From assembly GCF_004087915.1 (NCBI RefSeq), contig NZ_CP035108.1:2604001-2668000 (forward strand): a stretch of DNA of 64,000 nucleotides, given 5' to 3'. The translations under genes and the position numbers were made by a program. This DNA comes from Geovibrio thiophilus. GTDB lineage: Bacteria > Chrysiogenota > Deferribacteres > Deferribacterales > Geovibrionaceae. Below, piece after piece: positions 1-64,000 of this stretch. The notes under the pieces were generated by a model. That model made no database searches, was not told where the DNA came from, and saw only the letters and a list, made by a program, of their open reading frames with translations. Numbering within the stretch: position 1 is the first letter of the stretch; the number at the start of each line of letters is the position of its first letter.

Positions 1-1
1 A

Positions 2-658
2 GCCAGAAAGAACGCAAACCCTGAGGAAGTTCCCGCCGATTTCTGCATGAAAATGAAGAAGAACATCTTCAACTTTCTCTACGGAGGGAAAATCCGGGGT
101 GAGCTCGCGAATCTCGGAGAAAGCTTTGAGCACGGAAATATAACCGACCTCTGTCTCATGAAAACTCTGGGAATATACTCCCACGATATAAAAAGCACAC
201 AGGATGAGTCTGTAACCCACCAGACTCTCCTGAGTGAATATCCCAAGTCGTTCATCGTCACAGGCTATATGGAATCACTGAGCGGAACCGAAAAAATGCA
301 GATGTACGATACGGATTTCGATCTTAAGGAAGCCTTCGGGAACGATTTTTTTGTTGTTTTCACAAAAAACGACAGGCTTGAGGTCTGCGCCCACGGGAAC
401 AGACTGATAACCATAGGCAGAAAGAACACCGAGCATATCAACACACTGGCGGAATCATTCCCCATGCTGAAACAGTTCTCTTTCAAGAGAGTTAAAGAAC
501 TGGTAATATCAAGAAACAGGCAGCCTTGGGCATATAAGGTGATAGACAAACGTATAATCCTGCTGAACGATTTCAGCTACTTCAGCCTTTCCCTTAAGCT
601 GCCCGATTTATGGTATGAAAAGGCGGGTAAGCTGTTATGTTCAGAAAAGCTGCGGTAA
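2..658 (+). CDS. Protein of unknown function, 5' end outside the window
   Basis: The frame is open from base 2, so the true start probably lies upstream; the first in-frame ATG is at 47. I recognise no family. The visible part is a soluble, mixed alpha/beta-looking protein with no membrane segment, signal peptide or Cys-rich motif. It overlaps the start of the MEMO-family gene by 22 bases and leads a tight run of five genes ending in lon, so it is probably cotranscribed and translationally coupled with them. That neighbourhood alone does not give a function. Confidence 0.7.
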   Translation, partial: ARKNANPEEVPADFCMKMKKNIFNFLYGGKIRGELANLGESFEHGNITDLCLMKTLGIYSHDIKSTQDESVTHQTLLSEYPKSFIVTGYMESLSGTEKMQMYDTDFDLKEAFGNDFFVVFTKNDRLEVCAHGNRLITIGRKNTEHINTLAESFPMLKQFSFKRVKELVISRNRQPWAYKVIDKRIILLNDFSYFSLSLKLPDLWYEKAGKLLCSEKLR

Positions 659-1428
659 GAGGGCTCTTTTATCCCGCGTCGCCCGAAGAGGCGGAAGGGT
701 TTATTTCAGAAAATATGTCCGGCGCTCCATTGTGTGAGGCTCTCGCGGTTATGCTCCCCCACGCAGGATGGATATACTCAGGCAGAACAGCGGTAAACAC
801 CGCTTCAAGAGTGAACATCCCCGATAAAGTTATTCTTATGGGTCCCAACCATACAGGGCTGGGCGCGCGTATCTCTGTTTATCCGGAGGGAAGCTGGGAA
901 ACTCCATTCGGCGATGCGGCTATCGACTCGGAAACTGCGTCAAAGCTCACAGCCTCGCATCTCTGCACGGCAGACACCGCGGCGCATATCAATGAACATT
1001 CTCTGGAAGTCATTGTTCCTATATTAAAATACTTAAATCCGAACGTGAGAATAACCCCGGTGACAATGATGGGGCTGAGCACCGAGACATGCAGGGCTCT
1101 TGGTGAGCTGCTCGCGTCAGTTTGCGATGATAAAACTCTTGTGGTTGTCAGCTCGGACATGAATCATTTCGAGAATGCGTCCGCAACCGAAAGAAAGGAC
1201 GGAGCCGCTCTTCAGGCTGTTCTGGCGCTTGACGAAAAAGCGCTTGCGGTAACTGTGTCAGGGATGAATATTTCTATGTGCGGGGCAGTGCCCGCCGCCG
1301 CCGCGATCAGCTACTGCAAGCTCAGGGGCTGCACAAAAGCGGAGCTCACCGAGCACACTCACAGCGGTTTCGTCAGCGGAGATTATGACAGAGTTGTCGG
1401 CTATGCCGGCGTTATTTTTCATAAATAA
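637..1428 (+). CDS. MEMO family protein (AmmeMemoRadiSam system protein B)
   Basis: The 263-residue protein carries the MEMO signatures: LPHAGW near residue 41, MGPNHTG near residue 69, SSDMNHF in the middle and MCGAVPAAA with a conserved Cys near residue 210. These resemble the His/His/Cys site of human MEMO1, a fold related to extradiol dioxygenases. In bacteria the family is often linked to an AMMECR1 domain and a radical SAM enzyme; neither is seen here. The start lies inside the preceding gene and galU follows after 15 bases. The biochemical role in bacteria is unsettled. Confidence 0.9.
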   Translation: MFRKAAVRGLFYPASPEEAEGFISENMSGAPLCEALAVMLPHAGWIYSGRTAVNTASRVNIPDKVILMGPNHTGLGARISVYPEGSWETPFGDAAIDSETASKLTASHLCTADTAAHINEHSLEVIVPILKYLNPNVRITPVTMMGLSTETCRALGELLASVCDDKTLVVVSSDMNHFENASATERKDGAALQAVLALDEKALAVTVSGMNISMCGAVPAAAAISYCKLRGCTKAELTEHTHSGFVSGDYDRVVGYAGVIFHK

Positions 1429-1443
1429 ATCAAGGATGATGCG

Positions 1444-2313
1444 ATGAAGGTAAAAAGCGCGGTTTTCCCCGTGGCAGGCTTCGGAACAAGGCTCCTGCCG
1501 GCAACAAAGGCTATCCCCAAAGAGATGGTGACGCTTATTGACAAACCCCTGATTCAATACGGGGTGGAGGAAGCCCTGAACGGCGGCATAGAGCGGATTA
1601 TCTTCGTGACGGGGCGCACAAAAAAGTCCATGGAAGACCACTTTGACCGTGACCCGAACCTTGAGACTGCACTTGCGGAAGCCGGAAAGGAAGAACTGCT
1701 GAAAGAGGTTCGCAAGATTTCTGATATGTGCGATGTCGTGTACGTTCGTCAGAAAGAGCCCAGAGGATTGGGACACGCCGTACTCTGCGCTAAGGATATT
1801 GTCGGGCGTGAGCCCTTCGCCGTTATTCTGCCGGATGATATAATACTCGCGCGGAAATCTGTGATAGGGGAAATGACAAGGGAATTTGACAAGGTGAAGG
1901 CGCCGGTTATCTCCATAATGCAGGTCCCAATTGCCGATACCCACAAGTACGGAATAGTCAAAGTGGAACAACAGATAGATGAAAGGCTGTACAGGCTCGG
2001 CTACATGGTGGAAAAACCGAAAGCAAATCCGCCCAGCGACCTTGCCATAATAGGCAGGTACATTCTTACGCCGGAAATAATGGATGAGCTGGAAACAACA
2101 GCGGCAGGCGCCGGCAACGAAATCCAGCTAACGGACGCTATACACGCGGTTGCGGAAAAAAGCGGCGTCTACGGCTACCGCTTTGAAGGGCAGAGGTTTG
2201 ACTGCGGCAACAAGCACGGACTTATTGAAGCCACAGTCCATTTTGCCCTCTCAAGGGAAGACACCAAAGACGCCATGATGAACTTAATGTCGGTTCTTTG
2301 CAGAACAAGGTGA
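1444..2313 (+). CDS. galU: UTP-glucose-1-phosphate uridylyltransferase
   Basis: Makes UDP-glucose from UTP and glucose-1-phosphate, the entry point for surface polysaccharides. The 289-residue protein has the full GalU layout: N-terminal nucleotide-binding motif GFGTRLLPATKAIPKEM at residues 11-27, DKPLIQYGVEEA, the GLGHAVLCA segment and the sugar-binding VEKP segment. Length matches the family. A Shine-Dalgarno-like AAGGA precedes the ATG. It lies 15 bases after the MEMO gene and 4 bases before an hsp20 gene, so it is part of the same operon. Confidence 0.96.
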   Translation: MKVKSAVFPVAGFGTRLLPATKAIPKEMVTLIDKPLIQYGVEEALNGGIERIIFVTGRTKKSMEDHFDRDPNLETALAEAGKEELLKEVRKISDMCDVVYVRQKEPRGLGHAVLCAKDIVGREPFAVILPDDIILARKSVIGEMTREFDKVKAPVISIMQVPIADTHKYGIVKVEQQIDERLYRLGYMVEKPKANPPSDLAIIGRYILTPEIMDELETTAAGAGNEIQLTDAIHAVAEKSGVYGYRFEGQRFDCGNKHGLIEATVHFALSREDTKDAMMNLMSVLCRTR

Positions 2314-2317
2314 AATA

Positions 2318-2728
2318 ATGAGCAGTGAAGGCGACTCTATATCGAAGATACGCTTCATCCACGGACTGATGAAGAAGGAAGTGGAGGAGCTTCTCAAGCT
2401 TATGGAGCGTACCAAGAGCCCCATAGCAGAAACGGGAACCCCTCCTCTGGATGCGATGATCAGAGGAGAGGAGGTCATAATCACAGCGGAACTGCCGGGT
2501 TTGACCTCTGATGAATTTACTGTGTATCTTTACGAAAATCTTCTTATAATAGAAGGAATAAGAAAAAGGTACTGTACGGATAAGCAAATCTTCTTCATCC
2601 GCGCCGAAAGGGAGTTTGCGCCTTTCAAGAGGATAATGCAGCTTCCTTTTCCCGTGGATAAGGACAATACTCAGGCGATGCTGAAGAACGGTGTTCTTAC
2701 GGTAACGCTGATAAAAACAGAAAACTGA
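2318..2728 (+). CDS. Hsp20/alpha-crystallin small heat-shock protein
   Basis: A 136-residue small heat-shock protein with one alpha-crystallin domain (about residues 45-135): a strand-rich segment with AELPGLTSDEF, then GVLTVTLIK near the C-terminus, the usual A-x-x-x-n-GVL-x-v motif. It should hold unfolded proteins for refolding or degradation. The C-terminal IXI-type extension is minimal. It begins 4 bases after galU and ends 18 bases before lon, so a holdase is produced together with the protease that degrades unfolded proteins. It differs clearly from the second Hsp20 at 5310. Confidence 0.9.
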   Translation: MSSEGDSISKIRFIHGLMKKEVEELLKLMERTKSPIAETGTPPLDAMIRGEEVIITAELPGLTSDEFTVYLYENLLIIEGIRKRYCTDKQIFFIRAEREFAPFKRIMQLPFPVDKDNTQAMLKNGVLTVTLIKTEN

Positions 2729-2746
2729 AATACAGGAGAGGGTGAA

Positions 2747-5164
2747 GTGGAACAGTTTGAATCGGATATAAAAATACCGGAACAATTACCCTTGCTGCCT
2801 GTGAGGGATATAGTTGTTTTCCCATATATGGTTCTGCCTCTCTTTGTAGGCAGAGAAAGCAGCATAGCGGCAGTAAATGACGCTCTCAGTGCGGACAGAC
2901 TTATATTTCTCGCCTGCCAGAAGGACGCCTCGCAGGAGGAACCGGCGGAGGATGAGATAAACCGTATAGGCACTGTGGCGGTTATTCTGCGCATGCTGAA
3001 ACTGCCTGATGAAAGAATCAAAATTCTTGTTCAGGGTGTAAAAAGGGCAACAGTTGAAGAATATGTGCAGATGAAGCCCTTCGCGAAGGTGAGAATAAGC
3101 ACTTTCAGTGAGGAGCCGGGCGAAGACAACCTCGCCTCGGAAGCGCTGATAAGGCACGTAAAAGAGCAGCTTCACAACGCTGTAAGCCTCGGCAAGCCCA
3201 TGCTTCCCGACCTTCTGGCCGTGATCGAAACAATAGATGACGCAGGCAAACTCGCCGATATAATAGTCTCCAACCTCGGTCTCAAAATGGATGAGGCGCA
3301 AGAGGTTCTGGAAGAGGACGATACCATTGAACGCCTGAAAAAGGTCAGCGAATTTCTCACACGTGAGATCTCGATCCTTGAGGTTCAGCAGAAGATCATG
3401 AATGAGGCTCGGGGTGAAATAGACAAAAGCCAGAAGGAATACTTCCTCCGTGAGCAGCTCAAGGCTATCAAGAAAGAGCTCGGCGAAGAGGACGACTTTC
3501 AGATAGAGATAGAAGAATACGAAAAGAAGATTAAAAAAGCCAAGATGCCAAAAGCAATAGCCGAAGAAGCGGATAAGCAGCTCAAACGCCTTGCCCGCAT
3601 GCACCCTGATTCCGCCGAATCCACAGTGGCGAGAACCTTCCTCGACTGGCTTGTGGAGCTCCCTTGGAGCAAAGCCAGCAAGGAAAAGCTGGATCTCAAA
3701 ACCGCCAAACAGATCCTCAATGACGACCACTTCGGTCTGGAAGAGGTGAAGGAGCGCATTCTTGACTTCCTTGCCCTGCGTAAGCTGAAAAAGGATATGA
3801 AAAGCCCCATCCTCTGCTTCGTGGGACCTCCCGGAGTGGGTAAAACGTCTCTCGGAAAATCCATCGCCAGCGCCATGGGCAGGGAATATGTCCGCATGAG
3901 CCTCGGCGGTATGAGAGATGAAGCGGAAATCAGAGGACACAGAAGAACATACATCGGTGCCCTGCCCGGCAAGATAATTCAGAGCATGAAAACCGCAGGC
4001 ACAAACAACCCGCTCATCATGCTGGATGAAATAGACAAGCTCGGCAGCGATTTCAGAGGAGACCCTGCGTCCGCACTTCTTGAGGTGCTTGATCCTGTGC
4101 AGAACGTTAATTTTGTAGATCATTTCCTCGGCGTGCCGTTTGATCTCTCCAAGGTGCTGTTCATAACCACGGCGAACTACCTTGACCCCATTCCTCACGC
4201 CCTGCGTGACAGGATGGAGATTATCCAGCTCCCCGGCTACACAGAGGAAGAGAAGCTGAAAATAGCAGAAAAATACCTTGTCCCCAGACAGATAAAGGAT
4301 AACGGGCTTACACCTGAGCAGATAAAATTCTCTCAGGCGGCGATAATGCACATTATCAAAAGCTATACCAGAGAATCCGGCTTAAGAAATCTTGAGCGCA
4401 GCATAGGAACAGTCTGCCGCAAGGTCGGACGCAAAATTGTGGAGGGGAACGGCAAGGTTTTCCACATTACCCCGAAAATTGCCGAAAAATTTCTCGGAGC
4501 AGTAAAATACATCGGTGAGGACGAGCTGAAGGAGAACGAAGTCGGCACGGCGACAGGTCTTGCGTGGACACCCGTCGGCGGTGAGGTTCTTTTCGTGGAA
4601 TGCAGCAAATATCAGGGCAAGGGAAACCTTCTCGTCACTGGACAGCTTGGGGATGTTATGAAGGAATCCGCACGGGCGGCATACACTTACGTGAGAACAA
4701 TTGCCGGCAGATACGGCGTTGATCCGGAAGATTTCAATAAGTTCGATATACACGTGCACGTGCCCGCAGGCGCCATCCCCAAAGACGGTCCATCAGCAGG
4801 CATCACCATGGGAACCGCCCTGCTCTCAGTTTTCACGGGGAGGCAGATTCATAAATCCGTAGCAATGACAGGAGAGATAACCATCACAGGCAAGGTGCTC
4901 CCCATCGGCGGGCTCAAGGAAAAACTCCTCGCCGCCAAAAGACACGGCATAACCAAGGTAATCATTCCCAAAAAGAATGAGAAAGATATTATCAGCATGC
5001 CTAAATATGTTAAAAGCTCTCTGGAAATAATTCCTGTTGAGAAGTTTGAGGAAGTGACTGAAATAGCTCTGCTTCCCGCTCCGCCCAAACCTGCTGAGGA
5101 AAAAGAGGCTCCGGCGGAGAAAAAACCGAGAGCAAGCAGAAAGACTGCCGAAAAGCGGGCTTAA
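2747..5164 (+). CDS. lon: ATP-dependent Lon protease
   Basis: An 805-residue LonA protease. It has an N-terminal substrate-binding domain (about 10-200), a coiled middle region, an AAA+ module with Walker A GPPGVGKTS (about 360-368) and Walker B IMLDEIDK, and a C-terminal Ser-Lys protease domain with S683 in GPSAG and the catalytic Lys about 43 residues later. The start is GTG, preceded by AGGAGAG at 2734-2740. The last 25 or so residues are a Pro/Glu/Lys-rich tail, longer than in E. coli. It is the last gene of the operon and is followed by a strong terminator. Confidence 0.98.
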   Translation: MEQFESDIKIPEQLPLLPVRDIVVFPYMVLPLFVGRESSIAAVNDALSADRLIFLACQKDASQEEPAEDEINRIGTVAVILRMLKLPDERIKILVQGVKRATVEEYVQMKPFAKVRISTFSEEPGEDNLASEALIRHVKEQLHNAVSLGKPMLPDLLAVIETIDDAGKLADIIVSNLGLKMDEAQEVLEEDDTIERLKKVSEFLTREISILEVQQKIMNEARGEIDKSQKEYFLREQLKAIKKELGEEDDFQIEIEEYEKKIKKAKMPKAIAEEADKQLKRLARMHPDSAESTVARTFLDWLVELPWSKASKEKLDLKTAKQILNDDHFGLEEVKERILDFLALRKLKKDMKSPILCFVGPPGVGKTSLGKSIASAMGREYVRMSLGGMRDEAEIRGHRRTYIGALPGKIIQSMKTAGTNNPLIMLDEIDKLGSDFRGDPASALLEVLDPVQNVNFVDHFLGVPFDLSKVLFITTANYLDPIPHALRDRMEIIQLPGYTEEEKLKIAEKYLVPRQIKDNGLTPEQIKFSQAAIMHIIKSYTRESGLRNLERSIGTVCRKVGRKIVEGNGKVFHITPKIAEKFLGAVKYIGEDELKENEVGTATGLAWTPVGGEVLFVECSKYQGKGNLLVTGQLGDVMKESARAAYTYVRTIAGRYGVDPEDFNKFDIHVHVPAGAIPKDGPSAGITMGTALLSVFTGRQIHKSVAMTGEITITGKVLPIGGLKEKLLAAKRHGITKVIIPKKNEKDIISMPKYVKSSLEIIPVEKFEEVTEIALLPAPPKPAEEKEAPAEKKPRASRKTAEKRA

Positions 5165-5279
5165 GATAACGCATGGAGTGGATTGCTTCGCTTCATTTGC
5201 AATGACAGCAAGTTACGTCACCGCAAGAAGCAAAGAGGCAAGGCAGTCTCAGATTTTGCGCCTTTGACCAGAAATCAGA
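5165..5279. repeat. REP-like remnant between lon and its terminator
   Basis: Bases about 5168-5215 contain GGATTGCTTCGCTTC followed by GCAATGACAG, the arrangement of widespread short palindromic intergenic repeats in which GGATTGCTTCGC-type and GCAATGAC-type segments occur together. A short frame across this stretch has no coding character. Only one degenerate copy was noticed. Confidence 0.4.
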
Positions 5280-5306
5280 AGCCCCCGGTTTTTCGGGGGC
5301 TTTTTT
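5280..5306 (+). terminator. Intrinsic terminator of the lon operon
   Basis: A perfect 7-bp GC stem GCCCCCG/CGGGGGC (5281-5287 and 5294-5300) with a six-base loop is followed directly by TTTTTT. It stands four bases from the stop codon of the convergent hsp20 gene, so it may also weakly help termination from the other side, although that strand lacks a good T-run. Confidence 0.93.
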
Positions 5307-5309
5307 GCT

Positions 5310-5753
5310 TTACTTCGCTTCAATCTGTATTTTCTTCTCTTCAGCCACAGCTTTCAGAGGAATTCTGACTTCTAGAACTCCTTTTTTGAAAACTGCCTTC
5401 ACATTCTCAGCGTCTGCACCCTTGGGCAGCGCAAACTGCCTCACAAATTTGCCGAACACCCTCTCACGCCTGTGAAAGCCCTTTTCGGTTTCTTCTTTTT
5501 CCTCGGTTCTCTCACCTTTTACGATGAGCACACCTTCATTGATGACAACTTCGATGTCTTTTTCCTCCATTCCGGGGAGATCCGCGGTCACTACAAGCTG
5601 CCCGTTCTTTTCCACAATATCCACATCGGGTCTGAACCCACCGGGCATGGACTCACCGTCACCGAACCTGTCCATAAACCTGCCCATCTCCCTGTTGAGA
5701 TCCAGAAGGCTTCTGAAGGGAGAGAAGAAAATTTCATCACGTTTTTTAAGCAT
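5310..5753 (-). CDS. Hsp20/alpha-crystallin small heat-shock protein
   Basis: A 147-residue class A small heat-shock protein. It has an N-terminal arm with SLLDLNREMGRFMDRF, an alpha-crystallin domain (about 40-135) with TADLPGMEEKDIEV and the GVLEVRIPL motif, and a short C-terminal tail. An ideal GGAGGTGG ribosome-binding site lies upstream of the ATG. It is transcribed alone towards lon. It is closer to the common bacterial HspA/IbpA pattern than the Hsp20 at 2318. Confidence 0.95.
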   Translation of the reverse strand: MLKKRDEIFFSPFRSLLDLNREMGRFMDRFGDGESMPGGFRPDVDIVEKNGQLVVTADLPGMEEKDIEVVINEGVLIVKGERTEEKEETEKGFHRRERVFGKFVRQFALPKGADAENVKAVFKKGVLEVRIPLKAVAEEKKIQIEAK

Positions 5754-5791
5754 TTTTCCACCTCCATGAGCATTGTGCTTTTACAATATAA

Positions 5792-5819
5792 AAAATATAT
5801 CTTAGCCTACTCGTGTCAA
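5792..5819 (-). promoter_or_regulatory. Sigma-70-type promoter of the hsp20 gene
   Basis: Read on the minus strand, TTGACA (5819-5814) is separated by 16 bases from TATTTT (5797-5792), about 40 bases before the ATG. The consensus -35 box suggests housekeeping transcription. No CIRCE-type inverted repeat was seen nearby. Confidence 0.5.
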
Positions 5820-5897
5820 GTTATTTTATACAAATAAGTCATGCTGATTTTTATCGGAACATATAATTATATTCTGGCTAATTCTGTGCTTTTCTCT

Positions 5898-5956
5898 ATA
5901 TTACGTAATTTGGGTAATATGATATTTACAAATAATAAGTTAGCGTGTATCTAACT
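5898..5956. promoter_or_regulatory. Two inverted repeats upstream of the histidine kinase gene
   Basis: ATATTAC (5898-5904) and GTAATAT (5914-5920) form a 7-9-7 inverted repeat containing the palindrome ATTACGTAAT. AGTTAG (5938-5943) and CTAACT (5951-5956) form a 6-7-6 repeat just before the start codon. Both are in AT-rich DNA and could be operator sites for the kinase gene at 5982. No binding protein can be named. Confidence 0.35.
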
Positions 5957-5981
5957 ATCCGATAAGAAACGGAGCATTTCA

Positions 5982-7124
5982 TTGAAAAGCGACACGGAGA
6001 CAAACGATTCCAGACATGCCGATAATATGCCGGAAAACTTCGCAGCGGCGGCTGCGGCTGAATATTTCCGTCTGTTCAGTCCGGCTTTCTGCGTTTTGGA
6101 TGAAAAAGGGAACATACTCCGCTCAAACTCAAACTTCCGTAAGGTGTTCGCCCAGAAGAAAAACTCCCTCACATTTGACAACATAATGAACCTGCTCACT
6201 CCAAAAAGCATTCCGACAATGAAAAAACTGCTGAAAGAACCGGACGGAAAAACGGCAAAACTCAAGGCTCACAATGTCCATGAGGAAAAGCTTTATCTGA
6301 AAGTCTGTATTTCGGAGCTGAGCGTCAGCGGTAAGCTTTTCATTGCATTCTTTGAGAATATATCAAAAATTAAAAGACTTCAAAATAAACAGAAAAAACA
6401 GGAAAAACTCCTGATACAGCAGTCTAAAATGGCTGCTATGGGAGAGATGCTCGGAGTTATAGCCCACCAGTGGAAACAGCCGCTCAATACTCTCGCCATA
6501 ATAGCGCAGACCATAGGGGACGACTTTGACCACGGCGAGCTGAACGCCGATTCCGTCGAAGAGCATATAGACGCCATCAACTCCCAGATCCTTTTCATGA
6601 GCACCACAGTGGATGATTTCAGACGCTTCTTCATCCCCCAGAAAACACCGCATAAATTCAGAATAAAGGACTCGGTGGAGGAGATTATCTCCATAATCGA
6701 TCCGCAGCTTAAAACCTGTAATATAACTGTATGCCTGACTTCAGAAAATGACAGCGCAGAGACCATAGGCTACCGTAACGAGCTCAAACAGGTTATCCTC
6801 AACCTTATAGTGAATGCAAAGGACGCAATAACCCACAGAAGGGAAAAGGATGAAAAATTCAGGACGGAAAAAGGAATTATCGAAATTAAAATCTCAAGTA
6901 TGGCAAATATATGTACCATCAGCATCGGAGACAACGGAACAGGCATCAGCTCCGGAGTCATGAAAAAATTGTTCAAGCCCTATTTCACAACCAAAAATGA
7001 TAACGGAACCGGAATCGGGCTTTATCTTTCCAAAACCATAGTCGAAGACAAAATGCACGGAACCCTCAGTGTGGAAAACTCCGCCACAGGAGCCGTGTTC
7101 ACAGTCTCACTTCCCCTGACCTGA
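5982..7124 (+). CDS. Soluble PAS-domain sensor histidine kinase (orphan)
   Basis: A 380-residue kinase without membrane segments. An N-terminal PAS-like domain (about 25-130) is followed by a coiled linker, an H-box MGEMLGVIAHQWKQPLN with phospho-acceptor H162, an N-box ILNLIVNAKDAI, the G1 box GDNGTGIS and the G2 box GTGIGLYLS. All catalytic boxes look intact. The start is TTG at 5982 with GGAG upstream, which gives the frame its only start near a ribosome-binding site. No response regulator is next to it. The same kinase core recurs in the window at 28245, 30071, 51062 and 54522. Confidence 0.9.
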   Translation: MKSDTETNDSRHADNMPENFAAAAAAEYFRLFSPAFCVLDEKGNILRSNSNFRKVFAQKKNSLTFDNIMNLLTPKSIPTMKKLLKEPDGKTAKLKAHNVHEEKLYLKVCISELSVSGKLFIAFFENISKIKRLQNKQKKQEKLLIQQSKMAAMGEMLGVIAHQWKQPLNTLAIIAQTIGDDFDHGELNADSVEEHIDAINSQILFMSTTVDDFRRFFIPQKTPHKFRIKDSVEEIISIIDPQLKTCNITVCLTSENDSAETIGYRNELKQVILNLIVNAKDAITHRREKDEKFRTEKGIIEIKISSMANICTISIGDNGTGISSGVMKKLFKPYFTTKNDNGTGIGLYLSKTIVEDKMHGTLSVENSATGAVFTVSLPLT

Positions 7125-7128
7125 AAAC

Positions 7129-7162
7129 AAAAAAAGCCCTCTCTCCGTGGCGGAAAGAGGGC
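7129..7162 (-). terminator. Intrinsic terminator of the glnB/K-amtB operon
   Basis: On the minus strand a 12-bp stem with one mismatch (7162-7151 pairing with 7147-7136) is followed by a run of seven T. A further perfect 8-bp hairpin AGTCTGCC/GGCAGACT lies between this and the amtB stop (7179-7198). The terminator sits against the stop codon of the convergent kinase gene. Confidence 0.88.
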
Positions 7163-7214
7163 AATGTAACGGTCAGGTAGTCTGCCCTCAGGCAGACTAT
7201 TCTATGCTATTCTG

Positions 7215-8543
7215 TTATTTTATAAGTGATTTAGCGTATTCAGGGTAAGCATCCACACCATGTTCGTGTTTATCAAGACCTTCAAGTTCTTCAGTTTCAG
7301 AAACTCTGACTTTGATGAAGATGTTGATGATTTTGAAAACGATGAAGGATATGCCGAATGCCCATACGAAAGCGGCTACTATGCCGATTATCTGAGGCAG
7401 TATTACAGGGCTGAGTCCGCCTGCTTCAAAGTCATAGTTGAAGAGACCTGCCGCAAGAGTACCCCACACACCGCATACGCCGTGTACCGAGATTGCGCCC
7501 ACCGGGTCGTCAACTCTGATTTTATCGAAGAAGATTACGCTGAACACAACAAGCAGCCCGGCAACAGCACCGATGAGCACCGCATAAGCGGGCGTGACGT
7601 TAGCGCAGCCTGCGGTAATTCCCACGAGACCCGCAAGAGCACCATTGAGAGACATGCCAGCGTCAAATTTTTTGAAAAGAATAACTGTGGTAAAAAGAGC
7701 AACAAGAACGGCTGTCGCAGGAGCGAGAGTGGTGTTGACAGCTATGAGAGGCAGCGCTGTGTCCGCGGCGGTTTCCGAGCCCACGTTGAATCCGTACCAG
7801 CCGAACCAGAGTATGAAAACTCCTATTGTAGCAAGAGGTATGTTGTGCCCCGGGATGGCTCTTGCCGAACCGTCCTTAGCAAATTTACCGATCCTCGGTC
7901 CGACAACTATCGCACCGGCGAGAGCAGCCCAGCCGCCCACGGAGTGAACAACTGTGGAGCCTGCGAAGTCTATGAAGCCGAAGCCTTCAAGCCAGCCTTC
8001 ACCGTGGAAGAGCGAGCCCCATGCCCAGCTTCCGAATATGGGATAGATTATTGTAGTCATTGCAAGGCTGAAAAGGAGATACGCCTTAAGGTTAGTTCTC
8101 TCTGCTATAGCTCCTGAAACTATTGTAGCCGCTGTGGCGCAGAAAACTGTCTGGAAAATCCAGAAAGCGAGTGTCCAGTGATCCTGCATGTCCCAGTTTG
8201 AAAGGAAAAAGCCTTCAGTACCGAAAAAGCCTGTAGTAGTCGCACCGAACATAAGAGCGAAGCCCACTGCCCAGTATCCGATCGCGCCCATGGAGAAGTC
8301 CAGCAGGTTTTTCATAATTATGTTAACGGCGTTTTTTGCTCTGGTGAAGCCTGTTTCGACCATAGCGAAGCCAAGCTGCATAAAAAAGACCATGAAAGCG
8401 GCAATGAGTGTCCAGAGCCAGTCTGCGTTTGCCTGTACCGCATCTACGGAAGCCTGAACCCCTTCAAGAGTGAGAGGTTCGTCGTCTGCGAAGCCGGACG
8501 CTGCCATAAGCACCAGTCCGAGCATTATAATAATTTTTTTCAT
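7215..8543 (-). CDS. amtB: Ammonium transporter
   Basis: An inner-membrane ammonium channel of the Amt/Rh family. The first ~20 residues form a cleaved signal sequence ending in ASGFADDE, as in E. coli AmtB, followed by 11 predicted membrane segments. Family motifs include MVETGFTRAKNAV, the first pore His in STVVHSVGGW and the second in ISVHGVCGVWG. The start at 8543 was chosen because AGGAGGATAT precedes it; an in-frame start nine codons upstream lacks this. It lies 28 bases after the PII gene, so PII can gate the channel, and both share the sigma-54 promoter. Confidence 0.96.
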   Translation of the reverse strand: MKKIIIMLGLVLMAASGFADDEPLTLEGVQASVDAVQANADWLWTLIAAFMVFFMQLGFAMVETGFTRAKNAVNIIMKNLLDFSMGAIGYWAVGFALMFGATTTGFFGTEGFFLSNWDMQDHWTLAFWIFQTVFCATAATIVSGAIAERTNLKAYLLFSLAMTTIIYPIFGSWAWGSLFHGEGWLEGFGFIDFAGSTVVHSVGGWAALAGAIVVGPRIGKFAKDGSARAIPGHNIPLATIGVFILWFGWYGFNVGSETAADTALPLIAVNTTLAPATAVLVALFTTVILFKKFDAGMSLNGALAGLVGITAGCANVTPAYAVLIGAVAGLLVVFSVIFFDKIRVDDPVGAISVHGVCGVWGTLAAGLFNYDFEAGGLSPVILPQIIGIVAAFVWAFGISFIVFKIINIFIKVRVSETEELEGLDKHEHGVDAYPEYAKSLIK

Positions 8544-8571
8544 ATATCCTCCTTGCACCTGTATGCGCAAA

Positions 8572-8922
<351 letters not shown>

Positions 8923-8947
8923 TTATTCCGGTGATACTCTTAAAGAA

Positions 8948-8964
8948 AGCAACAGGTATGCCAA
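8948..8964 (-). promoter_or_regulatory. Sigma-54 (RpoN) promoter of glnK-amtB
   Basis: The minus strand reads TTGGCATACCTGTTGCT, matching the -24/-12 consensus TGGCAC-N5-TTGCW with exactly ten bases between the GG (8962-8961) and GC (8950-8949) doublets. The start codon is about 38 bases downstream of the -12 box, with a strong GGAGGAG ribosome-binding site. Nitrogen-limited expression through an NtrC-type activator follows from knowledge of glnK-amtB operons. Confidence 0.85.
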
Positions 8965-9025
8965 GATAGGTTTTACGATTAATAACAGATGTTTAAGGAT
9001 TATTGAAAAAACTGAACGGGAAGGT

Positions 9026-9046
9026 GGTGATTATTTTTTAATCACC
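9026..9046. promoter_or_regulatory. Inverted repeat, candidate activator site upstream of the sigma-54 promoter
   Basis: GGTGATTA (9026-9033), five T, and TAATCACC (9039-9046) form a perfect 8-bp inverted repeat centred about 100 bases upstream of the predicted glnK transcription start, the usual distance for an enhancer-binding protein. It is not the enterobacterial NtrC consensus. It also lies just after the lipoprotein gene, but no T-run follows, so it is a poor terminator. Confidence 0.5.
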
Positions 9047-9076
9047 TAGTGACTAAAAACAGAACTGAAAAGGAAG

Positions 9077-9484
9077 TTATTCATTAAGCATGAAATAAAC
9101 CGCGCCCGTTTTGCCCAGCTTGCCGATATTCGGCAGAAACATAGCCGTGTCTCCCTCGCCGTAAGGGTATTCTCTGTATGAGACCTTCACTTTTTCCGTG
9201 CCCTGAGGGATAACCAGCCTGTATTCCCTGACGTCCCCGGGTTCCAGAGCAAGACCCACGCTGGTGAAGGAGCCCACGACATCCTGACCTTTTACATATT
9301 CAGCGCTTATCTGAAGTCTGGAAACCTTTTCAAAGTAAGTGTTTTTCACAGAGAGAACGCCTTCCTCAAGCTTCAGCTCAAAGCCGCGAATATCGTAGAC
9401 AGAGCCCTGTTTAATAATCTCAGGATCCTTCGGGGCGCATGACATAAGCATTAAAAATACGGATAAAAGTATTAAATTTTTCAT
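9077..9484 (-). CDS. Small predicted lipoprotein of unknown function
   Basis: A 135-residue exported protein with a signal peptide and lipobox LMLMSC, giving a lipidated Cys16. The mature part looks all-beta (alternating strands such as FELKLEEGVLSVKNTYF), resembling FxLYD/DUF-type immunoglobulin-like domains with a proline-glycine rich tail, but no family is assigned with confidence. It is transcribed alone, divergently from the SulP gene, towards glnK. Confidence 0.8.
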   Translation of the reverse strand: MKNLILLSVFLMLMSCAPKDPEIIKQGSVYDIRGFELKLEEGVLSVKNTYFEKVSRLQISAEYVKGQDVVGSFTSVGLALEPGDVREYRLVIPQGTEKVKVSYREYPYGEGDTAMFLPNIGKLGKTGAVYFMLNE

Positions 9485-9611
9485 AAGAATAAAATAATAC
9501 CTTTGCTGTCTTTTTCAATAGGTGTTTTGAGATTATACTCTTTAAGGATATTGCAGTTTTAAATAATGAGGAGTATGCTTCTCAACTTATAATATAACTT
9601 CAGGTGCAGGT

Positions 9612-11279
9612 ATGGACAGGACATCACTAAAACCCAGTCTGCTCACCGAACTTAAAAAAGGTTACGGCGCAGAAACACTGAGACGGGACTTATTCTCCGG
9701 ACTCACTGTAGGCATCGTTGCGATCCCCCTTGCCATGGCGTTTGCAATCGCCAGCGGAACCACGCCCGATAAAGGGCTCTTTACCGCAGTTATCGCAGGT
9801 TTTTTCATCTCACTCCTAGGGGGCAGCCGCTACCAGATAGGCGGACCCACCGGAGCGTTTGTCATTATTATATATGCCGTGATAGAGAAGCACGGCTACG
9901 ACGGACTCGTACTCGCTACTGTGATAGCGGGGATACTCCTTATTATACTTGGACTTATCAGAGTCGGCTCGTATATTAAGTTTATCCCTTATCCCGTCAC
10001 CACAGGCTTTACCGCGGGCATAGCCCTTGTAATCTTTTCCACTCAGGTTAAGGACTTCTTCGGGCTTTCCATTGAGAAACTGCCTCCGGAATTTCATGAG
10101 AAATGGATGGAGTATTTCTTCAGCTTCCATACGCTCAATCCTGCGGCGACGGGTGTCGGGATAGCCACAGTGGCAATAATCGTCTCTGTGCGCAGGTTCG
10201 CGCCGAAGATTCCCGCCCATGTCGCGGCGATCTTCACTCTTACCGCGGCAGCGTGGATATTCGGCATCCCCGCGGAAACAGTGGGCGACCGCTTCGGCGC
10301 ACTTCCCACAAGCTTTCCCATGCCTCAGATACCCTCATGGAGCATAGAAAAAATTCGCGCCGTGTTCCCCGATGCCATAACAATAGCCCTGCTCGCCGGA
10401 ATAGAGTCACTCCTTTCCGCAGTGGTGGCGGACGGTATGACAGGGAGCAGGCACAGGTCAAACACAGAGCTTGTCGCGCAGGGCACGGCAAACATCATGT
10501 CCGCCTTCTTCGGCGGCATGCCGGCAACGGGAGCCATAGCCAGAACGGCGACAAACATAAAAACAGGAGCGAGAACTCCTGTATCAGGCATTATTCACGC
10601 ATTTACAGTCCTGATTTTTGTCCTGTTTCTCTCTGACGTTGCCGAAAAAATTCCTCTTGCCGCCCTCTCCGGCGTGCTGTTTGTGGTTGCGTGGGATATG
10701 AGCGAACTTAAGAGCTTCCGCAGGCTGCTCAATGCTCCCAAAAGCGACAGCGGCGTGCTTGTGCTCACATTCCTCCTCACTGTGCTGGTTGATCTGACAG
10801 TCGCCGTTCAGGTCGGCGTTGTTCTTGCCGCACTCCTTTTCATGAAGCGCATGAGCGATGTTACCCATGTGGATTACCTCACGGGCAACGGAGGAAATGA
10901 GGACAAATACGATCCCGACAGAATTTCTCTTTATAATGTTCCCGACGGTGTTGAGATATACGAGATAGACGGTCCCTTCTTCTTCGGCGTGGCGGACAGG
11001 CTGGCGGGGATGCTCGCCTACCTCCAGAAATCTCCGAAAGTATTTATATTAAGGATGCGCAAGGTTCCCGCTATAGACGCAACCGGCATACACGCACTTG
11101 AGGAATTTCATCACAAGTGCATGAATCACAATGTGCCTCTCGTGCTTTCCGGTGTTCAGGAGCAGCCTCACAAGGCTCTGAGAAAATTCGGCTTTCTGAA
11201 TGAAATAGGCGAGAAGAACGTCACTGACCATATCTCCAAGGCTCTCATCAGAGCCGAAGAGATCATGAGTAAAGAATAG
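9612..11279 (+). CDS. SulP family anion transporter with STAS domain
   Basis: A 555-residue inner-membrane transporter: about 11-12 hydrophobic segments (residues 25-410) with the SulP signature region GGSRYQIGGPTGAFV, then a cytoplasmic STAS domain (about 430-545) with the conserved DATGIHALEEF segment where anti-sigma-antagonist-like regulation occurs. Members carry sulfate, bicarbonate or dicarboxylates, and the substrate cannot be read from the sequence. It is monocistronic, divergent from the lipoprotein gene, and followed by a hairpin rather than a canonical terminator. Confidence 0.93.
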   Translation: MDRTSLKPSLLTELKKGYGAETLRRDLFSGLTVGIVAIPLAMAFAIASGTTPDKGLFTAVIAGFFISLLGGSRYQIGGPTGAFVIIIYAVIEKHGYDGLVLATVIAGILLIILGLIRVGSYIKFIPYPVTTGFTAGIALVIFSTQVKDFFGLSIEKLPPEFHEKWMEYFFSFHTLNPAATGVGIATVAIIVSVRRFAPKIPAHVAAIFTLTAAAWIFGIPAETVGDRFGALPTSFPMPQIPSWSIEKIRAVFPDAITIALLAGIESLLSAVVADGMTGSRHRSNTELVAQGTANIMSAFFGGMPATGAIARTATNIKTGARTPVSGIIHAFTVLIFVLFLSDVAEKIPLAALSGVLFVVAWDMSELKSFRRLLNAPKSDSGVLVLTFLLTVLVDLTVAVQVGVVLAALLFMKRMSDVTHVDYLTGNGGNEDKYDPDRISLYNVPDGVEIYEIDGPFFFGVADRLAGMLAYLQKSPKVFILRMRKVPAIDATGIHALEEFHHKCMNHNVPLVLSGVQEQPHKALRKFGFLNEIGEKNVTDHISKALIRAEEIMSKE

Positions 11280-11292
11280 AGCGCCTCAAAAT

Positions 11293-11335
11293 AACCGCAA
11301 ATGCCGCTCTGAGAAGGGCGGCATAAAAAGCGGTT
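11293..11335. other. Nested hairpin overlapping the ffh -35 box
   Basis: An inner 10-bp stem (11301-11310 with 11315-11324, one G-T pair) is closed by a GAGA tetraloop, inside an outer stem AACCGC/GCGGTT (11293-11298 and 11330-11335). No T-run follows, so it is not a standard terminator, although it may stop sulP transcripts in another way. The outer arm runs into the TTGACA -35 box of the ffh promoter. Confidence 0.6.
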
Positions 11336-11362
11336 GACAGACCCGCCCCTTTCACATATAAA
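11334..11362 (+). promoter_or_regulatory. Strong sigma-70-type promoter of the ffh operon
   Basis: TTGACA (11334-11339), 17 bases, TATAAA (11357-11362): a near-consensus promoter. It would give a leader of about 65 bases before ffh, containing small GC hairpins (TCCCG/CGGGA near 11370-11387). A strong promoter suits a gene set for SRP and ribosomes. Confidence 0.8.
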
Positions 11363-11436
11363 TTTTAGTTCCCGCATCCACACGGGAAAGGTGCGTATTT
11401 TTGCGCCCTAAAGTGTCAGGAAGGTAAAAACGGACA

Positions 11437-12786
11437 ATGTTCAACACTTTGAATGAGAAACTCACCGCTGTATTTAAGGGTATGCGCAAGCAGATTCGCA
11501 TATCTGAGGAGAACATTCAGGATGCCCTGAAACAGGTGCGCATCGCTCTTCTGGAAGCGGATGTCAACTTCAAAGTAGTGAAACGGTTCATAGAAAATGT
11601 TCGCGAAAAAGCCCTCGGTGAAGCGGTTCTCAAAAGCCTCACACCCGATCAGGTTTTCATAAAGATAGTCCATGACGAGCTTGTTAATGTTCTCGGCGGC
11701 GACGATGCCGCCGCCAAAATAAACCTCAACTCTAAACCGCCCACAATTATTATGATGGCGGGTCTTCAGGGTGCGGGTAAAACAACCACCTCAGGCAAGC
11801 TGGCAAGGTTCTTCATGAAAAGCGGCAAGTCTGTTCTTCTTGTCGCTGCGGATGTTTACAGACCGGCTGCGATCGATCAGCTTGAGATTCTCGGCAGGCA
11901 GATCAAGGCTGATGTCTACACGGACAGAAGCACTAAGGACGTGGTGAAAATCGCCTCGGACGCCCTCGCCTACGCGAAAAAAACAGCAAAAGATCTTATG
12001 ATTATAGACACCGCAGGTCGTCTCCATATTGATGAAACGCTCATGGACGAGCTTGTGCGTACCAAAGACGCTGTTAATCCAGATGAAATCCTTTTCGTAG
12101 CAGATGCTATGACCGGACAGGACGCTGTGACTGTCGCCAAGACCTTTAATGACAAGCTGAACGCCACAGGCATCATCCTCACCAAAATGGACGGGGACGC
12201 AAGAGGCGGCGCGGCGCTCTCTATCAAGGAAGTTACGGGCAAACCCCTTAAATTCATAGCCATAGGCGAAAAACTGGAAGACTTTGAACAGTTCTATCCG
12301 GACAGAATGGCATCCAGAATCCTCGGCATGGGCGACATTGTCTCCCTTGTTGAAAGAGCTCAGGACGCCATAGACCCTGATGAGGCGGACGACCTCGCCA
12401 GCAAGATCCAGAAGAAAGGTATGGATTTTGAAGATATGCTGAAGCAGTTTAAGATGATAAAACGTATGGGCTCCCTCGAAAGCATTATGCGGCTCATACC
12501 CGGACTCTCGGCTGCGGGTCCGATGAACGTGGACGACAGGCAGATTAAACGCATAGAGGCTATCATCCAGTCAATGACTCCTCATGAGCGCAAAAACGCG
12601 AAAATCCTCAACTCCAGCAGGAAAAAGCGCATAGCCAGAGGAAGCGGCTCGTCGGTGAACGAAATCAACAAACTCTGCACACAGCTTGAGCAGATGAACA
12701 AAATGATGAAGCGAATGAAACAAAAATTAGGCTCCGGCAAAGACCTGAGCAAAATGAATATGAAAGATATTTTTAAAAATATGTAA
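11437..12786 (+). CDS. ffh: Signal recognition particle protein Ffh (SRP54)
   Basis: A GTPase that, with 4.5S RNA, delivers membrane-protein nascent chains to FtsY. The 449-residue protein has the N domain (1-90), the G domain with G1 GLQGAGKTTTSGKLA (about 107-121), DTAGR and TKMDGDARGG motifs, and the Met-rich M domain (about 300-449) that binds signal peptides and SRP RNA. Its receptor ftsY is at 42291. No 4.5S RNA gene was recognised in this window. It heads the operon with rpsP 18 bases downstream. Confidence 0.98.
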   Translation: MFNTLNEKLTAVFKGMRKQIRISEENIQDALKQVRIALLEADVNFKVVKRFIENVREKALGEAVLKSLTPDQVFIKIVHDELVNVLGGDDAAAKINLNSKPPTIIMMAGLQGAGKTTTSGKLARFFMKSGKSVLLVAADVYRPAAIDQLEILGRQIKADVYTDRSTKDVVKIASDALAYAKKTAKDLMIIDTAGRLHIDETLMDELVRTKDAVNPDEILFVADAMTGQDAVTVAKTFNDKLNATGIILTKMDGDARGGAALSIKEVTGKPLKFIAIGEKLEDFEQFYPDRMASRILGMGDIVSLVERAQDAIDPDEADDLASKIQKKGMDFEDMLKQFKMIKRMGSLESIMRLIPGLSAAGPMNVDDRQIKRIEAIIQSMTPHERKNAKILNSSRKKRIARGSGSSVNEINKLCTQLEQMNKMMKRMKQKLGSGKDLSKMNMKDIFKNM

Positions 12787-12804
12787 ATCACGGAGGTACA
12801 TCTA

Positions 12805-13071
12805 GTGGCAACAAAGATCAGACTCATGAGAATGGGTCGCAAAAAAAGACCTTTCTACAGAATAGTGGTAGCAGACAGCAGAGAGAGAAGAGACGGAAAC
12901 TTCATCGAAATCCTTGGGTACTACAACCCCGTTACTGAGCCCGCGGAAGTTAAAATCGATGAGGAAAAGGCTCTCAAATGGCTTAAAGTTGGCGCAGTGC
13001 CCACAGACACCGCTAAAAATCTTCTTTCAAAAGAAGGTATTATAAAAAAATTCCACGAAACCGGTGCCTGA
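12805..13071 (+). CDS. rpsP: 30S ribosomal protein S16
   Basis: An 88-residue S16 protein with the family opening [20 protein letters not shown] and the LGYYNP segment. It starts at GTG 12805 with GGAGG upstream. It lies between ffh and khpA as in many bacteria, and helps assemble the 30S 5' domain. Confidence 0.97.
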
Positions 13072-13099
13072 GTAAATTTATATCAGAAGAGGTGAAGCC

Positions 13100-13333
13100 G
13101 TGAAGGAACTTGTAGAATTCATCGTCAAATCGCTCGTGGACAAACCGGACGCCGTCAGAATCGAAGAAGTTGAAGGGGAAAAAGCTTCTATCATTGAACT
13201 TCGCGTGGACAACGGCGACCTCGGTAAGGTAATCGGAAAGCAGGGCAGAACCGCAAAAGCCATAAGAACTATCCTCAATGCCTCAGGCGTTAAGGCAGGC
13301 AAAAAAGTGGTTCTGGAAATCCTCGAAGATTAA
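13100..13333 (+). CDS. khpA: KH-domain RNA-binding protein KhpA
   Basis: A 77-residue single KH-domain protein with the [18 protein letters not shown] loop, the GxxG RNA-contact motif. Family members bind many RNAs, commonly with KhpB, and influence cell shape and translation. The start is GTG 13100 with AAGAGGTGAAG upstream. It sits in the standard place between rpsP and rimM and is followed by a terminator, so part of the operon transcription ends here. Confidence 0.93.
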
Positions 13334-13407
13334 TACCGGAAACATCCTTGTATAGTCAGTCGGCGGGACTGATGATAAAAGGAATACGGCATTTGAACAA
13401 CAACGGT

Positions 13408-13442
13408 AATTCAGCCGGAGAAAACTCCGGCTGAATTTTTTC
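13408..13442 (+). terminator. Intrinsic terminator between khpA and rimM
   Basis: A perfect 13-bp stem AATTCAGCCGGAG (13408-13420) with CTCCGGCTGAATT (13425-13437), an AAAA loop and a T-run. It splits the usual ffh-to-rplS operon: ffh-rpsP-khpA would end here and rimM-trmD-rplS would need its own promoter or read-through. Confidence 0.93.
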
Positions 13443-13498
13443 CTTAAAAGCGGCTTCCTCTTTTGAAAACATAAGTCTTTTATATTCCAAGGTTAAAA

Positions 13499-14011
13499 AT
13501 GAATTTTATCAGAGTCGGGTTTATAACCGGTTCGCACGGACTGGACGGAACAGTTAAGATAGCTCCCAACACGGATAATCCGCAGATTTACGCGGATATG
13601 GAATATCTTATGACCGCCAAAAGCGGAACAGTCAAAGGCTCATACGAAATAACATCCGTACATGAGCACGGCAGCGCCATACTCATGCAGCTCAAGGGCG
13701 TGGACACAAAGGAAAAAGCCCAAGCTCTCAAAGGGCTTGAGGTTGTTATACCGGAGAACGTCCTGCCCGAAGAGGGTGAAGGCGATATATACTGGCACAA
13801 AATCGACAACGCCGAAGTTGTTGATGAAAATGGAATTTATATCGGAAGACTCACAGATTACCTAGAAACCGGAAGCAACGATGTTTTCGTAATCACCGAA
13901 GGCGGCAAAAGCTGGATGATTTCAAACAACGAGCATCATGTGCTTAAAATAGATACAGCAAACAGACGGATCACCGTCGACAGAGCGGGACTTGTAAGTG
14001 AAGATATATAA
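13499..14011 (+). CDS. rimM: Ribosome maturation factor RimM
   Basis: Assists 30S head assembly by binding S19. The 170-residue protein has the N-terminal beta-barrel with [16 protein letters not shown], then a PRC-barrel C-terminal half (about 95-165, [17 protein letters not shown] followed by [14 protein letters not shown]). It overlaps trmD by 14 bases. It follows the terminator at 13408-13442; a clear promoter could not be assigned in the 57 bases between. Confidence 0.95.
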
Positions 14012-15302
14012 CATCCTCACAATCTTCCCGAAAATGTTTGAGTCCGCCCTCTCCTTCGGAGTCGTCTCCAAGGCGGCGGACAAGGGCATTCTTGAAATAA
14101 ACCCTGTAGACATAAGAGAATGCGCCTACGACAGGCACCGTTCCACTGACGACTGTCAGTACGGCGGCGGACACGGGCTTGTTATGAAAGCCGAGCCGGT
14201 TGTGGAATCTGTCAGAGCTGTTAAGGCAAATGACCCTTCCACACGTGTGATCATGCTTGACCCGAGAGGAAAAACCTTCAGCCAGAAGGATGCGGAAAGG
14301 CTTCTGGAATATGAAAGCCTCACCTTCATCTGCGGCAGATACGAAGGCGTGGATGAAAGAATCTACGATCTCGTCGTGGACGAATCTATCTCTCTCGGAG
14401 ATTTCATACTCACAGGCGGAGAGCTTGCGGCTATAACGATAATAGATGCAGTCGCGAGACTTATCCCGGGCGTTCTGGGTGATGAAAACTCTCCCGTTGA
14501 AGACTCCTACTCCACAGGTCTGCTGGAATATCCGCACTATACAAGACCCGCTGAATACGAAGGTCTCAGCGTGCCGGAAGTGCTTACTAACGGTCACCAC
14601 GCTGAGATAGACCGCTGGAGAAGAGAGCAGTCACTCAGACTCACCTTTGAAAGAAGACCGGATCTTCTTCGTGAAGCCCCGCTGAATGATCATGACAGAG
14701 CTTTTTTACGCAAACTAACACTTGACAAAATAAAATCCAGAAGGTTATATGTAGCTCTTCTTCATTATCCTATGAAAGATAAGGAGAAGGATGTCGTCGC
14801 CACATCCATCACAAATATGGATCTGCACGACATCTCCAGAAGCTGCACCACCTACGGTGTCAGAAAATACTTTGTAGTCACCCCCCTTTCAGCTCAGCGT
14901 GAAATCGCAGGCAGGGTCATAGACCACTGGCTGGAGGGCTACGGCGCGACTTACAACGCAAACAGAAAGCAGGCTTTCATGGGCACAGCCCTAAAGGAAA
15001 GCCTGATGGAAGTTTTGGAAGAAATCGAGCGTGTGGAAGGGCAACGACCCCGCATTGTTGCCACTACCGCACGAACCGATAGAGCCAATATAAGCTATCC
15101 GCAATTGGCGGAAGCCACCCTCAACCAACCATGCCTTCTCATGTTCGGTACAGGATGGGGCTTCACGGAAGATATTTTCCGCATGGCGGATAATATACTC
15201 CAGCCTATTGACGGCACAGGTGAGTTTAATCACCTTTCCGTGCGGAGCGCTGTGGCAATAATACTGGACAGATTGAACAGGAACTCAGGAGGTCTGTTGT
15301 GA
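13998..15302 (+). CDS. trmD: tRNA (guanine-37-N1)-methyltransferase TrmD fused to a second SPOUT methyltransferase
   Basis: A single 434-codon frame. Residues 1 to about 247 are a complete TrmD, with the knot segment [13 protein letters not shown] and the [18 protein letters not shown] region; it methylates G37 of tRNAs. Residues about 248-430 match the separate SPOUT family that normally follows trmD as its own gene (RNA methyltransferase, Methyltrn_RNA_4 type), with [24 protein letters not shown]-like and LMFGTGWG motifs. No stop or frameshift separates them. The start is GTG 13998 inside rimM, and the end overlaps rplS by 4 bases. Confidence 0.93.
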
Positions 15303-15655
15303 AGAACAAACTGATCGCGTCAATCGAAGCTGAACAGATGAAAAAGGAACTTCCTTCTTTCCGTGCCGGCGATACTGTGAAGGTTAACTTCAGAATCGTG
15401 GAAGGAAACAAGGAACGTGTTCAGCCTTACGAAGGACTTGTAATAAGAATCCACAGAAACGGCGCTTCATCCACTTTCACAGTCAGAAAGATGGTGGGCG
15501 ACATAGGTGTGGAAAGGATTTTCCCTTTCTACTCACCCAGAATCGAAAGCGTTGAGGTTAAACGTGCAGGTAAAGTAAGACAGGCTCGTCTCTACTACAT
15601 GAGAAACCTCAAGGGCAAAGCTGCGAGAATCAAAGAACGCAGGAAAGGCTTCTAA
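15299..15655 (+). CDS. rplS: 50S ribosomal protein L19
   Basis: A 118-residue L19 with [16 protein letters not shown] near the start and the C-terminal [20 protein letters not shown] signature. The start is GTG 15299, overlapping the trmD stop as GTGA, with AGGAGGT upstream. L19 lies at the 30S-50S interface. Confidence 0.97.
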
Positions 15656-15692
15656 GCTCCGGCTTGGAAGAAATTAACGAATTTCCGCAAAT

Positions 15693-15718
15693 GCCCGCGA
15701 TTCTTTTGAGCTGCGGGC
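15693..15718 (+). promoter_or_regulatory. Hairpin in the rplM leader
   Basis: GCCCGC (15693-15698) pairs with GCGGGC (15713-15718) around a 14-base loop, 24 bases before the rplM start and after the rplS stop. No T-run follows. It may be a ribosomal-protein leader for L13/S9 autoregulation or a simple processing hairpin; the sequence does not decide. Confidence 0.45.
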
Positions 15719-15742
15719 GGCTGTAATAAAGAGGATGTAAAA

Positions 15743-16171
15743 ATGAAGAGCTATTGGGCAAAACCTGATGACCTCGAAAAAAAGTGGTTCCTTGTGGATG
15801 CTGACGGACTCGTTCTCGGCAGGCTCGCAAGTAATATAGCCATGATCCTTATGGGGAAAAATAAACCCCAGTACACTCCCACTATAGACACGGGAGACTT
15901 CATTGTTGTCATTAACGCCGAGAAATTCGCAGTTTCAGGCGATAAAATGGTCAGCAAAAAATACTACAGACACTCAGGCTACATCGGCGGTCTTAAAGAA
16001 AGAAGACTTGAAGAAATGCTTGATAAAAAGCCTGAGGACGTTATCAGACTTGCCGTTAAACGTATGCTTCCCAAAACTAAGCTCGGCAGCGCCATGCTTA
16101 AGAAGCTTAAAATCTACAGCGGCGAAGCTCACCCCCATGAGGCTCAAACGCCTGAAAAATTAGAGCTTTAG
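15743..16171 (+). CDS. rplM: 50S ribosomal protein L13
   Basis: A 142-residue L13 with [16 protein letters not shown] near residue 14, [16 protein letters not shown] and the C-terminal [26 protein letters not shown] segment. It has a GAGGATG ribosome-binding site. It is followed by rpsI after 10 bases, the standard L13-S9 pair. Confidence 0.97.
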
Positions 16172-16181
16172 GAGGCAGTTC

Positions 16182-16571
16182 ATGGCTGGATACAACTACG
16201 GAACCGGTAGAAGAAAAACCTCTATCGCAAGAGTTTTCATAAAACCCGGAAACGGTGCTGTTACTATCAACGGAAAAGAACCCTCAGCTTATTTCCAGAG
16301 GGAGTCACTGATTCAGATCAGCCTTCAGCCCCTTGCAAAACTGAATGTTGAAAAGAAGTTTGACATTCTTGTTACTGTAAAAGGCGGCGGTAAAGGCGGT
16401 CAGGCAGGAGCTATCAGACACGGTCTCGCAAGAGCCCTCACTGAATTTGATGCCGAATTCAGAGCTCCCCTCAAAAAAGAAGGCTTCCTCACAAGGGATG
16501 CAAGAGCCGTGGAAAGAAAGAAACCCGGTCTTCCCAAAGCAAGGAAAAGCCCTCAGTTCTCCAAACGTTAA
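16182..16571 (+). CDS. rpsI: 30S ribosomal protein S9
   Basis: A 129-residue S9 with [17 protein letters not shown] at the start, [19 protein letters not shown] in the middle and the basic tail [17 protein letters not shown], which reaches the ribosomal P site. It is the last gene of the cluster and is followed by a terminator. Confidence 0.97.
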
Positions 16572-16594
16572 TCACTGCCAAAAAAAACACTCAG

Positions 16595-16622
16595 AAGGAG
16601 CCGGAAACGGCTCCTTTTTTTT
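16595..16622 (+). terminator. Intrinsic terminator after rpsI
   Basis: AAGGAGCCG (16595-16603) pairs with CGGCTCCTT (16608-16616) around a GAAA tetraloop, followed by T7. Confidence 0.95.
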
Positions 16623-16725
16623 GTGATAGTTCAGAAAAATGAATATCTATGTTGTTTTGCTTCACCCGCAGCAACTCCATTGTCGGAGCTGCAAGGTTTC
16701 CCGTGTCATCGCGAACTATTTAATA

Positions 16726-17270
16726 ACATGAAACTGCACATCCTATCAGTTTCATGTACACGCTCGCGGCGGGATAAACCCGCCTTCGCTTCGCACGGCG
16801 CAACTCCATCCTTGGAGTTGTATACGTCAGTTTTAATAACATGAAACTATACATCCTGTCAGTTTCATGTACACGCTCGCGGCGGGATAAGCCCGCCTTC
16901 GCTTCGTACGGCGCAACTCCATCCTTGGAGTTGTATACGTCAGTTTTAATAACATGAAACTATACATCCTGTCAGTTTCATGTACACGCTCGCGGCGGGA
17001 TAAACCCGCCTTCGCTTCGCACGGCGGAACCCCATCCTTGGAGTTGTATACGTCAGTTTTAATAACATGAAACTGCACATCCTGTCAGTTTCATGTACAC
17101 GCTCGCGGCGGGATAAACCCGCCTTCGCTTCGCACGGCGCAACTCCATCCTTGGAGTTGTATACGTCAGTTTTAATAACATGAAACTGTACATCCTGTCA
17201 GTTTCATGTACACGCTCGCGGCGGGATAAACCCGCCTTCGCTTCGCACGGCGCAACCCCATCCTTGGGAA
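16726..17270 (+). repeat. Tandem array: five copies of a 113-bp structured repeat
   Basis: Equivalent ATG-AAACT positions recur at 16728, 16841, 16954, 17067 and 17180, exactly 113 bases apart; the fifth copy breaks off near 17270. A degenerate part-copy precedes the first (about 16670-16700). Each unit holds three hairpins: ATGAAACTG/CAGTTTCAT, a GCGGG-ATAAA-CCCGC stem-loop, and CAACTCC/GGAGTTG. Copies differ by a few substitutions only. Open frames on the minus strand through the array are artefacts, because 113 is not a multiple of three. Relatives occur at 50757, 63136 and 63291. Confidence 0.95.
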
Positions 17271-17647
17271 GCCGAAGGATCTCACAATTATCCAGCGGCA
17301 TGATGGACGCATATTAAAAAAAATATTGATTAACCGGCGGAGAAACAGCCGCACATTTTCAAGTCTGTTTCAACAGACAAAAATAATCAGCTTTCTGATT
17401 ACGTTTATCAATATCCAGACAGACACGGATCCCTGCGGATGCTAAGGAAATATTGGATTTACGTTATTTGAACGCCTGAAAGTATGTAATAATTTTTGTC
17501 GAGTTTTCAACAATCCTTATGTGGAAAGCGTGTGGAAAAAAAAGTCTCAACATTACAATAAGTTCTGCTTAACATAACTTAACATGCGTTTTTTCCACAT
17601 GTTATCCGTAACTTATAACATATTCAATATTACTGCGGGGTTTCCCG

Positions 17648-17682
17648 TGTCAAGCTTTTTTTTCTCCACAGATTTGTGGAAT
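17648..17682 (+). repeat. 35-bp direct repeat, copy 1 (TCCACA/TGTGGA palindrome)
   Basis: Identical over 35 bases to 18024-18058. It holds TGTCAAGC, T8, then TCCACAGATTTGTGGA, an inverted pair of DnaA-box-like cores. Confidence 0.9.
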
Positions 17683-18023
17683 CTGTATTGAAAATTATGT
17701 ATGATAAATGTAAAAACCCCTTCAAATCTGGCGTTGAGCTTAAGTGACTCATTTTTAGGCAATCAAAATACGCAAAAAAATAATTACCCTTGTCCTCTAA
17801 TATTGAGATATTAGAATTATGCGATATTATTAGGTTTTCTAATGATACAATTTTTCATTTAGTTGCATTTCTTTAATGTGTAATTTACCGCTGAACGATG
17901 TTGAAACTATGTTGATAATTTTCAGTCCAAAATGCCCTGTATACAGCGATCACAGAATATATCAGATTATATCCTATTGTATCAGCCACATACAATGAGG
18001 GCTGATTATCAGGGGGTTTAGCA

Positions 18024-18058
18024 TGTCAAGCTTTTTTTTCTCCACAGATTTGTGGAAT
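18024..18058 (+). repeat. 35-bp direct repeat, copy 2 (TCCACA/TGTGGA palindrome)
   Basis: Exact second copy of 17648-17682 in the same orientation, 376 bases away. Confidence 0.9.
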
Positions 18059-18492
18059 AGTTGTTTAAATCAAACTTTTTCATGATGCGGATTTGCTTGT
18101 GAAAAGGCTTCCCGCAGATCGGCTAAATTTTAGACAGTTTGAGCCTTCTAAGAAAAATTTTCATTTTTTGGAATCACAGTCAGCAATATTACGCATAATT
18201 CCACTCAAAAATACTAAACATCACTTCACGAATACATATTGACAGATGAAGAAAGCTGCTCAGGCTCACGGGGACATGTGCGGTTCGCTAATAAAGAGGG
18301 TGTGTTTATTCCATGACACAAGTCAGATCAATTACCTTAAAATCAATTCTCAAAAGCGCTGTGCTGTCCGCAGGCATAGATACCATCGGGTAAACGGAGG
18401 TTCTTTTTAAGTCCTAGTTTACGCTGCTTCCGCAAGCGGAGAACGCTCATTCAGCCACGCATAAAAGTGTGGTGTTCTGCCTTCGACCGCAT

Positions 18493-18514
18493 AAAAAAAG
18501 CCGCAGGAAGCGGC
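18493..18514 (-). terminator. Intrinsic terminator of the cheW-cheZ fusion gene
   Basis: On the minus strand GCCGCTT and the matching GCGGC form a short GC stem around TCCT, followed by T7. It is 28 bases after the stop codon. Confidence 0.85.
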
Positions 18515-18541
18515 TGTGGGAATATTGCATTTTTTGAGTGT

Positions 18542-20386
18542 TCAGTTCAGTCCGAATTCTGCCAAAAGCATATCTATATCGTCCTGCGTGGCTCCGCTTA
18601 TGCTTTCGCCTGTTTCGTCTTTTTTGGCTTTTATGATGCCGAGTATGGCGCCTATTCTTGCCCCAACTTCTTCAACAGACTTGATCACCTTTCTGAGTTT
18701 CTGCTCTGTTATATCCTGAAACTCAAGAGCATGGAGGATGCCGAAACCGAGATTTTCAGCCAGTGATATGTCCGACTCAATATGATCTATGCTTTTCAGC
18801 AGTCCTTTGGAATCCTTTTTGTAGACAAGGTCTTCAAAATCCTCAATATCATTGAGGAACTGTGAATAGAAAGCGGTCATTTTGTCTGCCGCCTCCATGA
18901 GGTTCATGGTGGCTTCCTCTGTCTTCTCGTTCACCTGCTCAAGGGACTGCACAACAACCGGCATGCTCTCTTTGGACATGACAATCGTGGGGTCAACTTC
19001 ATCGACCTTGGTTTTAGTATCAAGGATTAATCTGAGGAGCTCGCCGATTTCGCCTTTGATGTCAATGCCAAGATCAACTGCGTCACCGTTGATTATTTTC
19101 TTTGAAAGGTGTTTGAGTTCTTCAAGAGAATCCGCTTCAATAAACATCCCTTTCACTGCCTGAGCAGGGGGTTCATCTCTGAATTTGGCAGCCGCAGGTT
19201 CGTCTCTGACTTCAAAAGACTCAGCCTCACGGAGAATATCGTCTATATCGTCCGTCTGAACAGTTTCAGGATCATCAAGAGCGACTGTTGTGCTCTGAGC
19301 AGTGAGAAGCTCCTCCATGGATGGTCCGAAGAACTCTTCATTAACGGCTTCGGCGGTGTTTTCTTCTGCTTCAGCGACTTCCGCTGCCTGATCAGCGAAG
19401 AAAGAGGACACGTTAAACTCCTCTTCCCCTAATTTTTCATTTTTTTTTTCCTGCTCTTTTCTTTGGCGGTTAAGATCGTCAGTCTCTTTTTCCCTTTTCG
19501 CAAGTTCCATCGCAATGAGGGCGTCAAGTTCGTCCTGAACCACGTGTCCTTCGTCTCCGCTCACCACATGGTCGCTCTGGCTGAGTGCGTCTTTAAGTAT
19601 ATCTTCAACGTCCGCATCCCCCTCAGCTTCATGGAATTCGGGCGTCAGCTTTTTTTTGTTGAGCTCGTCTGTTTCCTGCTCTCTTTTGGCAAGCTCCTTG
19701 GCAATGAGGTCATCAATGCTGTCAAGAGCGTCGTCAGATGAATCATCGTCAGAGGCGGCTTCTTCAGATCCGGTCTCATCCTCATCGGTTATTTCACTTT
19801 CAACCGCTTCGGCAACGTCATCATAATTGACAACAGGCTTCGCCTCTATTGCCGCCTGTCCGAGGAACCGTCTTCTCAGATCGCTCTCGGCAACCGCTTT
19901 GCCTTCGGCTATAACAGTATCTATATCAAGAAGAATTATAAGCCTGTCATCGTATTTGCAGATTCCCAGAATGTATTCCTGACCGATGGAACCTACAAGA
20001 GGAGGGGTGGGGTCAACCATGTTTTTGCTGATGCGGATAACTTCCGTAACCTCATCAACAACAAAACCGATATGTTCTGTATCAAAACGAACGACGATGA
20101 TTCTCGTCTCTTTATCGAAATCCATTTTGTCGAGATTGAACCTTACCCTGAGATCCACAACAGGAATAACCTTGCCCCTGAGGTTCATCACCCCTAGAAC
20201 GAAGGAATCAGTCCGCGGGACGGAGGTAATCTCCACTGTGCGGATGATCTCCTGAATCTTGAGAACATCTATGGCGTACTCCTCATCTCCGAGTTTGAGA
20301 CCTACAAGCTGGATTATCTCTCCTTCTTCAAGTGAATCAAACTCTTCATCCAATCCAGCAGGATTTACCGGCTTAAGATTGCTCAT
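18542..20386 (-). CDS. CheW-CheZ fusion chemotaxis protein
   Basis: A 614-residue protein. Residues about 20-165 are a CheW domain (GEEYAIDVLKIQEIIR-like start, VPRTDSFVLGVMNLRGKVIPVVDL), which docks to receptors and CheA. Residues about 190-430 are a very acidic linker containing two copies of a DxLIAxELAKREqETDeLN motif. The C-terminal ~180 residues are helical and CheZ-like: LEFQDITEQKLRKV matches the CheZ phosphatase motif, placing D558 and Q562 at the E. coli D143/Q147 positions. The last 15 residues, with DDIDMLLAEFGL, match the CheZ peptide that grips CheY. I infer a receptor-array-anchored CheY-P phosphatase. An FlhG-like gene lies 11 bases upstream. Confidence 0.85.
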   Translation of the reverse strand: MSNLKPVNPAGLDEEFDSLEEGEIIQLVGLKLGDEEYAIDVLKIQEIIRTVEITSVPRTDSFVLGVMNLRGKVIPVVDLRVRFNLDKMDFDKETRIIVVRFDTEHIGFVVDEVTEVIRISKNMVDPTPPLVGSIGQEYILGICKYDDRLIILLDIDTVIAEGKAVAESDLRRRFLGQAAIEAKPVVNYDDVAEAVESEITDEDETGSEEAASDDDSSDDALDSIDDLIAKELAKREQETDELNKKKLTPEFHEAEGDADVEDILKDALSQSDHVVSGDEGHVVQDELDALIAMELAKREKETDDLNRQRKEQEKKNEKLGEEEFNVSSFFADQAAEVAEAEENTAEAVNEEFFGPSMEELLTAQSTTVALDDPETVQTDDIDDILREAESFEVRDEPAAAKFRDEPPAQAVKGMFIEADSLEELKHLSKKIINGDAVDLGIDIKGEIGELLRLILDTKTKVDEVDPTIVMSKESMPVVVQSLEQVNEKTEEATMNLMEAADKMTAFYSQFLNDIEDFEDLVYKKDSKGLLKSIDHIESDISLAENLGFGILHALEFQDITEQKLRKVIKSVEEVGARIGAILGIIKAKKDETGESISGATQDDIDMLLAEFGLN

Positions 20387-20397
20387 TGAACACCCCT

Positions 20398-21282
20398 TTA
20401 CAGCTTTGCGAGAAGCTGCTGTCTTACGTCATCAATGCAGGAGTTCACTTCCCTGCTGACGAGGCTTGTGTAGAAAGGCTTTAAGAGCTTAATGCTCTCG
20501 CTTACCTTAACATCATAAGGTATGAAACCTATTTTTTCAATATCTATACTAAGGTATTTTTTCGCAACGGTTTCGAAACCGTAAAAAACATTAAGCTCTT
20601 TTTTGGTTTTCAGCATATTCAGGATTATCCCCACCTTATATGAGGAAGCGATCTCCTCCGTTTTCGGCACATAGGCGGGATCAATTTCTCTCACTGCCTC
20701 TCTTATTGAGGCGAGGCTGGGGAAGTTCATGCTCTTGCTGCGTATTTTTTTACATATCTCGGCGAAGCGGTAGTCCTTTCTTAAGAGCTGCTCGACTTTT
20801 CTGTAAAGAGCTATTTTCAGAAAGCCGTAAGAGTTTTCCAGAGAGGTGGGTTCACTGTTCATTATCATGATTTTTTTATCGGCAGAATTGAAAAAATCTA
20901 TCATGTTATAACTTGTCCCAGCACCAAGGTCCATTACAACATATTCGTATTCAAGGGTTTTAAGTCTGTTGAGTATTTTCAGTTTTTCGTAGTTGGTTAT
21001 ATGAGCCATACCGAGAACATCTCCGGTACCGCCAATGAAATCAACCCCCGCGGGGCTTTTCTGTATGATGTCGCCGATGCGGAAGCTTTCCTTCAGAAAA
21101 TTATAAAGCCCTGTTCCCGGAAGCTTAAGCCCGACAAAATCGTGGAGATTCGCGCCGCCCAGATCCGCGTCAACAAGAAGAACCCTTCTCCCTGCCGCAG
21201 TGAGCGACATAGCTATATTCGCGGAAAAAAAACTCTTGCCTACTCCGCCTTTACCGCTGGCAACGGAAACTATCTCAGCCAT
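20398..21282 (-). CDS. MinD/ParA-family ATPase, FlhG (FleN)-like
   Basis: A 294-residue deviant-Walker ATPase: VASGKGGVGKSFFSANIA at about residues 7-24, VDADLGGANLHDFVG, and DLGAGTS, followed by a longer C-terminal part than MinD. FlhG/FleN proteins set flagellar number; ParA-like relatives position chemotaxis arrays. The start at 21282 was chosen because GGGGAG precedes it; five more upstream codons are open. It ends 11 bases before the CheW-CheZ gene, and that pairing supports a motility or chemotaxis role. Confidence 0.85.
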   Translation of the reverse strand: MAEIVSVASGKGGVGKSFFSANIAMSLTAAGRRVLLVDADLGGANLHDFVGLKLPGTGLYNFLKESFRIGDIIQKSPAGVDFIGGTGDVLGMAHITNYEKLKILNRLKTLEYEYVVMDLGAGTSYNMIDFFNSADKKIMIMNSEPTSLENSYGFLKIALYRKVEQLLRKDYRFAEICKKIRSKSMNFPSLASIREAVREIDPAYVPKTEEIASSYKVGIILNMLKTKKELNVFYGFETVAKKYLSIDIEKIGFIPYDVKVSESIKLLKPFYTSLVSREVNSCIDDVRQQLLAKL

Positions 21283-21303
21283 AACTCCCCGCAACAATGT
21301 ATT

Positions 21304-21744
21304 TCAGGTGTTTTGTCTGTATTTCACAGCAATATAATATATCACAAAATATGTTATAACGCCAAATATTAATCCTATCAGGTGTGTGCCGGCGAAAAAA
21401 GGGAGCAGTATGGTTCTCGCCGCTTCAAAGAGCTCTGTCAGCGAGGTATTGGTCCAGTCAATGTCTATAGGGGTATCATCGCGAAGAATCCATCTGCCGA
21501 CCTTATAACAGAGAGCGTAAATAAAAACCATTGTAAAAGGATTTGTGATGTAAGCGCCCAAAAGCAGCGGATACATAGGCAGGCTGAATATAAAGGATAT
21601 GCCTATGGCAAGAGCGGTGTGGAACCCCACATACGGGGAGAACCCAATCATTACCCCCACTGCTGACGAAATAGCAAGAATCTGAGGAGAGCAGTCAAGC
21701 TGGAACAGCTTCCTGAGTTTCTTGCGAATCATATTGAACGCCAT
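21304..21744 (-). CDS. DUF2062 membrane protein
   Basis: About 146 residues with three or four membrane segments and the DUF2062 pattern SPQILAISSAVGVMIGFSPYVGFHTALA, then YITNPFTMVFIYALCYKVG. Function is unknown; relatives often stand beside glycosyltransferase or motility genes. The start is uncertain: ATG at 21744 has only a weak ribosome-binding site, and a GTG at 21792 in the same frame is the alternative. It precedes the FlhG-like gene by about 20 bases and is likely cotranscribed. Confidence 0.8.
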   Translation of the reverse strand: MAFNMIRKKLRKLFQLDCSPQILAISSAVGVMIGFSPYVGFHTALAIGISFIFSLPMYPLLLGAYITNPFTMVFIYALCYKVGRWILRDDTPIDIDWTNTSLTELFEAARTILLPFFAGTHLIGLIFGVITYFVIYYIAVKYRQNT

Positions 21745-21831
21745 ATATATTAACCGCCGCTTTATATCTCTGTGAAAACTGCGTGCATACACAGCCTCAG
21801 AGATTATAAATGAGCGGAGCGGAATTTAAAA

Positions 21832-22431
21832 CTATATTTTCTGCGGCAGCAGAGACTTTTTGCTGAATACCTCTGTTACTGTGCCGACATGGCGCACAGC
21901 AGGATCGTCCGCTTTCAGAACTTCATAGCCTCTGTTCTCAGGAACAAGAAGCCCCTCTCCGTCAGCAAGAAGGTATTTGCGTATGAACGGTCTGCCGTCC
22001 GAGCCGATGAGGAATACAAAGCTTTCGTGCCTGAGTATTCCGTCATCCTTGATCCATAAAGCTATATCCCCTTCAGAGATCACGGGTTGCATGGCGTCGC
22101 AGACCACGATATGGGCATATCTGTCCGGATTGTTAAGCGTAAAGGGAGTTTTGATAATTTCCGCTGCCGGCAGGAAAATATCCGAATCAGATTTTCTGAA
22201 AAGCGGCTGAAACATTTCTCCCGTGCCTTGATAAATCCAGTCTGCCGACACTCCGTACTCATCAATAAGAAGGCGAAGATTGCTTTCGCTGATGAACCTG
22301 TCACCAGATTCCCAATTCTGGACAGATCTGTATGACGAGTAGATTCTCTCGGCAAATTCCCTCTGAGTAAGCCCCAGAAAATTCCTTAGCTGCCTAATTC
22401 TTTTTCCGATTTCCGTATTTTTTCGACACAT
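21832..22431 (-). CDS. XRE-type regulator with inactive S24/LexA-like domain
   Basis: A 199-residue repressor-like protein. Residues about 8-65 are an XRE helix-turn-helix (LTQREFAERIYSSYRSVQNWE); residues about 95-195 follow the S24/LexA fold, with MQPVISEGDIALW and GRPFIRKYLL. The nucleophile Ser of the usual D-S-M-x-P is Ala here (CDAMQP), and Arg stands where the catalytic Lys is expected. RecA-stimulated self-cleavage is therefore unlikely. Overlapping inverted repeats just upstream suggest autoregulation. Two relatives lie at 22982 and 23890. Confidence 0.85.
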   Translation of the reverse strand: MCRKNTEIGKRIRQLRNFLGLTQREFAERIYSSYRSVQNWESGDRFISESNLRLLIDEYGVSADWIYQGTGEMFQPLFRKSDSDIFLPAAEIIKTPFTLNNPDRYAHIVVCDAMQPVISEGDIALWIKDDGILRHESFVFLIGSDGRPFIRKYLLADGEGLLVPENRGYEVLKADDPAVRHVGTVTEVFSKKSLLPQKI

Positions 22432-22450
22432 CTATTCGTTTTATTCCTTG

Positions 22451-22482
22451 ACACCCTACACTCATGGGTGTACCTTATACAC
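22451..22482. promoter_or_regulatory. Overlapping inverted repeats, likely operators of the XRE gene at 21832
   Basis: ACACCC (22451-22456) and GGGTGT (22466-22471) form one inverted repeat, and GTGTA-CCTTA-TACAC (22468-22482) a second that shares bases with it. On the minus strand TATAAG lies within the second repeat, 40-50 bases before the start codon, so a bound repressor would cover the -10 region. Confidence 0.6.
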
Positions 22483-22676
22483 ATTAGTTCTATAGCAGAA
22501 ATATATATTATTGCAAAATGAAAACTTTTACAAGAGAATAGCTTGCGGTATGAGAAAAGGATATAGTCTGTTCACATTTCAGGAACCGTTAAGCAGAAAT
22601 AAGCCGGAATTATGGCAGTGTTAATTTTAATAAGAAGCGGAAGATTGCCAGCTTAGCCAAAAAATAATCGGATTAA

Positions 22677-22750
22677 TCGGGATGGGGGGATTTGAACCCC
22701 CGACCCCTGGTTCCCGAAACCAGTACGCTACCAAGCTGCGCTACATCCCG
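22677..22750 (-). tRNA. tRNA-Pro (anticodon CGG)
   Basis: The minus strand folds into a full cloverleaf: acceptor stem CGGGATG/CATCCCG with discriminator A, D-arm GCGCAGCTTGGTAGCG, anticodon stem CTGGT/ACCAG with loop TTCGGGA (anticodon CGG, reading CCG), and T-arm GGGGGTTCAAATCCCCC. CCA is not encoded. I searched by eye for a second copy of its 3' end within about 6 kb as an attachment site and found none. Confidence 0.96.
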
Positions 22751-22814
22751 TACGATTGATAATTTAGCACATTTTCTCTTTCTTTTGCAAGAATATATAC
22801 GAAGAAACGACTGG

Positions 22815-22953
22815 GTGTAAATATATATTTGATATTGGCGGCACAAACAGAAAAACTTTTTTTGTTTATCTGATGTCTTCATCCCGGTTCCTTTTGCGTG
22901 ATTTACACTATGTGGATGCAATCGGCTGCCAATAACAACTAGTATATTTACAC
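22815..22953. promoter_or_regulatory. GTGTAAATATA sites in the promoter region of the gene at 22982
   Basis: GTGTAAATATA (22815-22825) recurs in inverted orientation as TATATTTACAC (22943-22953), and a shorter TTTACAC lies at 22902-22908. The inverted pair brackets the region upstream of the regulator gene, as expected for operators bound by a dimer with DNA looping. No protein can be assigned with certainty; the adjacent XRE proteins are candidates. Confidence 0.45.
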
Positions 22954-22981
22954 AAAAAATATTATAAGGTAATGTTAGGCT

Positions 22982-23791
22982 ATGATCGGAGAAAAACTTA
23001 GAAGACTTATTAAACGTAAAGGAATCAAGCAGGTTGAGGTATGCAGAGCCGTGGGGCTTTCCCCGTCCAGACTCTCCAATTATCTCAGCGGCAGCAGAGA
23101 ACCGGATCTCGAAACCCTTTCTAAAATTGCCCGCTTTCTTGAAGTTAAGCTTGATTACTTCGCCTTCGGCGACTCCATCAAGAATACCAAGGAAATAGGC
23201 GAAAGAATCAAAAAAATCAGAGAGATGAGAGGGCTTACGAAAAAAGACCTCTCCGATTCCACCGGCTATGACCTCACTTTTTTCGCCGCCCTTGAACTCG
23301 GGCACGGCGAATTTGAGAGAGAAACCATTGAGACTATCTCGCAGATACTTAAGTACGGCGCTGATGAGCTCATCGGAACCAACGAACAGAACACGGAAGC
23401 TCTCTCGGCAGTTATGGAAAATGAAGTTGTGGATTACTTCCCCGCTTCACCGGAAACCCAGTACCATCTGGACGACATAGCATCCGGCAGAACGGAGGCT
23501 CTCAAAACCCCCTTCTGGACTGTGGTTACTGACGGCAGATTCGCCCCGAAAATAAACGAAAACGAACTGGTTTTTGTTGAAAAAATCATCGGCTTTCCCG
23601 AAGACAGGGAATCAGTTCTGTTCGCTTCGGAAGGAACGCTCAGGCTTATGCGCTGTTTTGAATACCATGATTCTGTGCTTCTCGCGCCTGAATCAAAAGC
23701 CGGAGAACCCATCAGCCTCAACAAAAGTGAGGAGATGAAACCCGGAAGCCGCTGCTACAAAATCCACTGGATTGCCAAAAAACCGGACTGA
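22982..23791 (+). CDS. Double-HTH XRE regulator with degenerate S24-like domain
   Basis: A 269-residue protein with two consecutive XRE helix-turn-helix domains: residues about 3-58 (KQVEVCRAVGLSPSRLSNYL) and about 72-130 (LTKKDLSDSTGYDLTFFAAL). The C-terminal part (about 170-265) follows the S24 fold, but DGRFAPKINENELVFV has no nucleophile Ser and no catalytic Lys is visible. Two HTH domains in one chain suggest binding of extended or paired operators. It ends at its own terminator and is read in the same direction as the next, shorter relative. Confidence 0.85.
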   Translation: MIGEKLRRLIKRKGIKQVEVCRAVGLSPSRLSNYLSGSREPDLETLSKIARFLEVKLDYFAFGDSIKNTKEIGERIKKIREMRGLTKKDLSDSTGYDLTFFAALELGHGEFERETIETISQILKYGADELIGTNEQNTEALSAVMENEVVDYFPASPETQYHLDDIASGRTEALKTPFWTVVTDGRFAPKINENELVFVEKIIGFPEDRESVLFASEGTLRLMRCFEYHDSVLLAPESKAGEPISLNKSEEMKPGSRCYKIHWIAKKPD

Positions 23792-23796
23792 TAATC

Positions 23797-23821
23797 AAGG
23801 AGCCTCAGGGCTCCTTTTTTT
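23797..23821 (+). terminator. Intrinsic terminator after the double-HTH gene
   Basis: AAGGAGCC (23797-23804) pairs with GGCTCCTT (23809-23816) around a four-base loop, followed by T-rich sequence. Confidence 0.93.
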
Positions 23822-23854
23822 GCATCCCAATGATTCACACTAAGAGAATCTTTA

Positions 23855-23883
23855 TTGACAAAAGGTCTATCCTGCGCCATAAT
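23855..23883 (+). promoter_or_regulatory. Promoter predicting a leaderless transcript for the gene at 23890
   Basis: TTGACA (23855-23860), 17 bases, CATAAT (23878-23883). Transcription should begin six or seven bases later, at or next to the A of the ATG at 23890, leaving no room for a ribosome-binding site; none is seen. This resembles the leaderless cI message made from the lambda maintenance promoter. Confidence 0.65.
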
Positions 23884-23889
23884 CCATCC

Positions 23890-24411
23890 ATGATTGGGAA
23901 AAGACTGAGACAGTTGTTAGCATTACACAACATGACGCAAGCCGAGCTTTGCAGAAAACTGGGTATCTCGCCGGGGAATATGTCTAACTTCATAAATGAC
24001 CAGAGAAACCCCAGCCTTGAAACATTATCCCGCATTGCGGGTTATTTTTCTGTTAATATTGATTCTTTTGTTTCGGAGACTCCGTATGTTCATTCCGGAC
24101 CAAAACTTCTTTCCTCTGTTAAGGAAAGCAACTTAATATCCTCCGGCAGACTTTGGATTAAAATTGACACAAACGCTTTTTCGCCCGCTTTCAGGGAGCA
24201 GACTCTCATATTCGTTGACAGAGCAGCATCAGTTCACCACAGGGACTGTGTTCTTATATACAGAAACGGGAAACCCGAGATCTACAGGTATCTTGTGAAA
24301 AGCAGAGGTTCTATTCTCATACCATTCAGGAAAACAGAAATGCCTCTTGAAATAAATAAACAGAGTAAGGAAAAGCTTTATAAAATAACTTTTTCCGCCT
24401 CAGCTCCCTAA
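23890..24411 (+). CDS. XRE-type regulator with degenerate S24-like domain
   Basis: About 173 residues from the ATG at 23890; an in-frame ATG at 23830 is upstream of the promoter and less likely. Residues about 3-58 are an XRE domain (MTQAELCRKLGISPGNMSNF), close to the first HTH of the gene at 22982. The C-terminal half has the S24-like pattern FSPAFREQTLIFVDR, again with no nucleophile Ser (DTNAF) and no catalytic Lys (EIYRYL). It looks like a shortened paralogue of its neighbour. Its stop overlaps the convergent PilZ stop by 4 bases. Confidence 0.82.
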   Translation: MIGKRLRQLLALHNMTQAELCRKLGISPGNMSNFINDQRNPSLETLSRIAGYFSVNIDSFVSETPYVHSGPKLLSSVKESNLISSGRLWIKIDTNAFSPAFREQTLIFVDRAASVHHRDCVLIYRNGKPEIYRYLVKSRGSILIPFRKTEMPLEINKQSKEKLYKITFSASAP

Positions 24412-24779
24412 ACCACTTCCGTTCCGCTGCCCATAAGAAAGCCGGCTAGAAACTTGGTGAAAATTCTCCGATCCCCCTCCTCAAAGCTGACAAACTCCAA
24501 GGCTGCAAATCTTGATATATCATTGTTCTTTTCGGTATCGGGCTCGATACGCCAGACCTTTGCCTTCGCCGCGATTCCTTCGGGCTCAGAGCAGCCGTGA
24601 AAGCAGATTTTCAGATCATAAAAGTCATAAATATTTATCACTTCATCGGTGCGGATTTTTATTCCGCCAATGCTTATGTCTTTAATTTCCGCATCGATAG
24701 ACGCGAAGCACTCTTCTTTTCTCAGCCTTACTCTGACCGGAACATCTTCAAATCTGTGAAACCTTCTTCTTTCGATCAT
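24408..24779 (-). CDS. PilZ-domain protein
   Basis: A 123-residue single-domain protein with the cyclic-di-GMP-binding signature: RRRFHRF at residues 3-9 (RxxxR) and DISIGGIKI at about 50-58 (D/NxSxxG). Such proteins bind c-di-GMP and change partner activity in motility or polysaccharide secretion. A diguanylate cyclase is encoded at 37791. It is the last gene of the long minus-strand run from 37.6 kb. Confidence 0.88.
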   Translation of the reverse strand: MIERRRFHRFEDVPVRVRLRKEECFASIDAEIKDISIGGIKIRTDEVINIYDFYDLKICFHGCSEPEGIAAKAKVWRIEPDTEKNNDISRFAALEFVSFEEGDRRIFTKFLAGFLMGSGTEVV

Positions 24780-24844
24780 ACCGCACCCGATAACTGTTTA
24801 GAAATGATACCCCGATCCTGTACGGACTTCAAGAGCATAAGCCC

Positions 24845-25174
24845 TTATCTGCTCACGCAGAAGCAGCTTTCGCTGTTTTTGTCTGCGAGCCTGACGATAA
24901 GACTTTTGCCGTCCGGAACGGTAAACCATTCGCAGCAGTTAATCTCATAGCTTCCCGTTATAAGCTGCGCACTGATGCTCAGCCCTCCGCCCGTGTTTTT
25001 CATGCTGACGGACTGCTTCGGCTTAACCAGCACGTAATTTTCATTTCTGTTGGACTGACTCTGCACACGTACTCCCAGAAGCAGCTCGGTTCTGTTTTCA
25101 AATCTTACATCAGCAAACGCCCCGACAGAAAAAAACAGGACGCACACCGCGCAAAAAGTAATGATTTTCTTCAT
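24845..25174 (-). CDS. Small exported protein of unknown function
   Basis: About 109 residues with a clear Sec signal peptide (KKIITFCAVCVLFFSVGAFA, cleavage before DVRF). The mature part is beta-rich with a Cys pair near the middle (NCCEW) and two Cys close to the C-terminus (SCFCVSR), suggesting disulfides in the periplasm. I recognise no family. ATG at 25174 is chosen over GTG at 25180. It follows the portal gene by 60 bases; whether it belongs to the phage-like module is unclear. Confidence 0.75.
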   Translation of the reverse strand: MKKIITFCAVCVLFFSVGAFADVRFENRTELLLGVRVQSQSNRNENYVLVKPKQSVSMKNTGGGLSISAQLITGSYEINCCEWFTVPDGKSLIVRLADKNSESCFCVSR

Positions 25175-25234
25175 AATCACCCAAAATTAGCATGACGGCG
25201 GCATATTGTGAAGAAAAAAAGTCCTCACTCTGTC

Positions 25235-26350
25235 TTATTTCAGCGGTATTCCGAATCTTCTTGCCGCTTCGGTGAAATCCACATCCATTCCAGCCTGCGC
25301 CGCTTCCCTGATTGTAGTCCAATCCGCGTATTTTTTCTCCTCAAAAACAAACGACGGAAGCTTGCATCCGCTGCCGAAGTTAAGCTCCGCTATCCATCTG
25401 ACCAGAGTGGAATTTACCGTACCCGCCAGTGAGGCGGCGGTCTTTGCCGCTTTTATACCGAATGTTCTGGAGTGCTCCTTAGCAAGGGCGTATGATGCGC
25501 CTGAGCCGGTGTCGCTGGTGAGTATTTCTCCTGTTACTGCCTTTGAGATCTCTCCGTTGCAGACCTCAATCAGCTTTGCGAAATCCTCCGAACTTCCCCT
25601 GCTTTCAAGCACCTGAACCTTTTCCACGTTGGCTAACGCCACTGCGGCATCGTTCTGTATGCCGCTTAAGGATTCAGCCAGAGCCTGCGCCCTGCGCCTC
25701 GTTTCCTCTCCTCCGTCCGAATTGAACATGGCAAGGACTGTCGGAACACCGAATTTCTCCGCAACGGTGAGCCAGAAGCGAAACCCTGCCTTCTTGAACA
25801 TCCACGGCCAGTAGCATTTGGACAGAACCGGGCTGCCGTAGGGGTTTTCGTTTCTGGGCATATGCCTGTGGATTATAAACTTGTATTTTTCATCAAGTTC
25901 TGTCTTCCCTCCTCCGTCCGCCATGAAAAGACCGCCTTCCGAATCAAAAAGAAATCTGGCTGGATTCCGGTTCAGAAGCTTTTCCGCCAGCCAGTGAGCC
26001 CCCTCCTTCCTCCACACTATTTCCGTAACGGAAAAACCGTATTCCACGGCGGAAAGCATCTCCTCAAGCTCCTGAAGAAAGTTCGGCATGTCTTTGAGAT
26101 TTCTCCGCACATAATCAGCGGTCTTAGCCGCTTCCTTTGTGGAGTCTGCGGGAATTATGCTCCACTCATACGCAAGCACGCCGTGCCTTAGCTGCTCAAG
26201 TTTTGCGGAAATATGCGCATCCGCCAGCATTTCATCAAAGATCGACAGACGGAGACCGTTTTTTGACAGTATAACGTCAGGATTCGGCATAAAGCTTAAA
26301 AATGTTGAAAATTCCGCCGCTGAAGAAACGGCTTTTGTAAGATTATTCAT
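25235..26350 (-). CDS. Phage portal protein, Mu gp29-like (DUF935)
   Basis: A 371-residue protein matching the DUF935/Mu gp29 portal family: the N-terminal LRLSIFDEMLADAHISAKL, the HRHMPRNENPYGSPVLSKCYWPW core and a late VTGEILTSDTGSGASYALAKEH segment. Portals form the dodecameric gate for DNA in capsids. The C-terminal tail beyond FGIPLK is shorter than in full-length relatives. AAGGGGGAAC precedes the ATG, and the gene starts 11 bases after TerL, so the packaging order is kept. No capsid, protease or tail gene follows. Confidence 0.88.
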   Translation of the reverse strand: MNNLTKAVSSAAEFSTFLSFMPNPDVILSKNGLRLSIFDEMLADAHISAKLEQLRHGVLAYEWSIIPADSTKEAAKTADYVRRNLKDMPNFLQELEEMLSAVEYGFSVTEIVWRKEGAHWLAEKLLNRNPARFLFDSEGGLFMADGGGKTELDEKYKFIIHRHMPRNENPYGSPVLSKCYWPWMFKKAGFRFWLTVAEKFGVPTVLAMFNSDGGEETRRRAQALAESLSGIQNDAAVALANVEKVQVLESRGSSEDFAKLIEVCNGEISKAVTGEILTSDTGSGASYALAKEHSRTFGIKAAKTAASLAGTVNSTLVRWIAELNFGSGCKLPSFVFEEKKYADWTTIREAAQAGMDVDFTEAARRFGIPLK

Positions 26351-26361
26351 AATGTTCCCCC

Positions 26362-27759
26362 TTAATATCCTCTGAATATGGCGCCTGCCTGTCTGGAGGT
26401 TCCCGAATGAACCCCTTCGGGCATTGCCCTTGCTCCACCCTCACTCAGCGCCTGAGTGAGAGCGTCAACCATGTCGTCATGCCTGCCGAAGGGGAAAGCC
26501 GCAGCCTCCTCCACCAGTTCAGCGCTGAAAGCCTTGTCCTCCGGCAGATAAACATTTCCCGCCTCAAGGAGGGGCTGAACCGCATAAGCCCTCGAAATCT
26601 TTGAGCCTTTCGGCTCCACGGCTATCATTCCCTGAATCTCCTTTCTGAGAGCCGAAAGAACAGCAGAGCCGTTCGCCTTGTCCTCAACATATTTCGCCCC
26701 CGCCTGCGGCCATCGGACAGTGAGGTTTTTTACCGCTCTTACAGTTGCGGAAAAATCCATTCTGTCCCGCACCATATCGGCAAGGTATCTGCACGAGCCC
26801 TTAACAGCCCAGACCTGTCCCACAACATAGTCGGCTCCTTCGTTACCCTTGAAGCTCATGTCCCATGACTGAAACCAGCAGTCCGGATCGGCTGGAAGGG
26901 TTCGGTAATAACGCCACCATTCCCGTTTGAGCACTGTTCCCGAATCAGGCGCCGGCTCCTGCATATAGAGAGCGTTCCACACCCTTGAGCCCACGGACTG
27001 CCTTATGCGGTTCAGTTCTTCCTCCCCGTATTTCGCAGCCCAGAGAGGCTCACCATGTTTTCGGAAGGATTCGTCCGCTTCGGCGACAGCGGGGAGCTTA
27101 AGAATCCTCCATTCCCCCGGGTATTCCTTGAGGAGCCTGCCCGCAAGATCGTCCTCGTGCCATCTGGTCTGCACCAGAATTATCCGTCCGTTTTTTTCCA
27201 GCCTCGTAAACAGCGTAGAGCGGTACCAATCCCACAGCTTGTCCCTGTAAAGGGCTGAAGACGCCTGTTCGGAGTTTTTAACAGGATCGTCAATGATGAT
27301 CAGATGCCCGCCCTGACCGGTTATTGAACCTCCGGCACCCGCGGCGAGATAACGTCCGCCCTCCTCCAGCTCCCATCTTGACGCGGAGCGGGCATTCGCT
27401 CTCAGACCTTTTCCGCCGAATACATTTAAAAAGAGTCTTGACGCTGCAAGATCCCTCACCCGCCTGCCGAAACTCTCGGCAAGCTCAGCACTGTATGAAC
27501 ACGCGATAACGTTCAGCTTGGGATTCCGTCCCATGAACCATGCGGGAAAGCGTACCGAAGTAATTTCGCTTTTGCCGTGTCTGGGCGGCATCATCACCAT
27601 CAGTCTGTCCGTTTCGCCTCTTTCCACAAGCTCAAGCTCACGGGCAAGCAGCCTGTGGTGCCAATTCGGGAGGAAGTCTCTGAAGCTCAGCATGCAGTAA
27701 GAAATAAGCGACTTTTCCGCCTTCCGGCATGCAGCGGCTCTCGGATCAGTCTTCATCAT
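26362..27759 (-). CDS. Phage terminase large subunit (ATPase/nuclease)
   Basis: A 465-residue TerL. ATPase: Walker A PPRHGKSE (residues 58-65), Walker B HLIIIDDP with D157 and D158, coupling region VQTRWHEDDLAGRL. Nuclease: QSWDMSFKG with D300, VEDKANG near 358-364, and GRHDDMVDALTQAL with D428/D429/D432. Every expected catalytic residue is present and the frame is unbroken, arguing against simple decay. It packages DNA into phage-type heads. It overlaps the TerS-like gene by 14 bases. Confidence 0.94.
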   Translation of the reverse strand: MMKTDPRAAACRKAEKSLISYCMLSFRDFLPNWHHRLLARELELVERGETDRLMVMMPPRHGKSEITSVRFPAWFMGRNPKLNVIACSYSAELAESFGRRVRDLAASRLFLNVFGGKGLRANARSASRWELEEGGRYLAAGAGGSITGQGGHLIIIDDPVKNSEQASSALYRDKLWDWYRSTLFTRLEKNGRIILVQTRWHEDDLAGRLLKEYPGEWRILKLPAVAEADESFRKHGEPLWAAKYGEEELNRIRQSVGSRVWNALYMQEPAPDSGTVLKREWWRYYRTLPADPDCWFQSWDMSFKGNEGADYVVGQVWAVKGSCRYLADMVRDRMDFSATVRAVKNLTVRWPQAGAKYVEDKANGSAVLSALRKEIQGMIAVEPKGSKISRAYAVQPLLEAGNVYLPEDKAFSAELVEEAAAFPFGRHDDMVDALTQALSEGGARAMPEGVHSGTSRQAGAIFRGY

Positions 27760-28153
27760 CCTCCGTTACCCTTGCGGCGTCCTCAAAAGAGATGTCGTAC
27801 AAATCATCCAGAGCATTGTTGGTTTTGACGGTGCCCATTATTTCCTCAGGCTTTGTCAGTCCCACATCCCTGTACGCCTTCAATGTTTTGGAATGAGTTT
27901 CCAGATCCTTCATGTTCCCGCATTCATCCAGCATGCTGTCCGCCTTTTCTATCCCCTTAAGCGCAACATCCTGCACAGCCTTAAGAATCCTGATCCGTTT
28001 CCTGCGTCCGGTTTCAAGACTGTTCTCCCATTTTTCTTTTTTTGCTCTTTTTTTAATCTCAACGGAACTGCATCCGAATATCCCTGCGAGATTGTCCGGA
28101 TCTGTGTTGCCGTTTTCATATTCTTCTCTGATTTTTACCCAGTCGAACCCCAT
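27746..28153 (-). CDS. Terminase small subunit-like protein
   Basis: A 135-residue protein with an N-terminal helix-turn-helix (DPDNLAGIFGCSSVEIKKRAKKEKW) followed by a basic stretch (TGRRKRIRI) and long helices, the layout of small terminase subunits that recognise packaging sites. The family assignment rests on this layout and on its place directly before TerL with a 14-base overlap. The acidic tail DAARVTEDDED is encoded in the overlap. Confidence 0.7.
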   Translation of the reverse strand: MGFDWVKIREEYENGNTDPDNLAGIFGCSSVEIKKRAKKEKWENSLETGRRKRIRILKAVQDVALKGIEKADSMLDECGNMKDLETHSKTLKAYRDVGLTKPEEIMGTVKTNNALDDLYDISFEDAARVTEDDED

Positions 28154-28244
28154 CTCCCCACCGAAACAGTCATTTTGTTACGGACAGAAATATAACGCAT
28201 AAAGGGGAAGGCGTTGTTACGCCATGTGACTGATAAGGATTTTT

Positions 28245-30074
28245 TTAAGGAATGATTATTTTGAAAAGAGTGCCCCTGTCGGAAGGAACAGCCTCCACCC
28301 TGCCGCCGAAGTTTTTCTCCAGAAGCTTGTTGGAAATATAAAGCCCCATGCCTTTTTTCAGGCTGGATGTGCTTAAAGGATCCTCAAGGGCGGATGTGCA
28401 CGCCTCCCTGAACTTGCCGGTACTGTCTTCAATGGTTATCACGCAGGCTCCGTTTTCCGTGACCATGCGGAGCACTATAGTTCCCACGCCCACACCGTTT
28501 GTTTCCACCAGCTCACGGGAAACCATGAGAACATTAAGCAGAACCTGCTTAAGGACAGAGGCTGAGCCTGTGACCTCCGTTTTTGAGTTATCGCTGTGGA
28601 ATACAAAGCCGACTCCGTCCTTTTCATAATATGTGGAAACAAAGGAATGCACCTCATCAAGCAGGGGCATGACCTCAAACCTGTTGTTCAGTGTCTCCTC
28701 TCCGGAGACAAAACCGAGGAACTTATCCACAGATTCCTTCATAAGCTGTATCTGATTCCGGCATGCTTTTATACATTCGGCAAGGTATTTCTCGTCCTCA
28801 ATGCCGGAGGAAATCTCCTCTTTAATATTCTGCATGTTTATATGCACGAGACTCAAGGGCTCACGCCAGTGGTGGGAGACCGAAGCCACCATTTCACCTA
28901 TGGAGTACAGCTTCATTTGCTGAATCATGAATTCCTTCTGCTTTTCAAGCCTTTCAGCCTCGCCTTCGGATCTCTTTTTCAGCTCCTCCTTGTAGTTTTC
29001 AAGGCGTTCGAGCACATTTTCAGTTTCCTCAAGATGCCTGTTGTATTCATGGACAAGCTCCTCAAGCTCCGACACGTAGCCGCTGTCCGGCTTCAGGCTG
29101 ATTTTTTTCGACTCGCCGAAAAGCCGCATGACCTCAGAATAGGGTATTTCAAACCTGCGGCGGAAAATGCCGAAAACGTAATACATGAACAGAGCGGAGA
29201 GCAGCAGAGTCATTACGGCAAGCAGCATAGAGCCCTGCTTCATCCTGTTTATTCCTTCCGGGCTGAGCACGGCTTTGATGCCGATTTTTTCCCACGGGAA
29301 CAGCTGCCCTGCGTCACATCGGAATGTTTTATATACCGAAGCGTCTCTGAAAACAGCAGTATCCCCGTCCGTGACCCCGAACACGGTAAAATCATCAGGA
29401 CTCAGTTCCCCGCCGTAAACCGCCGATGACTCCCTGACGGAAGCACCCAGAGAATATATGCCTATATCGGTGAACAGGCTGCTTGCGCTCTGTATGTTTT
29501 TAATCCGTGAGGCAATCTCATCACCGAAGGAGTATTCCGTCATAACCGCAACGTATTTCCCCCTCTCCGGAGACCACTCAAAGTTCATTATTTCGGAAGA
29601 CTGTTTGGAATACGAATATCTTATGCGGTTTACCCCGCCCGGGTTCTTTCTTGCGAAGTCAAGATCCTTCGCTGAGGGGGTAATCGACCACCTGTCCGAG
29701 GCGCCGCTGCTTTTTCCGCTGAAAAGCATGCGCCCTTCCGTATCAAAAATCATCACTGCGTAAGGTCTTTTTGTTGAAGCGGCGTAGCTGTCAGCCAGAA
29801 ACGCCGCCTCCCTTTCATCTGCCGGAAAACTGTGCAGAACATCATGTGCGTGATGCTTTGAAATATCCGAAATTGAGTTCAGCCGCATGCTGAAGGTGTC
29901 CGCAGCCGACTTCACAGTCTCCTCCAGCAGTCCGGCCAGCCCCTTGTATGTGTCCTCTGTTTTGGCGACAGCCAGACGGACGCTGAGGTAATGATCCGCA
30001 AAGACAAGACATACAAGGAAAAAAAACAGCAGGATAAAACTGTGAACCAGAAGCTTCTTCAGCGGTATCTTCAT
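28245..30074 (-). CDS. Membrane sensor histidine kinase with Cache-like sensor
   Basis: A 609-residue kinase: TM1 about 9-27, a periplasmic Cache-like domain (about 40-280), TM2 about 283-303, a HAMP-like/coiled linker (310-390), then the kinase core. The H-box is GEMVASVSHHWREPL with H401. In the ATPase domain the N-box keeps one Asn (VLLNVLMVSRELV), G1 is worn (IEDSTGKF) and G2 is GMGLYIS, so activity may be reduced. It overlaps the stop of the upstream pseudokinase gene by 4 bases, so both are translated together. No response regulator adjoins. Confidence 0.88.
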   Translation of the reverse strand: MKIPLKKLLVHSFILLFFFLVCLVFADHYLSVRLAVAKTEDTYKGLAGLLEETVKSAADTFSMRLNSISDISKHHAHDVLHSFPADEREAAFLADSYAASTKRPYAVMIFDTEGRMLFSGKSSGASDRWSITPSAKDLDFARKNPGGVNRIRYSYSKQSSEIMNFEWSPERGKYVAVMTEYSFGDEIASRIKNIQSASSLFTDIGIYSLGASVRESSAVYGGELSPDDFTVFGVTDGDTAVFRDASVYKTFRCDAGQLFPWEKIGIKAVLSPEGINRMKQGSMLLAVMTLLLSALFMYYVFGIFRRRFEIPYSEVMRLFGESKKISLKPDSGYVSELEELVHEYNRHLEETENVLERLENYKEELKKRSEGEAERLEKQKEFMIQQMKLYSIGEMVASVSHHWREPLSLVHINMQNIKEEISSGIEDEKYLAECIKACRNQIQLMKESVDKFLGFVSGEETLNNRFEVMPLLDEVHSFVSTYYEKDGVGFVFHSDNSKTEVTGSASVLKQVLLNVLMVSRELVETNGVGVGTIVLRMVTENGACVITIEDSTGKFREACTSALEDPLSTSSLKKGMGLYISNKLLEKNFGGRVEAVPSDRGTLFKIIIP

Positions 30075-32146
30075 TTAGGCACGCTCTTTTCAAGCCCGCA
30101 GGCGGACGTGTTTTTATCGAGATAAATATCTATGTCCAGTCCGTCGGCGGAGCTTATTATATCCACCTTGCCGCTCATTATTGTTCTGAAAAGCTCCACA
30201 GCCATATAAAGGTTGAAATGTCTCATATTATCAGCCGTGCCGGGGGAGTAGGGATCGTTCACAGCATTAAGATCGGCTGCGCTCATGCCGCCGCTGTTGT
30301 CTCTGATCCTGATGCGCACAGCTTCTCCCTCATCGTATAAATCAACATCTATCAGCGGTTCAAACCCGTCGGTTTCCATGCTTCTTTTCTCATCCAGCAA
30401 CCTCTTGCTGTTGTGGAAAACACTGAGCACGGCAAGCTTGAATTCCGCCGGAAAGCCGCAGACCGTAAAACCGAAGCCGGGGCACTCCGGCACGCATTCC
30501 TGATAGCCTGCGCCGCAGCATCTCTCAAGATTTTTAAGCACATCCACCCTGACAGGCTCCTCATAGCCCTGAAGGCGGCAGGTGAAGCTGAGCCGTATAT
30601 CACCGGAAAGCATATGAGGAGCGACCATCCGCATCGTGTCTTCAAGGGTCTGGCGGAGATCGAAAAGCTTTTTCTCCAGCGAGGGTCTGAAAAAATCTCT
30701 CAGCCCCTCAATAGTGGAAGACATGTAAAGAACCTGCTCCATACAGTCTGAGGCTATTTTTTCCAGTCTGTCTCTGTTTTCCTCAAAGTTTTCCGCCATG
30801 GAGGAGATGCTTTCCACATATTCGCCAAGCACCCTGAGAGGAAGCTGCCAGAGATAAGCCACAGAGTGGGTCATTTCCCCCATTGTGGCAAGCATCGACT
30901 GTCGGATTATCAGCTGTTCGTTGGCTTTTCCCTTGGAAACCTCCAGTCTTACCCGCTCCTCAAGTTCCTCATTAAACTTCTCGGCATATGAAAGCAGCTC
31001 AAGCTGTCTGTCTCTGTGTCCGTTGTAAAGCTCCGCCAGCCGCGCCAGATCCTTTTCACCCGCGAGTATGCTTTTCTCGGTGATTTTCTCGGATCTTTTG
31101 ACTCTCTCAATCATGCTGCCGAAAGGGATCACAAACCGGGAGTTCAGCCTTCTGTAGAAAAGAATAAGGGCAAAAACTGCAACAGCCACGGAAAAAAGTT
31201 TGATGAAGAAGCTTAAAATGCCGTAGCGGCGCTCATCCGTCGTATCGAAAATTATGCGGTAGACTATTCTGTGATCAAGGTCCTTAAGATTCTTAGCCGA
31301 ATCCGGCACACGGGCTATCACATAATAGCTTTTGCTTGTTCCGGTGAACAGGCTGCCCGATGTTTTCTCGGTCATTTCGCCCCGTTTAAGGGTCTCAAGA
31401 ACTATTTCGGAATCAGTATCCGTCTCGGGCTCATCAGAGCTGATATTGAAAATGAGGTTGCTGCCGCCCTCCATGCTGTTAAAAACAAGAATGGCGTCCA
31501 CCGACTTTATATACTCCGAGAGAGCGACAATCTTCTCCAGCCTCTCCCTAACCACTTTCAGATCGGCGAGAAAAAGAGCAGTCTGGAGATAAATATCCCT
31601 CTCCTTTATGTAAGACATGGTGTAAGCTCTCAGTACCCTGCCTGAGCGCTCATATACAGGGTAATCCAGCAGAATCCCCCCCTTCTCCTTCGCCCTGCGC
31701 AGGGTTTCCATGGCGTTGGGAAACCTGCTTATATCAAGCCCCAGTTCCGTTGGGTAGGTTGTGTTGAAAATCACTCCCTTCCCTGTGAGCAGGGCTATTT
31801 CTATTTCTGTGTTAAGCTCTTCCTCGTGTTCCTTTTTTCGGTTCATCAGGTATTCATAGGAGGGGATGCCGTACTCGGCTATGAAGTCGTGGAGATTTTT
31901 ATGGTCATCCACCATATGAAGGCGCACATGTATATTCGCGGGAGATTGAAACTCCTTATAGTAGCCGATATTTTCATCGACCATCCGCACTGCCTCCGCC
32001 GTTATGCCGCGAACGTTCAGCTCGAAGTTTCTGTAGTTTAGAAAATAATTGACAAGAATCAGGAATACGGACGCAAGCACAAGAATCAGGCAGTTTACTG
32101 CTAAAAGCTTACGAAGACTTATCCCTTTTTTTTCACCCGCAGACAT
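30071..32146 (-). CDS. Membrane histidine pseudokinase with Cys cluster
   Basis: A 691-residue protein with TM1 about 17-37, an extracytoplasmic sensor (40-305), TM2 about 312-331 and a kinase-like core. The H-box reads MGEMTHSVAYLWQLPL: Tyr431 stands where the four other kinases here have the phospho-acceptor His (AHQW type). The N-box Asn is Ser (AVLSVFHNSKRL) although G1 is intact (DNSGGMS). Before the N-box are C543, C544, C551, C555 and C563, a possible metal or redox site. It probably acts as a non-phosphorylating partner of the kinase at 28245. Confidence 0.85.
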   Translation of the reverse strand: MSAGEKKGISLRKLLAVNCLILVLASVFLILVNYFLNYRNFELNVRGITAEAVRMVDENIGYYKEFQSPANIHVRLHMVDDHKNLHDFIAEYGIPSYEYLMNRKKEHEEELNTEIEIALLTGKGVIFNTTYPTELGLDISRFPNAMETLRRAKEKGGILLDYPVYERSGRVLRAYTMSYIKERDIYLQTALFLADLKVVRERLEKIVALSEYIKSVDAILVFNSMEGGSNLIFNISSDEPETDTDSEIVLETLKRGEMTEKTSGSLFTGTSKSYYVIARVPDSAKNLKDLDHRIVYRIIFDTTDERRYGILSFFIKLFSVAVAVFALILFYRRLNSRFVIPFGSMIERVKRSEKITEKSILAGEKDLARLAELYNGHRDRQLELLSYAEKFNEELEERVRLEVSKGKANEQLIIRQSMLATMGEMTHSVAYLWQLPLRVLGEYVESISSMAENFEENRDRLEKIASDCMEQVLYMSSTIEGLRDFFRPSLEKKLFDLRQTLEDTMRMVAPHMLSGDIRLSFTCRLQGYEEPVRVDVLKNLERCCGAGYQECVPECPGFGFTVCGFPAEFKLAVLSVFHNSKRLLDEKRSMETDGFEPLIDVDLYDEGEAVRIRIRDNSGGMSAADLNAVNDPYSPGTADNMRHFNLYMAVELFRTIMSGKVDIISSADGLDIDIYLDKNTSACGLEKSVPK

Positions 32147-32205
32147 ATTTCTCCGAAATAATAAACCTAACTAAAAAACGATAATAAATATTAGCAGATT
32201 TACAT

Positions 32206-33822
32206 TTATTTTCTAACCATATTTACAAAAGTATCATAATATGCGACTCCGTTTCCCGAATCCGTCAGAATAACAGGGGTTGCGCAGTTGATATAACCTT
32301 TTGTCATTTTACGGTTTTTATAGGCAAAAATGACATTGCCCGCTATGTTTGCGCTCACATTTATTACCCCTGTGAATGAGCCGGAGGGACTGAAAACTTC
32401 AACGTTACTGCCGTCCGTGAGCTGCTCTTTTTCCGCAGTTTCGGGAGATATGAATACAAACGCGTCATTTTCACCCATAGACGGCGGAACCTGAGAATTG
32501 AGATAAGATGTGTGGGAACCCGTGATAAGCCTGTATCCTTCTGATTCGTGAGGATATGCGCTTTCAAGGGGCTTTTCCGTGTATTTCCTTGAGGGCGGAG
32601 CCTTCCTTTCCACCGTTTCGGGATCTGTTATGTCCAGCCTGACACCGAGAAGCCCCGCCAGCTCCGCCGCAAGCTCACTGTCGGATGGGAGAGCGGCGAA
32701 TTTGCCGCGCACAGACGGTCTGTCATTGAAGAAGTAGCTGCCCATCACGTCATTCTGTGCGAACATGCCCCCCGCGCGGATAAAAACATCGGCATGCTTT
32801 GATGTCTCCGTGATATTGGTATCGATGCTTATCAGCTTCACCTTTTCGAGTGCTTTATGCCATTTGTCCGTCTCGGGAAATGTCACGGCGGGGTTTGCGC
32901 CGACAATTATCATAAGCGGAAACTGCTCAATAATATCCGGCAAAAGCGAAATATTCACCCTGCGCACAGGCTGCTTCGGTACAGAGGCAAGCTCCGTCTT
33001 GGAGCCTCTGGCGTAATACAGCAGGCTTTCATTCCCTGTTTTCACCGCCAGCCTGTTTATCCAGCGCACCATCGCCATTCCGTTTTTATAGCGCTGAAGT
33101 CCGAAGCCCGTGATGAATGCTGTTCTTCCCTTTTTTATGTAACCTGCGAAGAGATTATACTCCGCTTCCGTCAGTCCGGTCTGCGCAATGAGCTCTCTGC
33201 GTCTGCCTGAATCTTCAGTGAGGTACGCCTCGCAAAGAAGTCCGTCGCAGGCAGGATTGATCTGAATGAAATCAGTAGCGGAAGGAGCCGTTTCCGTACG
33301 GATGGGATCTATATACAGAATCCGTTTGCCCGCTTTTTTCAGCCTGAGAAGGTATGAGAAGAAATGCTGACTCACAACCTTGGCGTTTCTGCCGAAGATA
33401 ATTATGCTGTCCGCATTTTTAAGGTTTTCCGCGGGAGGATTGTCACACACGCCGAAGTCAAACTCGTGGGCGGTTTCGCCCGTTATATCGCACGGGCTGC
33501 CCTCTATGAAGACTGCGTCCTTGATGCCGGAGAAGAGGACATCCCACCACCCCATTGCGTAGCCGAGACTGCCGGAGCCCCGCATAAACAGGAACTCGCT
33601 TCCGTTCAGCGATTTAATCAGCTCCGCCGCTTTTGAGAGGCTTTCGGGGTCAGACTCAGCCCCGTGGGTTATCTCCCTTTCATAAAAGTCCTTCAGCTTG
33701 GAACAGACAAAACCGTTGCGCCCGTTTTTCTCTTCAGCGGATTTGAAAACCGGCTTGCCGTTTTCCTCCTCGATGTAAAAATCACAGAAGTCGGGGCAGT
33801 CTTTGGAGCAGAATGTCTTCAT
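32206..33822 (-). CDS. Small molybdopterin oxidoreductase with [4Fe-4S] motif
   Basis: A 538-residue cytoplasmic protein (no Tat or Sec signal) of the molybdopterin oxidoreductase superfamily. C5-x3-C9-x3-C13-x26-C40 should bind [4Fe-4S]. GSPCDITGE near residue 108 corresponds to the GG-x-C-D-x-x-G region where the metal-ligating residue usually lies, and VGANPAVTFPETDKW and the C-terminal MoCo-binding domain (about 420-538) follow. It is shorter than formate dehydrogenases or nitrate reductases and closer in size to FwdB-like proteins. The substrate is unknown. It begins 7 bases after the transglutaminase-like gene. Confidence 0.85.
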   Translation of the reverse strand: MKTFCSKDCPDFCDFYIEEENGKPVFKSAEEKNGRNGFVCSKLKDFYEREITHGAESDPESLSKAAELIKSLNGSEFLFMRGSGSLGYAMGWWDVLFSGIKDAVFIEGSPCDITGETAHEFDFGVCDNPPAENLKNADSIIIFGRNAKVVSQHFFSYLLRLKKAGKRILYIDPIRTETAPSATDFIQINPACDGLLCEAYLTEDSGRRRELIAQTGLTEAEYNLFAGYIKKGRTAFITGFGLQRYKNGMAMVRWINRLAVKTGNESLLYYARGSKTELASVPKQPVRRVNISLLPDIIEQFPLMIIVGANPAVTFPETDKWHKALEKVKLISIDTNITETSKHADVFIRAGGMFAQNDVMGSYFFNDRPSVRGKFAALPSDSELAAELAGLLGVRLDITDPETVERKAPPSRKYTEKPLESAYPHESEGYRLITGSHTSYLNSQVPPSMGENDAFVFISPETAEKEQLTDGSNVEVFSPSGSFTGVINVSANIAGNVIFAYKNRKMTKGYINCATPVILTDSGNGVAYYDTFVNMVRK

Positions 33823-33829
33823 AAAATAT

Positions 33830-34774
33830 CTACCTTATGTCAATCACGTATTTTTCGGTTATATTATCCTCGTTCATCCCCATTCCGGGCAGAACCTGAG
33901 AACCTCTTATGGCGGCGTCCAGAGGAATGCAGAGCACGCCCTCATCCTCTTCAAAGCGGAGATCAGCGGAAAGAGACGCGGATTTGACCGCCTTAAAGGT
34001 GAAGACGGACGCCTTCGCCGTTCTCACACCGATCACGTTCCCTTTCTCTATGTGGCATTTCAGGGTTTCCCCCGTGCTGGCTTCCGCCGAGCAGGCTTCG
34101 TAATATTTATAGTCCATATTTCTTGTCATTTTTTCAAACTCCTTCCTGTCGGGGAAGAGATAAAAGTTCAGAGGCTCTCCGGCGGAGAACTCCACTGTGT
34201 ATTCACCCCTGCCGCTGCCCCCTTCAAAGGTTGCCGCCCATGCGGTGTCGGCGGGAAGAAACGTTCTGGTGTCGGACACTGTGAGACTGCCCGCGTATTC
34301 CTGTGTCACAACATTTTCAAACCTGATCCTGTCTATGCCGCATACTCTGGAATACATATGCGTATCGGTCGCCACAAGCTGCGTTTCCACACCGATATTC
34401 CAGAGGAGTGACGAAACGAGTATGCTCAAATCCTCGCAGTCCCCCGCCATGAGGGCAAGGGTTTCCTCCGGCTTCTGTATCAGCTCAAAGCCCGCCGGAT
34501 CACTCAGGTAGCTTACCTTCTGCTGAACAAAGGCATAAACGCGCGCCGCCCTGCACTCTGTGTCATCACAGCCGGCGGTGAGCTCCGAAGCAAGCCTTCT
34601 AAGCTGCGGGCTGTTTTTATCCACAGCGCTGACATAAGGCTGAAAGCCCTTCCGCATATATCTTTCAGGTATCTCATCTTTATAAGCGGAGGTCTCCCGC
34701 TTTTCGCCGAAAAAAAGAGCGGCGAAGGCTGCAATGAAAAGCAGCATGGAGAGCGCAAGCATCTTCGGGCGCAT
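33830..34774 (-). CDS. Transglutaminase-like periplasmic or membrane-anchored protein
   Basis: A 314-residue protein with an N-terminal signal anchor (LALSMLLFIAAFAALFF). The core transglutaminase-like/cysteine protease pattern is visible: Cys in LMAGDCEDLSIL (about residue 112) and His in ATDTHMYSRV (about 138), with RVYAFVQQKVSY upstream. Members hydrolyse or crosslink peptide bonds in the envelope. The start overlaps the stop of the M1-ChaN-PDZ gene by one base and the Mo-enzyme gene follows after 7 bases. Confidence 0.8.
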   Translation of the reverse strand: MRPKMLALSMLLFIAAFAALFFGEKRETSAYKDEIPERYMRKGFQPYVSAVDKNSPQLRRLASELTAGCDDTECRAARVYAFVQQKVSYLSDPAGFELIQKPEETLALMAGDCEDLSILVSSLLWNIGVETQLVATDTHMYSRVCGIDRIRFENVVTQEYAGSLTVSDTRTFLPADTAWAATFEGGSGRGEYTVEFSAGEPLNFYLFPDRKEFEKMTRNMDYKYYEACSAEASTGETLKCHIEKGNVIGVRTAKASVFTFKAVKSASLSADLRFEEDEGVLCIPLDAAIRGSQVLPGMGMNEDNITEKYVIDIR

Positions 34775-37581
34775 TAAAGCTCCATATCTACAGTCATTTC
34801 TTTTCCGTCACGCCTGATTTTCAGGGAGACCGTGTTCCCCTGCTTCATATAGAAAAGGGCTATTTTCAAATCTTCCAGAGAGCTTACCTCAAAGAAATCT
34901 ATCCCGATGATCACATCCCCTGCCTTGAGACCCGCCTTTTTCGCCGGAGTATCATCACCGACTTCGGTCACCTCGGGGGACACTTCGGGATCCTTAACAC
35001 CCACGCCGAGCTTAGGGGCGGAGGCTCCGTCCAGCCTGCCGGGATAAAGCACGAAGTCAGCTATCCCTTTTTCCGCTGATTCATCCTGCACTATGGAAAT
35101 ATATTTCAGACCGTTACGCCGCTTCACCCTGTCCGGCACGCCGTAGCCTCTTCTTATGTGTCCGTTTCCGGCGAGAACAACCATTATGCCGTCATTATTT
35201 TTTATGTAGTCCGCAACGGTTTCCGCCATTGTCTCATCCCAGAGAAGCTGCGCCTCAAGAAAATTTTCAAAAACCTGTCTTGAGGGGTGCATGTTGTATA
35301 CCCATCTGAGATCCTCCCTGTAGTCAGGGTCTGTGTAGTCCAATTCAGACGCCGTGTGCTCCCGCTCAGCGGCGGAGAGCGTGAAGAGCCCGTCAGAAGC
35401 GGTCTTCTTTGTCGCCTCCATAGGAGCATTCAACGCAACTACCCTTATCCCGTGTTCTCTGGCATAGGTAAGTATCGGCTTATACAGGTGATAGTCATAC
35501 CGCCAGCGTTTATAATACTCCGTCTGCTTCAGCATCATCCGTTCATCAATCACGCCTTCAATGTAATCATCCAGAACCTTCTGAAACGGACGCTGGAACA
35601 TCTCCATTCCTATGGCGATTTTGCCGTATTTTTCATGGAGCAGCTTAATCACGGCAAGCTGACCTGCGTGGTGGGAATGCTGATCGTGGTTTTCACCGAT
35701 ATAGATAAGCCTTGTGCCCTCAGCCTCAGCCGCTATATCCTCCAGACTCATGGCAGAAGACACCCGGAAGGCGTATTCTTTGTTCTTTATTTCATAGATG
35801 ACGCCGTCTTCAGTGCGTTCGGTTTCTTTTTTCACATTGCGCCCCTTCACAAAAACAAGTTCGCTGTATTTGCCGTAATGCGGCAGCCTGCGGCAAACGC
35901 CGTCAAGCCCTTCGGTCTCCCCGCTGACGGAGATCACAGCATTGTCTGCGCTGAAAGGGTTTTTATACGCCTTCACCAGAAGTCCCGCCCCTTTTTCCGG
36001 CGCGCGTCCGAAGTATTTGCCGTAAAAGCCTTCCGGCACACCTGCAAGCATCACGGAGTAATCCTTGTAATCCTCAAGCCTGAACTCCTCATAGGGAACA
36101 CGCTTAACCTCACCCTGCCCGTTTACGTCCGCAAGGCAGTCAAACCCTTCCGCACCTGTTACAAAAACCTTCCTTGATGCTCCTATATAGGTTGCCAGAA
36201 CAGGCGGAATCTCCGAGGCATAGAGCATTCGCGGCACATCGTAGTACGGATCAATCGCGAAGCTCAGCGGCTCCGTATCTGTGGCAAGCTCAAACATTTT
36301 GCTTGCGTTGTCGCTTCGGAGTATGAAATCCTTCTGTCCTGTGATGGTTTTCACGCTCACAGGAACATCGGCAACGAAATCCCCTCCCTTCCTCACAAGG
36401 TTAAAGGAGGTTATATAACGTCCGTTTTCCGATTTTATATCGATTTTCTCAGCCGAGTATTCCGGCAGACCCTTAGCTGTTATCCATGTATCGAAAAGCT
36501 GCGCCGCATTCTCTCCGGCTACAGTGACAAAAGCTTTTCTCCAGTCGTCCCATGAGGCTCTTCTTCCTGTGTTGTCTTTTACAAAAAGCCGGACAGCGTC
36601 TAAAAATTTGTCATTTCCGTAGGTGCGCTTAAGCATATGAAAAAACATCATAGACTTGTTGTAGCCCACAGCGGAACCGGTCTTTCCGTGGCGGGAGCGG
36701 AACTCGGTGAGCGGAAAATCCGTTTCATTATCAGTGTATGCGGCGAAAGAGATCAGGGCGTTCCTGCGGTATTCCTTCCCTTTCCACTTAAGCTCGTCAT
36801 AGTAGTAATCAGCCATGTATGTGGTTATGCCCTCAGCCCAGTTGCCTTTGTCATAATCGATCCCGACAGAGCCGCCGAACCACTGATGCAGTATCTCGTG
36901 CCCGAGAGAGGTTTCTGTTATGAAAGGCAGGGGTATAACGGCGGAACCCAATGTTGTGAAGCCCTCAAAGGCGTAGCCAACGGGATAGGGAACCTCAACC
37001 GCGGTGAAAGCCTTAAACGGATACCCGCCTATGAACTCGCTGTACATTTTTATATATTCAATGCTCTTCTGTATGTATTCATCAGCGAAAGCTGCGTTTT
37101 TCTTTGAGAAAGCAGTGCGTACGGCCACACCAGCCGCTTCAACGGATTTCACGGAAACATCCCTGACGATAACCAGATCAGGCTTTACGACCTCACCCCT
37201 GCTGCGAAAGGTATAAACATTATTAAACGGCTCAGATGTTTCCTCCCCTTCAAACAAAGGGAAATATCCTTTGGGAACAGTCACCTTAAGCATAACATAA
37301 GCTTTTTCCTCCGGAACGGGAAACCAGTCGCCGAAAATGCTGTGCGGCGCACCCTCAAAGCTTATCTCGCTCCTGCCCGCCGGAAGGGTGAAAGAGCCGT
37401 CTGTCACCTCAGCGCCTTTAATATCAAGCCCGGCACTGCTGAACTCAGCCGGCGAATCGGACTGCCACGCCGCCCTGCCCTTGACTTCCGTGCCGGAATA
37501 AGTCAGCTCAAGGCTGTATATGTTCGCCGCAAAAGCGTTAACAGACAAAAAAACACAAAAAAGAATCAGAATACGTTTCAT
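34774..37581 (-). CDS. M1-type metallopeptidase-ChaN-PDZ fusion protein, exported
   Basis: A 935-residue protein with a signal peptide (ILFCVFLSVNAFAA). Residues about 20-470 are an M1 gluzincin with zinc motif HEILH (H228) and NWAEG providing the third ligand. Residues about 610-845 are a ChaN/haem-binding-uptake domain (YIGENHDQHSHH, IAIGMEMFQRPFQ, VVLAGNGHIRRGYG). Residues about 850-935 are a PDZ domain (KLGVGVKD, AGLKAGDVIIGID). The parts suggest periplasmic peptide or haem-protein processing. ChaN-PDZ pairs are known in lipoproteins; an M1 peptidase in the same chain is unusual to me. Confidence 0.87.
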   Translation of the reverse strand: MKRILILFCVFLSVNAFAANIYSLELTYSGTEVKGRAAWQSDSPAEFSSAGLDIKGAEVTDGSFTLPAGRSEISFEGAPHSIFGDWFPVPEEKAYVMLKVTVPKGYFPLFEGEETSEPFNNVYTFRSRGEVVKPDLVIVRDVSVKSVEAAGVAVRTAFSKKNAAFADEYIQKSIEYIKMYSEFIGGYPFKAFTAVEVPYPVGYAFEGFTTLGSAVIPLPFITETSLGHEILHQWFGGSVGIDYDKGNWAEGITTYMADYYYDELKWKGKEYRRNALISFAAYTDNETDFPLTEFRSRHGKTGSAVGYNKSMMFFHMLKRTYGNDKFLDAVRLFVKDNTGRRASWDDWRKAFVTVAGENAAQLFDTWITAKGLPEYSAEKIDIKSENGRYITSFNLVRKGGDFVADVPVSVKTITGQKDFILRSDNASKMFELATDTEPLSFAIDPYYDVPRMLYASEIPPVLATYIGASRKVFVTGAEGFDCLADVNGQGEVKRVPYEEFRLEDYKDYSVMLAGVPEGFYGKYFGRAPEKGAGLLVKAYKNPFSADNAVISVSGETEGLDGVCRRLPHYGKYSELVFVKGRNVKKETERTEDGVIYEIKNKEYAFRVSSAMSLEDIAAEAEGTRLIYIGENHDQHSHHAGQLAVIKLLHEKYGKIAIGMEMFQRPFQKVLDDYIEGVIDERMMLKQTEYYKRWRYDYHLYKPILTYAREHGIRVVALNAPMEATKKTASDGLFTLSAAEREHTASELDYTDPDYREDLRWVYNMHPSRQVFENFLEAQLLWDETMAETVADYIKNNDGIMVVLAGNGHIRRGYGVPDRVKRRNGLKYISIVQDESAEKGIADFVLYPGRLDGASAPKLGVGVKDPEVSPEVTEVGDDTPAKKAGLKAGDVIIGIDFFEVSSLEDLKIALFYMKQGNTVSLKIRRDGKEMTVDMEL

Positions 37582-37790
37582 TTCCCACCTTTATATCGGT
37601 TAATACCTATTAGTTTCACACATTTGAGTGTCAGATCAAAGACAATTTTCATCATATTTATTCTTTGATTTTTTTATTTTTGTTTTGCAGACGGTTATAA
37701 AAATAAGCGGGCTAAATTCGGCTTGCAAATGCAAGCTTTTTAAGTAAAAAATAAGTAAAGAAATATTCAATCTTATTCAGGGGTCAAATC

Positions 37791-39647
37791 ATGCAGTTTT
37801 TCAGGGATGTTTCCCTTAAGGTCAAACTTCTGGGCATTTACTTTTTCGGTCTTATTCTTTTGGGGGTAGTGGGTTACGGTCTGTTCATCTACACCGAGGT
37901 ACAGAACTACTACACGGACAAATCCGTTTTCAGCTCACAGGGGCGGTATTTTCAGGAAAAATCCTTCCGCCATATGAAATATACCATGGATCTCCACGGC
38001 ATACTCACCCGCCTGTACTCCGCCGCGGGGGATCCGGCGAACAATAAGGAAAACATAGTTAAAGAATTCATCAGCAATGTGCTTATTCTCAGTGATGACA
38101 GCTACTCCTTCGCCATATTCGATTTCAGCGGGAATCTGGTTGCGGCAAACGGGAGCGATTTCAAAAACCTCATAAACTCCGGCACAACCAACCGCAGCAA
38201 GCTTAACTTACTTATCAAAAAAGCCTTTGAAGCACGCATGCACGGTGCGTTCGCGGACTTTTCATCGGACGGGAAAAATGTGAGCTACTTCATAAATACC
38301 ATGTACTTTGAGCCGCTTGACTACTATATCCTCTCCCTTGATAAAACCCAGCGATCGGAGGAAAACATAGACAGTATTCTCCTTGAAAAGCGCATGCGCA
38401 TCATAAAATCCGTTGTGATATGCTTCATACTCGGTCTTGCCGCCACCACAGTCGTGGTCGGCATACTCTACACATACCTCAAGGGGATGACAAAAAACAT
38501 CAACCGTATAACCCGCAGCATAGGGGATCTCGGTTCCGCAGGGGTGATAGAAACCAAGCTGGAGGCAGTGAACAGAGACGAGATAGGACGGATGATAGCC
38601 GCCTTCAACGATTATCTCCAGAAGCGTCTGAACATGGAGCAGTTCAAGCAGCTGATAGAAGAGGATAAAAACATTCATGACGTTTATGTCAGGGTTTTCG
38701 GACTGCTGAACAGCTTCGGCTTCCACGATTTTGCGATATACGAGGTGGACGAGGCGAAAAATAAAATCAATTATCTCAACCACGAAATCTGCGGTGATGT
38801 CTGTACCCTTGAGCCCATGCCCTGCTCTGACGACATACTTATAAGTCCTGAGGAATGCAGGTGCAAGAGGCTGGCGCAGACTGTCTTCGGCTCCGCCGAT
38901 TTCAGAGCCTGTCCGAAGTTTCTGGGGTATGACAAAAACAGAAAGCACATGTGCATGCCGATCATAATCGCAGGCTCGGTTGGCGAAGTGGTGCATGTCA
39001 CAGTTAAGCCGGAGGATGAGGAGATGCTGAAAAAAGCCCTGCCGCTGCTTCAGGATTATCTGAAAAACGCGTCTCCGGTTATAGAAAGCAAGAAACTGCT
39101 TAAAAACCTCCGTGAAACAACGCTGAAAGATCCGCTGACGGGTCTGAACAACCGCAGGTTCCTTGAGGAGTACACAGAGATTCTCACCGCGGACACCAAG
39201 CGCAGGCAGAAAAACATGGGAATACTGATGTGCGACCTTGACTACTTCAAAAAAGTGAACGATGACCTCGGACACGAGACAGGGGACAGAGTGCTCCAGA
39301 TTCTCGCCACTATAATGAAGGGCTCGGTACGCTCATCGGACATAATAATACGCTACGGCGGTGAAGAGTTCCTCATAATCATCAAGGATGCTGAGGACGA
39401 CGAAAGCGTTATGAGGGTGGCGGAGAAGATAAGGGAGAACATGGAAGCCCACGAAATGCGCCTGAGCCCGAATGTGACCCTGAAAAAGACACTGAGCATC
39501 GGCGTTTCCATATTCCCGAAAGATACGGAAAACTTCTGGCAGGCGATCAAATTCGCCGATATTTCACTCTACAAGGCAAAGGAAGCCGGAAGAAATAAAG
39601 TTATGCGCTTCACAAGGGATATGTGGACGCACGATACTGAATATTAA
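37791..39647 (+). CDS. Membrane diguanylate cyclase with Cys-rich domain
   Basis: A 618-residue protein: TM1 about 12-32, a periplasmic sensor (35-200), TM2 about 203-225, HAMP, then a GAF-like region (about 285-440) with seven Cys between residues 331 and 387 (EICGDVC, EECRC and HMC segments), and a C-terminal GGDEF domain (about 450-610). The active site is RYGGEEFL and the product-inhibition I-site RSSD lies just before it, so it should make c-di-GMP under feedback control. The Cys cluster suggests metal or redox sensing. AGGGGTC precedes the ATG. Confidence 0.9.
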   Translation: MQFFRDVSLKVKLLGIYFFGLILLGVVGYGLFIYTEVQNYYTDKSVFSSQGRYFQEKSFRHMKYTMDLHGILTRLYSAAGDPANNKENIVKEFISNVLILSDDSYSFAIFDFSGNLVAANGSDFKNLINSGTTNRSKLNLLIKKAFEARMHGAFADFSSDGKNVSYFINTMYFEPLDYYILSLDKTQRSEENIDSILLEKRMRIIKSVVICFILGLAATTVVVGILYTYLKGMTKNINRITRSIGDLGSAGVIETKLEAVNRDEIGRMIAAFNDYLQKRLNMEQFKQLIEEDKNIHDVYVRVFGLLNSFGFHDFAIYEVDEAKNKINYLNHEICGDVCTLEPMPCSDDILISPEECRCKRLAQTVFGSADFRACPKFLGYDKNRKHMCMPIIIAGSVGEVVHVTVKPEDEEMLKKALPLLQDYLKNASPVIESKKLLKNLRETTLKDPLTGLNNRRFLEEYTEILTADTKRRQKNMGILMCDLDYFKKVNDDLGHETGDRVLQILATIMKGSVRSSDIIIRYGGEEFLIIIKDAEDDESVMRVAEKIRENMEAHEMRLSPNVTLKKTLSIGVSIFPKDTENFWQAIKFADISLYKAKEAGRNKVMRFTRDMWTHDTEY

Positions 39648-40516
39648 CCGTGCACCATGCACAGGGCGGCGGCGCCTAAGAGCCCTGCCCTGTTCTTTGC
39701 CGCTGCGGTTTCAATCACGACCTTATCCTTTAGCGCGGGAAAGACTATCTTTGAAAACACCTTGACCGCTGTATGCAGATAAGCGTCGGACATTTCCGAA
39801 AGCCCGCCGCCTATCTTTATCTTAAGCGGAGCAAAGAGATTGGCTATGCTCGCCATACCGTGGGCAAGGCTGTTGGCGTATTTATCGAAGGCAAGCTCAG
39901 CCACCTTGTCGCCTATTTTAAACTGTTTATATACATCAGCCGCCTTGAGAAACTTCACATCAGCACTGAGCTCGTTGTAGCTGCGCACAAGCCCGTTCAT
40001 GCTGCAATAATACTCAAAACAGCCCCGTTTGCCGCAGCCGCATTTCTCACCGTTGAAATTCAGCGTGATATGCCCCACCTCAAACGCCGCGGATTCGGAT
40101 GTAACGAGTGTTCCGTCCAGTATCAGTCCGCCGCCCACACCCGTTCCCAGAGTGAGCAGGATCATGTTTCCCGTGCTCTCCGTTTCGAAGAATATGTACT
40201 CGCCCAGAGCGGCAAGGTTCGCGTCGTTCTCCACGCTCACGGGAAGCTCCGTGAGCGCCTCAATATCTGTCTCAAGAGGGTGTCCGTTCAGAACAGGCAG
40301 ATTGGGGCAGTAGGCGCTGCCGTCGCTGACATTCCCCGGAATACCTATACCCACGGCAGAGCAGGAGTTTCCAAGGGAAAAATCACGGATCCGCTTTATC
40401 AGCTCTTCATAGGTATAGGGTGTTTTTTCGGATTCGTACTCAAGGAAGATGCCGTTTTCATCAACCACTCCCATTTTAAGGTTTGTGGCGCCTATGTCAA
40501 AGCAAGCGTATTTCAT
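39644..40516 (-). CDS. ROK-family sugar kinase
   Basis: About 290 residues from ATG 40516. The ATP motif FDIGATNLKMGVVD opens the protein, LGTGVGGGLILDG follows, and the zinc motif is CGCGKRGCFEYY with the upstream His in EVGHITL, as in ROK glucokinases and fructokinases. The substrate is not certain. ATG 40516 is preferred because it overlaps the SPL gene stop by one base (TAATG); an in-frame start 41 codons upstream would lie deep in that gene. Its stop overlaps the convergent diguanylate cyclase stop. Confidence 0.88.
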   Translation of the reverse strand: MKYACFDIGATNLKMGVVDENGIFLEYESEKTPYTYEELIKRIRDFSLGNSCSAVGIGIPGNVSDGSAYCPNLPVLNGHPLETDIEALTELPVSVENDANLAALGEYIFFETESTGNMILLTLGTGVGGGLILDGTLVTSESAAFEVGHITLNFNGEKCGCGKRGCFEYYCSMNGLVRSYNELSADVKFLKAADVYKQFKIGDKVAELAFDKYANSLAHGMASIANLFAPLKIKIGGGLSEMSDAYLHTAVKVFSKIVFPALKDKVVIETAAAKNRAGLLGAAALCMVHG

Positions 40517-41541
40517 TATTTCATCCTGATAAACGGGAAGAGAGATTCCAGCTCTTCCCTTTCGCCCGGGTCGAAGCCCATAAGCTTTTCCCAGAGAGAG
40601 GAATGCTCCATGCAGAAATACAAGAAGGCGTTTTCCCATCTCTTTCTTACAGATCCTACCACACTTCTCAGCATGTGCGCCCGAAGCGGCTTAAAATAGC
40701 GCATTTTGCCGTCCAGTCCCTTTGTGTAATCGCCCTTGAGGAGCATACTTCCGCCGAACTTGTCCCGCATTGCGGAGAGCAGTTCCGGCATGAAGCGGAA
40801 TGTGGAAACACTCACAAACTGAACAGAGGATTCATCCACATACTGCGCCAGCAGCTCTATAAGTTCATCGTAGTCTTTTTCAAAGCCTTCGTAATATATC
40901 ACCGGATCAAAATGGAAGGAAACTTTATATCCGTATTCGGCAAGCTCCTTCGCCGCACTTAGTCTCGCTCTGAGAGGCGCGGCGCCGTGCTCCTCCATCT
41001 TTATCACATGCTCAGGGTTCAGGCTCCAGCTTACCACAATATTCTTAGGATTTAAGTTAAAGAGTTTTGAAACATTCGCGGATTTTGTCTTAAGCTCAAA
41101 CTGTATATTGTCATATTCATTCACAACGGGCACGAGGATTTCGCTCAAACCAAGCACATTATCCAACGCCAGACTGTCCGACAGCTCGCCTGTGCCCAGA
41201 CGCACACGCTCACCCTTTGCGCCGAGCGCCCGCATCTCGCTTACTATGGCGTCAGTGTCCCCGTAAACTTTTATGTATGAGTGATTAAGGTATGACTGGA
41301 GTATGCAGTACGAACAATCGAACGGGCAGCCTTCGGCGGCATCGGTTACATAATAATTGCAGCAGCGGTATATTTTCGTTGCGGGGCATCTGTGCACGTA
41401 GTTGTTGCGTGAGGAGGATATGAGGATGTTCCTTTTGGTGTCCTCCGGCGTGAAGCCGTCCTCAACAAGCACCGCTTCGTTCTCCCTCGCGATTCTGCGG
41501 GCAAGGGGCAGATTTTCCGCAGATTTTTCAATATATATCAT
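40516..41541 (-). CDS. SPL-family radical SAM protein
   Basis: A 341-residue protein of the spore photoproduct lyase-like radical SAM family. The cluster-binding motif is GCPFDCSYCILQSY (CxxxCxxC), preceded by CNYY. In spore formers SPL repairs UV damage; this organism type makes no spores, so the substrate is unknown, and a nucleic acid repair role is only a guess. It lies inside a coupled operon: its start overlaps the upstream unknown gene by 14 bases and its stop overlaps the ROK gene by one. Confidence 0.87.
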   Translation of the reverse strand: MIYIEKSAENLPLARRIARENEAVLVEDGFTPEDTKRNILISSSRNNYVHRCPATKIYRCCNYYVTDAAEGCPFDCSYCILQSYLNHSYIKVYGDTDAIVSEMRALGAKGERVRLGTGELSDSLALDNVLGLSEILVPVVNEYDNIQFELKTKSANVSKLFNLNPKNIVVSWSLNPEHVIKMEEHGAAPLRARLSAAKELAEYGYKVSFHFDPVIYYEGFEKDYDELIELLAQYVDESSVQFVSVSTFRFMPELLSAMRDKFGGSMLLKGDYTKGLDGKMRYFKPLRAHMLRSVVGSVRKRWENAFLYFCMEHSSLWEKLMGFDPGEREELESLFPFIRMK

Positions 41542-42310
41542 TTTCTTTCAGAAACCTGAAAAGCCCGAAGACTTTTACCCTGTTTTCAAAAAGCTTTTCG
41601 CATTTTTCCATATATTCCTCAGCGGAGGAGGCTGTGAATGACACTGTTATCTCCGGCGTTTCAAAACCTGACACGCTGGATACGCCAGCACAGAGTTCCG
41701 ACGCAAGCTCCCTGAACTCCGCTCCGAAATCCGTTCTTCTGCTTATGCGCTCTGTTTCAAGCTTTTTCACCAGCGACATATCAGACGGATCTATCTCTCT
41801 GTCCGCATAATCGGTGAGGGTTTCAGCGGCATTCCTGAAGGCGGATACGGAGGGCTGGGAACAGGCGTATGAGTGCAGAAACTGCCTGTGGGATTCCGGC
41901 AGGGAGGCGTACATACCCACGGTCTTCATAGAAGGCTCCTTTGATCTTATATACTCAAGGAAAGCTTCCGGAGCCCTGCACAGTGTTTTGAGGGATTCGG
42001 CGTTTTTTGCGCCTTTGACTCTTGATGAAAGGGCTTTTACTTCCTTCGATCCGCCAAAGGATTCGGCAAGGATAATCATCCGCCCCGTGTCTATCAGATC
42101 CGGTTCGCCGTGGATGCTCAGAGAAAGATTAAATGCCTCGTTGAGGCTGAGCGCGCCCGCATGGAAAAATTGCTCCGCATCCCTGCCGAAACCGCTGAGC
42201 CTGTATGCTTTTCCCTTTATCTCCGCAACAGCGGGAGGGAAAGGGTTATCCGCCTCTTTATCTTTCCAGCGGAAATCAGCGGGACAGAAATCAGCCTTTA
42301 TCAGCTTCAT
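41528..42310 (-). CDS. Protein of unknown function between ftsY and the SPL gene
   Basis: About 260 residues from ATG 42310 ([10 protein letters not shown]); the frame is open further upstream but only within ftsY. It is soluble and largely helical, with no signal peptide or recognised motif. It overlaps ftsY by 20 bases and the SPL gene by 14, so it is translationally coupled on both sides. I cannot assign a family. Confidence 0.75.
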
Positions 42311-43328
42311 TGCCGTCCGTGCGAAAAAGCGCTTCCACAAAGCTTTCAGCGTCAAACGGACGAAGATCGTCCATACCTTCGCCGAAGCCGATAAACTTAA
42401 CCGGAATCCTGAGTTCATCGATGATGCCTATGATGGCTCCGCCCTTGGCTGTTCCGTCCAGCTTGGTGAGAACGATTCCGGTAATACCCACCTCTTCATG
42501 AAACTTTTTTGCCTGCGCAAGGGCATTCTGACCGCTTGTAGCGTCAAGAACCAGAAGCACCTCATGAGGGGCTGACGGCATCTCTTTTTTGATTACCCTG
42601 AATATTTTGTCAAGTTCCTTCATCAGATTGAACTTGTTGTGAAGCCTGCCCGCGGTATCTGCTATGAGCACATCAAAACCCTTCGCTTTGGCGGACTGCA
42701 CGGCGTCGTATATTACCGCCGCAGGGTCTGAACCCTCCGCCTGACGGATTATGGGAACTCCTGCCCTGTCCGCCCATACGGCAAGCTGATCCACTGCCGC
42801 CGCGCGGAAGGTATCTCCGGCAGCGAGGACGGTTTTAAGTCCGGAATCCTTGAACATCTTCGCCAGCTTGGCTATGCTGGTGGTTTTTCCCGTTCCGTTC
42901 ACGCCTACTACTATCACCATGTAAGGCTTTTCTTCAACCTGATTCAGGCTGTTGTCCATGCTGATTATCTCAAGAATTTTTCTTTTCAGGCTGGTTCTGA
43001 GCTCCGCTGGATCCTTCAGGGTTTTTCTGGAAACCTCTTCACGAACACTATCTATAATTTTCACAGAGGTCTGCACTCCCATGTCGGAGGTTATGAGAAG
43101 TTCCTCAAGCTCTTCAAGAAGGTCTTCGTCTATGGTTTTACGTCCGAGGAAAATATTCTCAAGACCGCCTGTGAACTTGTCGGATGTTTTTGAAAGCCCC
43201 GCCTTAAGCTTTCCGAAGAAGCCTCCGGAAGGATCATCAACGGGAGCAGAAACCGTTTCCCGCCCCGTTTGTTCCTCCGGCTGGGGAGTGTCGTTTTTCT
43301 TCTTCCTGAATATATCGAAAAATGCCAT
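42291..43328 (-). CDS. ftsY: Signal recognition particle receptor FtsY
   Basis: A 345-residue SRP receptor GTPase. A short acidic/basic A region is followed by the N domain and the G domain with G1 [23 protein letters not shown], and [10 protein letters not shown] followed by the C-terminal [13 protein letters not shown]. It docks Ffh (11437) at the membrane. ATG 43328 was chosen because GGAG precedes it; 22 more codons upstream are open. It is the first gene of the ftsY-unknown-SPL-ROK operon. Confidence 0.96.
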
Positions 43329-43551
43329 TAAATAATGCTCCGCAGACTTTTTTATAAGCCCAACAAGTAAAAACTGTTGCCGATTGTTTGTCAATATGAT
43401 TTATTGGGTTAATTGTGTATTTAAAAAACATGTTTGCTTAAATATTAATTGTTTATAAATCAGACTGCCCGGGGTATAATAAGCTGAATTTCTGTTGCCG
43501 GCATTGAAATATCATTCATAATTTATAGATAATCACCTCATGGAGTAGCAT

Positions 43552-45504
43552 ATGAAACTTACTATCAAATACAAAATTATTGTTGCTTTCAGCCTGCTTT
43601 CGCTTGTAACTATTCTTTTTCTGTCCATGACCACCTACAACAACGCTAAAAAGATGTCCTACTCCATGATTGAAAACGACCTGACACACACCACCGACAC
43701 ATTCGCCTCCATTGTGCTCTCCTCCATAAACTCATCGGCAAAGGGCTATCTGGACGGGACCGTGGATTCGGGCTTAAATATAATAAACCTTACTTATATG
43801 AACTCCCTCAGAGGCGGTTACAGCGAAAGCACGGCTATGTATGACGCTTCTCAGGCGCTTCTGGAACAGAATATAATTGAAAAAGGCTACTTCATAATCC
43901 TCAGCGAATCGGGCGAAATCCTGTACGACAGAAAGAGAGACAACATCGGAAAAAACCTTTCTTCCTCAGCGGGCTTCACCGAGCTTATCAAAGAGCGCGG
44001 CGGTTTTGCCCCTGTGACCCAAGACGGCATGCCCGCACTGGCTGCGGCAGGGTACTTTGAGGAATGGGGCTGGATAATCATTGGAACCGTCCCCGTATCC
44101 GACTTTAAAACAATGCTCAACCCCAAGGATTTCAGAGACTTTATCCTCTCCGTAAAAATAGGCGACACTGGCTACGGCTATGTGCTTGATTCTGCCGGAA
44201 CCCTGATGGTTCACCCCGCTATGGAAGGTAAAAACCTTATGGAGAGCAAAGATTCCGACGGAAGGCTATTCATTAAAGAGATAGTCAGCAACAAAACAGG
44301 CAAGATAATCTACCCTTGGAAAAACCCGGGCGAAGATAATGCACGTGAGAAAATCGTTATCTATAAATATATACCGGAGGTTGACTGGATAATAGCCGCC
44401 GGAAGCTACATTGAGGAGCTCGAAGCGCCGCTAATCCGCATGAGAAATATAATATTAATCGAAAGCCCCGTTATTCTGGCGCTTTTCATCATAACAAGCT
44501 ATTTCGCCGCCTCCACGATCACCAAGCCGCTCCTCGGGTTTGTCGCGGTTTTCAGAGAGATAGCCGGCGGTGACCTCACAAAGAAAATTCTGGTTAAATC
44601 CGGCGATGAAATTGGCATTGTTGCCCGTGAGTTTAACATATTCGTGGACAATATCAGAGAAACCATGCTCAGCGTAAAGGACGCGACGAATACTGTCGCG
44701 TCCGCAACTAACGAGCTTTCCAGCACTGCGGAGGAGCTTTCAGCCACCGCTGATTCCCAGTCCGCTCAGGTGGGTGACATAGCAAACGGAATGAGGGATG
44801 TAACTCACTCCGCAGAAGAGGTTGTCCTTCATGTGGAAAGTACGGGAAAAAGGGTTGAGGAAGCCCTTGACGTTACTGAAAAAGGAAAAGAGTTCGTTCA
44901 GCAGACCGTCCGCAGAATATCAGGCATCAAAACCACAACGGCCGGGCTGTCTGAAACCATCGAAAAACTCGGCAAATCATCCGAAGAGATAGGAAACATA
45001 ATAAGCGTAATCAACGATATAGCGGATCAGACAAACCTTCTGGCTCTCAACGCCGCAATTGAGGCGGCCAGAGCAGGCGAAGCGGGAAGAGGCTTCGCCG
45101 TGGTTGCGGACGAGGTTCGCAAGCTCGCCGAACGAACACAGAATGCCACCAAAGAAGTCGGCAACATTATAACCTCACTCCAGAAAGAGACAGAAATGGC
45201 TGAAAAAGGGATGCTTGAAGCTGAAAAGAGTGTGGATCAGGGCATAGGCGCAGCGGAAGAGACAAGACACGTGTTTGATAATATCGTTACCGCAGCAGAG
45301 CAGATTCACCACGAGACATCCTCCGTCATGTCTCTCGTGCAGCAGCAGACCAAATCTACCCTGAATGTCAATGAAAACCTTCAGGGCGTTGCCACAGCGG
45401 TTGAGCAGAGCTCAGTGGCTTTTGCCGAAGTCACTCAGACAGTGAACAACCTTCAGGTGCAGACGGAGAATCTCACTATGCTGATAGCAAGGTTTAAAGT
45501 TTAG
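43552..45504 (+). CDS. Methyl-accepting chemotaxis protein with double-Cache-type sensor
   Basis: A 650-residue receptor: TM1 about 8-28, a periplasmic dCache-like ligand domain (35-295) with [22 protein letters not shown]2 about 302-325, HAMP (326-380) and a long signalling helix hairpin whose tip reads [24 protein letters not shown] methylation-type pairs are visible on the helices. The ligand is unknown. It is monocistronic. With the CheW-CheZ fusion at 18542 it shows that the organism is chemotactic. Confidence 0.95.
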
Positions 45505-45534
45505 CAGGGCGTCATACCTGCATGTGAAAACAGT

Positions 45535-45562
45535 TTGAATTTAACGCGATATACTTTACAAT
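45535..45562 (+). promoter_or_regulatory. Promoter at the ancestral smc start (predicts a leaderless message)
   Basis: TTGAAT (45535-45540), 16 bases, TACAAT (45557-45562), seven bases before the ATG of the duplicated 5' end at 45569. No ribosome-binding site lies between, so transcripts would start at or next to the A of that ATG. Confidence 0.6.
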
Positions 45563-45568
45563 CTCTCT

Positions 45569-45607
45569 ATGCGCTTTAAATCCATCACACTCCAAGGTTT
45601 TAAATCA
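45569..45607 (+). repeat. Duplicated 5' end of smc (39 bp), copy 1
   Basis: Identical to the first 39 bases of smc at 45814-45852, coding for the first 13 residues. The frame then continues into the inserted sequence and stops at about 45740, so a stray peptide of under 60 residues could be made. Confidence 0.95.
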
Positions 45608-45813
45608 CTACGCTCTGTAACGGAGCGTAAAAGATACACGGATGTATCTGCGGAGTGCGTACCACAGCGAACGCGAGGAACGCAAGCGGAGCGAGAGCAG
45701 CAAGAAGCTATGCTTCGCAGGCTGCGAGTTCGTAAAAACTAAAGGACGTAGGTTTTTACGAACTACATGAATTTTGGATATGAATAGATTCCGGATTGAT
45801 ATAAGATTGTTTC
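45608..45813 (+). mobile_element. Palindrome-rich insertion between two copies of the smc 5' end
   Basis: About 206 bases with several hairpins: TACGCTC/GAGCGTA (45609-45629), GATACA/TGTATC (45633-45648) and a perfect 12-bp arm pair GTTCGTAAAAAC/GTTTTTACGAAC (45728-45739, 45752-45763). No transposase is encoded. The 39-bp flanking duplication suggests insertion or a slippage/recombination event at the smc start. The last 30 bases contain TATAAGAT close to the real ATG, which could supply the present smc promoter. Confidence 0.65.
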
Positions 45814-48800
45814 ATGCGCTTTAAATCCATCACACTCCAAGGTTTTAAATCATTTGTCGACAAGACCGTCGTGGATTTCCCTGACGGCATTACCTGCGTT
45901 GTGGGACCGAACGGCTCCGGCAAAAGCAACATCATGGACGCCATACGCTGGGTTTTCGGTGAGCAGAGCCCAAAAGAGCTCCGCGGGAATGACATGGAGG
46001 ACGTCATCTTCGGCGGCTCCTCCAAGCGCAAGGCCTCCGGTTTCGCAGAGGTTTCCCTCACTGTCAGCGACCTGCCTGAAAGCGTAACATCAAAATGGGG
46101 AACTCTCTCCGAAGTCACTGTCACCAGAAAATTTTACAGAGCAGGAGACAGGGAATACAAAATAAACAACCGCAAATGCCGTCTGAAAGACATCCGTGAA
46201 ATCTTCTACGACACAGGCATGGGCGCAAGAAGCATATCGATCATAGAACAGGGCAAGGTGGAAAAAATCATTCAGGCAACTCCTGAGGAGCTCCGCCTTT
46301 TCCTTGAAGAGACTGCGGGCGTTGTGCGCTTCAAGGAGCGCAAGAAAGAGGCTGAACGCAGACTCCACCAGACTAGAGACAACCTCGGACGTGTTAACGA
46401 TATTATCAGCGAGATCCGCAGCCACATAGATACCCTCACCAGACAGGTTGAGACGGTGAAAAAGTTCCGCGAGTTTGCGGGGCGTAAAACCGAGCTTGAT
46501 AAAAATATCATCCTTTATAAATACTTAAAACTCAGAGAAGACTCCGCAGCCCTCACAGAAGAAATCAACCGTGAAAAGGTCGGCATGGCGGGAATAATCG
46601 CCGAATTTGAAAACCTTGTCAAAAGTGAAACAGAGAAGGAAAGAAATCTCAACACCCTGCGGGGAAGCTTCAGGGAAACTAATGAGAAGATGCTTTTTCT
46701 CGGTGACGCCATTGCGAACATCTCCGGCGATGTGCGGCTTCTGGAAAGCGAAATCGCAGGAGCAGAAAGCACGAAAGAGCGTCTGCACAGAGAGATAGAA
46801 GACTATGAGCGAAAATTCAGGGAGCTTACCGCATCCCGGGTGAGGATCCTTTCATCAAAGGAAGAGACCGAGAAAAACAGGAATAAGCTCAAGGAAAACC
46901 TTGAGGAGCTTGAAGAAAAAATAGAAGAATATACCCGCATGCGGGATGACCTCAAATATGACATTGACGGGCTTGAGGACGAATACCTTGAGCTTACCCA
47001 GAAGCTTACATCCATAAACAACTCCGTGTTTGAAAAGGAAACCACTATCAACCGCCTTGAGGCGGACAGAAAACGCTTTACCCTTGAGAAGGATGACCTT
47101 GAGGCTGAGATAGCCAAAGCAGCTCAGAGAGCGGAAGACGCACACCGTGAGTTTGAAGAGACCCGGGATGCCCTTAAGCTGATCACCGATGAGATTAAAT
47201 CGGTCAGAGCCGAGCTTGCGGAGATTAAAACCCTTGAGGCTGACTCAAAAACGGAAGCGGACAGTCTGCGCCTTGAGAAAAACTCCCTTGAAAGCAGAAC
47301 CGCTGTGCTTAAAGAGCAGATAGAAAACGCCGCAGTGGGTGACAGCGGGGAGTATCTCAAACGATTTGATTCAAAGCTTCTCATTGATCTGATTGACGAA
47401 TCCGCCGAACCGCCCATGCACGCGGCGGACATACTCGTTTTCAGTGCGGAACAGAAATCAATGGTTCTCGCTACCGTCCGTGAAATGACAGGCTCCCTCC
47501 GATTCACCTTCTCGGGCAGCACGGACGAACTGATAAACGAACTCGGGGAACAGGAAAAAATAACCGAAAATATCATAAAGACCGGCAGCCTCTACCGCAA
47601 GATCGGCGACGATGACAAAGGCGTCGTGATCCTCAAGCTCAAGACTGAGCTTAAAACTGCGGAAGACAAGCTGGAGACCGTCACATCGGACTTTGAAGAC
47701 GCAGAAGCCAGATACGAAGGGCTGGCGGCAAAAACAGCGGAGACGGCGGAAATCCTCACCGAAAAAGAGAACCGCAAATCCACCCTTGAAACCGAGGCAA
47801 AAAACAGCTCCCGCATGCTTGACGAGGCTGTCGCCGTGAAAGAAAAGCTCTCCCGTCGGGGAGAGATAATCGACAAGGAAACTGAGTTTGTTGCCCGTGA
47901 GCTTGAACGCATGGAAAAAGACCTTTCCTCCCTGCGGGAACAGCGTGAAAAAACCGCTGAGGAGCAGAGAGAGAAAGAAGACGAGAAACAGCTTCTGGAT
48001 GAGCGGCTTGAGGATATAAACACACTGTATGAGGATGCCAAGGATGAGCTCAATGCCCTCAAGATAGAGGAAAGAGGGTTCACTGAGCAGCTTAACGCCC
48101 TTGCCCGTGAGCTTCACTTCACAGACAGGGAGATTGGCGAAACCACACAGAAAACAGGCGATGCCAAGCAGCGTCTGAGCAAGCTGCTCACTGTTGATAT
48201 AATCAATTTCCGTGAGCGTCTGGAAGCCAAAAAAGGCGAATACGCCTCACTCATGAAGCAGCAGCAGGAGCTCCGAACCAGCGCAATAAGCACTGACAGG
48301 GAAGTCGCCGAGCAGGAAAAGGAGCTTGAAGGGCTCAAAAAAGAGATAGAAAAGGCAAACAGAGAGGTGGAAAAGCTCCGCAGCGTGGTTACTGACTCGG
48401 AAATAAAGCGTGAACGTGTTCTCGCCGAAATGCAGAGCCTTTCTGAGAACTTCACCGAAAAATTTGAAACGGATATAAATGAGGAAAAGCCAGACCTCTC
48501 AAACTTTCAGCCTAACAAAGCAAAGGCGGAGCTGGACGCTGTGACCAAGCTTATAGACGAGCTCGGTCCTCTGAACATGGCGGCAGAACAGGAATATGAC
48601 GAGGTCTGCAAGCGCAACGAATTTCTCTCTCAGCAGAGAAAAGACCTTGAAGACGCAATTGCCAGCATCCATGAACTCATAAGCGAAATAGATGACAGCA
48701 CCGCAGCTCTTTTCAGAGACACGTTTGAAGGCGTGCGTGACAACTTCAAAAAGGTTTTCGACATTCTCTTCGGAGACGGAAGGGCGGAGCTGCGCCTCAG

Positions 48801-49167
48801 CGAGCCGGACAACTTCCTCACCAGCGGAGTGGAAATCTTTGTTCAGCCGCCGGGGAAAAAGCTTGTGAATATGAATCTGCTTTCAGGGGGAGAAAAGGCT
48901 ATGAGCGCATGCACGCTGCTTTTTGCGCTGTTCCTTTACAAACCCACGCCTTTCTGCTTCCTTGATGAAATAGACGCGCCTCTGGACGAGGCGAATATAG
49001 ATAAATTTATGAAAGTGGTTAAAACCCTTTCGGGGGACACCCAGTTTGTCATAATCACCCACAGTCAGAAAACCATGGCAGAGGCTGACAGCCTCTACGG
49101 AGTGACAATGCAGGAACCGGGCGTCTCCAAGATGCTCTCGGTGCGCCTCAGCGACCTTAAGCTTTAG
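45814..49167 (+). CDS. smc: Chromosome partition protein SMC
   Basis: An 1117-residue condensin subunit. The N-terminal ATPase half has the Walker A GPNGSGKSN (about 32-40) and the Q-loop VFGEQSPKELRG; long coiled coils run from about 165 to 505 and 615 to 960; the C-terminal half has signature LLSGGEKAMSACTLLFALF and the Walker B FLDEIDAPLDEAN. The central hinge (about 508-610) is short and lacks the usual Gly-rich motifs. The start codon has no ribosome-binding site, and its first 39 bases are duplicated upstream. The stop overlaps the convergent helicase gene by 11 bases. Confidence 0.96.
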   Translation: MRFKSITLQGFKSFVDKTVVDFPDGITCVVGPNGSGKSNIMDAIRWVFGEQSPKELRGNDMEDVIFGGSSKRKASGFAEVSLTVSDLPESVTSKWGTLSEVTVTRKFYRAGDREYKINNRKCRLKDIREIFYDTGMGARSISIIEQGKVEKIIQATPEELRLFLEETAGVVRFKERKKEAERRLHQTRDNLGRVNDIISEIRSHIDTLTRQVETVKKFREFAGRKTELDKNIILYKYLKLREDSAALTEEINREKVGMAGIIAEFENLVKSETEKERNLNTLRGSFRETNEKMLFLGDAIANISGDVRLLESEIAGAESTKERLHREIEDYERKFRELTASRVRILSSKEETEKNRNKLKENLEELEEKIEEYTRMRDDLKYDIDGLEDEYLELTQKLTSINNSVFEKETTINRLEADRKRFTLEKDDLEAEIAKAAQRAEDAHREFEETRDALKLITDEIKSVRAELAEIKTLEADSKTEADSLRLEKNSLESRTAVLKEQIENAAVGDSGEYLKRFDSKLLIDLIDESAEPPMHAADILVFSAEQKSMVLATVREMTGSLRFTFSGSTDELINELGEQEKITENIIKTGSLYRKIGDDDKGVVILKLKTELKTAEDKLETVTSDFEDAEARYEGLAAKTAETAEILTEKENRKSTLETEAKNSSRMLDEAVAVKEKLSRRGEIIDKETEFVARELERMEKDLSSLREQREKTAEEQREKEDEKQLLDERLEDINTLYEDAKDELNALKIEERGFTEQLNALARELHFTDREIGETTQKTGDAKQRLSKLLTVDIINFRERLEAKKGEYASLMKQQQELRTSAISTDREVAEQEKELEGLKKEIEKANREVEKLRSVVTDSEIKRERVLAEMQSLSENFTEKFETDINEEKPDLSNFQPNKAKAELDAVTKLIDELGPLNMAAEQEYDEVCKRNEFLSQQRKDLEDAIASIHELISEIDDSTAALFRDTFEGVRDNFKKVFDILFGDGRAELRLSEPDNFLTSGVEIFVQPPGKKLVNMNLLSGGEKAMSACTLLFALFLYKPTPFCFLDEIDAPLDEANIDKFMKVVKTLSGDTQFVIITHSQKTMAEADSLYGVTMQEPGVSKMLSVRLSDLKL

Positions 49168-50725
49168 TATCCCCCGTTTTTCTTCGGGGTTTTCTTCCGC
49201 CGGGTTTCATGGGTCTTGCCCCTGCCCTGCCGGAAGTTTTTATCACCGGTCTTTCTTTTTTCTCAGGCTTCCTCACCTGCGCAGGCAGTTCCGCCAGAAG
49301 CTCTTCATCGGGGTATATGTAGTTCATCTTAACGCCTGTGTGCTCTTCCAGAGCGGGAATCAGCATTGCTTCCTCTTCACATGCGAAAATCACCGATATT
49401 CCGGATGCTCCGGCTCTCGCCGTACGTCCTATTCTGTGGACATAGCTGTCCGGTTCTTCGGGCAGGTTATAGTTGAAAACATGGGTAACGCCGTCAACGT
49501 GTATACCCCGCGCCGCCACGTCTGTCGCAACGAGAACCTGAATCGTTCCTGTCCTGAACTCCTCAAGAGTGCTGATCCTTTTGGTCTGGCTTACATCGCC
49601 GGAGAGCATTCTGCACTCTATCCCAAGTGAGTAAAGCTTGTCGGTGAGATTGCGGGTCTGGTCTCTTCTGTTGCAGAAGATGATCACGCTCTTGAGATCG
49701 TTGTGTCTGATATAGTTGTAAAGCACCTTGAACTTATCGTCACTCTCGATTATGTAGGCGAGCTGCTCGATCCTGATGTTGGTTACGTTTTCGGGCTCTA
49801 TCTCCACCGTGAATGGTTCCTTGGTCCATCTGGACGCAAGCTCCGCAACAACAGGGGTCAGAGTGGCGCTGAAAAGCATCGTCTGCCTGCTCTCTTTCTG
49901 GGGCAGATAGTTGATTATCCTTCTGATGTCGGGGATGAAGCCCATGTCAAGCATTCTGTCCGCCTCATCGATGATGAGAATCTCCACAGCAGAAAGGTTT
50001 ACCTTGCTGTTCTGGCGAAAGTCAAGGAGCCTGCCGGGCGTAGCCACCACTATATCGACAAGTTTTTCCTCAAGGGCTCTCTTCTGCTTCTCATAGCCCA
50101 TGCCGCCGAATACCGCCAGCACCTCTGTATCAGTATACTTAGAGAGTCCGAGGGCATCCTTTTCTATCTGGAGCACAAGCTCTCTTGTCGGAGCGAGTAT
50201 AAGCACTCTGGGGCTGCCGGTCTTGCGGTTTTCCAGCGGATTGCGCTGAATATGCCTGAGAGCGGAAAGAAGGAATGCCGCCGTTTTGCCGGTTCCTGTC
50301 TGTGCTTTTCCGCTTACATCCCTATCCTCAAATGCCTTGGGGAGTATCTCTGCCTGAATATCGGTGCAGTACTGAAAACCGAGATCATACACTGCTCTCA
50401 GAAGTTGTTCGGAAATATCAAGATCCTGAAATCTTGTTTTTCCTTCTGCGGGCTCAACATTAAAAACCGCAGGATCCCACGGTTCAAAAACCTTGGGTTC
50501 TTTTTTCGGTCTGGGCGGAGCCTGAACAGCTCTGATTTTTTCCTTAGGAGGCGCAGTTCTCACCTTCTCCCTTGTCGGCTTTACAGCAGCCTTGTGATGC
50601 ACTTCGGGCTTACGGTGCTGCTGCACTTCTTTTTTCGTATCCGGTGTGATCTCTCTCACACGGATCGCCGCTGCCTTTTTTGTTCCGAAAAGGGAGCGGA
50701 TTTTCTGTTTTAAACGTCTTAGCAA
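49157..50725 (-). CDS. DEAD-box RNA helicase (RhlB/RhlE type)
   Basis: A 522-residue ATP-dependent RNA helicase. A basic, Lys/Pro-rich N-terminal extension (1-90) precedes the helicase core: the Q motif, Walker A AQTGTGKT, PTRELVLQ, VVATPGRLLDF, DEAD in IIDEADRMLDMGF, SAT, and the second domain with ATDVAARGIHVDGV and YVHRIGRTARAG. The C-terminal tail is basic and Gly/Arg-rich. It likely acts in RNA decay or ribosome assembly. It is a single gene, convergent with smc. Confidence 0.95.
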   Translation of the reverse strand: MLRRLKQKIRSLFGTKKAAAIRVREITPDTKKEVQQHRKPEVHHKAAVKPTREKVRTAPPKEKIRAVQAPPRPKKEPKVFEPWDPAVFNVEPAEGKTRFQDLDISEQLLRAVYDLGFQYCTDIQAEILPKAFEDRDVSGKAQTGTGKTAAFLLSALRHIQRNPLENRKTGSPRVLILAPTRELVLQIEKDALGLSKYTDTEVLAVFGGMGYEKQKRALEEKLVDIVVATPGRLLDFRQNSKVNLSAVEILIIDEADRMLDMGFIPDIRRIINYLPQKESRQTMLFSATLTPVVAELASRWTKEPFTVEIEPENVTNIRIEQLAYIIESDDKFKVLYNYIRHNDLKSVIIFCNRRDQTRNLTDKLYSLGIECRMLSGDVSQTKRISTLEEFRTGTIQVLVATDVAARGIHVDGVTHVFNYNLPEEPDSYVHRIGRTARAGASGISVIFACEEEAMLIPALEEHTGVKMNYIYPDEELLAELPAQVRKPEKKERPVIKTSGRAGARPMKPGGRKPRRKTGDTKA

Positions 50726-50756
50726 ATGCCACCTCTATTTTATAGTTCGTGTTTGC

Positions 50757-50845
50757 CATCCATGGAAACACTCACCACACGCTCGCGCCGTGGTAAACAC
50801 GGCTGCGCTTCGCACGGCGGACTTTTGCGCCGTACATAAACCATT
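50757..50845 (+). repeat. Dispersed member of the structured repeat family
   Basis: Shares ACACGCTCGCG, a 5-bp stem with TAAA loop (CCGTG-GTAAA-CACGG) and GCGCTTCGCACGGCG with the 113-bp tandem units at 16726. The stem sequence differs but stays base-paired. The left arm (CATCCATGGA) matches the 63-kb copies. It lies in a 336-base gap upstream of the kinase at 51062; the rest of that gap is AT-rich and shows nothing else. Confidence 0.85.
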
Positions 50846-51061
50846 GTTTTAATTTATTTCATAATCCGGTTAAACCTGATGATCGGTCAAATCACAAAAT
50901 AATCCAGCAGGAGTTTAAAACTATATGGAAAAAAAGCAAAGACTTTTATCAGATCACGAGTATAATAAGTTTCATAAATATCCTCTTTAAAAAAATAAAT
51001 AACTTCCTAAACTTATAATTCTGAACTATATCTATCAAAATAACCAATTTTGTGATGTTTA

Positions 51062-53401
51062 ATGACTAATTTAAATGAACTTATAAACACAAACAAGCTG
51101 AAAAAACAACTGGAGCAGTTTTCGGAATTTTCCGGACTGCCCGCCAGCATACACGGGGCGGACGGCAACATACTCGTAAAGGCGGAAGGAAACACTTTCG
51201 CCGATATGCTCCCATCCGTTTTTAAAAATGCAGAAGCTGAAAATATAATAAAAGGCGTTCTGAAAACAGAAAATGGCGGAATTTTCGCCATAAATTCCAT
51301 AGAAATCGACAATTTCCCGACAATTTTCTCCGCAGTATACTCTGACAGAGACATGCCTCTGAAAAAACTGAAATCAGCCGCAGCCTACGTATCAACTCTA
51401 ACAGAGGGCTGTCTCGCTGGCAACCTCGTCAGCGCCGCCCACTCCGACCTCTACTGCGATAATGTCAGAATGCTGCGTACATTTTACGCCACAGTCGAGC
51501 AGAGCCCCATCTCAATCGTTGTTACAGACAAAAACGGCACGATAGAATACGTAAACCCCTTTTTCAAGGAGCTCACAGGCTTTTCCAGAGAGGAGATAAT
51601 CGGTCTCGGCTTCAGCGGGCTTAAATCAGGCGAGCATGACAGGGAGTTTTACAAAAACCTCTGGCAGACGATAAGAAACGGCAAAATCTGGACAGGCAAG
51701 TTCATAAATAAAAAGAAAGACGGCTCCAAATACATCGAACTTGCCAAAATTGCCCCGATCATTGAAAGCGGGGAGATAACCCGTTTTATAGGTATAAAAA
51801 CCGACATAACCGAGCAGGAAAGGCTCCAAGAACTTCTGGAGGAGTCCAACCTAATGCTTGAAGCCACTGTGCGCAAGCGCACGGAAAAGCTCCGCTCCGC
51901 CTACATCCGTCTGAAAGAGAACAGAGACCTGCTTAACAAAACACAGAAAGTAGCCAGAATGGGCGGCTGGATGCGTGATATGCGCACCAGAAAGGGCTTC
52001 TGGACTGATGAAGCCTTCGCTATATTCGGCATGGAACGCGGACCGGAAGCACCCACAGTAAAAGAAATCCTCACCGCTACGCACCCCGAAGACAGAGACA
52101 AGGTGCGTGAGTGGCTGGAATCACTGTTCAGATACTCCCCTGAAAGAGAGTTCAGCTTCAGAATAATCCGTCCGGACGGTGAGGAAAGAATAATTACCTC
52201 CATATATTCATACGATTTTGACGCAAGCGGCAAGCCCTACAGAATAAACGGCATCCACCACGACCAGACTGAACGGATTCGCACGGCGGAACGCATTGAA
52301 AAACATGAAAAACTTCTCAGCTCCATTCTGCTTTCCGCTAATGCGGGTATATGTGTTCTGGACGGCGACTGCCGTATTGAGATGGTTAACCCTGAATTTG
52401 AAAAGATTTTTGGGCACAAGAACCTTACCGCAGGCAGCCTTTTTGTGGATGCCTGCCCTGAGATTTTAAACAGCAGGGACGCCGGGATTCTCAGTGATGC
52501 TCTCAGAACAAAAACACCTATGACAAGAATGGAATACTCCTTCTCTCTCCCTTCAGGGAAGGAGAAAATACTCATAATGAACGTTACCGTGCCCAGAGCC
52601 GATCATGATCCGGTCACCCTAATAACAGTATCGGACATTACCGAGCTCAGTGAGCTTCACAACAAGCAGAAGGAGCAGGAGGCGATGCTGATTCAGCAGT
52701 CCAAAATGGCAGCCCTAGGGGAGATGATCGGCGTGATCACCCATCAGTGGCAGCAGCCTCTGAACGCTGTGGGCATGTTCAGCCAGCTTATCGAAACCGA
52801 ATTTAAAAGCAGTGAACTGAACGCTGAAAATCTGCGGGAATATATATCAGCTATCATGGGGCAGCTTGAGTTCATGTCTCAGACAGTGAAGGACTTCAGA
52901 AACTTTTTCAAGCCCGGTCAGGCTGATGACAGGTTCGAGGTTTCCGCCGCTCTTGAGGAGATTATAAGCCTTGTCGCCGTGCACTATGCCAACAGCCGTA
53001 TTGAGATACTCCCTGATCTTCACTGCACGGACAAGCCTCTTGTTTACGGCTCCAGAAACGAGTTTAAACAGGTTATTCTCAACCTTCTGGCAAACGCTAA
53101 AGACGCGATTACCGATAAGCTGAAGGGAGCCGCGGGCGGCGTTATCCGTGTAAGCTGCACTGAAACCGGCGACGAAGTCATAATCAGAATCAGAGATAAC
53201 GGCGGCGGCATCCCTGAAGGCGTGAAGGACAGCATATTTAAATCATACTTCACCACCAAGGGCAGCAGCGGAACAGGCATAGGACTGTATATATCCAAGC
53301 TGATCGCCGAAACCCATATGAAAGGCAGCATAACAGCGGAAAATGAAGAAGGCGGCGCCGTATTCACTCTGCGTCTCAAAAAACCTTTTCAGGATCTTTA
53401 A
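51062..53401 (+). CDS. Multi-PAS soluble sensor histidine kinase (orphan)
   Basis: A 779-residue kinase with no membrane segment. An N-terminal sensor (about 8-115; PocR-like by its opening LKKQLEQFSEFSGLPASIHG, tentative) is followed by PAS1 (about 145-265), PAS2 (305-410, PAS_3 type) and PAS3 (415-530). The kinase core has GEMIGVITHQWQQPLN as H-box, VILNLLANAKDAI, DNGGGIP and GTGIGLYIS, all intact. No response regulator adjoins; a Fic gene follows after 48 bases in the same direction, possibly cotranscribed. Confidence 0.9.
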   Translation: MTNLNELINTNKLKKQLEQFSEFSGLPASIHGADGNILVKAEGNTFADMLPSVFKNAEAENIIKGVLKTENGGIFAINSIEIDNFPTIFSAVYSDRDMPLKKLKSAAAYVSTLTEGCLAGNLVSAAHSDLYCDNVRMLRTFYATVEQSPISIVVTDKNGTIEYVNPFFKELTGFSREEIIGLGFSGLKSGEHDREFYKNLWQTIRNGKIWTGKFINKKKDGSKYIELAKIAPIIESGEITRFIGIKTDITEQERLQELLEESNLMLEATVRKRTEKLRSAYIRLKENRDLLNKTQKVARMGGWMRDMRTRKGFWTDEAFAIFGMERGPEAPTVKEILTATHPEDRDKVREWLESLFRYSPEREFSFRIIRPDGEERIITSIYSYDFDASGKPYRINGIHHDQTERIRTAERIEKHEKLLSSILLSANAGICVLDGDCRIEMVNPEFEKIFGHKNLTAGSLFVDACPEILNSRDAGILSDALRTKTPMTRMEYSFSLPSGKEKILIMNVTVPRADHDPVTLITVSDITELSELHNKQKEQEAMLIQQSKMAALGEMIGVITHQWQQPLNAVGMFSQLIETEFKSSELNAENLREYISAIMGQLEFMSQTVKDFRNFFKPGQADDRFEVSAALEEIISLVAVHYANSRIEILPDLHCTDKPLVYGSRNEFKQVILNLLANAKDAITDKLKGAAGGVIRVSCTETGDEVIIRIRDNGGGIPEGVKDSIFKSYFTTKGSSGTGIGLYISKLIAETHMKGSITAENEEGGAVFTLRLKKPFQDL

Positions 53402-53449
53402 TTTTTTCTGTTATAATTGAGAACTTATGTTTGGGTATGCGGGGAGCGG

Positions 53450-54547
53450 ATGATACGTCAGATAATTACCGAGCGCTTCGAGCGCATCACTTTCAGCGGC
53501 AAATACGACGAAGAGGCTGTTGCGTCCCTGATGAAGGAAGCCGACGCGCGGTTCGCCATCCTGAGCAGCCTCCCTGTTACCCCCTATTCCTACTCCTTTC
53601 TGGATGAGATTCATAACAAGTGCATTTACTCGTCCCTCACTGTTCAGAAAAATAATATGAAAAGCGAGGACGCGCTGAACCTGCTCAGAATCCTTCAGGA
53701 CAGCTATCACCGCCCTGCGGCGGAAAAAGCTCTAGCCAATCTGCGGATAGTCTACGGACTGATCGATTCCATAGTGCCCTCTGCCGAGCCTTTTGTACTC
53801 ACTCCGGACTTTGTAAAACGTCTCCACATGCACATAACCTTTGATGTGCGCACGGAAGGCAACATCCCCGGAAGTTTCAGGACAAAGAGCGCCGATATTA
53901 AATATTTCAGACCGCCGGAAAAGGATATAGCAAAACTTATCAAAGAGTTCTGTGACTGGTTCAACACCGAGTTAAGATCAGCGCATCCGCTGATAAGGGC
54001 ATGTCTTGCTCATTATCACCTCAGTCTGCTCCACCCTTTCGGGGACGGAAACGGGCGCACTGCCCGCAGCGTCGAGGCTGCTATTCTCAGGAAAGCAGGT
54101 TACAGATACCTTTACCGCTCCATCGGCGTTTATTACAAAGAAAACAGAACCGAATACTACCGCAGCTTCCGTAAAAGTGAAAAAACCGGAGGCTTTGACC
54201 TCACAGCGTTTGTGAGCTTCTTTCTGGAGGGCGCCTGCAAATCCTTCATTATTGTGACGGATGTACTTCTGGCTGGTTTAAGAATCTGCGCGGTCAAGGA
54301 TTTCTTTGAGTGGCTGAAATCGGAAGAAAAAATAACAGAACGCCAGTACGGGCTGCTGCATATTCTTTTTGAGGCAGACAGAATGATCTCCGAAGAGGAG
54401 CTCTTCAGAAACAAGGCATTTGCGGGACTTTATGATGATGATTCAGCCGATGCGCGGGATAAAGACTTAAGGAATCTGGCTGATACCGGAATAATTTTCA
54501 GGTTGGAGGGAGGCTTTGAGCTTAACAGGAACCTGCCGCAGAGGTAG
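53450..54547 (+). CDS. Fic-domain protein (probable AMP transferase)
   Basis: A 365-residue protein from ATG 53450, chosen for its GGGGAG ribosome-binding site. The Fic motif is HPFGDGNGRTAR with catalytic H195 and all phosphate-binding residues, so nucleotide transfer to protein hydroxyls is expected. In class II Fic proteins an N-terminal S/TxxxE(G/N) helix blocks ATP; the matching segment here, SSLTVQKNN, has Gln in place of Glu. A C-terminal winged-helix-like region (about 290-360) follows. It sits between two orphan kinases and overlaps the convergent one by 26 bases. Confidence 0.9.
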   Translation: MIRQIITERFERITFSGKYDEEAVASLMKEADARFAILSSLPVTPYSYSFLDEIHNKCIYSSLTVQKNNMKSEDALNLLRILQDSYHRPAAEKALANLRIVYGLIDSIVPSAEPFVLTPDFVKRLHMHITFDVRTEGNIPGSFRTKSADIKYFRPPEKDIAKLIKEFCDWFNTELRSAHPLIRACLAHYHLSLLHPFGDGNGRTARSVEAAILRKAGYRYLYRSIGVYYKENRTEYYRSFRKSEKTGGFDLTAFVSFFLEGACKSFIIVTDVLLAGLRICAVKDFFEWLKSEEKITERQYGLLHILFEADRMISEEELFRNKAFAGLYDDDSADARDKDLRNLADTGIIFRLEGGFELNRNLPQR

Positions 54548-56156
54548 ATTTCATATGCCTGTCCAGAATGATGCTGAAAACAGCGCCGGCTTTTCCGTTC
54601 CGTACACGCACCTCACCGCCCATATTATTTTCCACAATAGCACGAACCATATAAAGTCCTATACCTGAGCCCTGCTCGGAGCTTTTTGTAGTAAAATAAG
54701 GGTCGAAGATCTTTTTAATCAGTTCTTCGGGAATACCGCCGCCGTTATCCTCAATGTCTATGGAGATTCTGCCTTCCAAATCGGCTAAGCGAACTGTTAT
54801 CCTGCCGCTTTCAGTGAGTGTGCCCTGTTTCTTAGCGCTTGCTATGGCATCCTTGGCGTTGTTGAAAATATTGAGAAGAACCTGCATAAACTCGTTGCGG
54901 TAGCCCTCCACATATACATCGTTTCGTCCGCAGTTCTCACAATCTACAAATATATTAGAGCTGCTGACACTCTTTATGCGCACGGACATTTCCTCGCTTG
55001 CGTCTCTTTTCAAGCCGCATTTCATCTCAATGCTCAATTCGTGGGAAATAGCCTGATGAGAGAATATTTTAAGAGTCGGCCACAGGGCATCTTCTATGGT
55101 GAACAGGCTGCGCTCTTTGGACGGACGGAGAAAATCCATAAAATCCCTGACAGTTTCGGTCATATAAGAAATCTGCTCAGAAGCAGTATCATGCACCCAG
55201 TCGATATACTCCTTATCGAGCCCGCCGGAGCTGAAAGTACGTGTCATATCCTGAAGAAGCATGCCCACTGCGCTGAGAGGCTGCTTCCACTGGTGGGCTA
55301 TGGAGCGGAGCATAGCGCCCATCTCCGCCAGCTTTGACTGCTGCACAAGGAGCTGCTCCTGCTCATAACGCTTAAGGGTTTCTTCTCTCACCTTTTCCTC
55401 AAGCCCGTCCTGAAGCTGCTTAAGGTCTGAAATATCTATGGTGCTGCCTATGCCGGCAAACTCTCCGTCTATCATCACAGTGTTGGTAGCCACTCGGACT
55501 GTTCGTATTTCACCGGATTTGGTTATGATTTTGCGCTCGTGATATTTCTGGTCGAAAACCTCTCCGGCGAGCCTGCGGAGAACATTCTCCTTAACAAACC
55601 GTCTGTCGTCCTCGTGAACAAGCTCCCACGGAGACATCTGCTTAAGTTCATCCATGGAATAGCCTGTTTTGGAGAGATACTCGGGATTTGCGTAGATGTA
55701 TTTGTCTTTGTAAATGTAGATGCCCGCAAATGAGTTTTCTGTGAGAATACGGAAAAGCTGTTCAGTCTCGGCGAGTTTTTTGACCTGTTTGTCGGCGGGA
55801 GAGCTAACGTCAAAGGTCACCATACAGGCGCTTCTGCCCTCAAAATCTATACTTCTTATCTCGCTTTTCAGCGCTGCGAGCGCACCTGAGGCGGTCTGGA
55901 AATTGAATTCGCCACCCATTTCACAGTCATAAATCTCTTCAAAAAGGCATGAGCTGAGCAGTTTTGAATCAACAGGAAAAATCTCGCTGGGGTCTTTGCC
56001 TTCAAGACTTCCGGCAGGATAGCCAAGTGCTTTTTCAGCGGCTGAGTTACAGTAAATAACCTTACCGTTAAAAACAAGAATGCCTTTTCCGATGGAATCA
56101 ATAACGGAAAGAAGCAGAGCAGCATTATTTCCTGAAGAACAATTTTCACCAATCAT
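54522..56156 (-). CDS. PAS-domain sensor histidine kinase with CxxC insertion (orphan)
   Basis: A 544-residue soluble kinase: PAS1 about 10-120, PAS2 about 130-255, then the kinase core with H-box GAMLRSIAHQWKQPLS, N-box VLLNIFNNAKDAI, DNGGGIP and GSGIGLYMV. An insertion before the N-box contains DCENCGRND, a CxxC pair at the same position as the Cys cluster of the pseudokinase at 30071. No response regulator adjoins. Its 3' end overlaps the convergent Fic gene by 26 bases. Confidence 0.9.
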   Translation of the reverse strand: MIGENCSSGNNAALLLSVIDSIGKGILVFNGKVIYCNSAAEKALGYPAGSLEGKDPSEIFPVDSKLLSSCLFEEIYDCEMGGEFNFQTASGALAALKSEIRSIDFEGRSACMVTFDVSSPADKQVKKLAETEQLFRILTENSFAGIYIYKDKYIYANPEYLSKTGYSMDELKQMSPWELVHEDDRRFVKENVLRRLAGEVFDQKYHERKIITKSGEIRTVRVATNTVMIDGEFAGIGSTIDISDLKQLQDGLEEKVREETLKRYEQEQLLVQQSKLAEMGAMLRSIAHQWKQPLSAVGMLLQDMTRTFSSGGLDKEYIDWVHDTASEQISYMTETVRDFMDFLRPSKERSLFTIEDALWPTLKIFSHQAISHELSIEMKCGLKRDASEEMSVRIKSVSSSNIFVDCENCGRNDVYVEGYRNEFMQVLLNIFNNAKDAIASAKKQGTLTESGRITVRLADLEGRISIDIEDNGGGIPEELIKKIFDPYFTTKSSEQGSGIGLYMVRAIVENNMGGEVRVRNGKAGAVFSIILDRHMKSTSAAGSC

Positions 56157-56335
56157 TAAAAATGTTCCGTCCTAAAAGCTGATTTCACATTATTATAACA
56201 ATATTATATATGATGTACAGTGTTTTTAATTGCTTATAATGAATTTTTTGAACCTGATAAAAACTTTTATTGTTAACAAGTACCTTTTTCAACATATGTT
56301 CTGTATTTTTTGAATTAAGATTTATAAAAATCAAC

Positions 56336-56365
56336 AAAAAAAAGGGGTGTCCGACGGACACCCCT
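56336..56365 (-). terminator. Intrinsic terminator of the kor operon
   Basis: On the minus strand the 9-11-bp stem AGGGGTGTC/GACACCCCT is followed by T8. It lies 23 bases after the korC stop. Confidence 0.95.
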
Positions 56366-56387
56366 CTAGGCATAAGCCTGTTTAATC

Positions 56388-56939
56388 CTACATTGCAGCT
56401 TTTGCGAGTTCTGCGCCTGCTGCGAGTGCTTTTCTGTTGAGCTCTTCCGTTCCTTTGGGAACGCGGCTGAGAACCGCTTTCTCAAGAGTGGCAGGGTCAA
56501 CAAGATTGCAAATAGTGTTGAGCGCACCGAGAGTTACAACGTTTGCAACCATAGCTTTGCCCACTTTTTCAGCGGCTGTGACGATTATGTCGAGACCGAT
56601 AATCTTGAATTTCCCTTCGGGAGCTTTTTTAACCATGAGGTTGTCAACTATGAGAAGACCTGTGTCTTTAAGGTCTTTGCAGTATTTTTCAGCAGCTTCC
56701 TGAGTAAGAGCCACAACAACATCAGGATTCATAACCTTGGGGTAGTAGATAGCCTCATCACTGATGATGACCTCTGCCTTGCTCGCGCCGCCCCTTGCTT
56801 CAGGTCCGTATGACTGGGACTGGATGGCTTTTTTGCCTTCGTAAACGGAGGCAGCCATGGCGAGGATGATACCTGCCGTGATCATACCCTGTCCGCCGGA
56901 ACCGCTAAGTCTTATCTCACTTCTAGCCATTTCAATCAC
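56388..56939 (-). CDS. korC: 2-oxoglutarate:ferredoxin oxidoreductase gamma subunit
   Basis: A 183-residue gamma subunit of 2-oxoacid:acceptor oxidoreductases, with the family opening IRLSGSGGQGMITAGIILA and QSYGPEARGG. With the alpha, beta and delta subunits encoded directly upstream it forms the enzyme that interconverts 2-oxoglutarate and succinyl-CoA using ferredoxin. It begins 3 bases after korB and ends the operon before a terminator. Confidence 0.93.
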   Translation of the reverse strand: MIEMARSEIRLSGSGGQGMITAGIILAMAASVYEGKKAIQSQSYGPEARGGASKAEVIISDEAIYYPKVMNPDVVVALTQEAAEKYCKDLKDTGLLIVDNLMVKKAPEGKFKIIGLDIIVTAAEKVGKAMVANVVTLGALNTICNLVDPATLEKAVLSRVPKGTEELNRKALAAGAELAKAAM

Positions 56940-56942
56940 TCC

Positions 56943-57749
56943 TTACTTCAAACCGACCTGAGCGTCGTAGGCTTCTACGTACTCAGGTTTATGGACTTCA
57001 TGCAGAACGCCGATGGCGAATTTGCCCGCCATCTCTTCTTCGCTCATTTCCTTGGCCTTGTTTGCGGGAACAGCGTTCTCCTTCTGCCAAAGGATCATGT
57101 TAGCGGGTGAGCCCTGTTTGTTTTTACGTCCGTAGCCTGTGGGGCAGCCTGCCATGATTTCCACAACACTGAATCCTTTGTGATCGAGTGCCTGCTTGAT
57201 AAGCTTTTCCATGGGAACAGCGTGATAAGTTGTTGTTCTTGCGACAAAAGTAGCACCTGCGCCTATGGCGAGCTGAGCTATGTCAAACTGGTTGTCGGCG
57301 TTGCCGTAGGGTGCGGTTGTAGCCTTGGCGTTTTTAGGCGTGGTGGGTGAGTACTGACCGCCTGTCATGCCGTATATATAGTTGTTGAATACGAAGCATG
57401 TTATGTCGATGTTCCTTCTGCACGCATGGATGAAGTGGTTCCCGCCTATGGCTGTCATGTCGCCGTCACCGCCGAGAGCGATAACTTTAAGCTTGGGGTT
57501 TGCCACTTTCACGCCTGTGGCGAAAGCCAGTGAGCGTCCGTGTGTGGTGTGCAGAGTGTTGAAGTCCATGTAGCCGGGAAGACGGCTTGCGCAGCCTATG
57601 CCTGAGGTAAGAACGATTTCGTCCTTGTCAAGACCTGTAGCGTCTATCGCCCTGATGAGAGACTTCATAATTATGCCGTAGCCGCAGCCCGGGCACCATA
57701 TATGGGGAATTTTACCTGATCTGAGGTATTTGCTGTAATCGTAAGCCAT
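56943..57749 (-). CDS. korB: 2-oxoglutarate:ferredoxin oxidoreductase beta subunit (TPP-binding)
   Basis: A 268-residue beta subunit. It has IWCPGCGYGI near the N-terminus, the TPP/Mg motif GDGDMTAIGGNHFIHACRRN (about 94-113) and NNYIYGMTGGQYSPTTP. A [4Fe-4S] cluster is expected from the Cys at WCPGCG and GIGCASR. Its start codon overlaps the korA stop by one base. The context with sucCD, mdh and acnB supports 2-oxoglutarate as substrate over pyruvate. Confidence 0.94.
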   Translation of the reverse strand: MAYDYSKYLRSGKIPHIWCPGCGYGIIMKSLIRAIDATGLDKDEIVLTSGIGCASRLPGYMDFNTLHTTHGRSLAFATGVKVANPKLKVIALGGDGDMTAIGGNHFIHACRRNIDITCFVFNNYIYGMTGGQYSPTTPKNAKATTAPYGNADNQFDIAQLAIGAGATFVARTTTYHAVPMEKLIKQALDHKGFSVVEIMAGCPTGYGRKNKQGSPANMILWQKENAVPANKAKEMSEEEMAGKFAIGVLHEVHKPEYVEAYDAQVGLK

Positions 57750-58882
57750 TACTTAGCCCTCCTGATTTCATCGATGATCTCAACGGGCGTGATCGGGTCT
57801 GAGTCAATTTTATTGATTCCCACAACCTTCGCCTGTCCTTTCACGACTCTGTCGACCTCAAGCTTCATCATACCGAGGTTAAGTTCGGGAACGATAAAGC
57901 TCTTAGCTTTGCCGACATATTTTTCAAGATGCTTCTCAGGGAAAGGCCACAGGGTAAGGGGTCTGAAAAGACCGGCTTTTATGCCTTCGGCTCTTGCCTT
58001 GATAACGGCTTCTTTAGCGGAGCGGGCTGAGCTGCCGTATGCGAAGACTATTATATCCGCATCCGCACACTCAAACTCTTCAACTTTCACTATGTCGTCA
58101 TAGTGGTGCATTACTTTGTTTTCCTGACGGATCTCATCGGCCTGCGCCATTTTACCGTTGTTGGAGGGGAAACCGTCCTCAGCGTGGTTAAGACCGGTGA
58201 TGTGGTATCTGTAGCCTGAACCGAAATCAGCCATGGGGGGTACAAGGTCTGCATCGGGTTTGTAGGGTTTATAGTCTTTCGGATCGCATGTGGGTCTCTT
58301 GCGGTCAATGACCTCAAGCTCGCCGGGTTCGGGAATTTCTATAGCTTCCCTCATGTGACCGATAATTTCATCAGTGAGAATGATTACTGGCATTCTGTAT
58401 TTTTCCGCGAGGTTGAATGCGCGTACAGTTTCGTTCAGCTGCTCCTGCACTGTGGAAGGAGTGAGAACTATTGCCGGGTGGTCACCGTGAGTTCCCCATT
58501 TAGCCTGCATAACATCAGACTGACCGGGACCCGTGGGAAGACCTGTCGAGGGACCGCCCCTCATAACGTTAACGATAACACAGGGTATCTCCGTGAGATA
58601 AGCATAGCCGAGGTTTTCCATTTTAAGGGACATACCCGGACCTGAAGTTGCCGTCAGTGATTTTTTACCTGCGATTGAGCCGCCTATTGTCGCTGCCATA
58701 GCAGCAAGTTCGTCTTCCATCTGGATGAAGCGTCCGCCTACCTTGGGCAGTGAAGCCGCAAGACCTTCCGCAATTTCGGTGGAAGGCGTTATAGGGTAAC
58801 CTGCATAAAACCTGCAGCCCGCGTAAAGGGCTCCTTCACATACTGCTTCGTTTCCCTGAAGGAATCTTATTTCTCTAGCCAC
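57749..58882 (-). CDS. korA: 2-oxoglutarate:ferredoxin oxidoreductase alpha subunit
   Basis: A 377-residue alpha subunit with FLQGNEAVCEGALYAGCRFYAGYPITPSTE-type N-terminus (QGNEA at residues 9-13, YPITPSTE at about 29-36), MRGGPSTGLPTGPGQSD in the middle and a C-terminal PELNLGMMKLEVDRVV segment. It binds the substrate together with KorB. The gene lies between korD and korB with short or no spacing. Confidence 0.94.
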   Translation of the reverse strand: MAREIRFLQGNEAVCEGALYAGCRFYAGYPITPSTEIAEGLAASLPKVGGRFIQMEDELAAMAATIGGSIAGKKSLTATSGPGMSLKMENLGYAYLTEIPCVIVNVMRGGPSTGLPTGPGQSDVMQAKWGTHGDHPAIVLTPSTVQEQLNETVRAFNLAEKYRMPVIILTDEIIGHMREAIEIPEPGELEVIDRKRPTCDPKDYKPYKPDADLVPPMADFGSGYRYHITGLNHAEDGFPSNNGKMAQADEIRQENKVMHHYDDIVKVEEFECADADIIVFAYGSSARSAKEAVIKARAEGIKAGLFRPLTLWPFPEKHLEKYVGKAKSFIVPELNLGMMKLEVDRVVKGQAKVVGINKIDSDPITPVEIIDEIRRAK

Positions 58883-58894
58883 AAATTCCTCCTG

Positions 58895-59092
58895 TTAGCC
58901 TTTTTTATAAACTTCGATTGCAAAGTCGGGACACCTAAGCTCGCACTGCATGCAAGCTATGCACTTGTCAAGGTCGGCGACATGCGCTTTAAAGTCCTTC
59001 ATATCAAGGACTTTGGTAGGACAGAGTTCCACGCAGATTTCGCAACCTTTGCAGTACTCTACAATAATGTTAATGCTTTCTGCCTTACCCAT
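58895..59092 (-). CDS. korD: 2-oxoglutarate:ferredoxin oxidoreductase delta subunit (ferredoxin)
   Basis: A 65-residue protein with two [4Fe-4S] motifs: CKGCEICVELCP and CIACMQCELRCP. ATG 59092 is preceded by AAGGAG; 22 further upstream codons are open but read as non-ferredoxin sequence. It carries electrons between the oxidoreductase and free ferredoxin. It is the first gene of korDABC, 12 bases before korA. Confidence 0.93.
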   Translation of the reverse strand: MGKAESINIIVEYCKGCEICVELCPTKVLDMKDFKAHVADLDKCIACMQCELRCPDFAIEVYKKG

Positions 59093-59131
59093 TAACTTCT
59101 CCTTTTGTAATTGCCGTAACTTAAAATTACT

Positions 59132-59144
59132 GCGTTCAGAACGC
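59132..59144. promoter_or_regulatory. Palindrome upstream of korD
   Basis: GCGTTC-A-GAACGC is a perfect 6-1-6 palindrome about 40 bases before the korD start, in the position of an operator or promoter element. No factor can be named. Confidence 0.4.
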
Positions 59145-59202
59145 GCAGACCGCCTCAAGCCGCTGAGATCAGGCTTTTATACGCGTCTTTTACTTTATAT
59201 TT

Positions 59203-59234
59203 AGACCGCCCGCATACCCCAATGCGGACGGTCT
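59203..59234. terminator. Hairpin between sucD and korD
   Basis: A 13-bp stem with one mismatch (59203-59215 with 59222-59234) and a six-base loop. It lies 8 bases after the sucD stop. The better T-run (TTTT) is on the plus strand, so termination of sucCD transcripts is possible but not certain. Confidence 0.5.
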
Positions 59235-59241
59235 TTTATTT

Positions 59242-60123
59242 CTAAATTTTTCCGAGAACCTCGGCAACTTTTTTACCGATGTCCGAAGGTAACTCCACAA
59301 CATGAACACCGCATTCGGCAAGCCTTTTCATTTTGGATGCCGCCGTATCGTCTCCGCCGGAGATTATTGCTCCCGCGTGTCCCATTCTTTTACCCTTGGG
59401 CGCGGTCTGTCCGGCTATGAAGCTGACTACGGGCTTTGAAAAGTTGTTTTTAATCCATTCCCCTGCCTTAACCTCTGCCTGACCGCCGATTTCGCCGATG
59501 AGGACAACAAGTTCCGTCTGAGCGTCATACTCAAACATTTCAAGCAGGTCGATATATTTAAGACCTATTACAGGATCTCCGCCTATTCCCACACAAGTTG
59601 ACTGACCGAGTCCGTAAGCGCTGACCTGCTTAACGGCTTCGTAAGTCAATGTGCCCGATTTTGAAATAATTCCCACTGTTCCGGGAGTGTGTATTTCACC
59701 GGGCATGATCCCCATTTTGCATTCGCCGGGCGTGATAACGCCGGGGCAGTTGGGACCGATGAGCATGGTTCTTGAACCTGTGGTTTTTATCATTCTTTTA
59801 ACCGCCAGCATGTCCTTTACGGGTATGCCTTCGGTAATGCACACGCATACATCGAGGTTAGCGTCCACTGCTTCCATAATAGAGTCGGCAGCGTAAGCAG
59901 GCGGAACATAAATAATCGACGCATTGGCTCCGGTTGCTCTCACCGCTTCTTCAACAGTATCAAACACAGGAGTGCCGTCAACGCTTTCTCCGCCTTTCCC
60001 CGGAACAACACCGGCTACGATATTGGTTCCGTATTCTTTCATTTTGGCTGAGTGGAATTTCCCCTGACTGCCTGTAAGTCCCTGTACAATCACCTTGGTT
60101 CTGTTATTTATAAGTATGCTCAT
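59242..60123 (-). CDS. sucD: Succinate-CoA ligase (ADP-forming) alpha subunit
   Basis: A 293-residue alpha subunit. It has the CoA-binding Rossmann domain ([15 protein letters not shown] at the start), [20 protein letters not shown], and the phospho-His loop near the C-terminus, [17 protein letters not shown], with the catalytic His. It interconverts succinyl-CoA and succinate with ATP. Its start overlaps the sucC stop by 4 bases. Confidence 0.97.
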
Positions 60124-61337
60124 TTGTTACCCCCTTTCTTCCTAGCAGGAGCATCGGGCGCCGGTTCATTCGCGAGTTTGACGGCAAGCTGGGCGGCGTC
60201 TGCCATCGTGTCTGCGGCGTAGATATTCAGTCCTGATGCGCTGGCTTCTTCGTTGATGATTTTTTTACCTTCAGCAACGTTTGTGCCGTCAAGTCTGAGT
60301 ACCACGTGCTTATCGCTCGGAACCTCGTTTGCTGCCTTAAGGACGCCTTTGGCTATTAAGTCGCAGCGGACAATACCACCGAAAATATTCACGAAGATAA
60401 CCTTCACGTTCGGGTCGGTAAGGATGATTCTGAAAGCTTCCCTTACCTTGTTTTCGTCCGCTCCGCCGCCGACGTCGAGGAAGTTAGCGGGCTGACCGCC
60501 GAAGGACTTGATAATGTCCATGGTGGCCATTGCAAGACCGGCGCCGTTAACCATGCAGCCGATATTGCCTTCCATACTCACATAGGACAGGTCGTATATG
60601 GATGCCCTCACTTCCTGAGGCTCCATTTCACCGTAGTCCTTCATCTCTTCTATCTTGGAGTGACGGAAGAGTGCGTTGTCGTCAACAGTGATTTTAGCGT
60701 CAAGGCAGACGATTTCGTTGTCACTGTTTACAACAAGGGGGTTTATTTCAAGCAGCATGCAGTCATAGTCCATGAAGACCTGATGCAGCTTAACCACAAC
60801 CGCGGAAAACTTATTGAGAAGATTGCCTTTAAGCCCGAGTTTTTTGGCAATTTTCCTTCCCTGATAGAAGCCCATGGCTTTTATAGCGGAGAGTTTCTCC
60901 TTTATAATAGCGTCCGGTCTGCTTTCGGCGAGGGTTTCAATTTCTGTGCCGCCCTCTGCGCTTGCTATTAAGATGTGCTGCTCGTTATCTCTGTCGACCA
61001 TGATACTCAGGTAGATTTCCTGTCTGATGTTAGTCGCCTTCTCAACGAGAATCCTGTGGACGATTTTGCCCTCTTCTCCGGTCTGATGCGTGATAAGCTT
61101 CATACCGAGCATATGGGTTGCTTCGTCATAGACATCTGAGAATGACTGAACAATCTTGACACCGCCGGCTTTTCCCCTTCCGCCTGCGTGTACCTGAGCC
61201 TTAATGACCCATTTTTCTCCTTTCAACTCTTTTGCAACGCGAAGCGCGTCGCTGGCCGTGGATGCCACTCCTCCGTCCGGTACGGGAAGTCCGTACTCGC
61301 GAAGAAGCCCCTTAGCCTGAAATTCGTGTAAATACAT
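60120..61337 (-). CDS. sucC: Succinate-CoA ligase (ADP-forming) beta subunit
   Basis: A 405-residue beta subunit with an ATP-grasp domain ([38 protein letters not shown]) and the C-terminal CoA-ligase domain ([17 protein letters not shown]). A Pro/Ala/Lys-rich tail ([14 protein letters not shown]) extends beyond the usual end. Translation starts at ATG 61337 after GGAAGG. The start codon and part of the ribosome-binding site lie in one arm of a 12-bp inverted repeat (see 61334-61435). Confidence 0.97.
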
Positions 61338-61435
61338 GGCTCACCTTCCAGCTGTTTTGTTTTACTTCGGGCTTAAAACACGAAAATAGTATTCCAAACC
61401 AATGCTAACTTCAAGCCTTAATTGGTGAGCCATGT
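61334..61435 (-). promoter_or_regulatory. Inverted repeat that could hide the sucC start site
   Basis: ACATGGCTCACC (61334-61345) covers the sucC ATG and half of its ribosome-binding site; its exact reverse complement GGTGAGCCATGT lies at 61424-61435, 30 bases after the mdh stop. In a transcript running from mdh into sucC the two 12-base arms would pair and block translation. Transcripts from the internal promoter (61386-61414) would lack the upstream arm and leave the site free. Confidence 0.7.
61386..61414 (-). promoter_or_regulatory. Putative internal promoter of sucCD
   Basis: On the minus strand TTGAAG (61414-61409), 17 bases, TACTAT (61391-61386), about 50 bases before the sucC start. 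The fit is moderate. Its predicted start falls between the two arms of the 12-bp inverted repeat. Confidence 0.5.
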
Positions 61436-61464
61436 TAATATAGCCTTAAAATATAACAGTTATT

Positions 61465-62457
<993 letters not shown>

Positions 62458-62604
62458 TTATAGTTTCAGAGCCTTCAGCTCCAATTTCTTCACAGTACAC
62501 GCTTTTCAGTCGATAATCAGCAGTTTTTACAAAACCTGTCCTTAAAAAACTGTTTTCACACAGCACATTCACACCCGAAAAACGTTTTTAGAACTGCTTT
62601 CTGA

Positions 62605-62619
62605 TGTATACTGTATACA
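62605..62619. promoter_or_regulatory. Palindromic operator at the mdh promoter
   Basis: TGTATAC-T-GTATACA, a perfect 7-1-7 palindrome, starts directly after the mdh -10 box and covers the expected transcription start. That position fits a repressor site. The TGTATACA core is reminiscent of GntR-family operators, but no such gene is in the window. Confidence 0.7.
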
Positions 62620-62647
62620 GTTATAATTAAACAAAGATTTTTGTCAA
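62620..62647 (-). promoter_or_regulatory. Sigma-70-type promoter of mdh
   Basis: On the minus strand TTGACA (62647-62642), 16 bases, TATAAC (62625-62620): close to consensus. The leader to the mdh start is about 175 bases and contains no clear riboswitch. Confidence 0.8.
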
Positions 62648-63135
62648 GTATTATTGGTAACGCCGATAATAAAACATTTTTTAAATTTGATAAAGCGGAA
62701 AATAGAATTTTTTGCATATAATAAGAGACAAAAAAAATACCTCAAGGTTCACCATATTTCAGAACCCTTGAAAACACCTGCTTTCATCACTAATAGCAAC
62801 AGGATGCGTTCTACCCTGTTTTTCGATATGACGGTTTAAAAAAATTGCGGAGATCGCCTGAATATTCCCTTAGCGGACTTAGTATTCATACGGCAGATCC
62901 GCCGATTCATTATACCAATAACCGTATCGTTTTTATCTATCAATTTTTCAAAACGGTATTTTATGAACATAAATCCATTTGAAGCATAGTGAAATGACAT
63001 ACGACCCCGCTTTAACCCTCTTTCCATACCACTCTGAATCCAATGAGTGAAGGACCTCAAACCGGATGTACATCGTTGGCTTGTTTTCAGCGCCTGAGAC
63101 TGCTTCACTCCCGCGGAGTTCGCAATGGCGCCATG
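62648..63135. other. Intergenic region with no gene recognised
   Basis: AT-rich sequence upstream of the mdh promoter followed by more mixed sequence. Short open frames exist, but none has a ribosome-binding site, recognisable motif or codon pattern like the neighbouring genes. A GCGGAGTTCGCAATGGCG segment near 63112 resembles REP-type sequence. Confidence 0.5.
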
Positions 63136-63231
63136 TTCCATGGATGGAACTGCGCCGTGCGAAGCGAAGCCGCATTTACTGCGGCGCGAGCGTGTGCGTC
63201 AAACTGACAGGATGTGCAGTTCGATGTTATA
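63136..63231 (-). repeat. Dispersed member of the structured repeat family, copy A
   Basis: In reverse orientation it matches the tandem 113-bp units: AACTGCACATCCTGTCAGTTT, ACACGCTCGCG, a 5-bp stem (CCGCA-GTAAA-TGCGG) and CTTCGCTTCGCACGGCGC. The terminal palindrome is TTCCATGGATGGAA-like instead of CAACTCC/GGAGTTG. About 70 central bases are identical to copy B at 63291. Confidence 0.9.
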
Positions 63232-63290
63232 AAAAAAGGAGAGATTGATTCACCCTCTCAGGGTTCGCAATGAAGACTAGATAAATGGAA

Positions 63291-63387
63291 ACTGCTCCAT
63301 GGATGGAGCCGCGCCGTGCGAAGCGAAGCCGCATTTACTGCGGCGCGAGCGTGTGCGTCAAACTGACAGGATGTGCAGTTTGACGCC
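63291..63387 (-). repeat. Dispersed member of the structured repeat family, copy B
   Basis: The same core as copy A, 161 bases further on in the same orientation, with end palindrome GCTCCATGGATGGAGC. The 60 bases between the two copies are unrelated. It abuts the acnB terminator. Confidence 0.9.
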
Positions 63388-63389
63388 AT

Positions 63390-63413
63390 AAAAAAGGAGC
63401 CCCGAAGAGCCCC
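63390..63413 (-). terminator. Intrinsic terminator of acnB
   Basis: On the minus strand GGGGCTC pairs with GGGCTCC (two G-U pairs in RNA) around a TTCG tetraloop, followed by T6. It is 11 bases after the acnB stop. Confidence 0.8.
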
Positions 63414-63424
63414 TCAAAATCCTT

Positions 63425-64000
63425 TTAGAATGCCACTCTTTCGATGTATGAAAGCTCAAAGTCTCCCATTTTATCGAATTCAAGGTACCTGTACACCTCA
63501 GCCTGTTTCGGCTCAATCTTGCTTTTATACAGCATGAAGTATTCCGCCGGAGTGGGAAGCTCGCCCATCAGGGCGGTCACAGCCGTGAGCTCCGCGGAGC
63601 CGAGGTAAACCTGAGACTCGTCCCCGATACGGTTGGGGAAGTTCCTTGTTGACGTAGAAAGAACGTGAGCCTTGGGCTGCACTCTTCCCTGATTTCCCAT
63701 GCAGAGTGAGCAGCCGGGGATCTCGGTTCTTGCGCCCACACTTGCGTATATTGAGTAGTAGCCTTCTTCCATAAGCTGCATCTGATCCATAAGGGTCGGA
63801 GGAGTCAGCCATATTTTGGTTTTGGGATAGGCGGCGCCTTCCCAGATTTTACCTGCGGCGCGGAAGTGACCTATGTTAGTCATGCAGGAACCGATAAAGA
63901 TCTCATCTATTTTGTTCCCCGCGACTTCGCTGAGAAGCTTAACATCGTCAGGGTCGTTGGGGCATGCGAGAATCGGCTCAGTGATTTCGGCAAGGTCGAT
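63425..64000 (-). CDS. acnB: Aconitate hydratase B, C-terminal part
   Basis: The frame runs unbroken to the window edge, so about 191 C-terminal residues of AcnB are seen (full length is about 850). Family segments include DEIFIGSCMTNIGHFRAAG, with a Cys ligand of the [4Fe-4S] cluster, then IPGCSLCMGNQGRV with the other two Cys ligands, and STSTRNFPNR with active-site Arg. It converts citrate to isocitrate. It is followed by its own terminator, with the repeat pair separating it from mdh. Confidence 0.97.
   Translation of the reverse strand: MDLAEITEPILACPNDPDDVKLLSEVAGNKIDEIFIGSCMTNIGHFRAAGKIWEGAAYPKTKIWLTPPTLMDQMQLMEEGYYSIYASVGARTEIPGCSLCMGNQGRVQPKAHVLSTSTRNFPNRIGDESQVYLGSAELTAVTALMGELPTPAEYFMLYKSKIEPKQAEVYRYLEFDKMGDFELSYIERVAF

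Follow-up and report, generated by a model that had tools for sequence, protein, structure and literature searches.

A CheW–CheZ fusion of Geovibrio thiophilus with a conserved ten-adenine run, a putative transcriptional slippage site for two length variants

Geovibrio thiophilus encodes a CheZ phosphatase domain joined to a CheW adaptor, and a conserved stretch of ten adenines within the gene very probably leads to two products, a long one that includes the enzyme and a short one that lacks it. We consider it quite likely that these two length variants, one an adaptor of the array and the other a CheY-P phosphatase tethered to it, are generated by programmed transcriptional slippage. The coding sequence of the long form (614 aa) occupies positions 18,542 to 20,386 on the reverse strand of the window, which is the whole 64-kb stretch of DNA that was analyzed; the parts of the fusion gene and its two neighboring genes described below lie on this strand as well. 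From the sequences, we infer a mechanism in which the common part of the two forms (CheW and the linker repeats, approximately 316 aa) would join receptor arrays through CheW, and the repeats would probably contact the neighboring FlhG/MinD-like ATPase, in a manner similar to the ParP-mediated link between arrays and ParC in Vibrio. Slippage of RNA polymerase on the ten-A run would produce transcripts that vary in their number of A. Those in one frame would be read on into CheZ to give the 614-aa long form, which would dephosphorylate CheY at the array using D558 and Q562, and those in the other frames would stop at the run or a few codons away to give the 316-aa short form. The frequency of slippage would set the fraction of adaptors bearing the phosphatase.

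The CheW part matches PF01584 over the whole domain (residues 26–160, positions 19,907–20,311; E = 5.6e-39) and is the top CheW match of the genome, with 136.8 bits. The CheZ domain comprises residues 414–614 (18,545–19,147). When the whole 614-aa protein was searched, PF04344 gave an E value of 3.3e-4 (21.0 bits), and the isolated C-terminal part gave 4e-7 with 30.6 bits, marginally below the curated cut-off of 30.7. All 25 aligned relatives matched PF04344 individually (best 6.7e-11), and a profile of these 25 relatives matched the E. coli CheZ chain of 1KMI among solved structures at 1.9e-9 over nearly the full length. In this alignment, FQDITEQ lies over FQDLTGQ and the tail lies over the tail, so that D558 and Q562 of the catalytic motif EFQDITEQ (residues 555–562, 18,701–18,724) align with D143 and Q147 of E. 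coli CheZ; both positions are invariant in the 25 aligned sequences. The C-terminal peptide QDDIDMLLAEFGLN (residues 601–614, 18,545–18,586) resembles the CheY-docking peptide SQDQVDDLLDSLGF and is conserved except in the Mucispirillum group. The fusions of that group (L047, L048, L067, and L090–L095) have a degenerate C-terminal peptide, REQLLVDYGLA, and retain both linker repeats and the catalytic motif. AlphaFold predicted the CheZ part to be a long helical hairpin (helices 61–109 and 113–179 of the model) at low confidence (pLDDT 63), and a second model was also of low confidence (pLDDT 49.5); both are too weak to bear on the fold. A Foldseek search with the former low-confidence model returned no significant PDB match and no CheZ among the matches listed. 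The profiles, the catalytic residues, and conservation throughout the phylum give good support to the identification of the protein as a CheW adaptor bearing a CheZ phosphatase domain, and anchoring of the phosphatase to the array via its own CheW domain is the natural inference. The original prediction had given the open reading frame, its length, strand, and residue numbers correctly, and its assignments of the CheW domain, of CheZ with D558 and Q562 in the catalytic motif, and of a CheY-binding-like C-terminal peptide agree with these results.

The fusion was found all across Deferribacterota, three genomes from a distant Chrysiogenetes-like family among them, in a genome survey of the kind that the original prediction had proposed. 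A contig scan with narrow patterns returned only Deferribacterota, but those patterns missed the Chrysiogenetes-like relatives themselves. An FlhG/MinD-like ATPase gene (20,398–21,297, start codon uncertain; PF01656 and PF10609) is the upstream neighbor of the fusion gene, and a DUF2062 membrane-protein gene (21,304–21,792; PF09835, 2e-28), usually the first of the three-gene group, precedes it; the three genes form an operon. The ATPase adjoins the fusion at all loci with readable upstream DNA, usually with DUF2062 ahead of it, and its closest solved structures are those of FleN. Nearly all genomes with the fusion possess a second CheZ, which in Deferribacterales is a separate protein of approximately 212 aa; in the genome of G. 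thiophilus, this ordinary 212-aa CheZ is encoded in the flagellar/chemotaxis cluster with cheA, cheY, fliM, flhF, and flhG. In G015 and G017, which belong to the same genus and have no FliM, the ATPase and CheZ are both missing. The original prediction was right about the CheW and CheZ identities but incomplete, as it had overlooked both this second, free CheZ and the ten-A run. Several side observations were also made. Three consecutive CheW domains occur in a single 511-aa open frame (G000:C1:2187696-2189135, L075–L077). Downstream of the fusion gene, the window contains a tandem array of a 113-bp unit with copies of 92–96% identity (16,719–17,283). Elsewhere in the window, terminase-like and portal-like open reading frames beside several Cro/CI-like regulators, recognized by eye only, suggest a prophage remnant at 25,235–28,153.

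CheW and CheZ are connected by an acidic linker, and the two repeats noticed in the original prediction are real, with copies in every aligned fusion. Repeat 1 (DSIDDLIAKELAKREQETDEL, residues 222–242, 19,661–19,723) is conserved across the phylum, a middle motif (ADVEDILKDALSQ, residues 258–270, 19,577–19,615) corresponds to DILNDAxxQ in relatives, and repeat 2 (VQDELDALIAMELAKREKETDDL, residues 283–305, 19,472–19,540) begins with a stretch similar to the peptides by which FliM and CheZ dock to CheY. The repeat consensus is IDxLIAxELxKRExET, present in one full copy to four per aligned fusion and in two to four in most, and the rest of the linker is not conserved across the phylum. A search for the repeats in other proteins of the same genome gave only a chance-level match. 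There are two kinds of candidate partner for the repeats. One possibility, which we regard as rather doubtful, is that the repeats are extra docking sites for CheY-P and that the adaptor is a CheY-P sink, not a partner of the ATPase. The start of repeat 2, QDELDALIA, resembles SQEEIDALL of the FliM of this genome and the CheZ tails, and a matrix built only from FliM and separate CheZ tails placed repeat 2 as the top site of the linker in most relatives, often with p<0.05. However, the conserved part of the repeat extends into ELAKREKETEEL, which is missing from the FliM and CheZ peptides, and the Q is usually missing from repeat 1. Moreover, in one genome of a reduced lineage with no CheZ match (G004), the ATPase gene still has as its neighbor a gene for CheW with a single linker repeat. 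That CheW, a repeat, and the ATPase persist there with no CheZ match lends some support to docking of the ATPase on the repeats, as suggested in the original prediction, and the survival of the repeat there suggests that its partner is the ATPase or the array. In this 1.3-Mb genome, the CheW-repeat gene (L131, 4627–6081) is embedded in a TDAST-rich repeat region.

The ten-A run (GAAAAAAAAAATGA, 19,440–19,449), the putative slippage site, follows immediately after repeat 2 and precedes CheZ, in the context GAA AAA AAA AAT GAA, of which the first four codons are codons 313–316. In G. thiophilus, frame 0 leads to the CheW–CheZ protein; if one A is inserted, a TGA (19,437–19,439) comes into frame directly after the run and ends a 316-aa CheW-repeat protein. 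This is the sole A10 of the window on either strand, and the 3.0-Mb genome contains six such runs in all, counting both strands. Six further genomes had 4–9 distinct A-run sites each, of which at least one was always in the fusion gene. An A-run of 10–14 follows repeat 2 in 35 of the 37 readable genomes and is exactly ten in 26 of them, even though its codon phase and peptide vary (EKKN, SKKKI, EKKK, and QKKK), and it is retained even in fusion genes of >50% G+C. In most members, a shift of frame on one or both sides meets a stop within 0–3 codons. One genome has the fusion and lacks the run (G001), and another (G029) has lost both the run and the catalytic motif of CheZ. A second run of 9–11 occurs after repeat 1 in Seleniivibrio-like, Mucispirillum-like, and Denitrovibrio genes (L036 5232, L046 5696, L047 5805, and L048 5985, in gene orientation), from which a still shorter form with CheW and one repeat is possible.

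At least three lineages have the frames swapped, namely, Denitrovibrio, genus g13, and family f6. Frame 0 does not extend past the run in three genomes of Denitrovibrio, four of g13, G030, and contig L108, and the contigs that reach far enough contain the acidic linker and CheZ in another frame, whose opening lies at the run or immediately ahead of it. The shifted-frame CheZ is stop-free except in one Denitrovibrio metagenome-assembled genome (MAG) and has kept FQDITEQ or FQDITQQ. Its pN/pS was 0.13–0.27 within g13 and Denitrovibrio (0.13–0.19 apart from one MAG), and constraint was weaker in the f6 pair (0.42). As these sequences read, the frame-swapped organisms can make CheZ with the linker only via a change of frame at the run, and the CheZ of frame-swapped Denitrovibrio and g13 is under purifying selection. 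The MAG with stops, BM701 (G019; L070, 5919–8062), carries two stop codons in frame within its CheZ part, which may represent decay or an assembly error. In another Denitrovibrio contig (L035, 5891–7180), the shifted-frame acidic linker is expanded by approximately four copies of a unit resembling IELPEDLEDILEETEEVVEEDVIDEPIEEIVDEIEEQ. In the frame-swapped lineages, the CheZ half is prone to being labeled a frameshift or pseudogene by automated annotation.

The same two products would also arise if ribosomes, instead of RNA polymerase, changed frame by programmed −1 frameshifting on A AAA AAA. This heptamer does occur, and in the genus of G. thiophilus the −1 frame meets a stop immediately, but the +1 frame is required in G018 and the g10 genomes; we judge this explanation unlikely. 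Neither a Shine–Dalgarno sequence upstream of the run nor a hairpin or other structure downstream, which would favor ribosomal frameshifting, was found to be conserved. We prefer transcriptional slippage to ribosomal frameshifting on account of the +1 frame required in G018 and g10 and the lack of conserved stimulatory signals, although the products would be identical either way.

It is quite improbable that the 614-aa protein alone is made and that the run is a by-product of a lysine-rich linker. Frame 0 is indeed open in the genus of G. thiophilus and in 29 of the 37 genomes, and A10 is often recreated by synonymous-codon shuffling, arising with P of 0.1–0.96 per fusion gene because the linker is rich in lysine; shuffling alone is thus too weak as proof of selection on the run. 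However, the run is avoided at other lysine-rich sites. Among peptide sites capable of encoding A10, 38 of 68 in fusion genes used it, compared with 0 of 95 in 548 other open reading frames from the same loci (Fisher p = 9e-19, which is only indicative as the sequences are related). In addition, the exact length of ten recurs across differing codon phases, several lineages need a change of frame to make CheZ, and the run was lost along with the catalytic motif in G029. The case for the run rests on this avoidance elsewhere, its position, and the frame-switched lineages. Heritable on/off switching of CheZ by changes of run length at replication is hardly likely either: long A-runs do mutate, lengths of 11–14 differ among Seleniivibrio and Denitrovibrio, and the frame is flipped in some lineages, but 26 of 37 genomes have a run of precisely ten, its length does not vary within Mucispirillum or within the genus of G. 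thiophilus, and a length that stays the same among homologues has been published as the sign of transcriptional, not replicative, slippage (PMC1088944).

Transcriptional slippage at this gene would have known counterparts. A-runs of nine or more are known to cause transcriptional slippage, and a length kept constant among homologues has been proposed to indicate purposeful slippage (PMC1088944); here, such a run is kept in 35 of 37 genomes and absent from the 95 control sites. The A9 of Thermus dnaX is a proven site (PMC1088944), dnaX relatives with A10 have been described (PMC3711429), and in Citrobacter tssM (tssM1), slippage on A11 yields two forms that are both required, as is their ratio (PMC4256274). 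The fusion gene is like these in having a run in the A9–A11 range that would give short and long proteins, but differs in that its default frame varies between lineages. With E. coli CheZ (PF04344, 1KMI), the fusion shares the catalytic D and Q in FQDxTxQ and the C-terminal CheY-docking peptide, and a long helical hairpin is predicted for its CheZ part at low confidence. By contrast, E. coli CheZ is a separate protein that short CheA holds in place (PMC7750401), whereas the phosphatase domain of the fusion is covalently joined to CheW. In E. coli, CheA is likewise an array protein with a short and a long form, and one of the two is tied to the localization of CheZ (PMC7750401), but there the variants are of CheA and CheZ is separate, whereas in the fusion it is the presence of the phosphatase itself that slippage would control. 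ChePep of Epsilonproteobacteria is similar in placing CheZ independently of CheA (PMC7750401), but it is a separate protein and not a fusion. The CheW-like ParP of Vibrio and Halothiobacillus also integrates into arrays and is encoded with a ParA/MinD-family ATPase, ParC (PMC5706961, PMC10241942). We rejected the fusion as a ParP because the domain order does not fit: ParP has an N-terminal ATPase-binding region followed by a C-terminal CheW-like domain and has no phosphatase, whereas CheW of the fusion is N-terminal. The neighboring ATPase also differs from ParC in being nearest to FleN/FlhG. The adaptor part and the ATPase would work like ParP with ParC in function only.

Among the papers searched, there was none on a CheW–CheZ fusion and no case of slippage in chemotaxis, and no chemotaxis gene is named among the slippage cases in the main text of PMC3711429, PMC1088944, or the review PMC5009743. 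The gene probably represents a would-be slippage switch in chemotaxis and a further route of CheZ to the array, besides short CheA and ChePep. The frame-swapped lineages are natural experiments in which the two-isoform model is directly testable. The location of CheZ determines how the CheY-P gradient is shaped and how fast the response is. To our knowledge, the known ways of placing CheZ depend on recruitment of a separate protein; in the fusion, the phosphatase is part of the adaptor itself, and its dose would depend on the slipperiness of ten bases.

Follow-up and report, generated by a model that had tools for sequence, protein, structure and literature searches.

A putative gene transfer agent with genes at two co-regulated loci in Geovibrionaceae

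Why would a bacterium keep an intact set of DNA-packaging genes with no particle genes in sight? The question is raised by a 64,000-nucleotide stretch of the Geovibrio thiophilus genome (positions 2604001-2668000 of a single contig of 2,997,552 bases, here G000), hereafter the window, which carries genes for the small (TerS) and large (TerL) terminase subunits and for a portal. A preliminary description of the window treated this module as stand-alone and proposed that it might be part of a dispersed gene transfer agent (GTA), a satellite that borrows heads, or a DNA-translocating machine.

The packaging operon and a structural operon nearby

The packaging operon comprises the following features (window coordinates).

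25235-26350, minus strand: portal of the Mu gp29 type, 371 aa (Portal_Mu, PF06074, E = 1.2e-88, match over the full model)
26362-27759, minus strand: TerL, 465 aa, with ATPase and nuclease motifs (phrog_38, E = 7.7e-128; Terminase_6N and 6C)
27746-28153, minus strand: TerS, 135 aa (phrog_1206, E = 9.8e-7; no Pfam match)
28189-28219, minus strand: putative promoter element TAACAA-N19-TATATT, ahead of the TerS-TerL-portal operon

The frames of all three genes are intact. These matches uphold the earlier identification of TerS, TerL and a Mu gp29-type portal with catalytic residues retained, as do the motifs of TerL: PPRHGKS and IIDDP, which we take to be Walker A and Walker B, and the acidic residues D300, D360 and D428/D429 are invariant in 11 aligned orthologs (G007, where TerL is split over two frames, was excluded from this alignment and from the TerL tree). 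The genes had also been described as ordered and overlapping. This is true of TerS and TerL, which share 14 nt, whereas TerL and the portal are separated by a gap of 11 nt. The portal is the single Portal_Mu match in the whole genome. Portal C-termini lie at nearly the same position in all 12 family genomes compared (see below), and in an alignment of 8 family genomes and 5 phages the family portals are about 45 aa shorter at this end than those of the nearest phages. The best phage match of TerL is to a Faecalibacterium phage (48.7%), which may carry no meaning. An AlphaFold2 model of TerS predicts a three-helix, HTH-like N-terminal part followed by long helices (mean pLDDT 68; 78-88 over the first 40 residues); a Foldseek search with this model gave no significant match. 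The portal model was poor (mean pLDDT 59).

As described previously, the flanks appear to belong to the host. Upstream are a histidine-kinase-like gene (HATPase_c just below the cut-off) and another large gene, and downstream are a small signal-peptide-like protein, a PilZ protein, XRE regulators and a tRNA-Pro. Those flanking genes that were checked are host-like and common to the same genus.

The module is not stand-alone, however. The genes for capsid, protease, neck, tail tip and lysis are found in a second operon, which starts 2.3 kb past the left end of the window and is wholly outside it (L082:5946-17632, minus strand, or genome 2589946-2601632; L082 is the 20 kb left of the window, genome 2584001-2604000). 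Its features are listed below in L082 coordinates; genes without a functional name are labelled by their start.

17688, minus strand: second copy of TAACAA-N19-TATATT, ahead of the protease and the structural operon
16949-17632, minus strand: protease (phrog_976; start set by comparison)
16574-16936, minus strand: decoration protein (phrog_49)
15575-16561, minus strand: capsid, Phage_cap_E (PF03864; family match at genome 2599611-2600525)
15226-15570, minus strand: neck-like protein
14823-15203, minus strand: terminator-like protein
14162-14818, minus strand: g14162
13776-14150, minus strand: g13776
12807-13766, minus strand: g12807, tail-tip protein
11124-12803, minus strand: g11124, tail-tip gene
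10628-11131, minus strand: g10628
9907-10623, minus strand: g9907
9038-9910, minus strand: g9038
8025-9038, minus strand: g8025
7616-8047, minus strand: M15-type lysin (phrog_894)
7410-7619, minus strand: putative holin-like protein (a guess from size and position)
6231-7400, minus strand: repeat fibre
5946-6221, minus strand: small ORF

The lead to the capsid type came from IMG/VR contigs whose portals are 43-46% identical and which carry Phage_cap_E. The capsid gene lies 3.5 kb outside the window and about 29 kb from the portal. A search for unlinked capsid genes of the Mu-like type had been suggested; capsid genes were indeed found, of the Phage_cap_E rather than the Mu gpT type. Mu gpT capsid (PF10124), Phage_capsid (PF05065) and MuF (PF04233) are absent from G000. 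Across the 12 family genomes PF05065 has no match, and PF10124 and PF04233 match only in G002 and G011, at the same ordinary prophages. IMG/VR and phage-record searches with the capsid and g12807 gave either no matches or distant ones, whilst profile searches of the PDB returned nothing useful for TerL, TerS, g12807 or g11124 and weak capsid matches for the capsid (E = 0.014). Mean carbon per residue in portal, capsid and protease is slightly below that of phage homologues, on too few rows to count.

Together the two operons hold head, packaging and tail-side genes, as a GTA would, and no replication or integration gene was found among the scanned proteins. In a Mu-like prophage all head and tail genes would sit together at one locus; here the genes are divided between two.

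Distribution, descent and a shared promoter element

Nineteen gene profiles, each built from two to four genomes, were run on the fetched loci of 12 Geovibrionaceae genomes from four genera (g1-g4, the window being in g1). Sixteen of the 19 were present in 11 or 12 genomes. TerS, TerL, portal, protease, decoration, capsid, neck and terminator were found in all 12, as were g13776, g12807, g11124, g10628, g9907, g9038 and g8025 on the tail side, although the terminator match in G004 is doubtful, overlaps the neck gene by 174 nt and was taken as misplaced. The profile of g14162 matched in 11/12 genomes, the fibre in 10/12, and lysin and holin in 4/12, recognisable copies of the latter two being limited to two of the four genera. 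The structural operon lies behind the same divergent TPR gene in every genome and its gene order is nearly constant. There is one rearrangement: g14162 precedes g13776 in g1 and g2 and follows g12807 in seven of the eight g3 and g4 genomes; in the eighth (G009) it was not found. A transposase-like ORF lies within the structural operon of G005, a complete genome. The two loci are some 13-36 kb apart in g1, g2 and g4 and on different contigs in the five g3 genomes. A complete prophage at the packaging locus of relatives had been named as the sign of a recent remnant; none was seen there in the 12 family genomes.

Beyond the family both capsid and portal are rare. Amongst 50 genomes of the phylum, the capsid profile matched 12/12 in the family, 0/33 in the other families of the order, 0/2 in the rest of the class and 1/3 of the others, and this sole non-family match sits in a prophage with a terminase, MuF and a sheath-like protein (a sheath by look). 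The portal was found in 12/12 family genomes, 1/33 from the sister families, 0/2 from the rest of the class, 1/3 further in the phylum and 1/9 outside it. The sister-family portal is a distant copy (24% identity) on a 7.7-kb contig.

The TerL tree agrees with that of the host protease Lon at every split (8/8 shared, 11 taxa). Fewer splits are shared with Lon by the portal (4/9) and the capsid (6/9); these conflicts are mostly weak on at least one side, but one between capsid (84/80) and Lon (86/89), inside the genus of the window, has moderate support on both. Descent of the system is near-vertical: presence throughout the family, the lack of capsid matches in 33 sister-family genomes and the agreement of TerL with Lon are what inheritance within a host clade, as described for GTAs, looks like.

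Purifying selection, a further mark of GTAs, is also apparent. The dN/dS ratio, which is reported only where dS was unsaturated and for comparisons within one genus, was 0.06 for portal, 0.05 for TerL and 0.18 for TerS between G000 and G002 (YN00), and ranged from 0.03 (capsid) to 0.23 (terminator) in the structural operon (NG86). The highest unsaturated value in any pair was 0.24. Neighbouring host genes in the G000-G002 pair gave 0.02-0.27 (YN00). Values near 1 had been proposed as evidence of a recent remnant, and the 0.05-0.18 of the three packaging genes are far from it. No internal stops were found among 50 compared sequences, all from the genus of the window.

Moreover, the two operons share a promoter-like element. 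TAACAA-N19-TATATT occurs only twice in 104 kb of G000, once before each operon. A related element, TTA[AT]ACATAT, precedes TerS in 8/8 genomes of g3 and g4 and the protease in 7/8, with a TATAAT-like box about 17 bases beyond it; the g1/g2 form has RACAW and TATATT at the same spacing. The loci of the 12 genomes, 521,820 bases in all, contain 16 sites of TTA[AT]ACATAT against 3.1 in plain shuffles (20 shuffles); 15 of the 16 lie before the two operons. The pattern RACAW-N19-TANNNT is found at 20/24 operon starts, against a background of 0.014 per 160 bases and strand, and one or other pattern at 23/24, the exception being the protease of G008; the patterns were derived from the same upstream sequences as were counted. 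For three of the 24 starts the position used missed the start codon, and the 160-base stretches still spanned the promoters. The result is strong because the DNA on the TerS side differs from that on the protease side and yet the two agree genome after genome.

A gene for a double-HTH regulator (22982-23791, dN/dS of about 0.02) also lies in the window. Among the fetched loci it was found at the packaging locus of the four g1/g2 genomes and at the structural locus of G005 and G007, and it is a candidate regulator only.

Phage origin and the missing tail

One viral contig, IMGVR_UViG_3300028030_000027 (L049/L133), is collinear with the structural operon (profile matches with E from 5e-14 to 3e-132). 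Its genes run portal, protease, decoration, capsid, neck and terminator, with g13776, g12807, g11124, g10628 and g9907 following the tape measure, and its portal is 46% identical. Compared with the family operons, the phage additionally carries MuF, a tail completion protein, a tube, a chaperone and a tape measure. The tail completion protein (phrog_26) lies between neck and terminator, and the tube (phrog_807), chaperone (phrog_1442) and 902-aa tape measure (phrog_973) lie between terminator and g13776. On the best reading, a long-tailed phage supplied the genes for head and tail tip, and this contig still shows its gene order. The phage TerL, however, belongs to a different PHROG (phrog_2) and is not matched by the family TerL profile, so TerS and TerL may have come from another source than the head and tail-tip genes.

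In the family, tape measure and chaperone are gone from the operon, and the tube is gone in 11/12 genomes. The free space between terminator, g14162 (in those genomes that have it here) and g13776 is at most 18 nt in 10 of the 12. In the same gap G003 retains an intact tube gene (232 aa, phrog_807) whose product shares 28% identity with that of the phage, and G004 has 471 nt before g13776, behind its doubtful terminator match. G003 groups with g1, as its sister, in all four trees yet keeps the tube; given an ancestor with a tube, at least two losses are then required.

We looked for the missing parts elsewhere in the 12 genomes. The G003 tube as query found no further copy at E = 0.001, with one weak match (E = 0.085) in G010. 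With the phage tape measure, matches came only from G002 and G011, on contigs that carry their ordinary Mu-like prophages, and MuF matches were likewise confined to other prophages. A contractile tube (PF04985) was considered as the tube of the operon; it matched in 3/12 genomes, each time beside a second copy of cap_E, and these matches were therefore assigned to other prophages. The three matches to a PF10145 tape measure above the family cut-off are ordinary prophages, the remainder falling below it and presumed to be chemoreceptor-like coils. Lastly, we rejected g14162 as a shortened tape measure, because its sole named PHROG match is a weak one to a tail fibre and because it lies behind g12807 in seven genomes.

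The chance that the particle has no tail tube at all can be put at even or somewhat better from these gene contents. The fuller scheme, in which the family carries a GTA derived from a long-tailed phage that has shed its tape measure, chaperone and tube and bears the tip complex directly on the neck, is a tentative one, with odds that we place slightly below even. Were it true, the particle plan would be one that the literature searched does not describe, and its stepwise tail loss could be traced genus by genus.

A gene transfer agent amongst alternatives

Judged from sequence, the two operons almost certainly form a domesticated, selected, phage-derived system spread over two loci, and we consider it likely that this system is a GTA, with its genes at two co-regulated loci and its packaging operon in the window. 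Part of a dispersed GTA is also the option that we favour of the three offered at the outset. A GTA is expected to package mainly random host DNA, with some of its own genes at most, and to pass genes on to recipients. Firing of the shared promoter would express both operons together, one supplying TerS, TerL and portal and the other protease, decoration protein, cap_E capsid, neck and tail-tip proteins, with a recognisable lysin and holin added in two of the four genera. Heads would assemble on the portal, TerL would fill them with stretches of host DNA, the lysin would open the cell and lyse it, and tail-tip and fibre proteins would bind recipients and allow transfer. The particle should be short-tailed, because tape measure and chaperone are gone and the tube is gone in 11/12 genomes; these losses might also reflect decay, or a particle that fails to deliver DNA. 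The predicted TerS speaks against a standard GTA. RcGTA gp1 appears to lack an HTH, an absence that passages of PMC6854486 put forward as the mark of a GTA-type TerS, a proposed mark rather than an agreed definition, whilst the N-terminal part of the family model consists of three helices at pLDDT 78-88. Since the model keeps this HTH-like N-terminus, unlike RcGTA gp1, packaging might start at preferred sites.

The same GTA could instead have a normal long tail, with tube and tape measure at a third, diverged locus. GTAs tend to spread over several loci, according to passages of PMC11841831, and an intact tube gene is still present in G003. However, at E = 0.001 the query with this gene came back empty from the other 11 genomes, even though the G003 and phage tubes are recognisable at just 28% identity, and all matches of the phage tape measure were to ordinary prophages; we regard a third locus as unlikely. 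Retention of the tail-tip set, fibre and lysis genes, together with the fast evolution of g11124 (dN/dS of about 0.2; 17-22% identity outside the genus), which resembles that of receptor-binding parts, would fit a PBSX-like or tailocin-like killing particle for which DNA transfer is incidental or absent. Such a particle has no need of terminase and portal, which nevertheless belong to the most constrained genes (dN/dS of about 0.05, with 0.03 for the capsid), and the tube on which tailocins rely is the very part that is missing. This makes a killing particle an improbable reading.

An ancient prophage remnant on its way out, kept in the family by chance, is more improbable still. The loss of chaperone, tape measure and nearly all tubes speaks for it, as does the transposase-like ORF inside the operon of one genome, but the genes persist in 12/12 genomes over four genera with low within-genus dN/dS, and a decaying remnant would not keep both operons under one promoter, whose element is retained at the two loci. 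As for the two remaining options offered at the outset, a satellite or phage-inducible island, lending heads or stealing them, is least credible of all and hardly to be expected, and a DNA-translocating machine is likewise unlikely, since a capsid operon headed by the same promoter element is present in the genome itself. A lone packaging module does look like a satellite, but here the capsid operon also has the same genome distribution, and no integrase was noticed beside either locus among the genes scanned.

Computational discovery of GTAs is called hard in passages of PMC11841831, because of their resemblance to phage remnants and the division of their genes among loci. Here a putative GTA is singled out by its presence throughout the family, by one promoter element common to both operons, by low dN/dS and by a collinear phage. 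A search of the literature with the GTA term and the phylum names gave no report of a GTA in Deferribacterota among the matches listed, and a GTA with two co-regulated loci in Geovibrionaceae was not reported in the literature searched. The stepwise taming of a phage becomes testable in this family, and so does the question of whether delivery of DNA by a GTA requires a tail tube. Members of this host group are anaerobic, nitrate- and metal-reducing bacteria, amongst which such a GTA, if confirmed, would provide a path for exchanging genes.

Passages of PMC12946183 note that the GTAs known from outside the Alphaproteobacteria are very few. FpGTA of Faecalibacterium prausnitzii, described there, invites comparison by plan. 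It too has two operons, one for head and packaging and one for structural and lysis genes, lies outside the Alphaproteobacteria, and is thought to be short-tailed and podovirus-like. It belongs to another phylum, and its terminase and portal lie beside the capsid, whereas here they are the part split off. BhGTA/VSH-1 of Brachyspira is again alike in plan: passages of PMC9662315 describe a structural cluster with a lysin and a single conserved terL elsewhere, thought to act jointly. The Brachyspira homologues are said to be without synteny, whereas gene order in Geovibrionaceae is kept save for one rearrangement. RcGTA of Rhodobacter capsulatus and BaGTA are, in the same passages, phage-derived and host-inherited with slowly evolving TerL and capsid, as here, and RcGTA genes are dispersed, also as here. 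The RcGTA capsid is called HK97-like, whereas Phage_capsid (PF05065) matches nothing in the 12 genomes, and RcGTA TerS apparently lacks an HTH (passages of PMC6854486), in contrast to the HTH-like N-terminus of the family TerS model.

Genes within and beside the two-locus system

The structural operon is preceded in all 12 Geovibrionaceae genomes by a divergent TPR gene. Its position here, and that of a possible candidate for the regulator, are as follows:

L082 (the 20 kb before the window), 17794-18750: TPR gene, lipoprotein-like by look, ahead of the operon start and divergent to it
Window, 22982-23791: double-HTH XRE protein, candidate regulator

The dN/dS of the XRE protein is very low (~0.02), and it is present in the fetched GTA loci of 6 of the 12 genomes. 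In G005, whose genome is a single contig, the structural operon contains a 466-aa ORF, named transposase-like by look (locus L087, 10704-12104), with structural gene g9907 on one side and g9038 on the other. The particle of this strain may be broken.

A related contig and other prophages

The packaging module was also found on a 6.3 kb IMG/VR contig (L048), where portal identity is 85%, and this contig therefore seems to be a chromosome piece of a close relative, catalogued as viral.

Separate from the two-locus system, two family members carry ordinary Mu-like prophages, each with a gpT (Mu-type) capsid, MuF and a tape measure:

G002, contig C1, 381500-401400 (L039)
G011, contig C11, 1-19900 (L040)

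Second copies of the system's own capsid family, Phage_cap_E (PF03864), occur at three loci:

G002, contig C7
G003, contig C1, ~1.151-1.160 Mb
G011, contig C3

Each adjoins a contractile-type tube gene (PF04985) and a tape measure, and these loci are therefore other prophages of the family.
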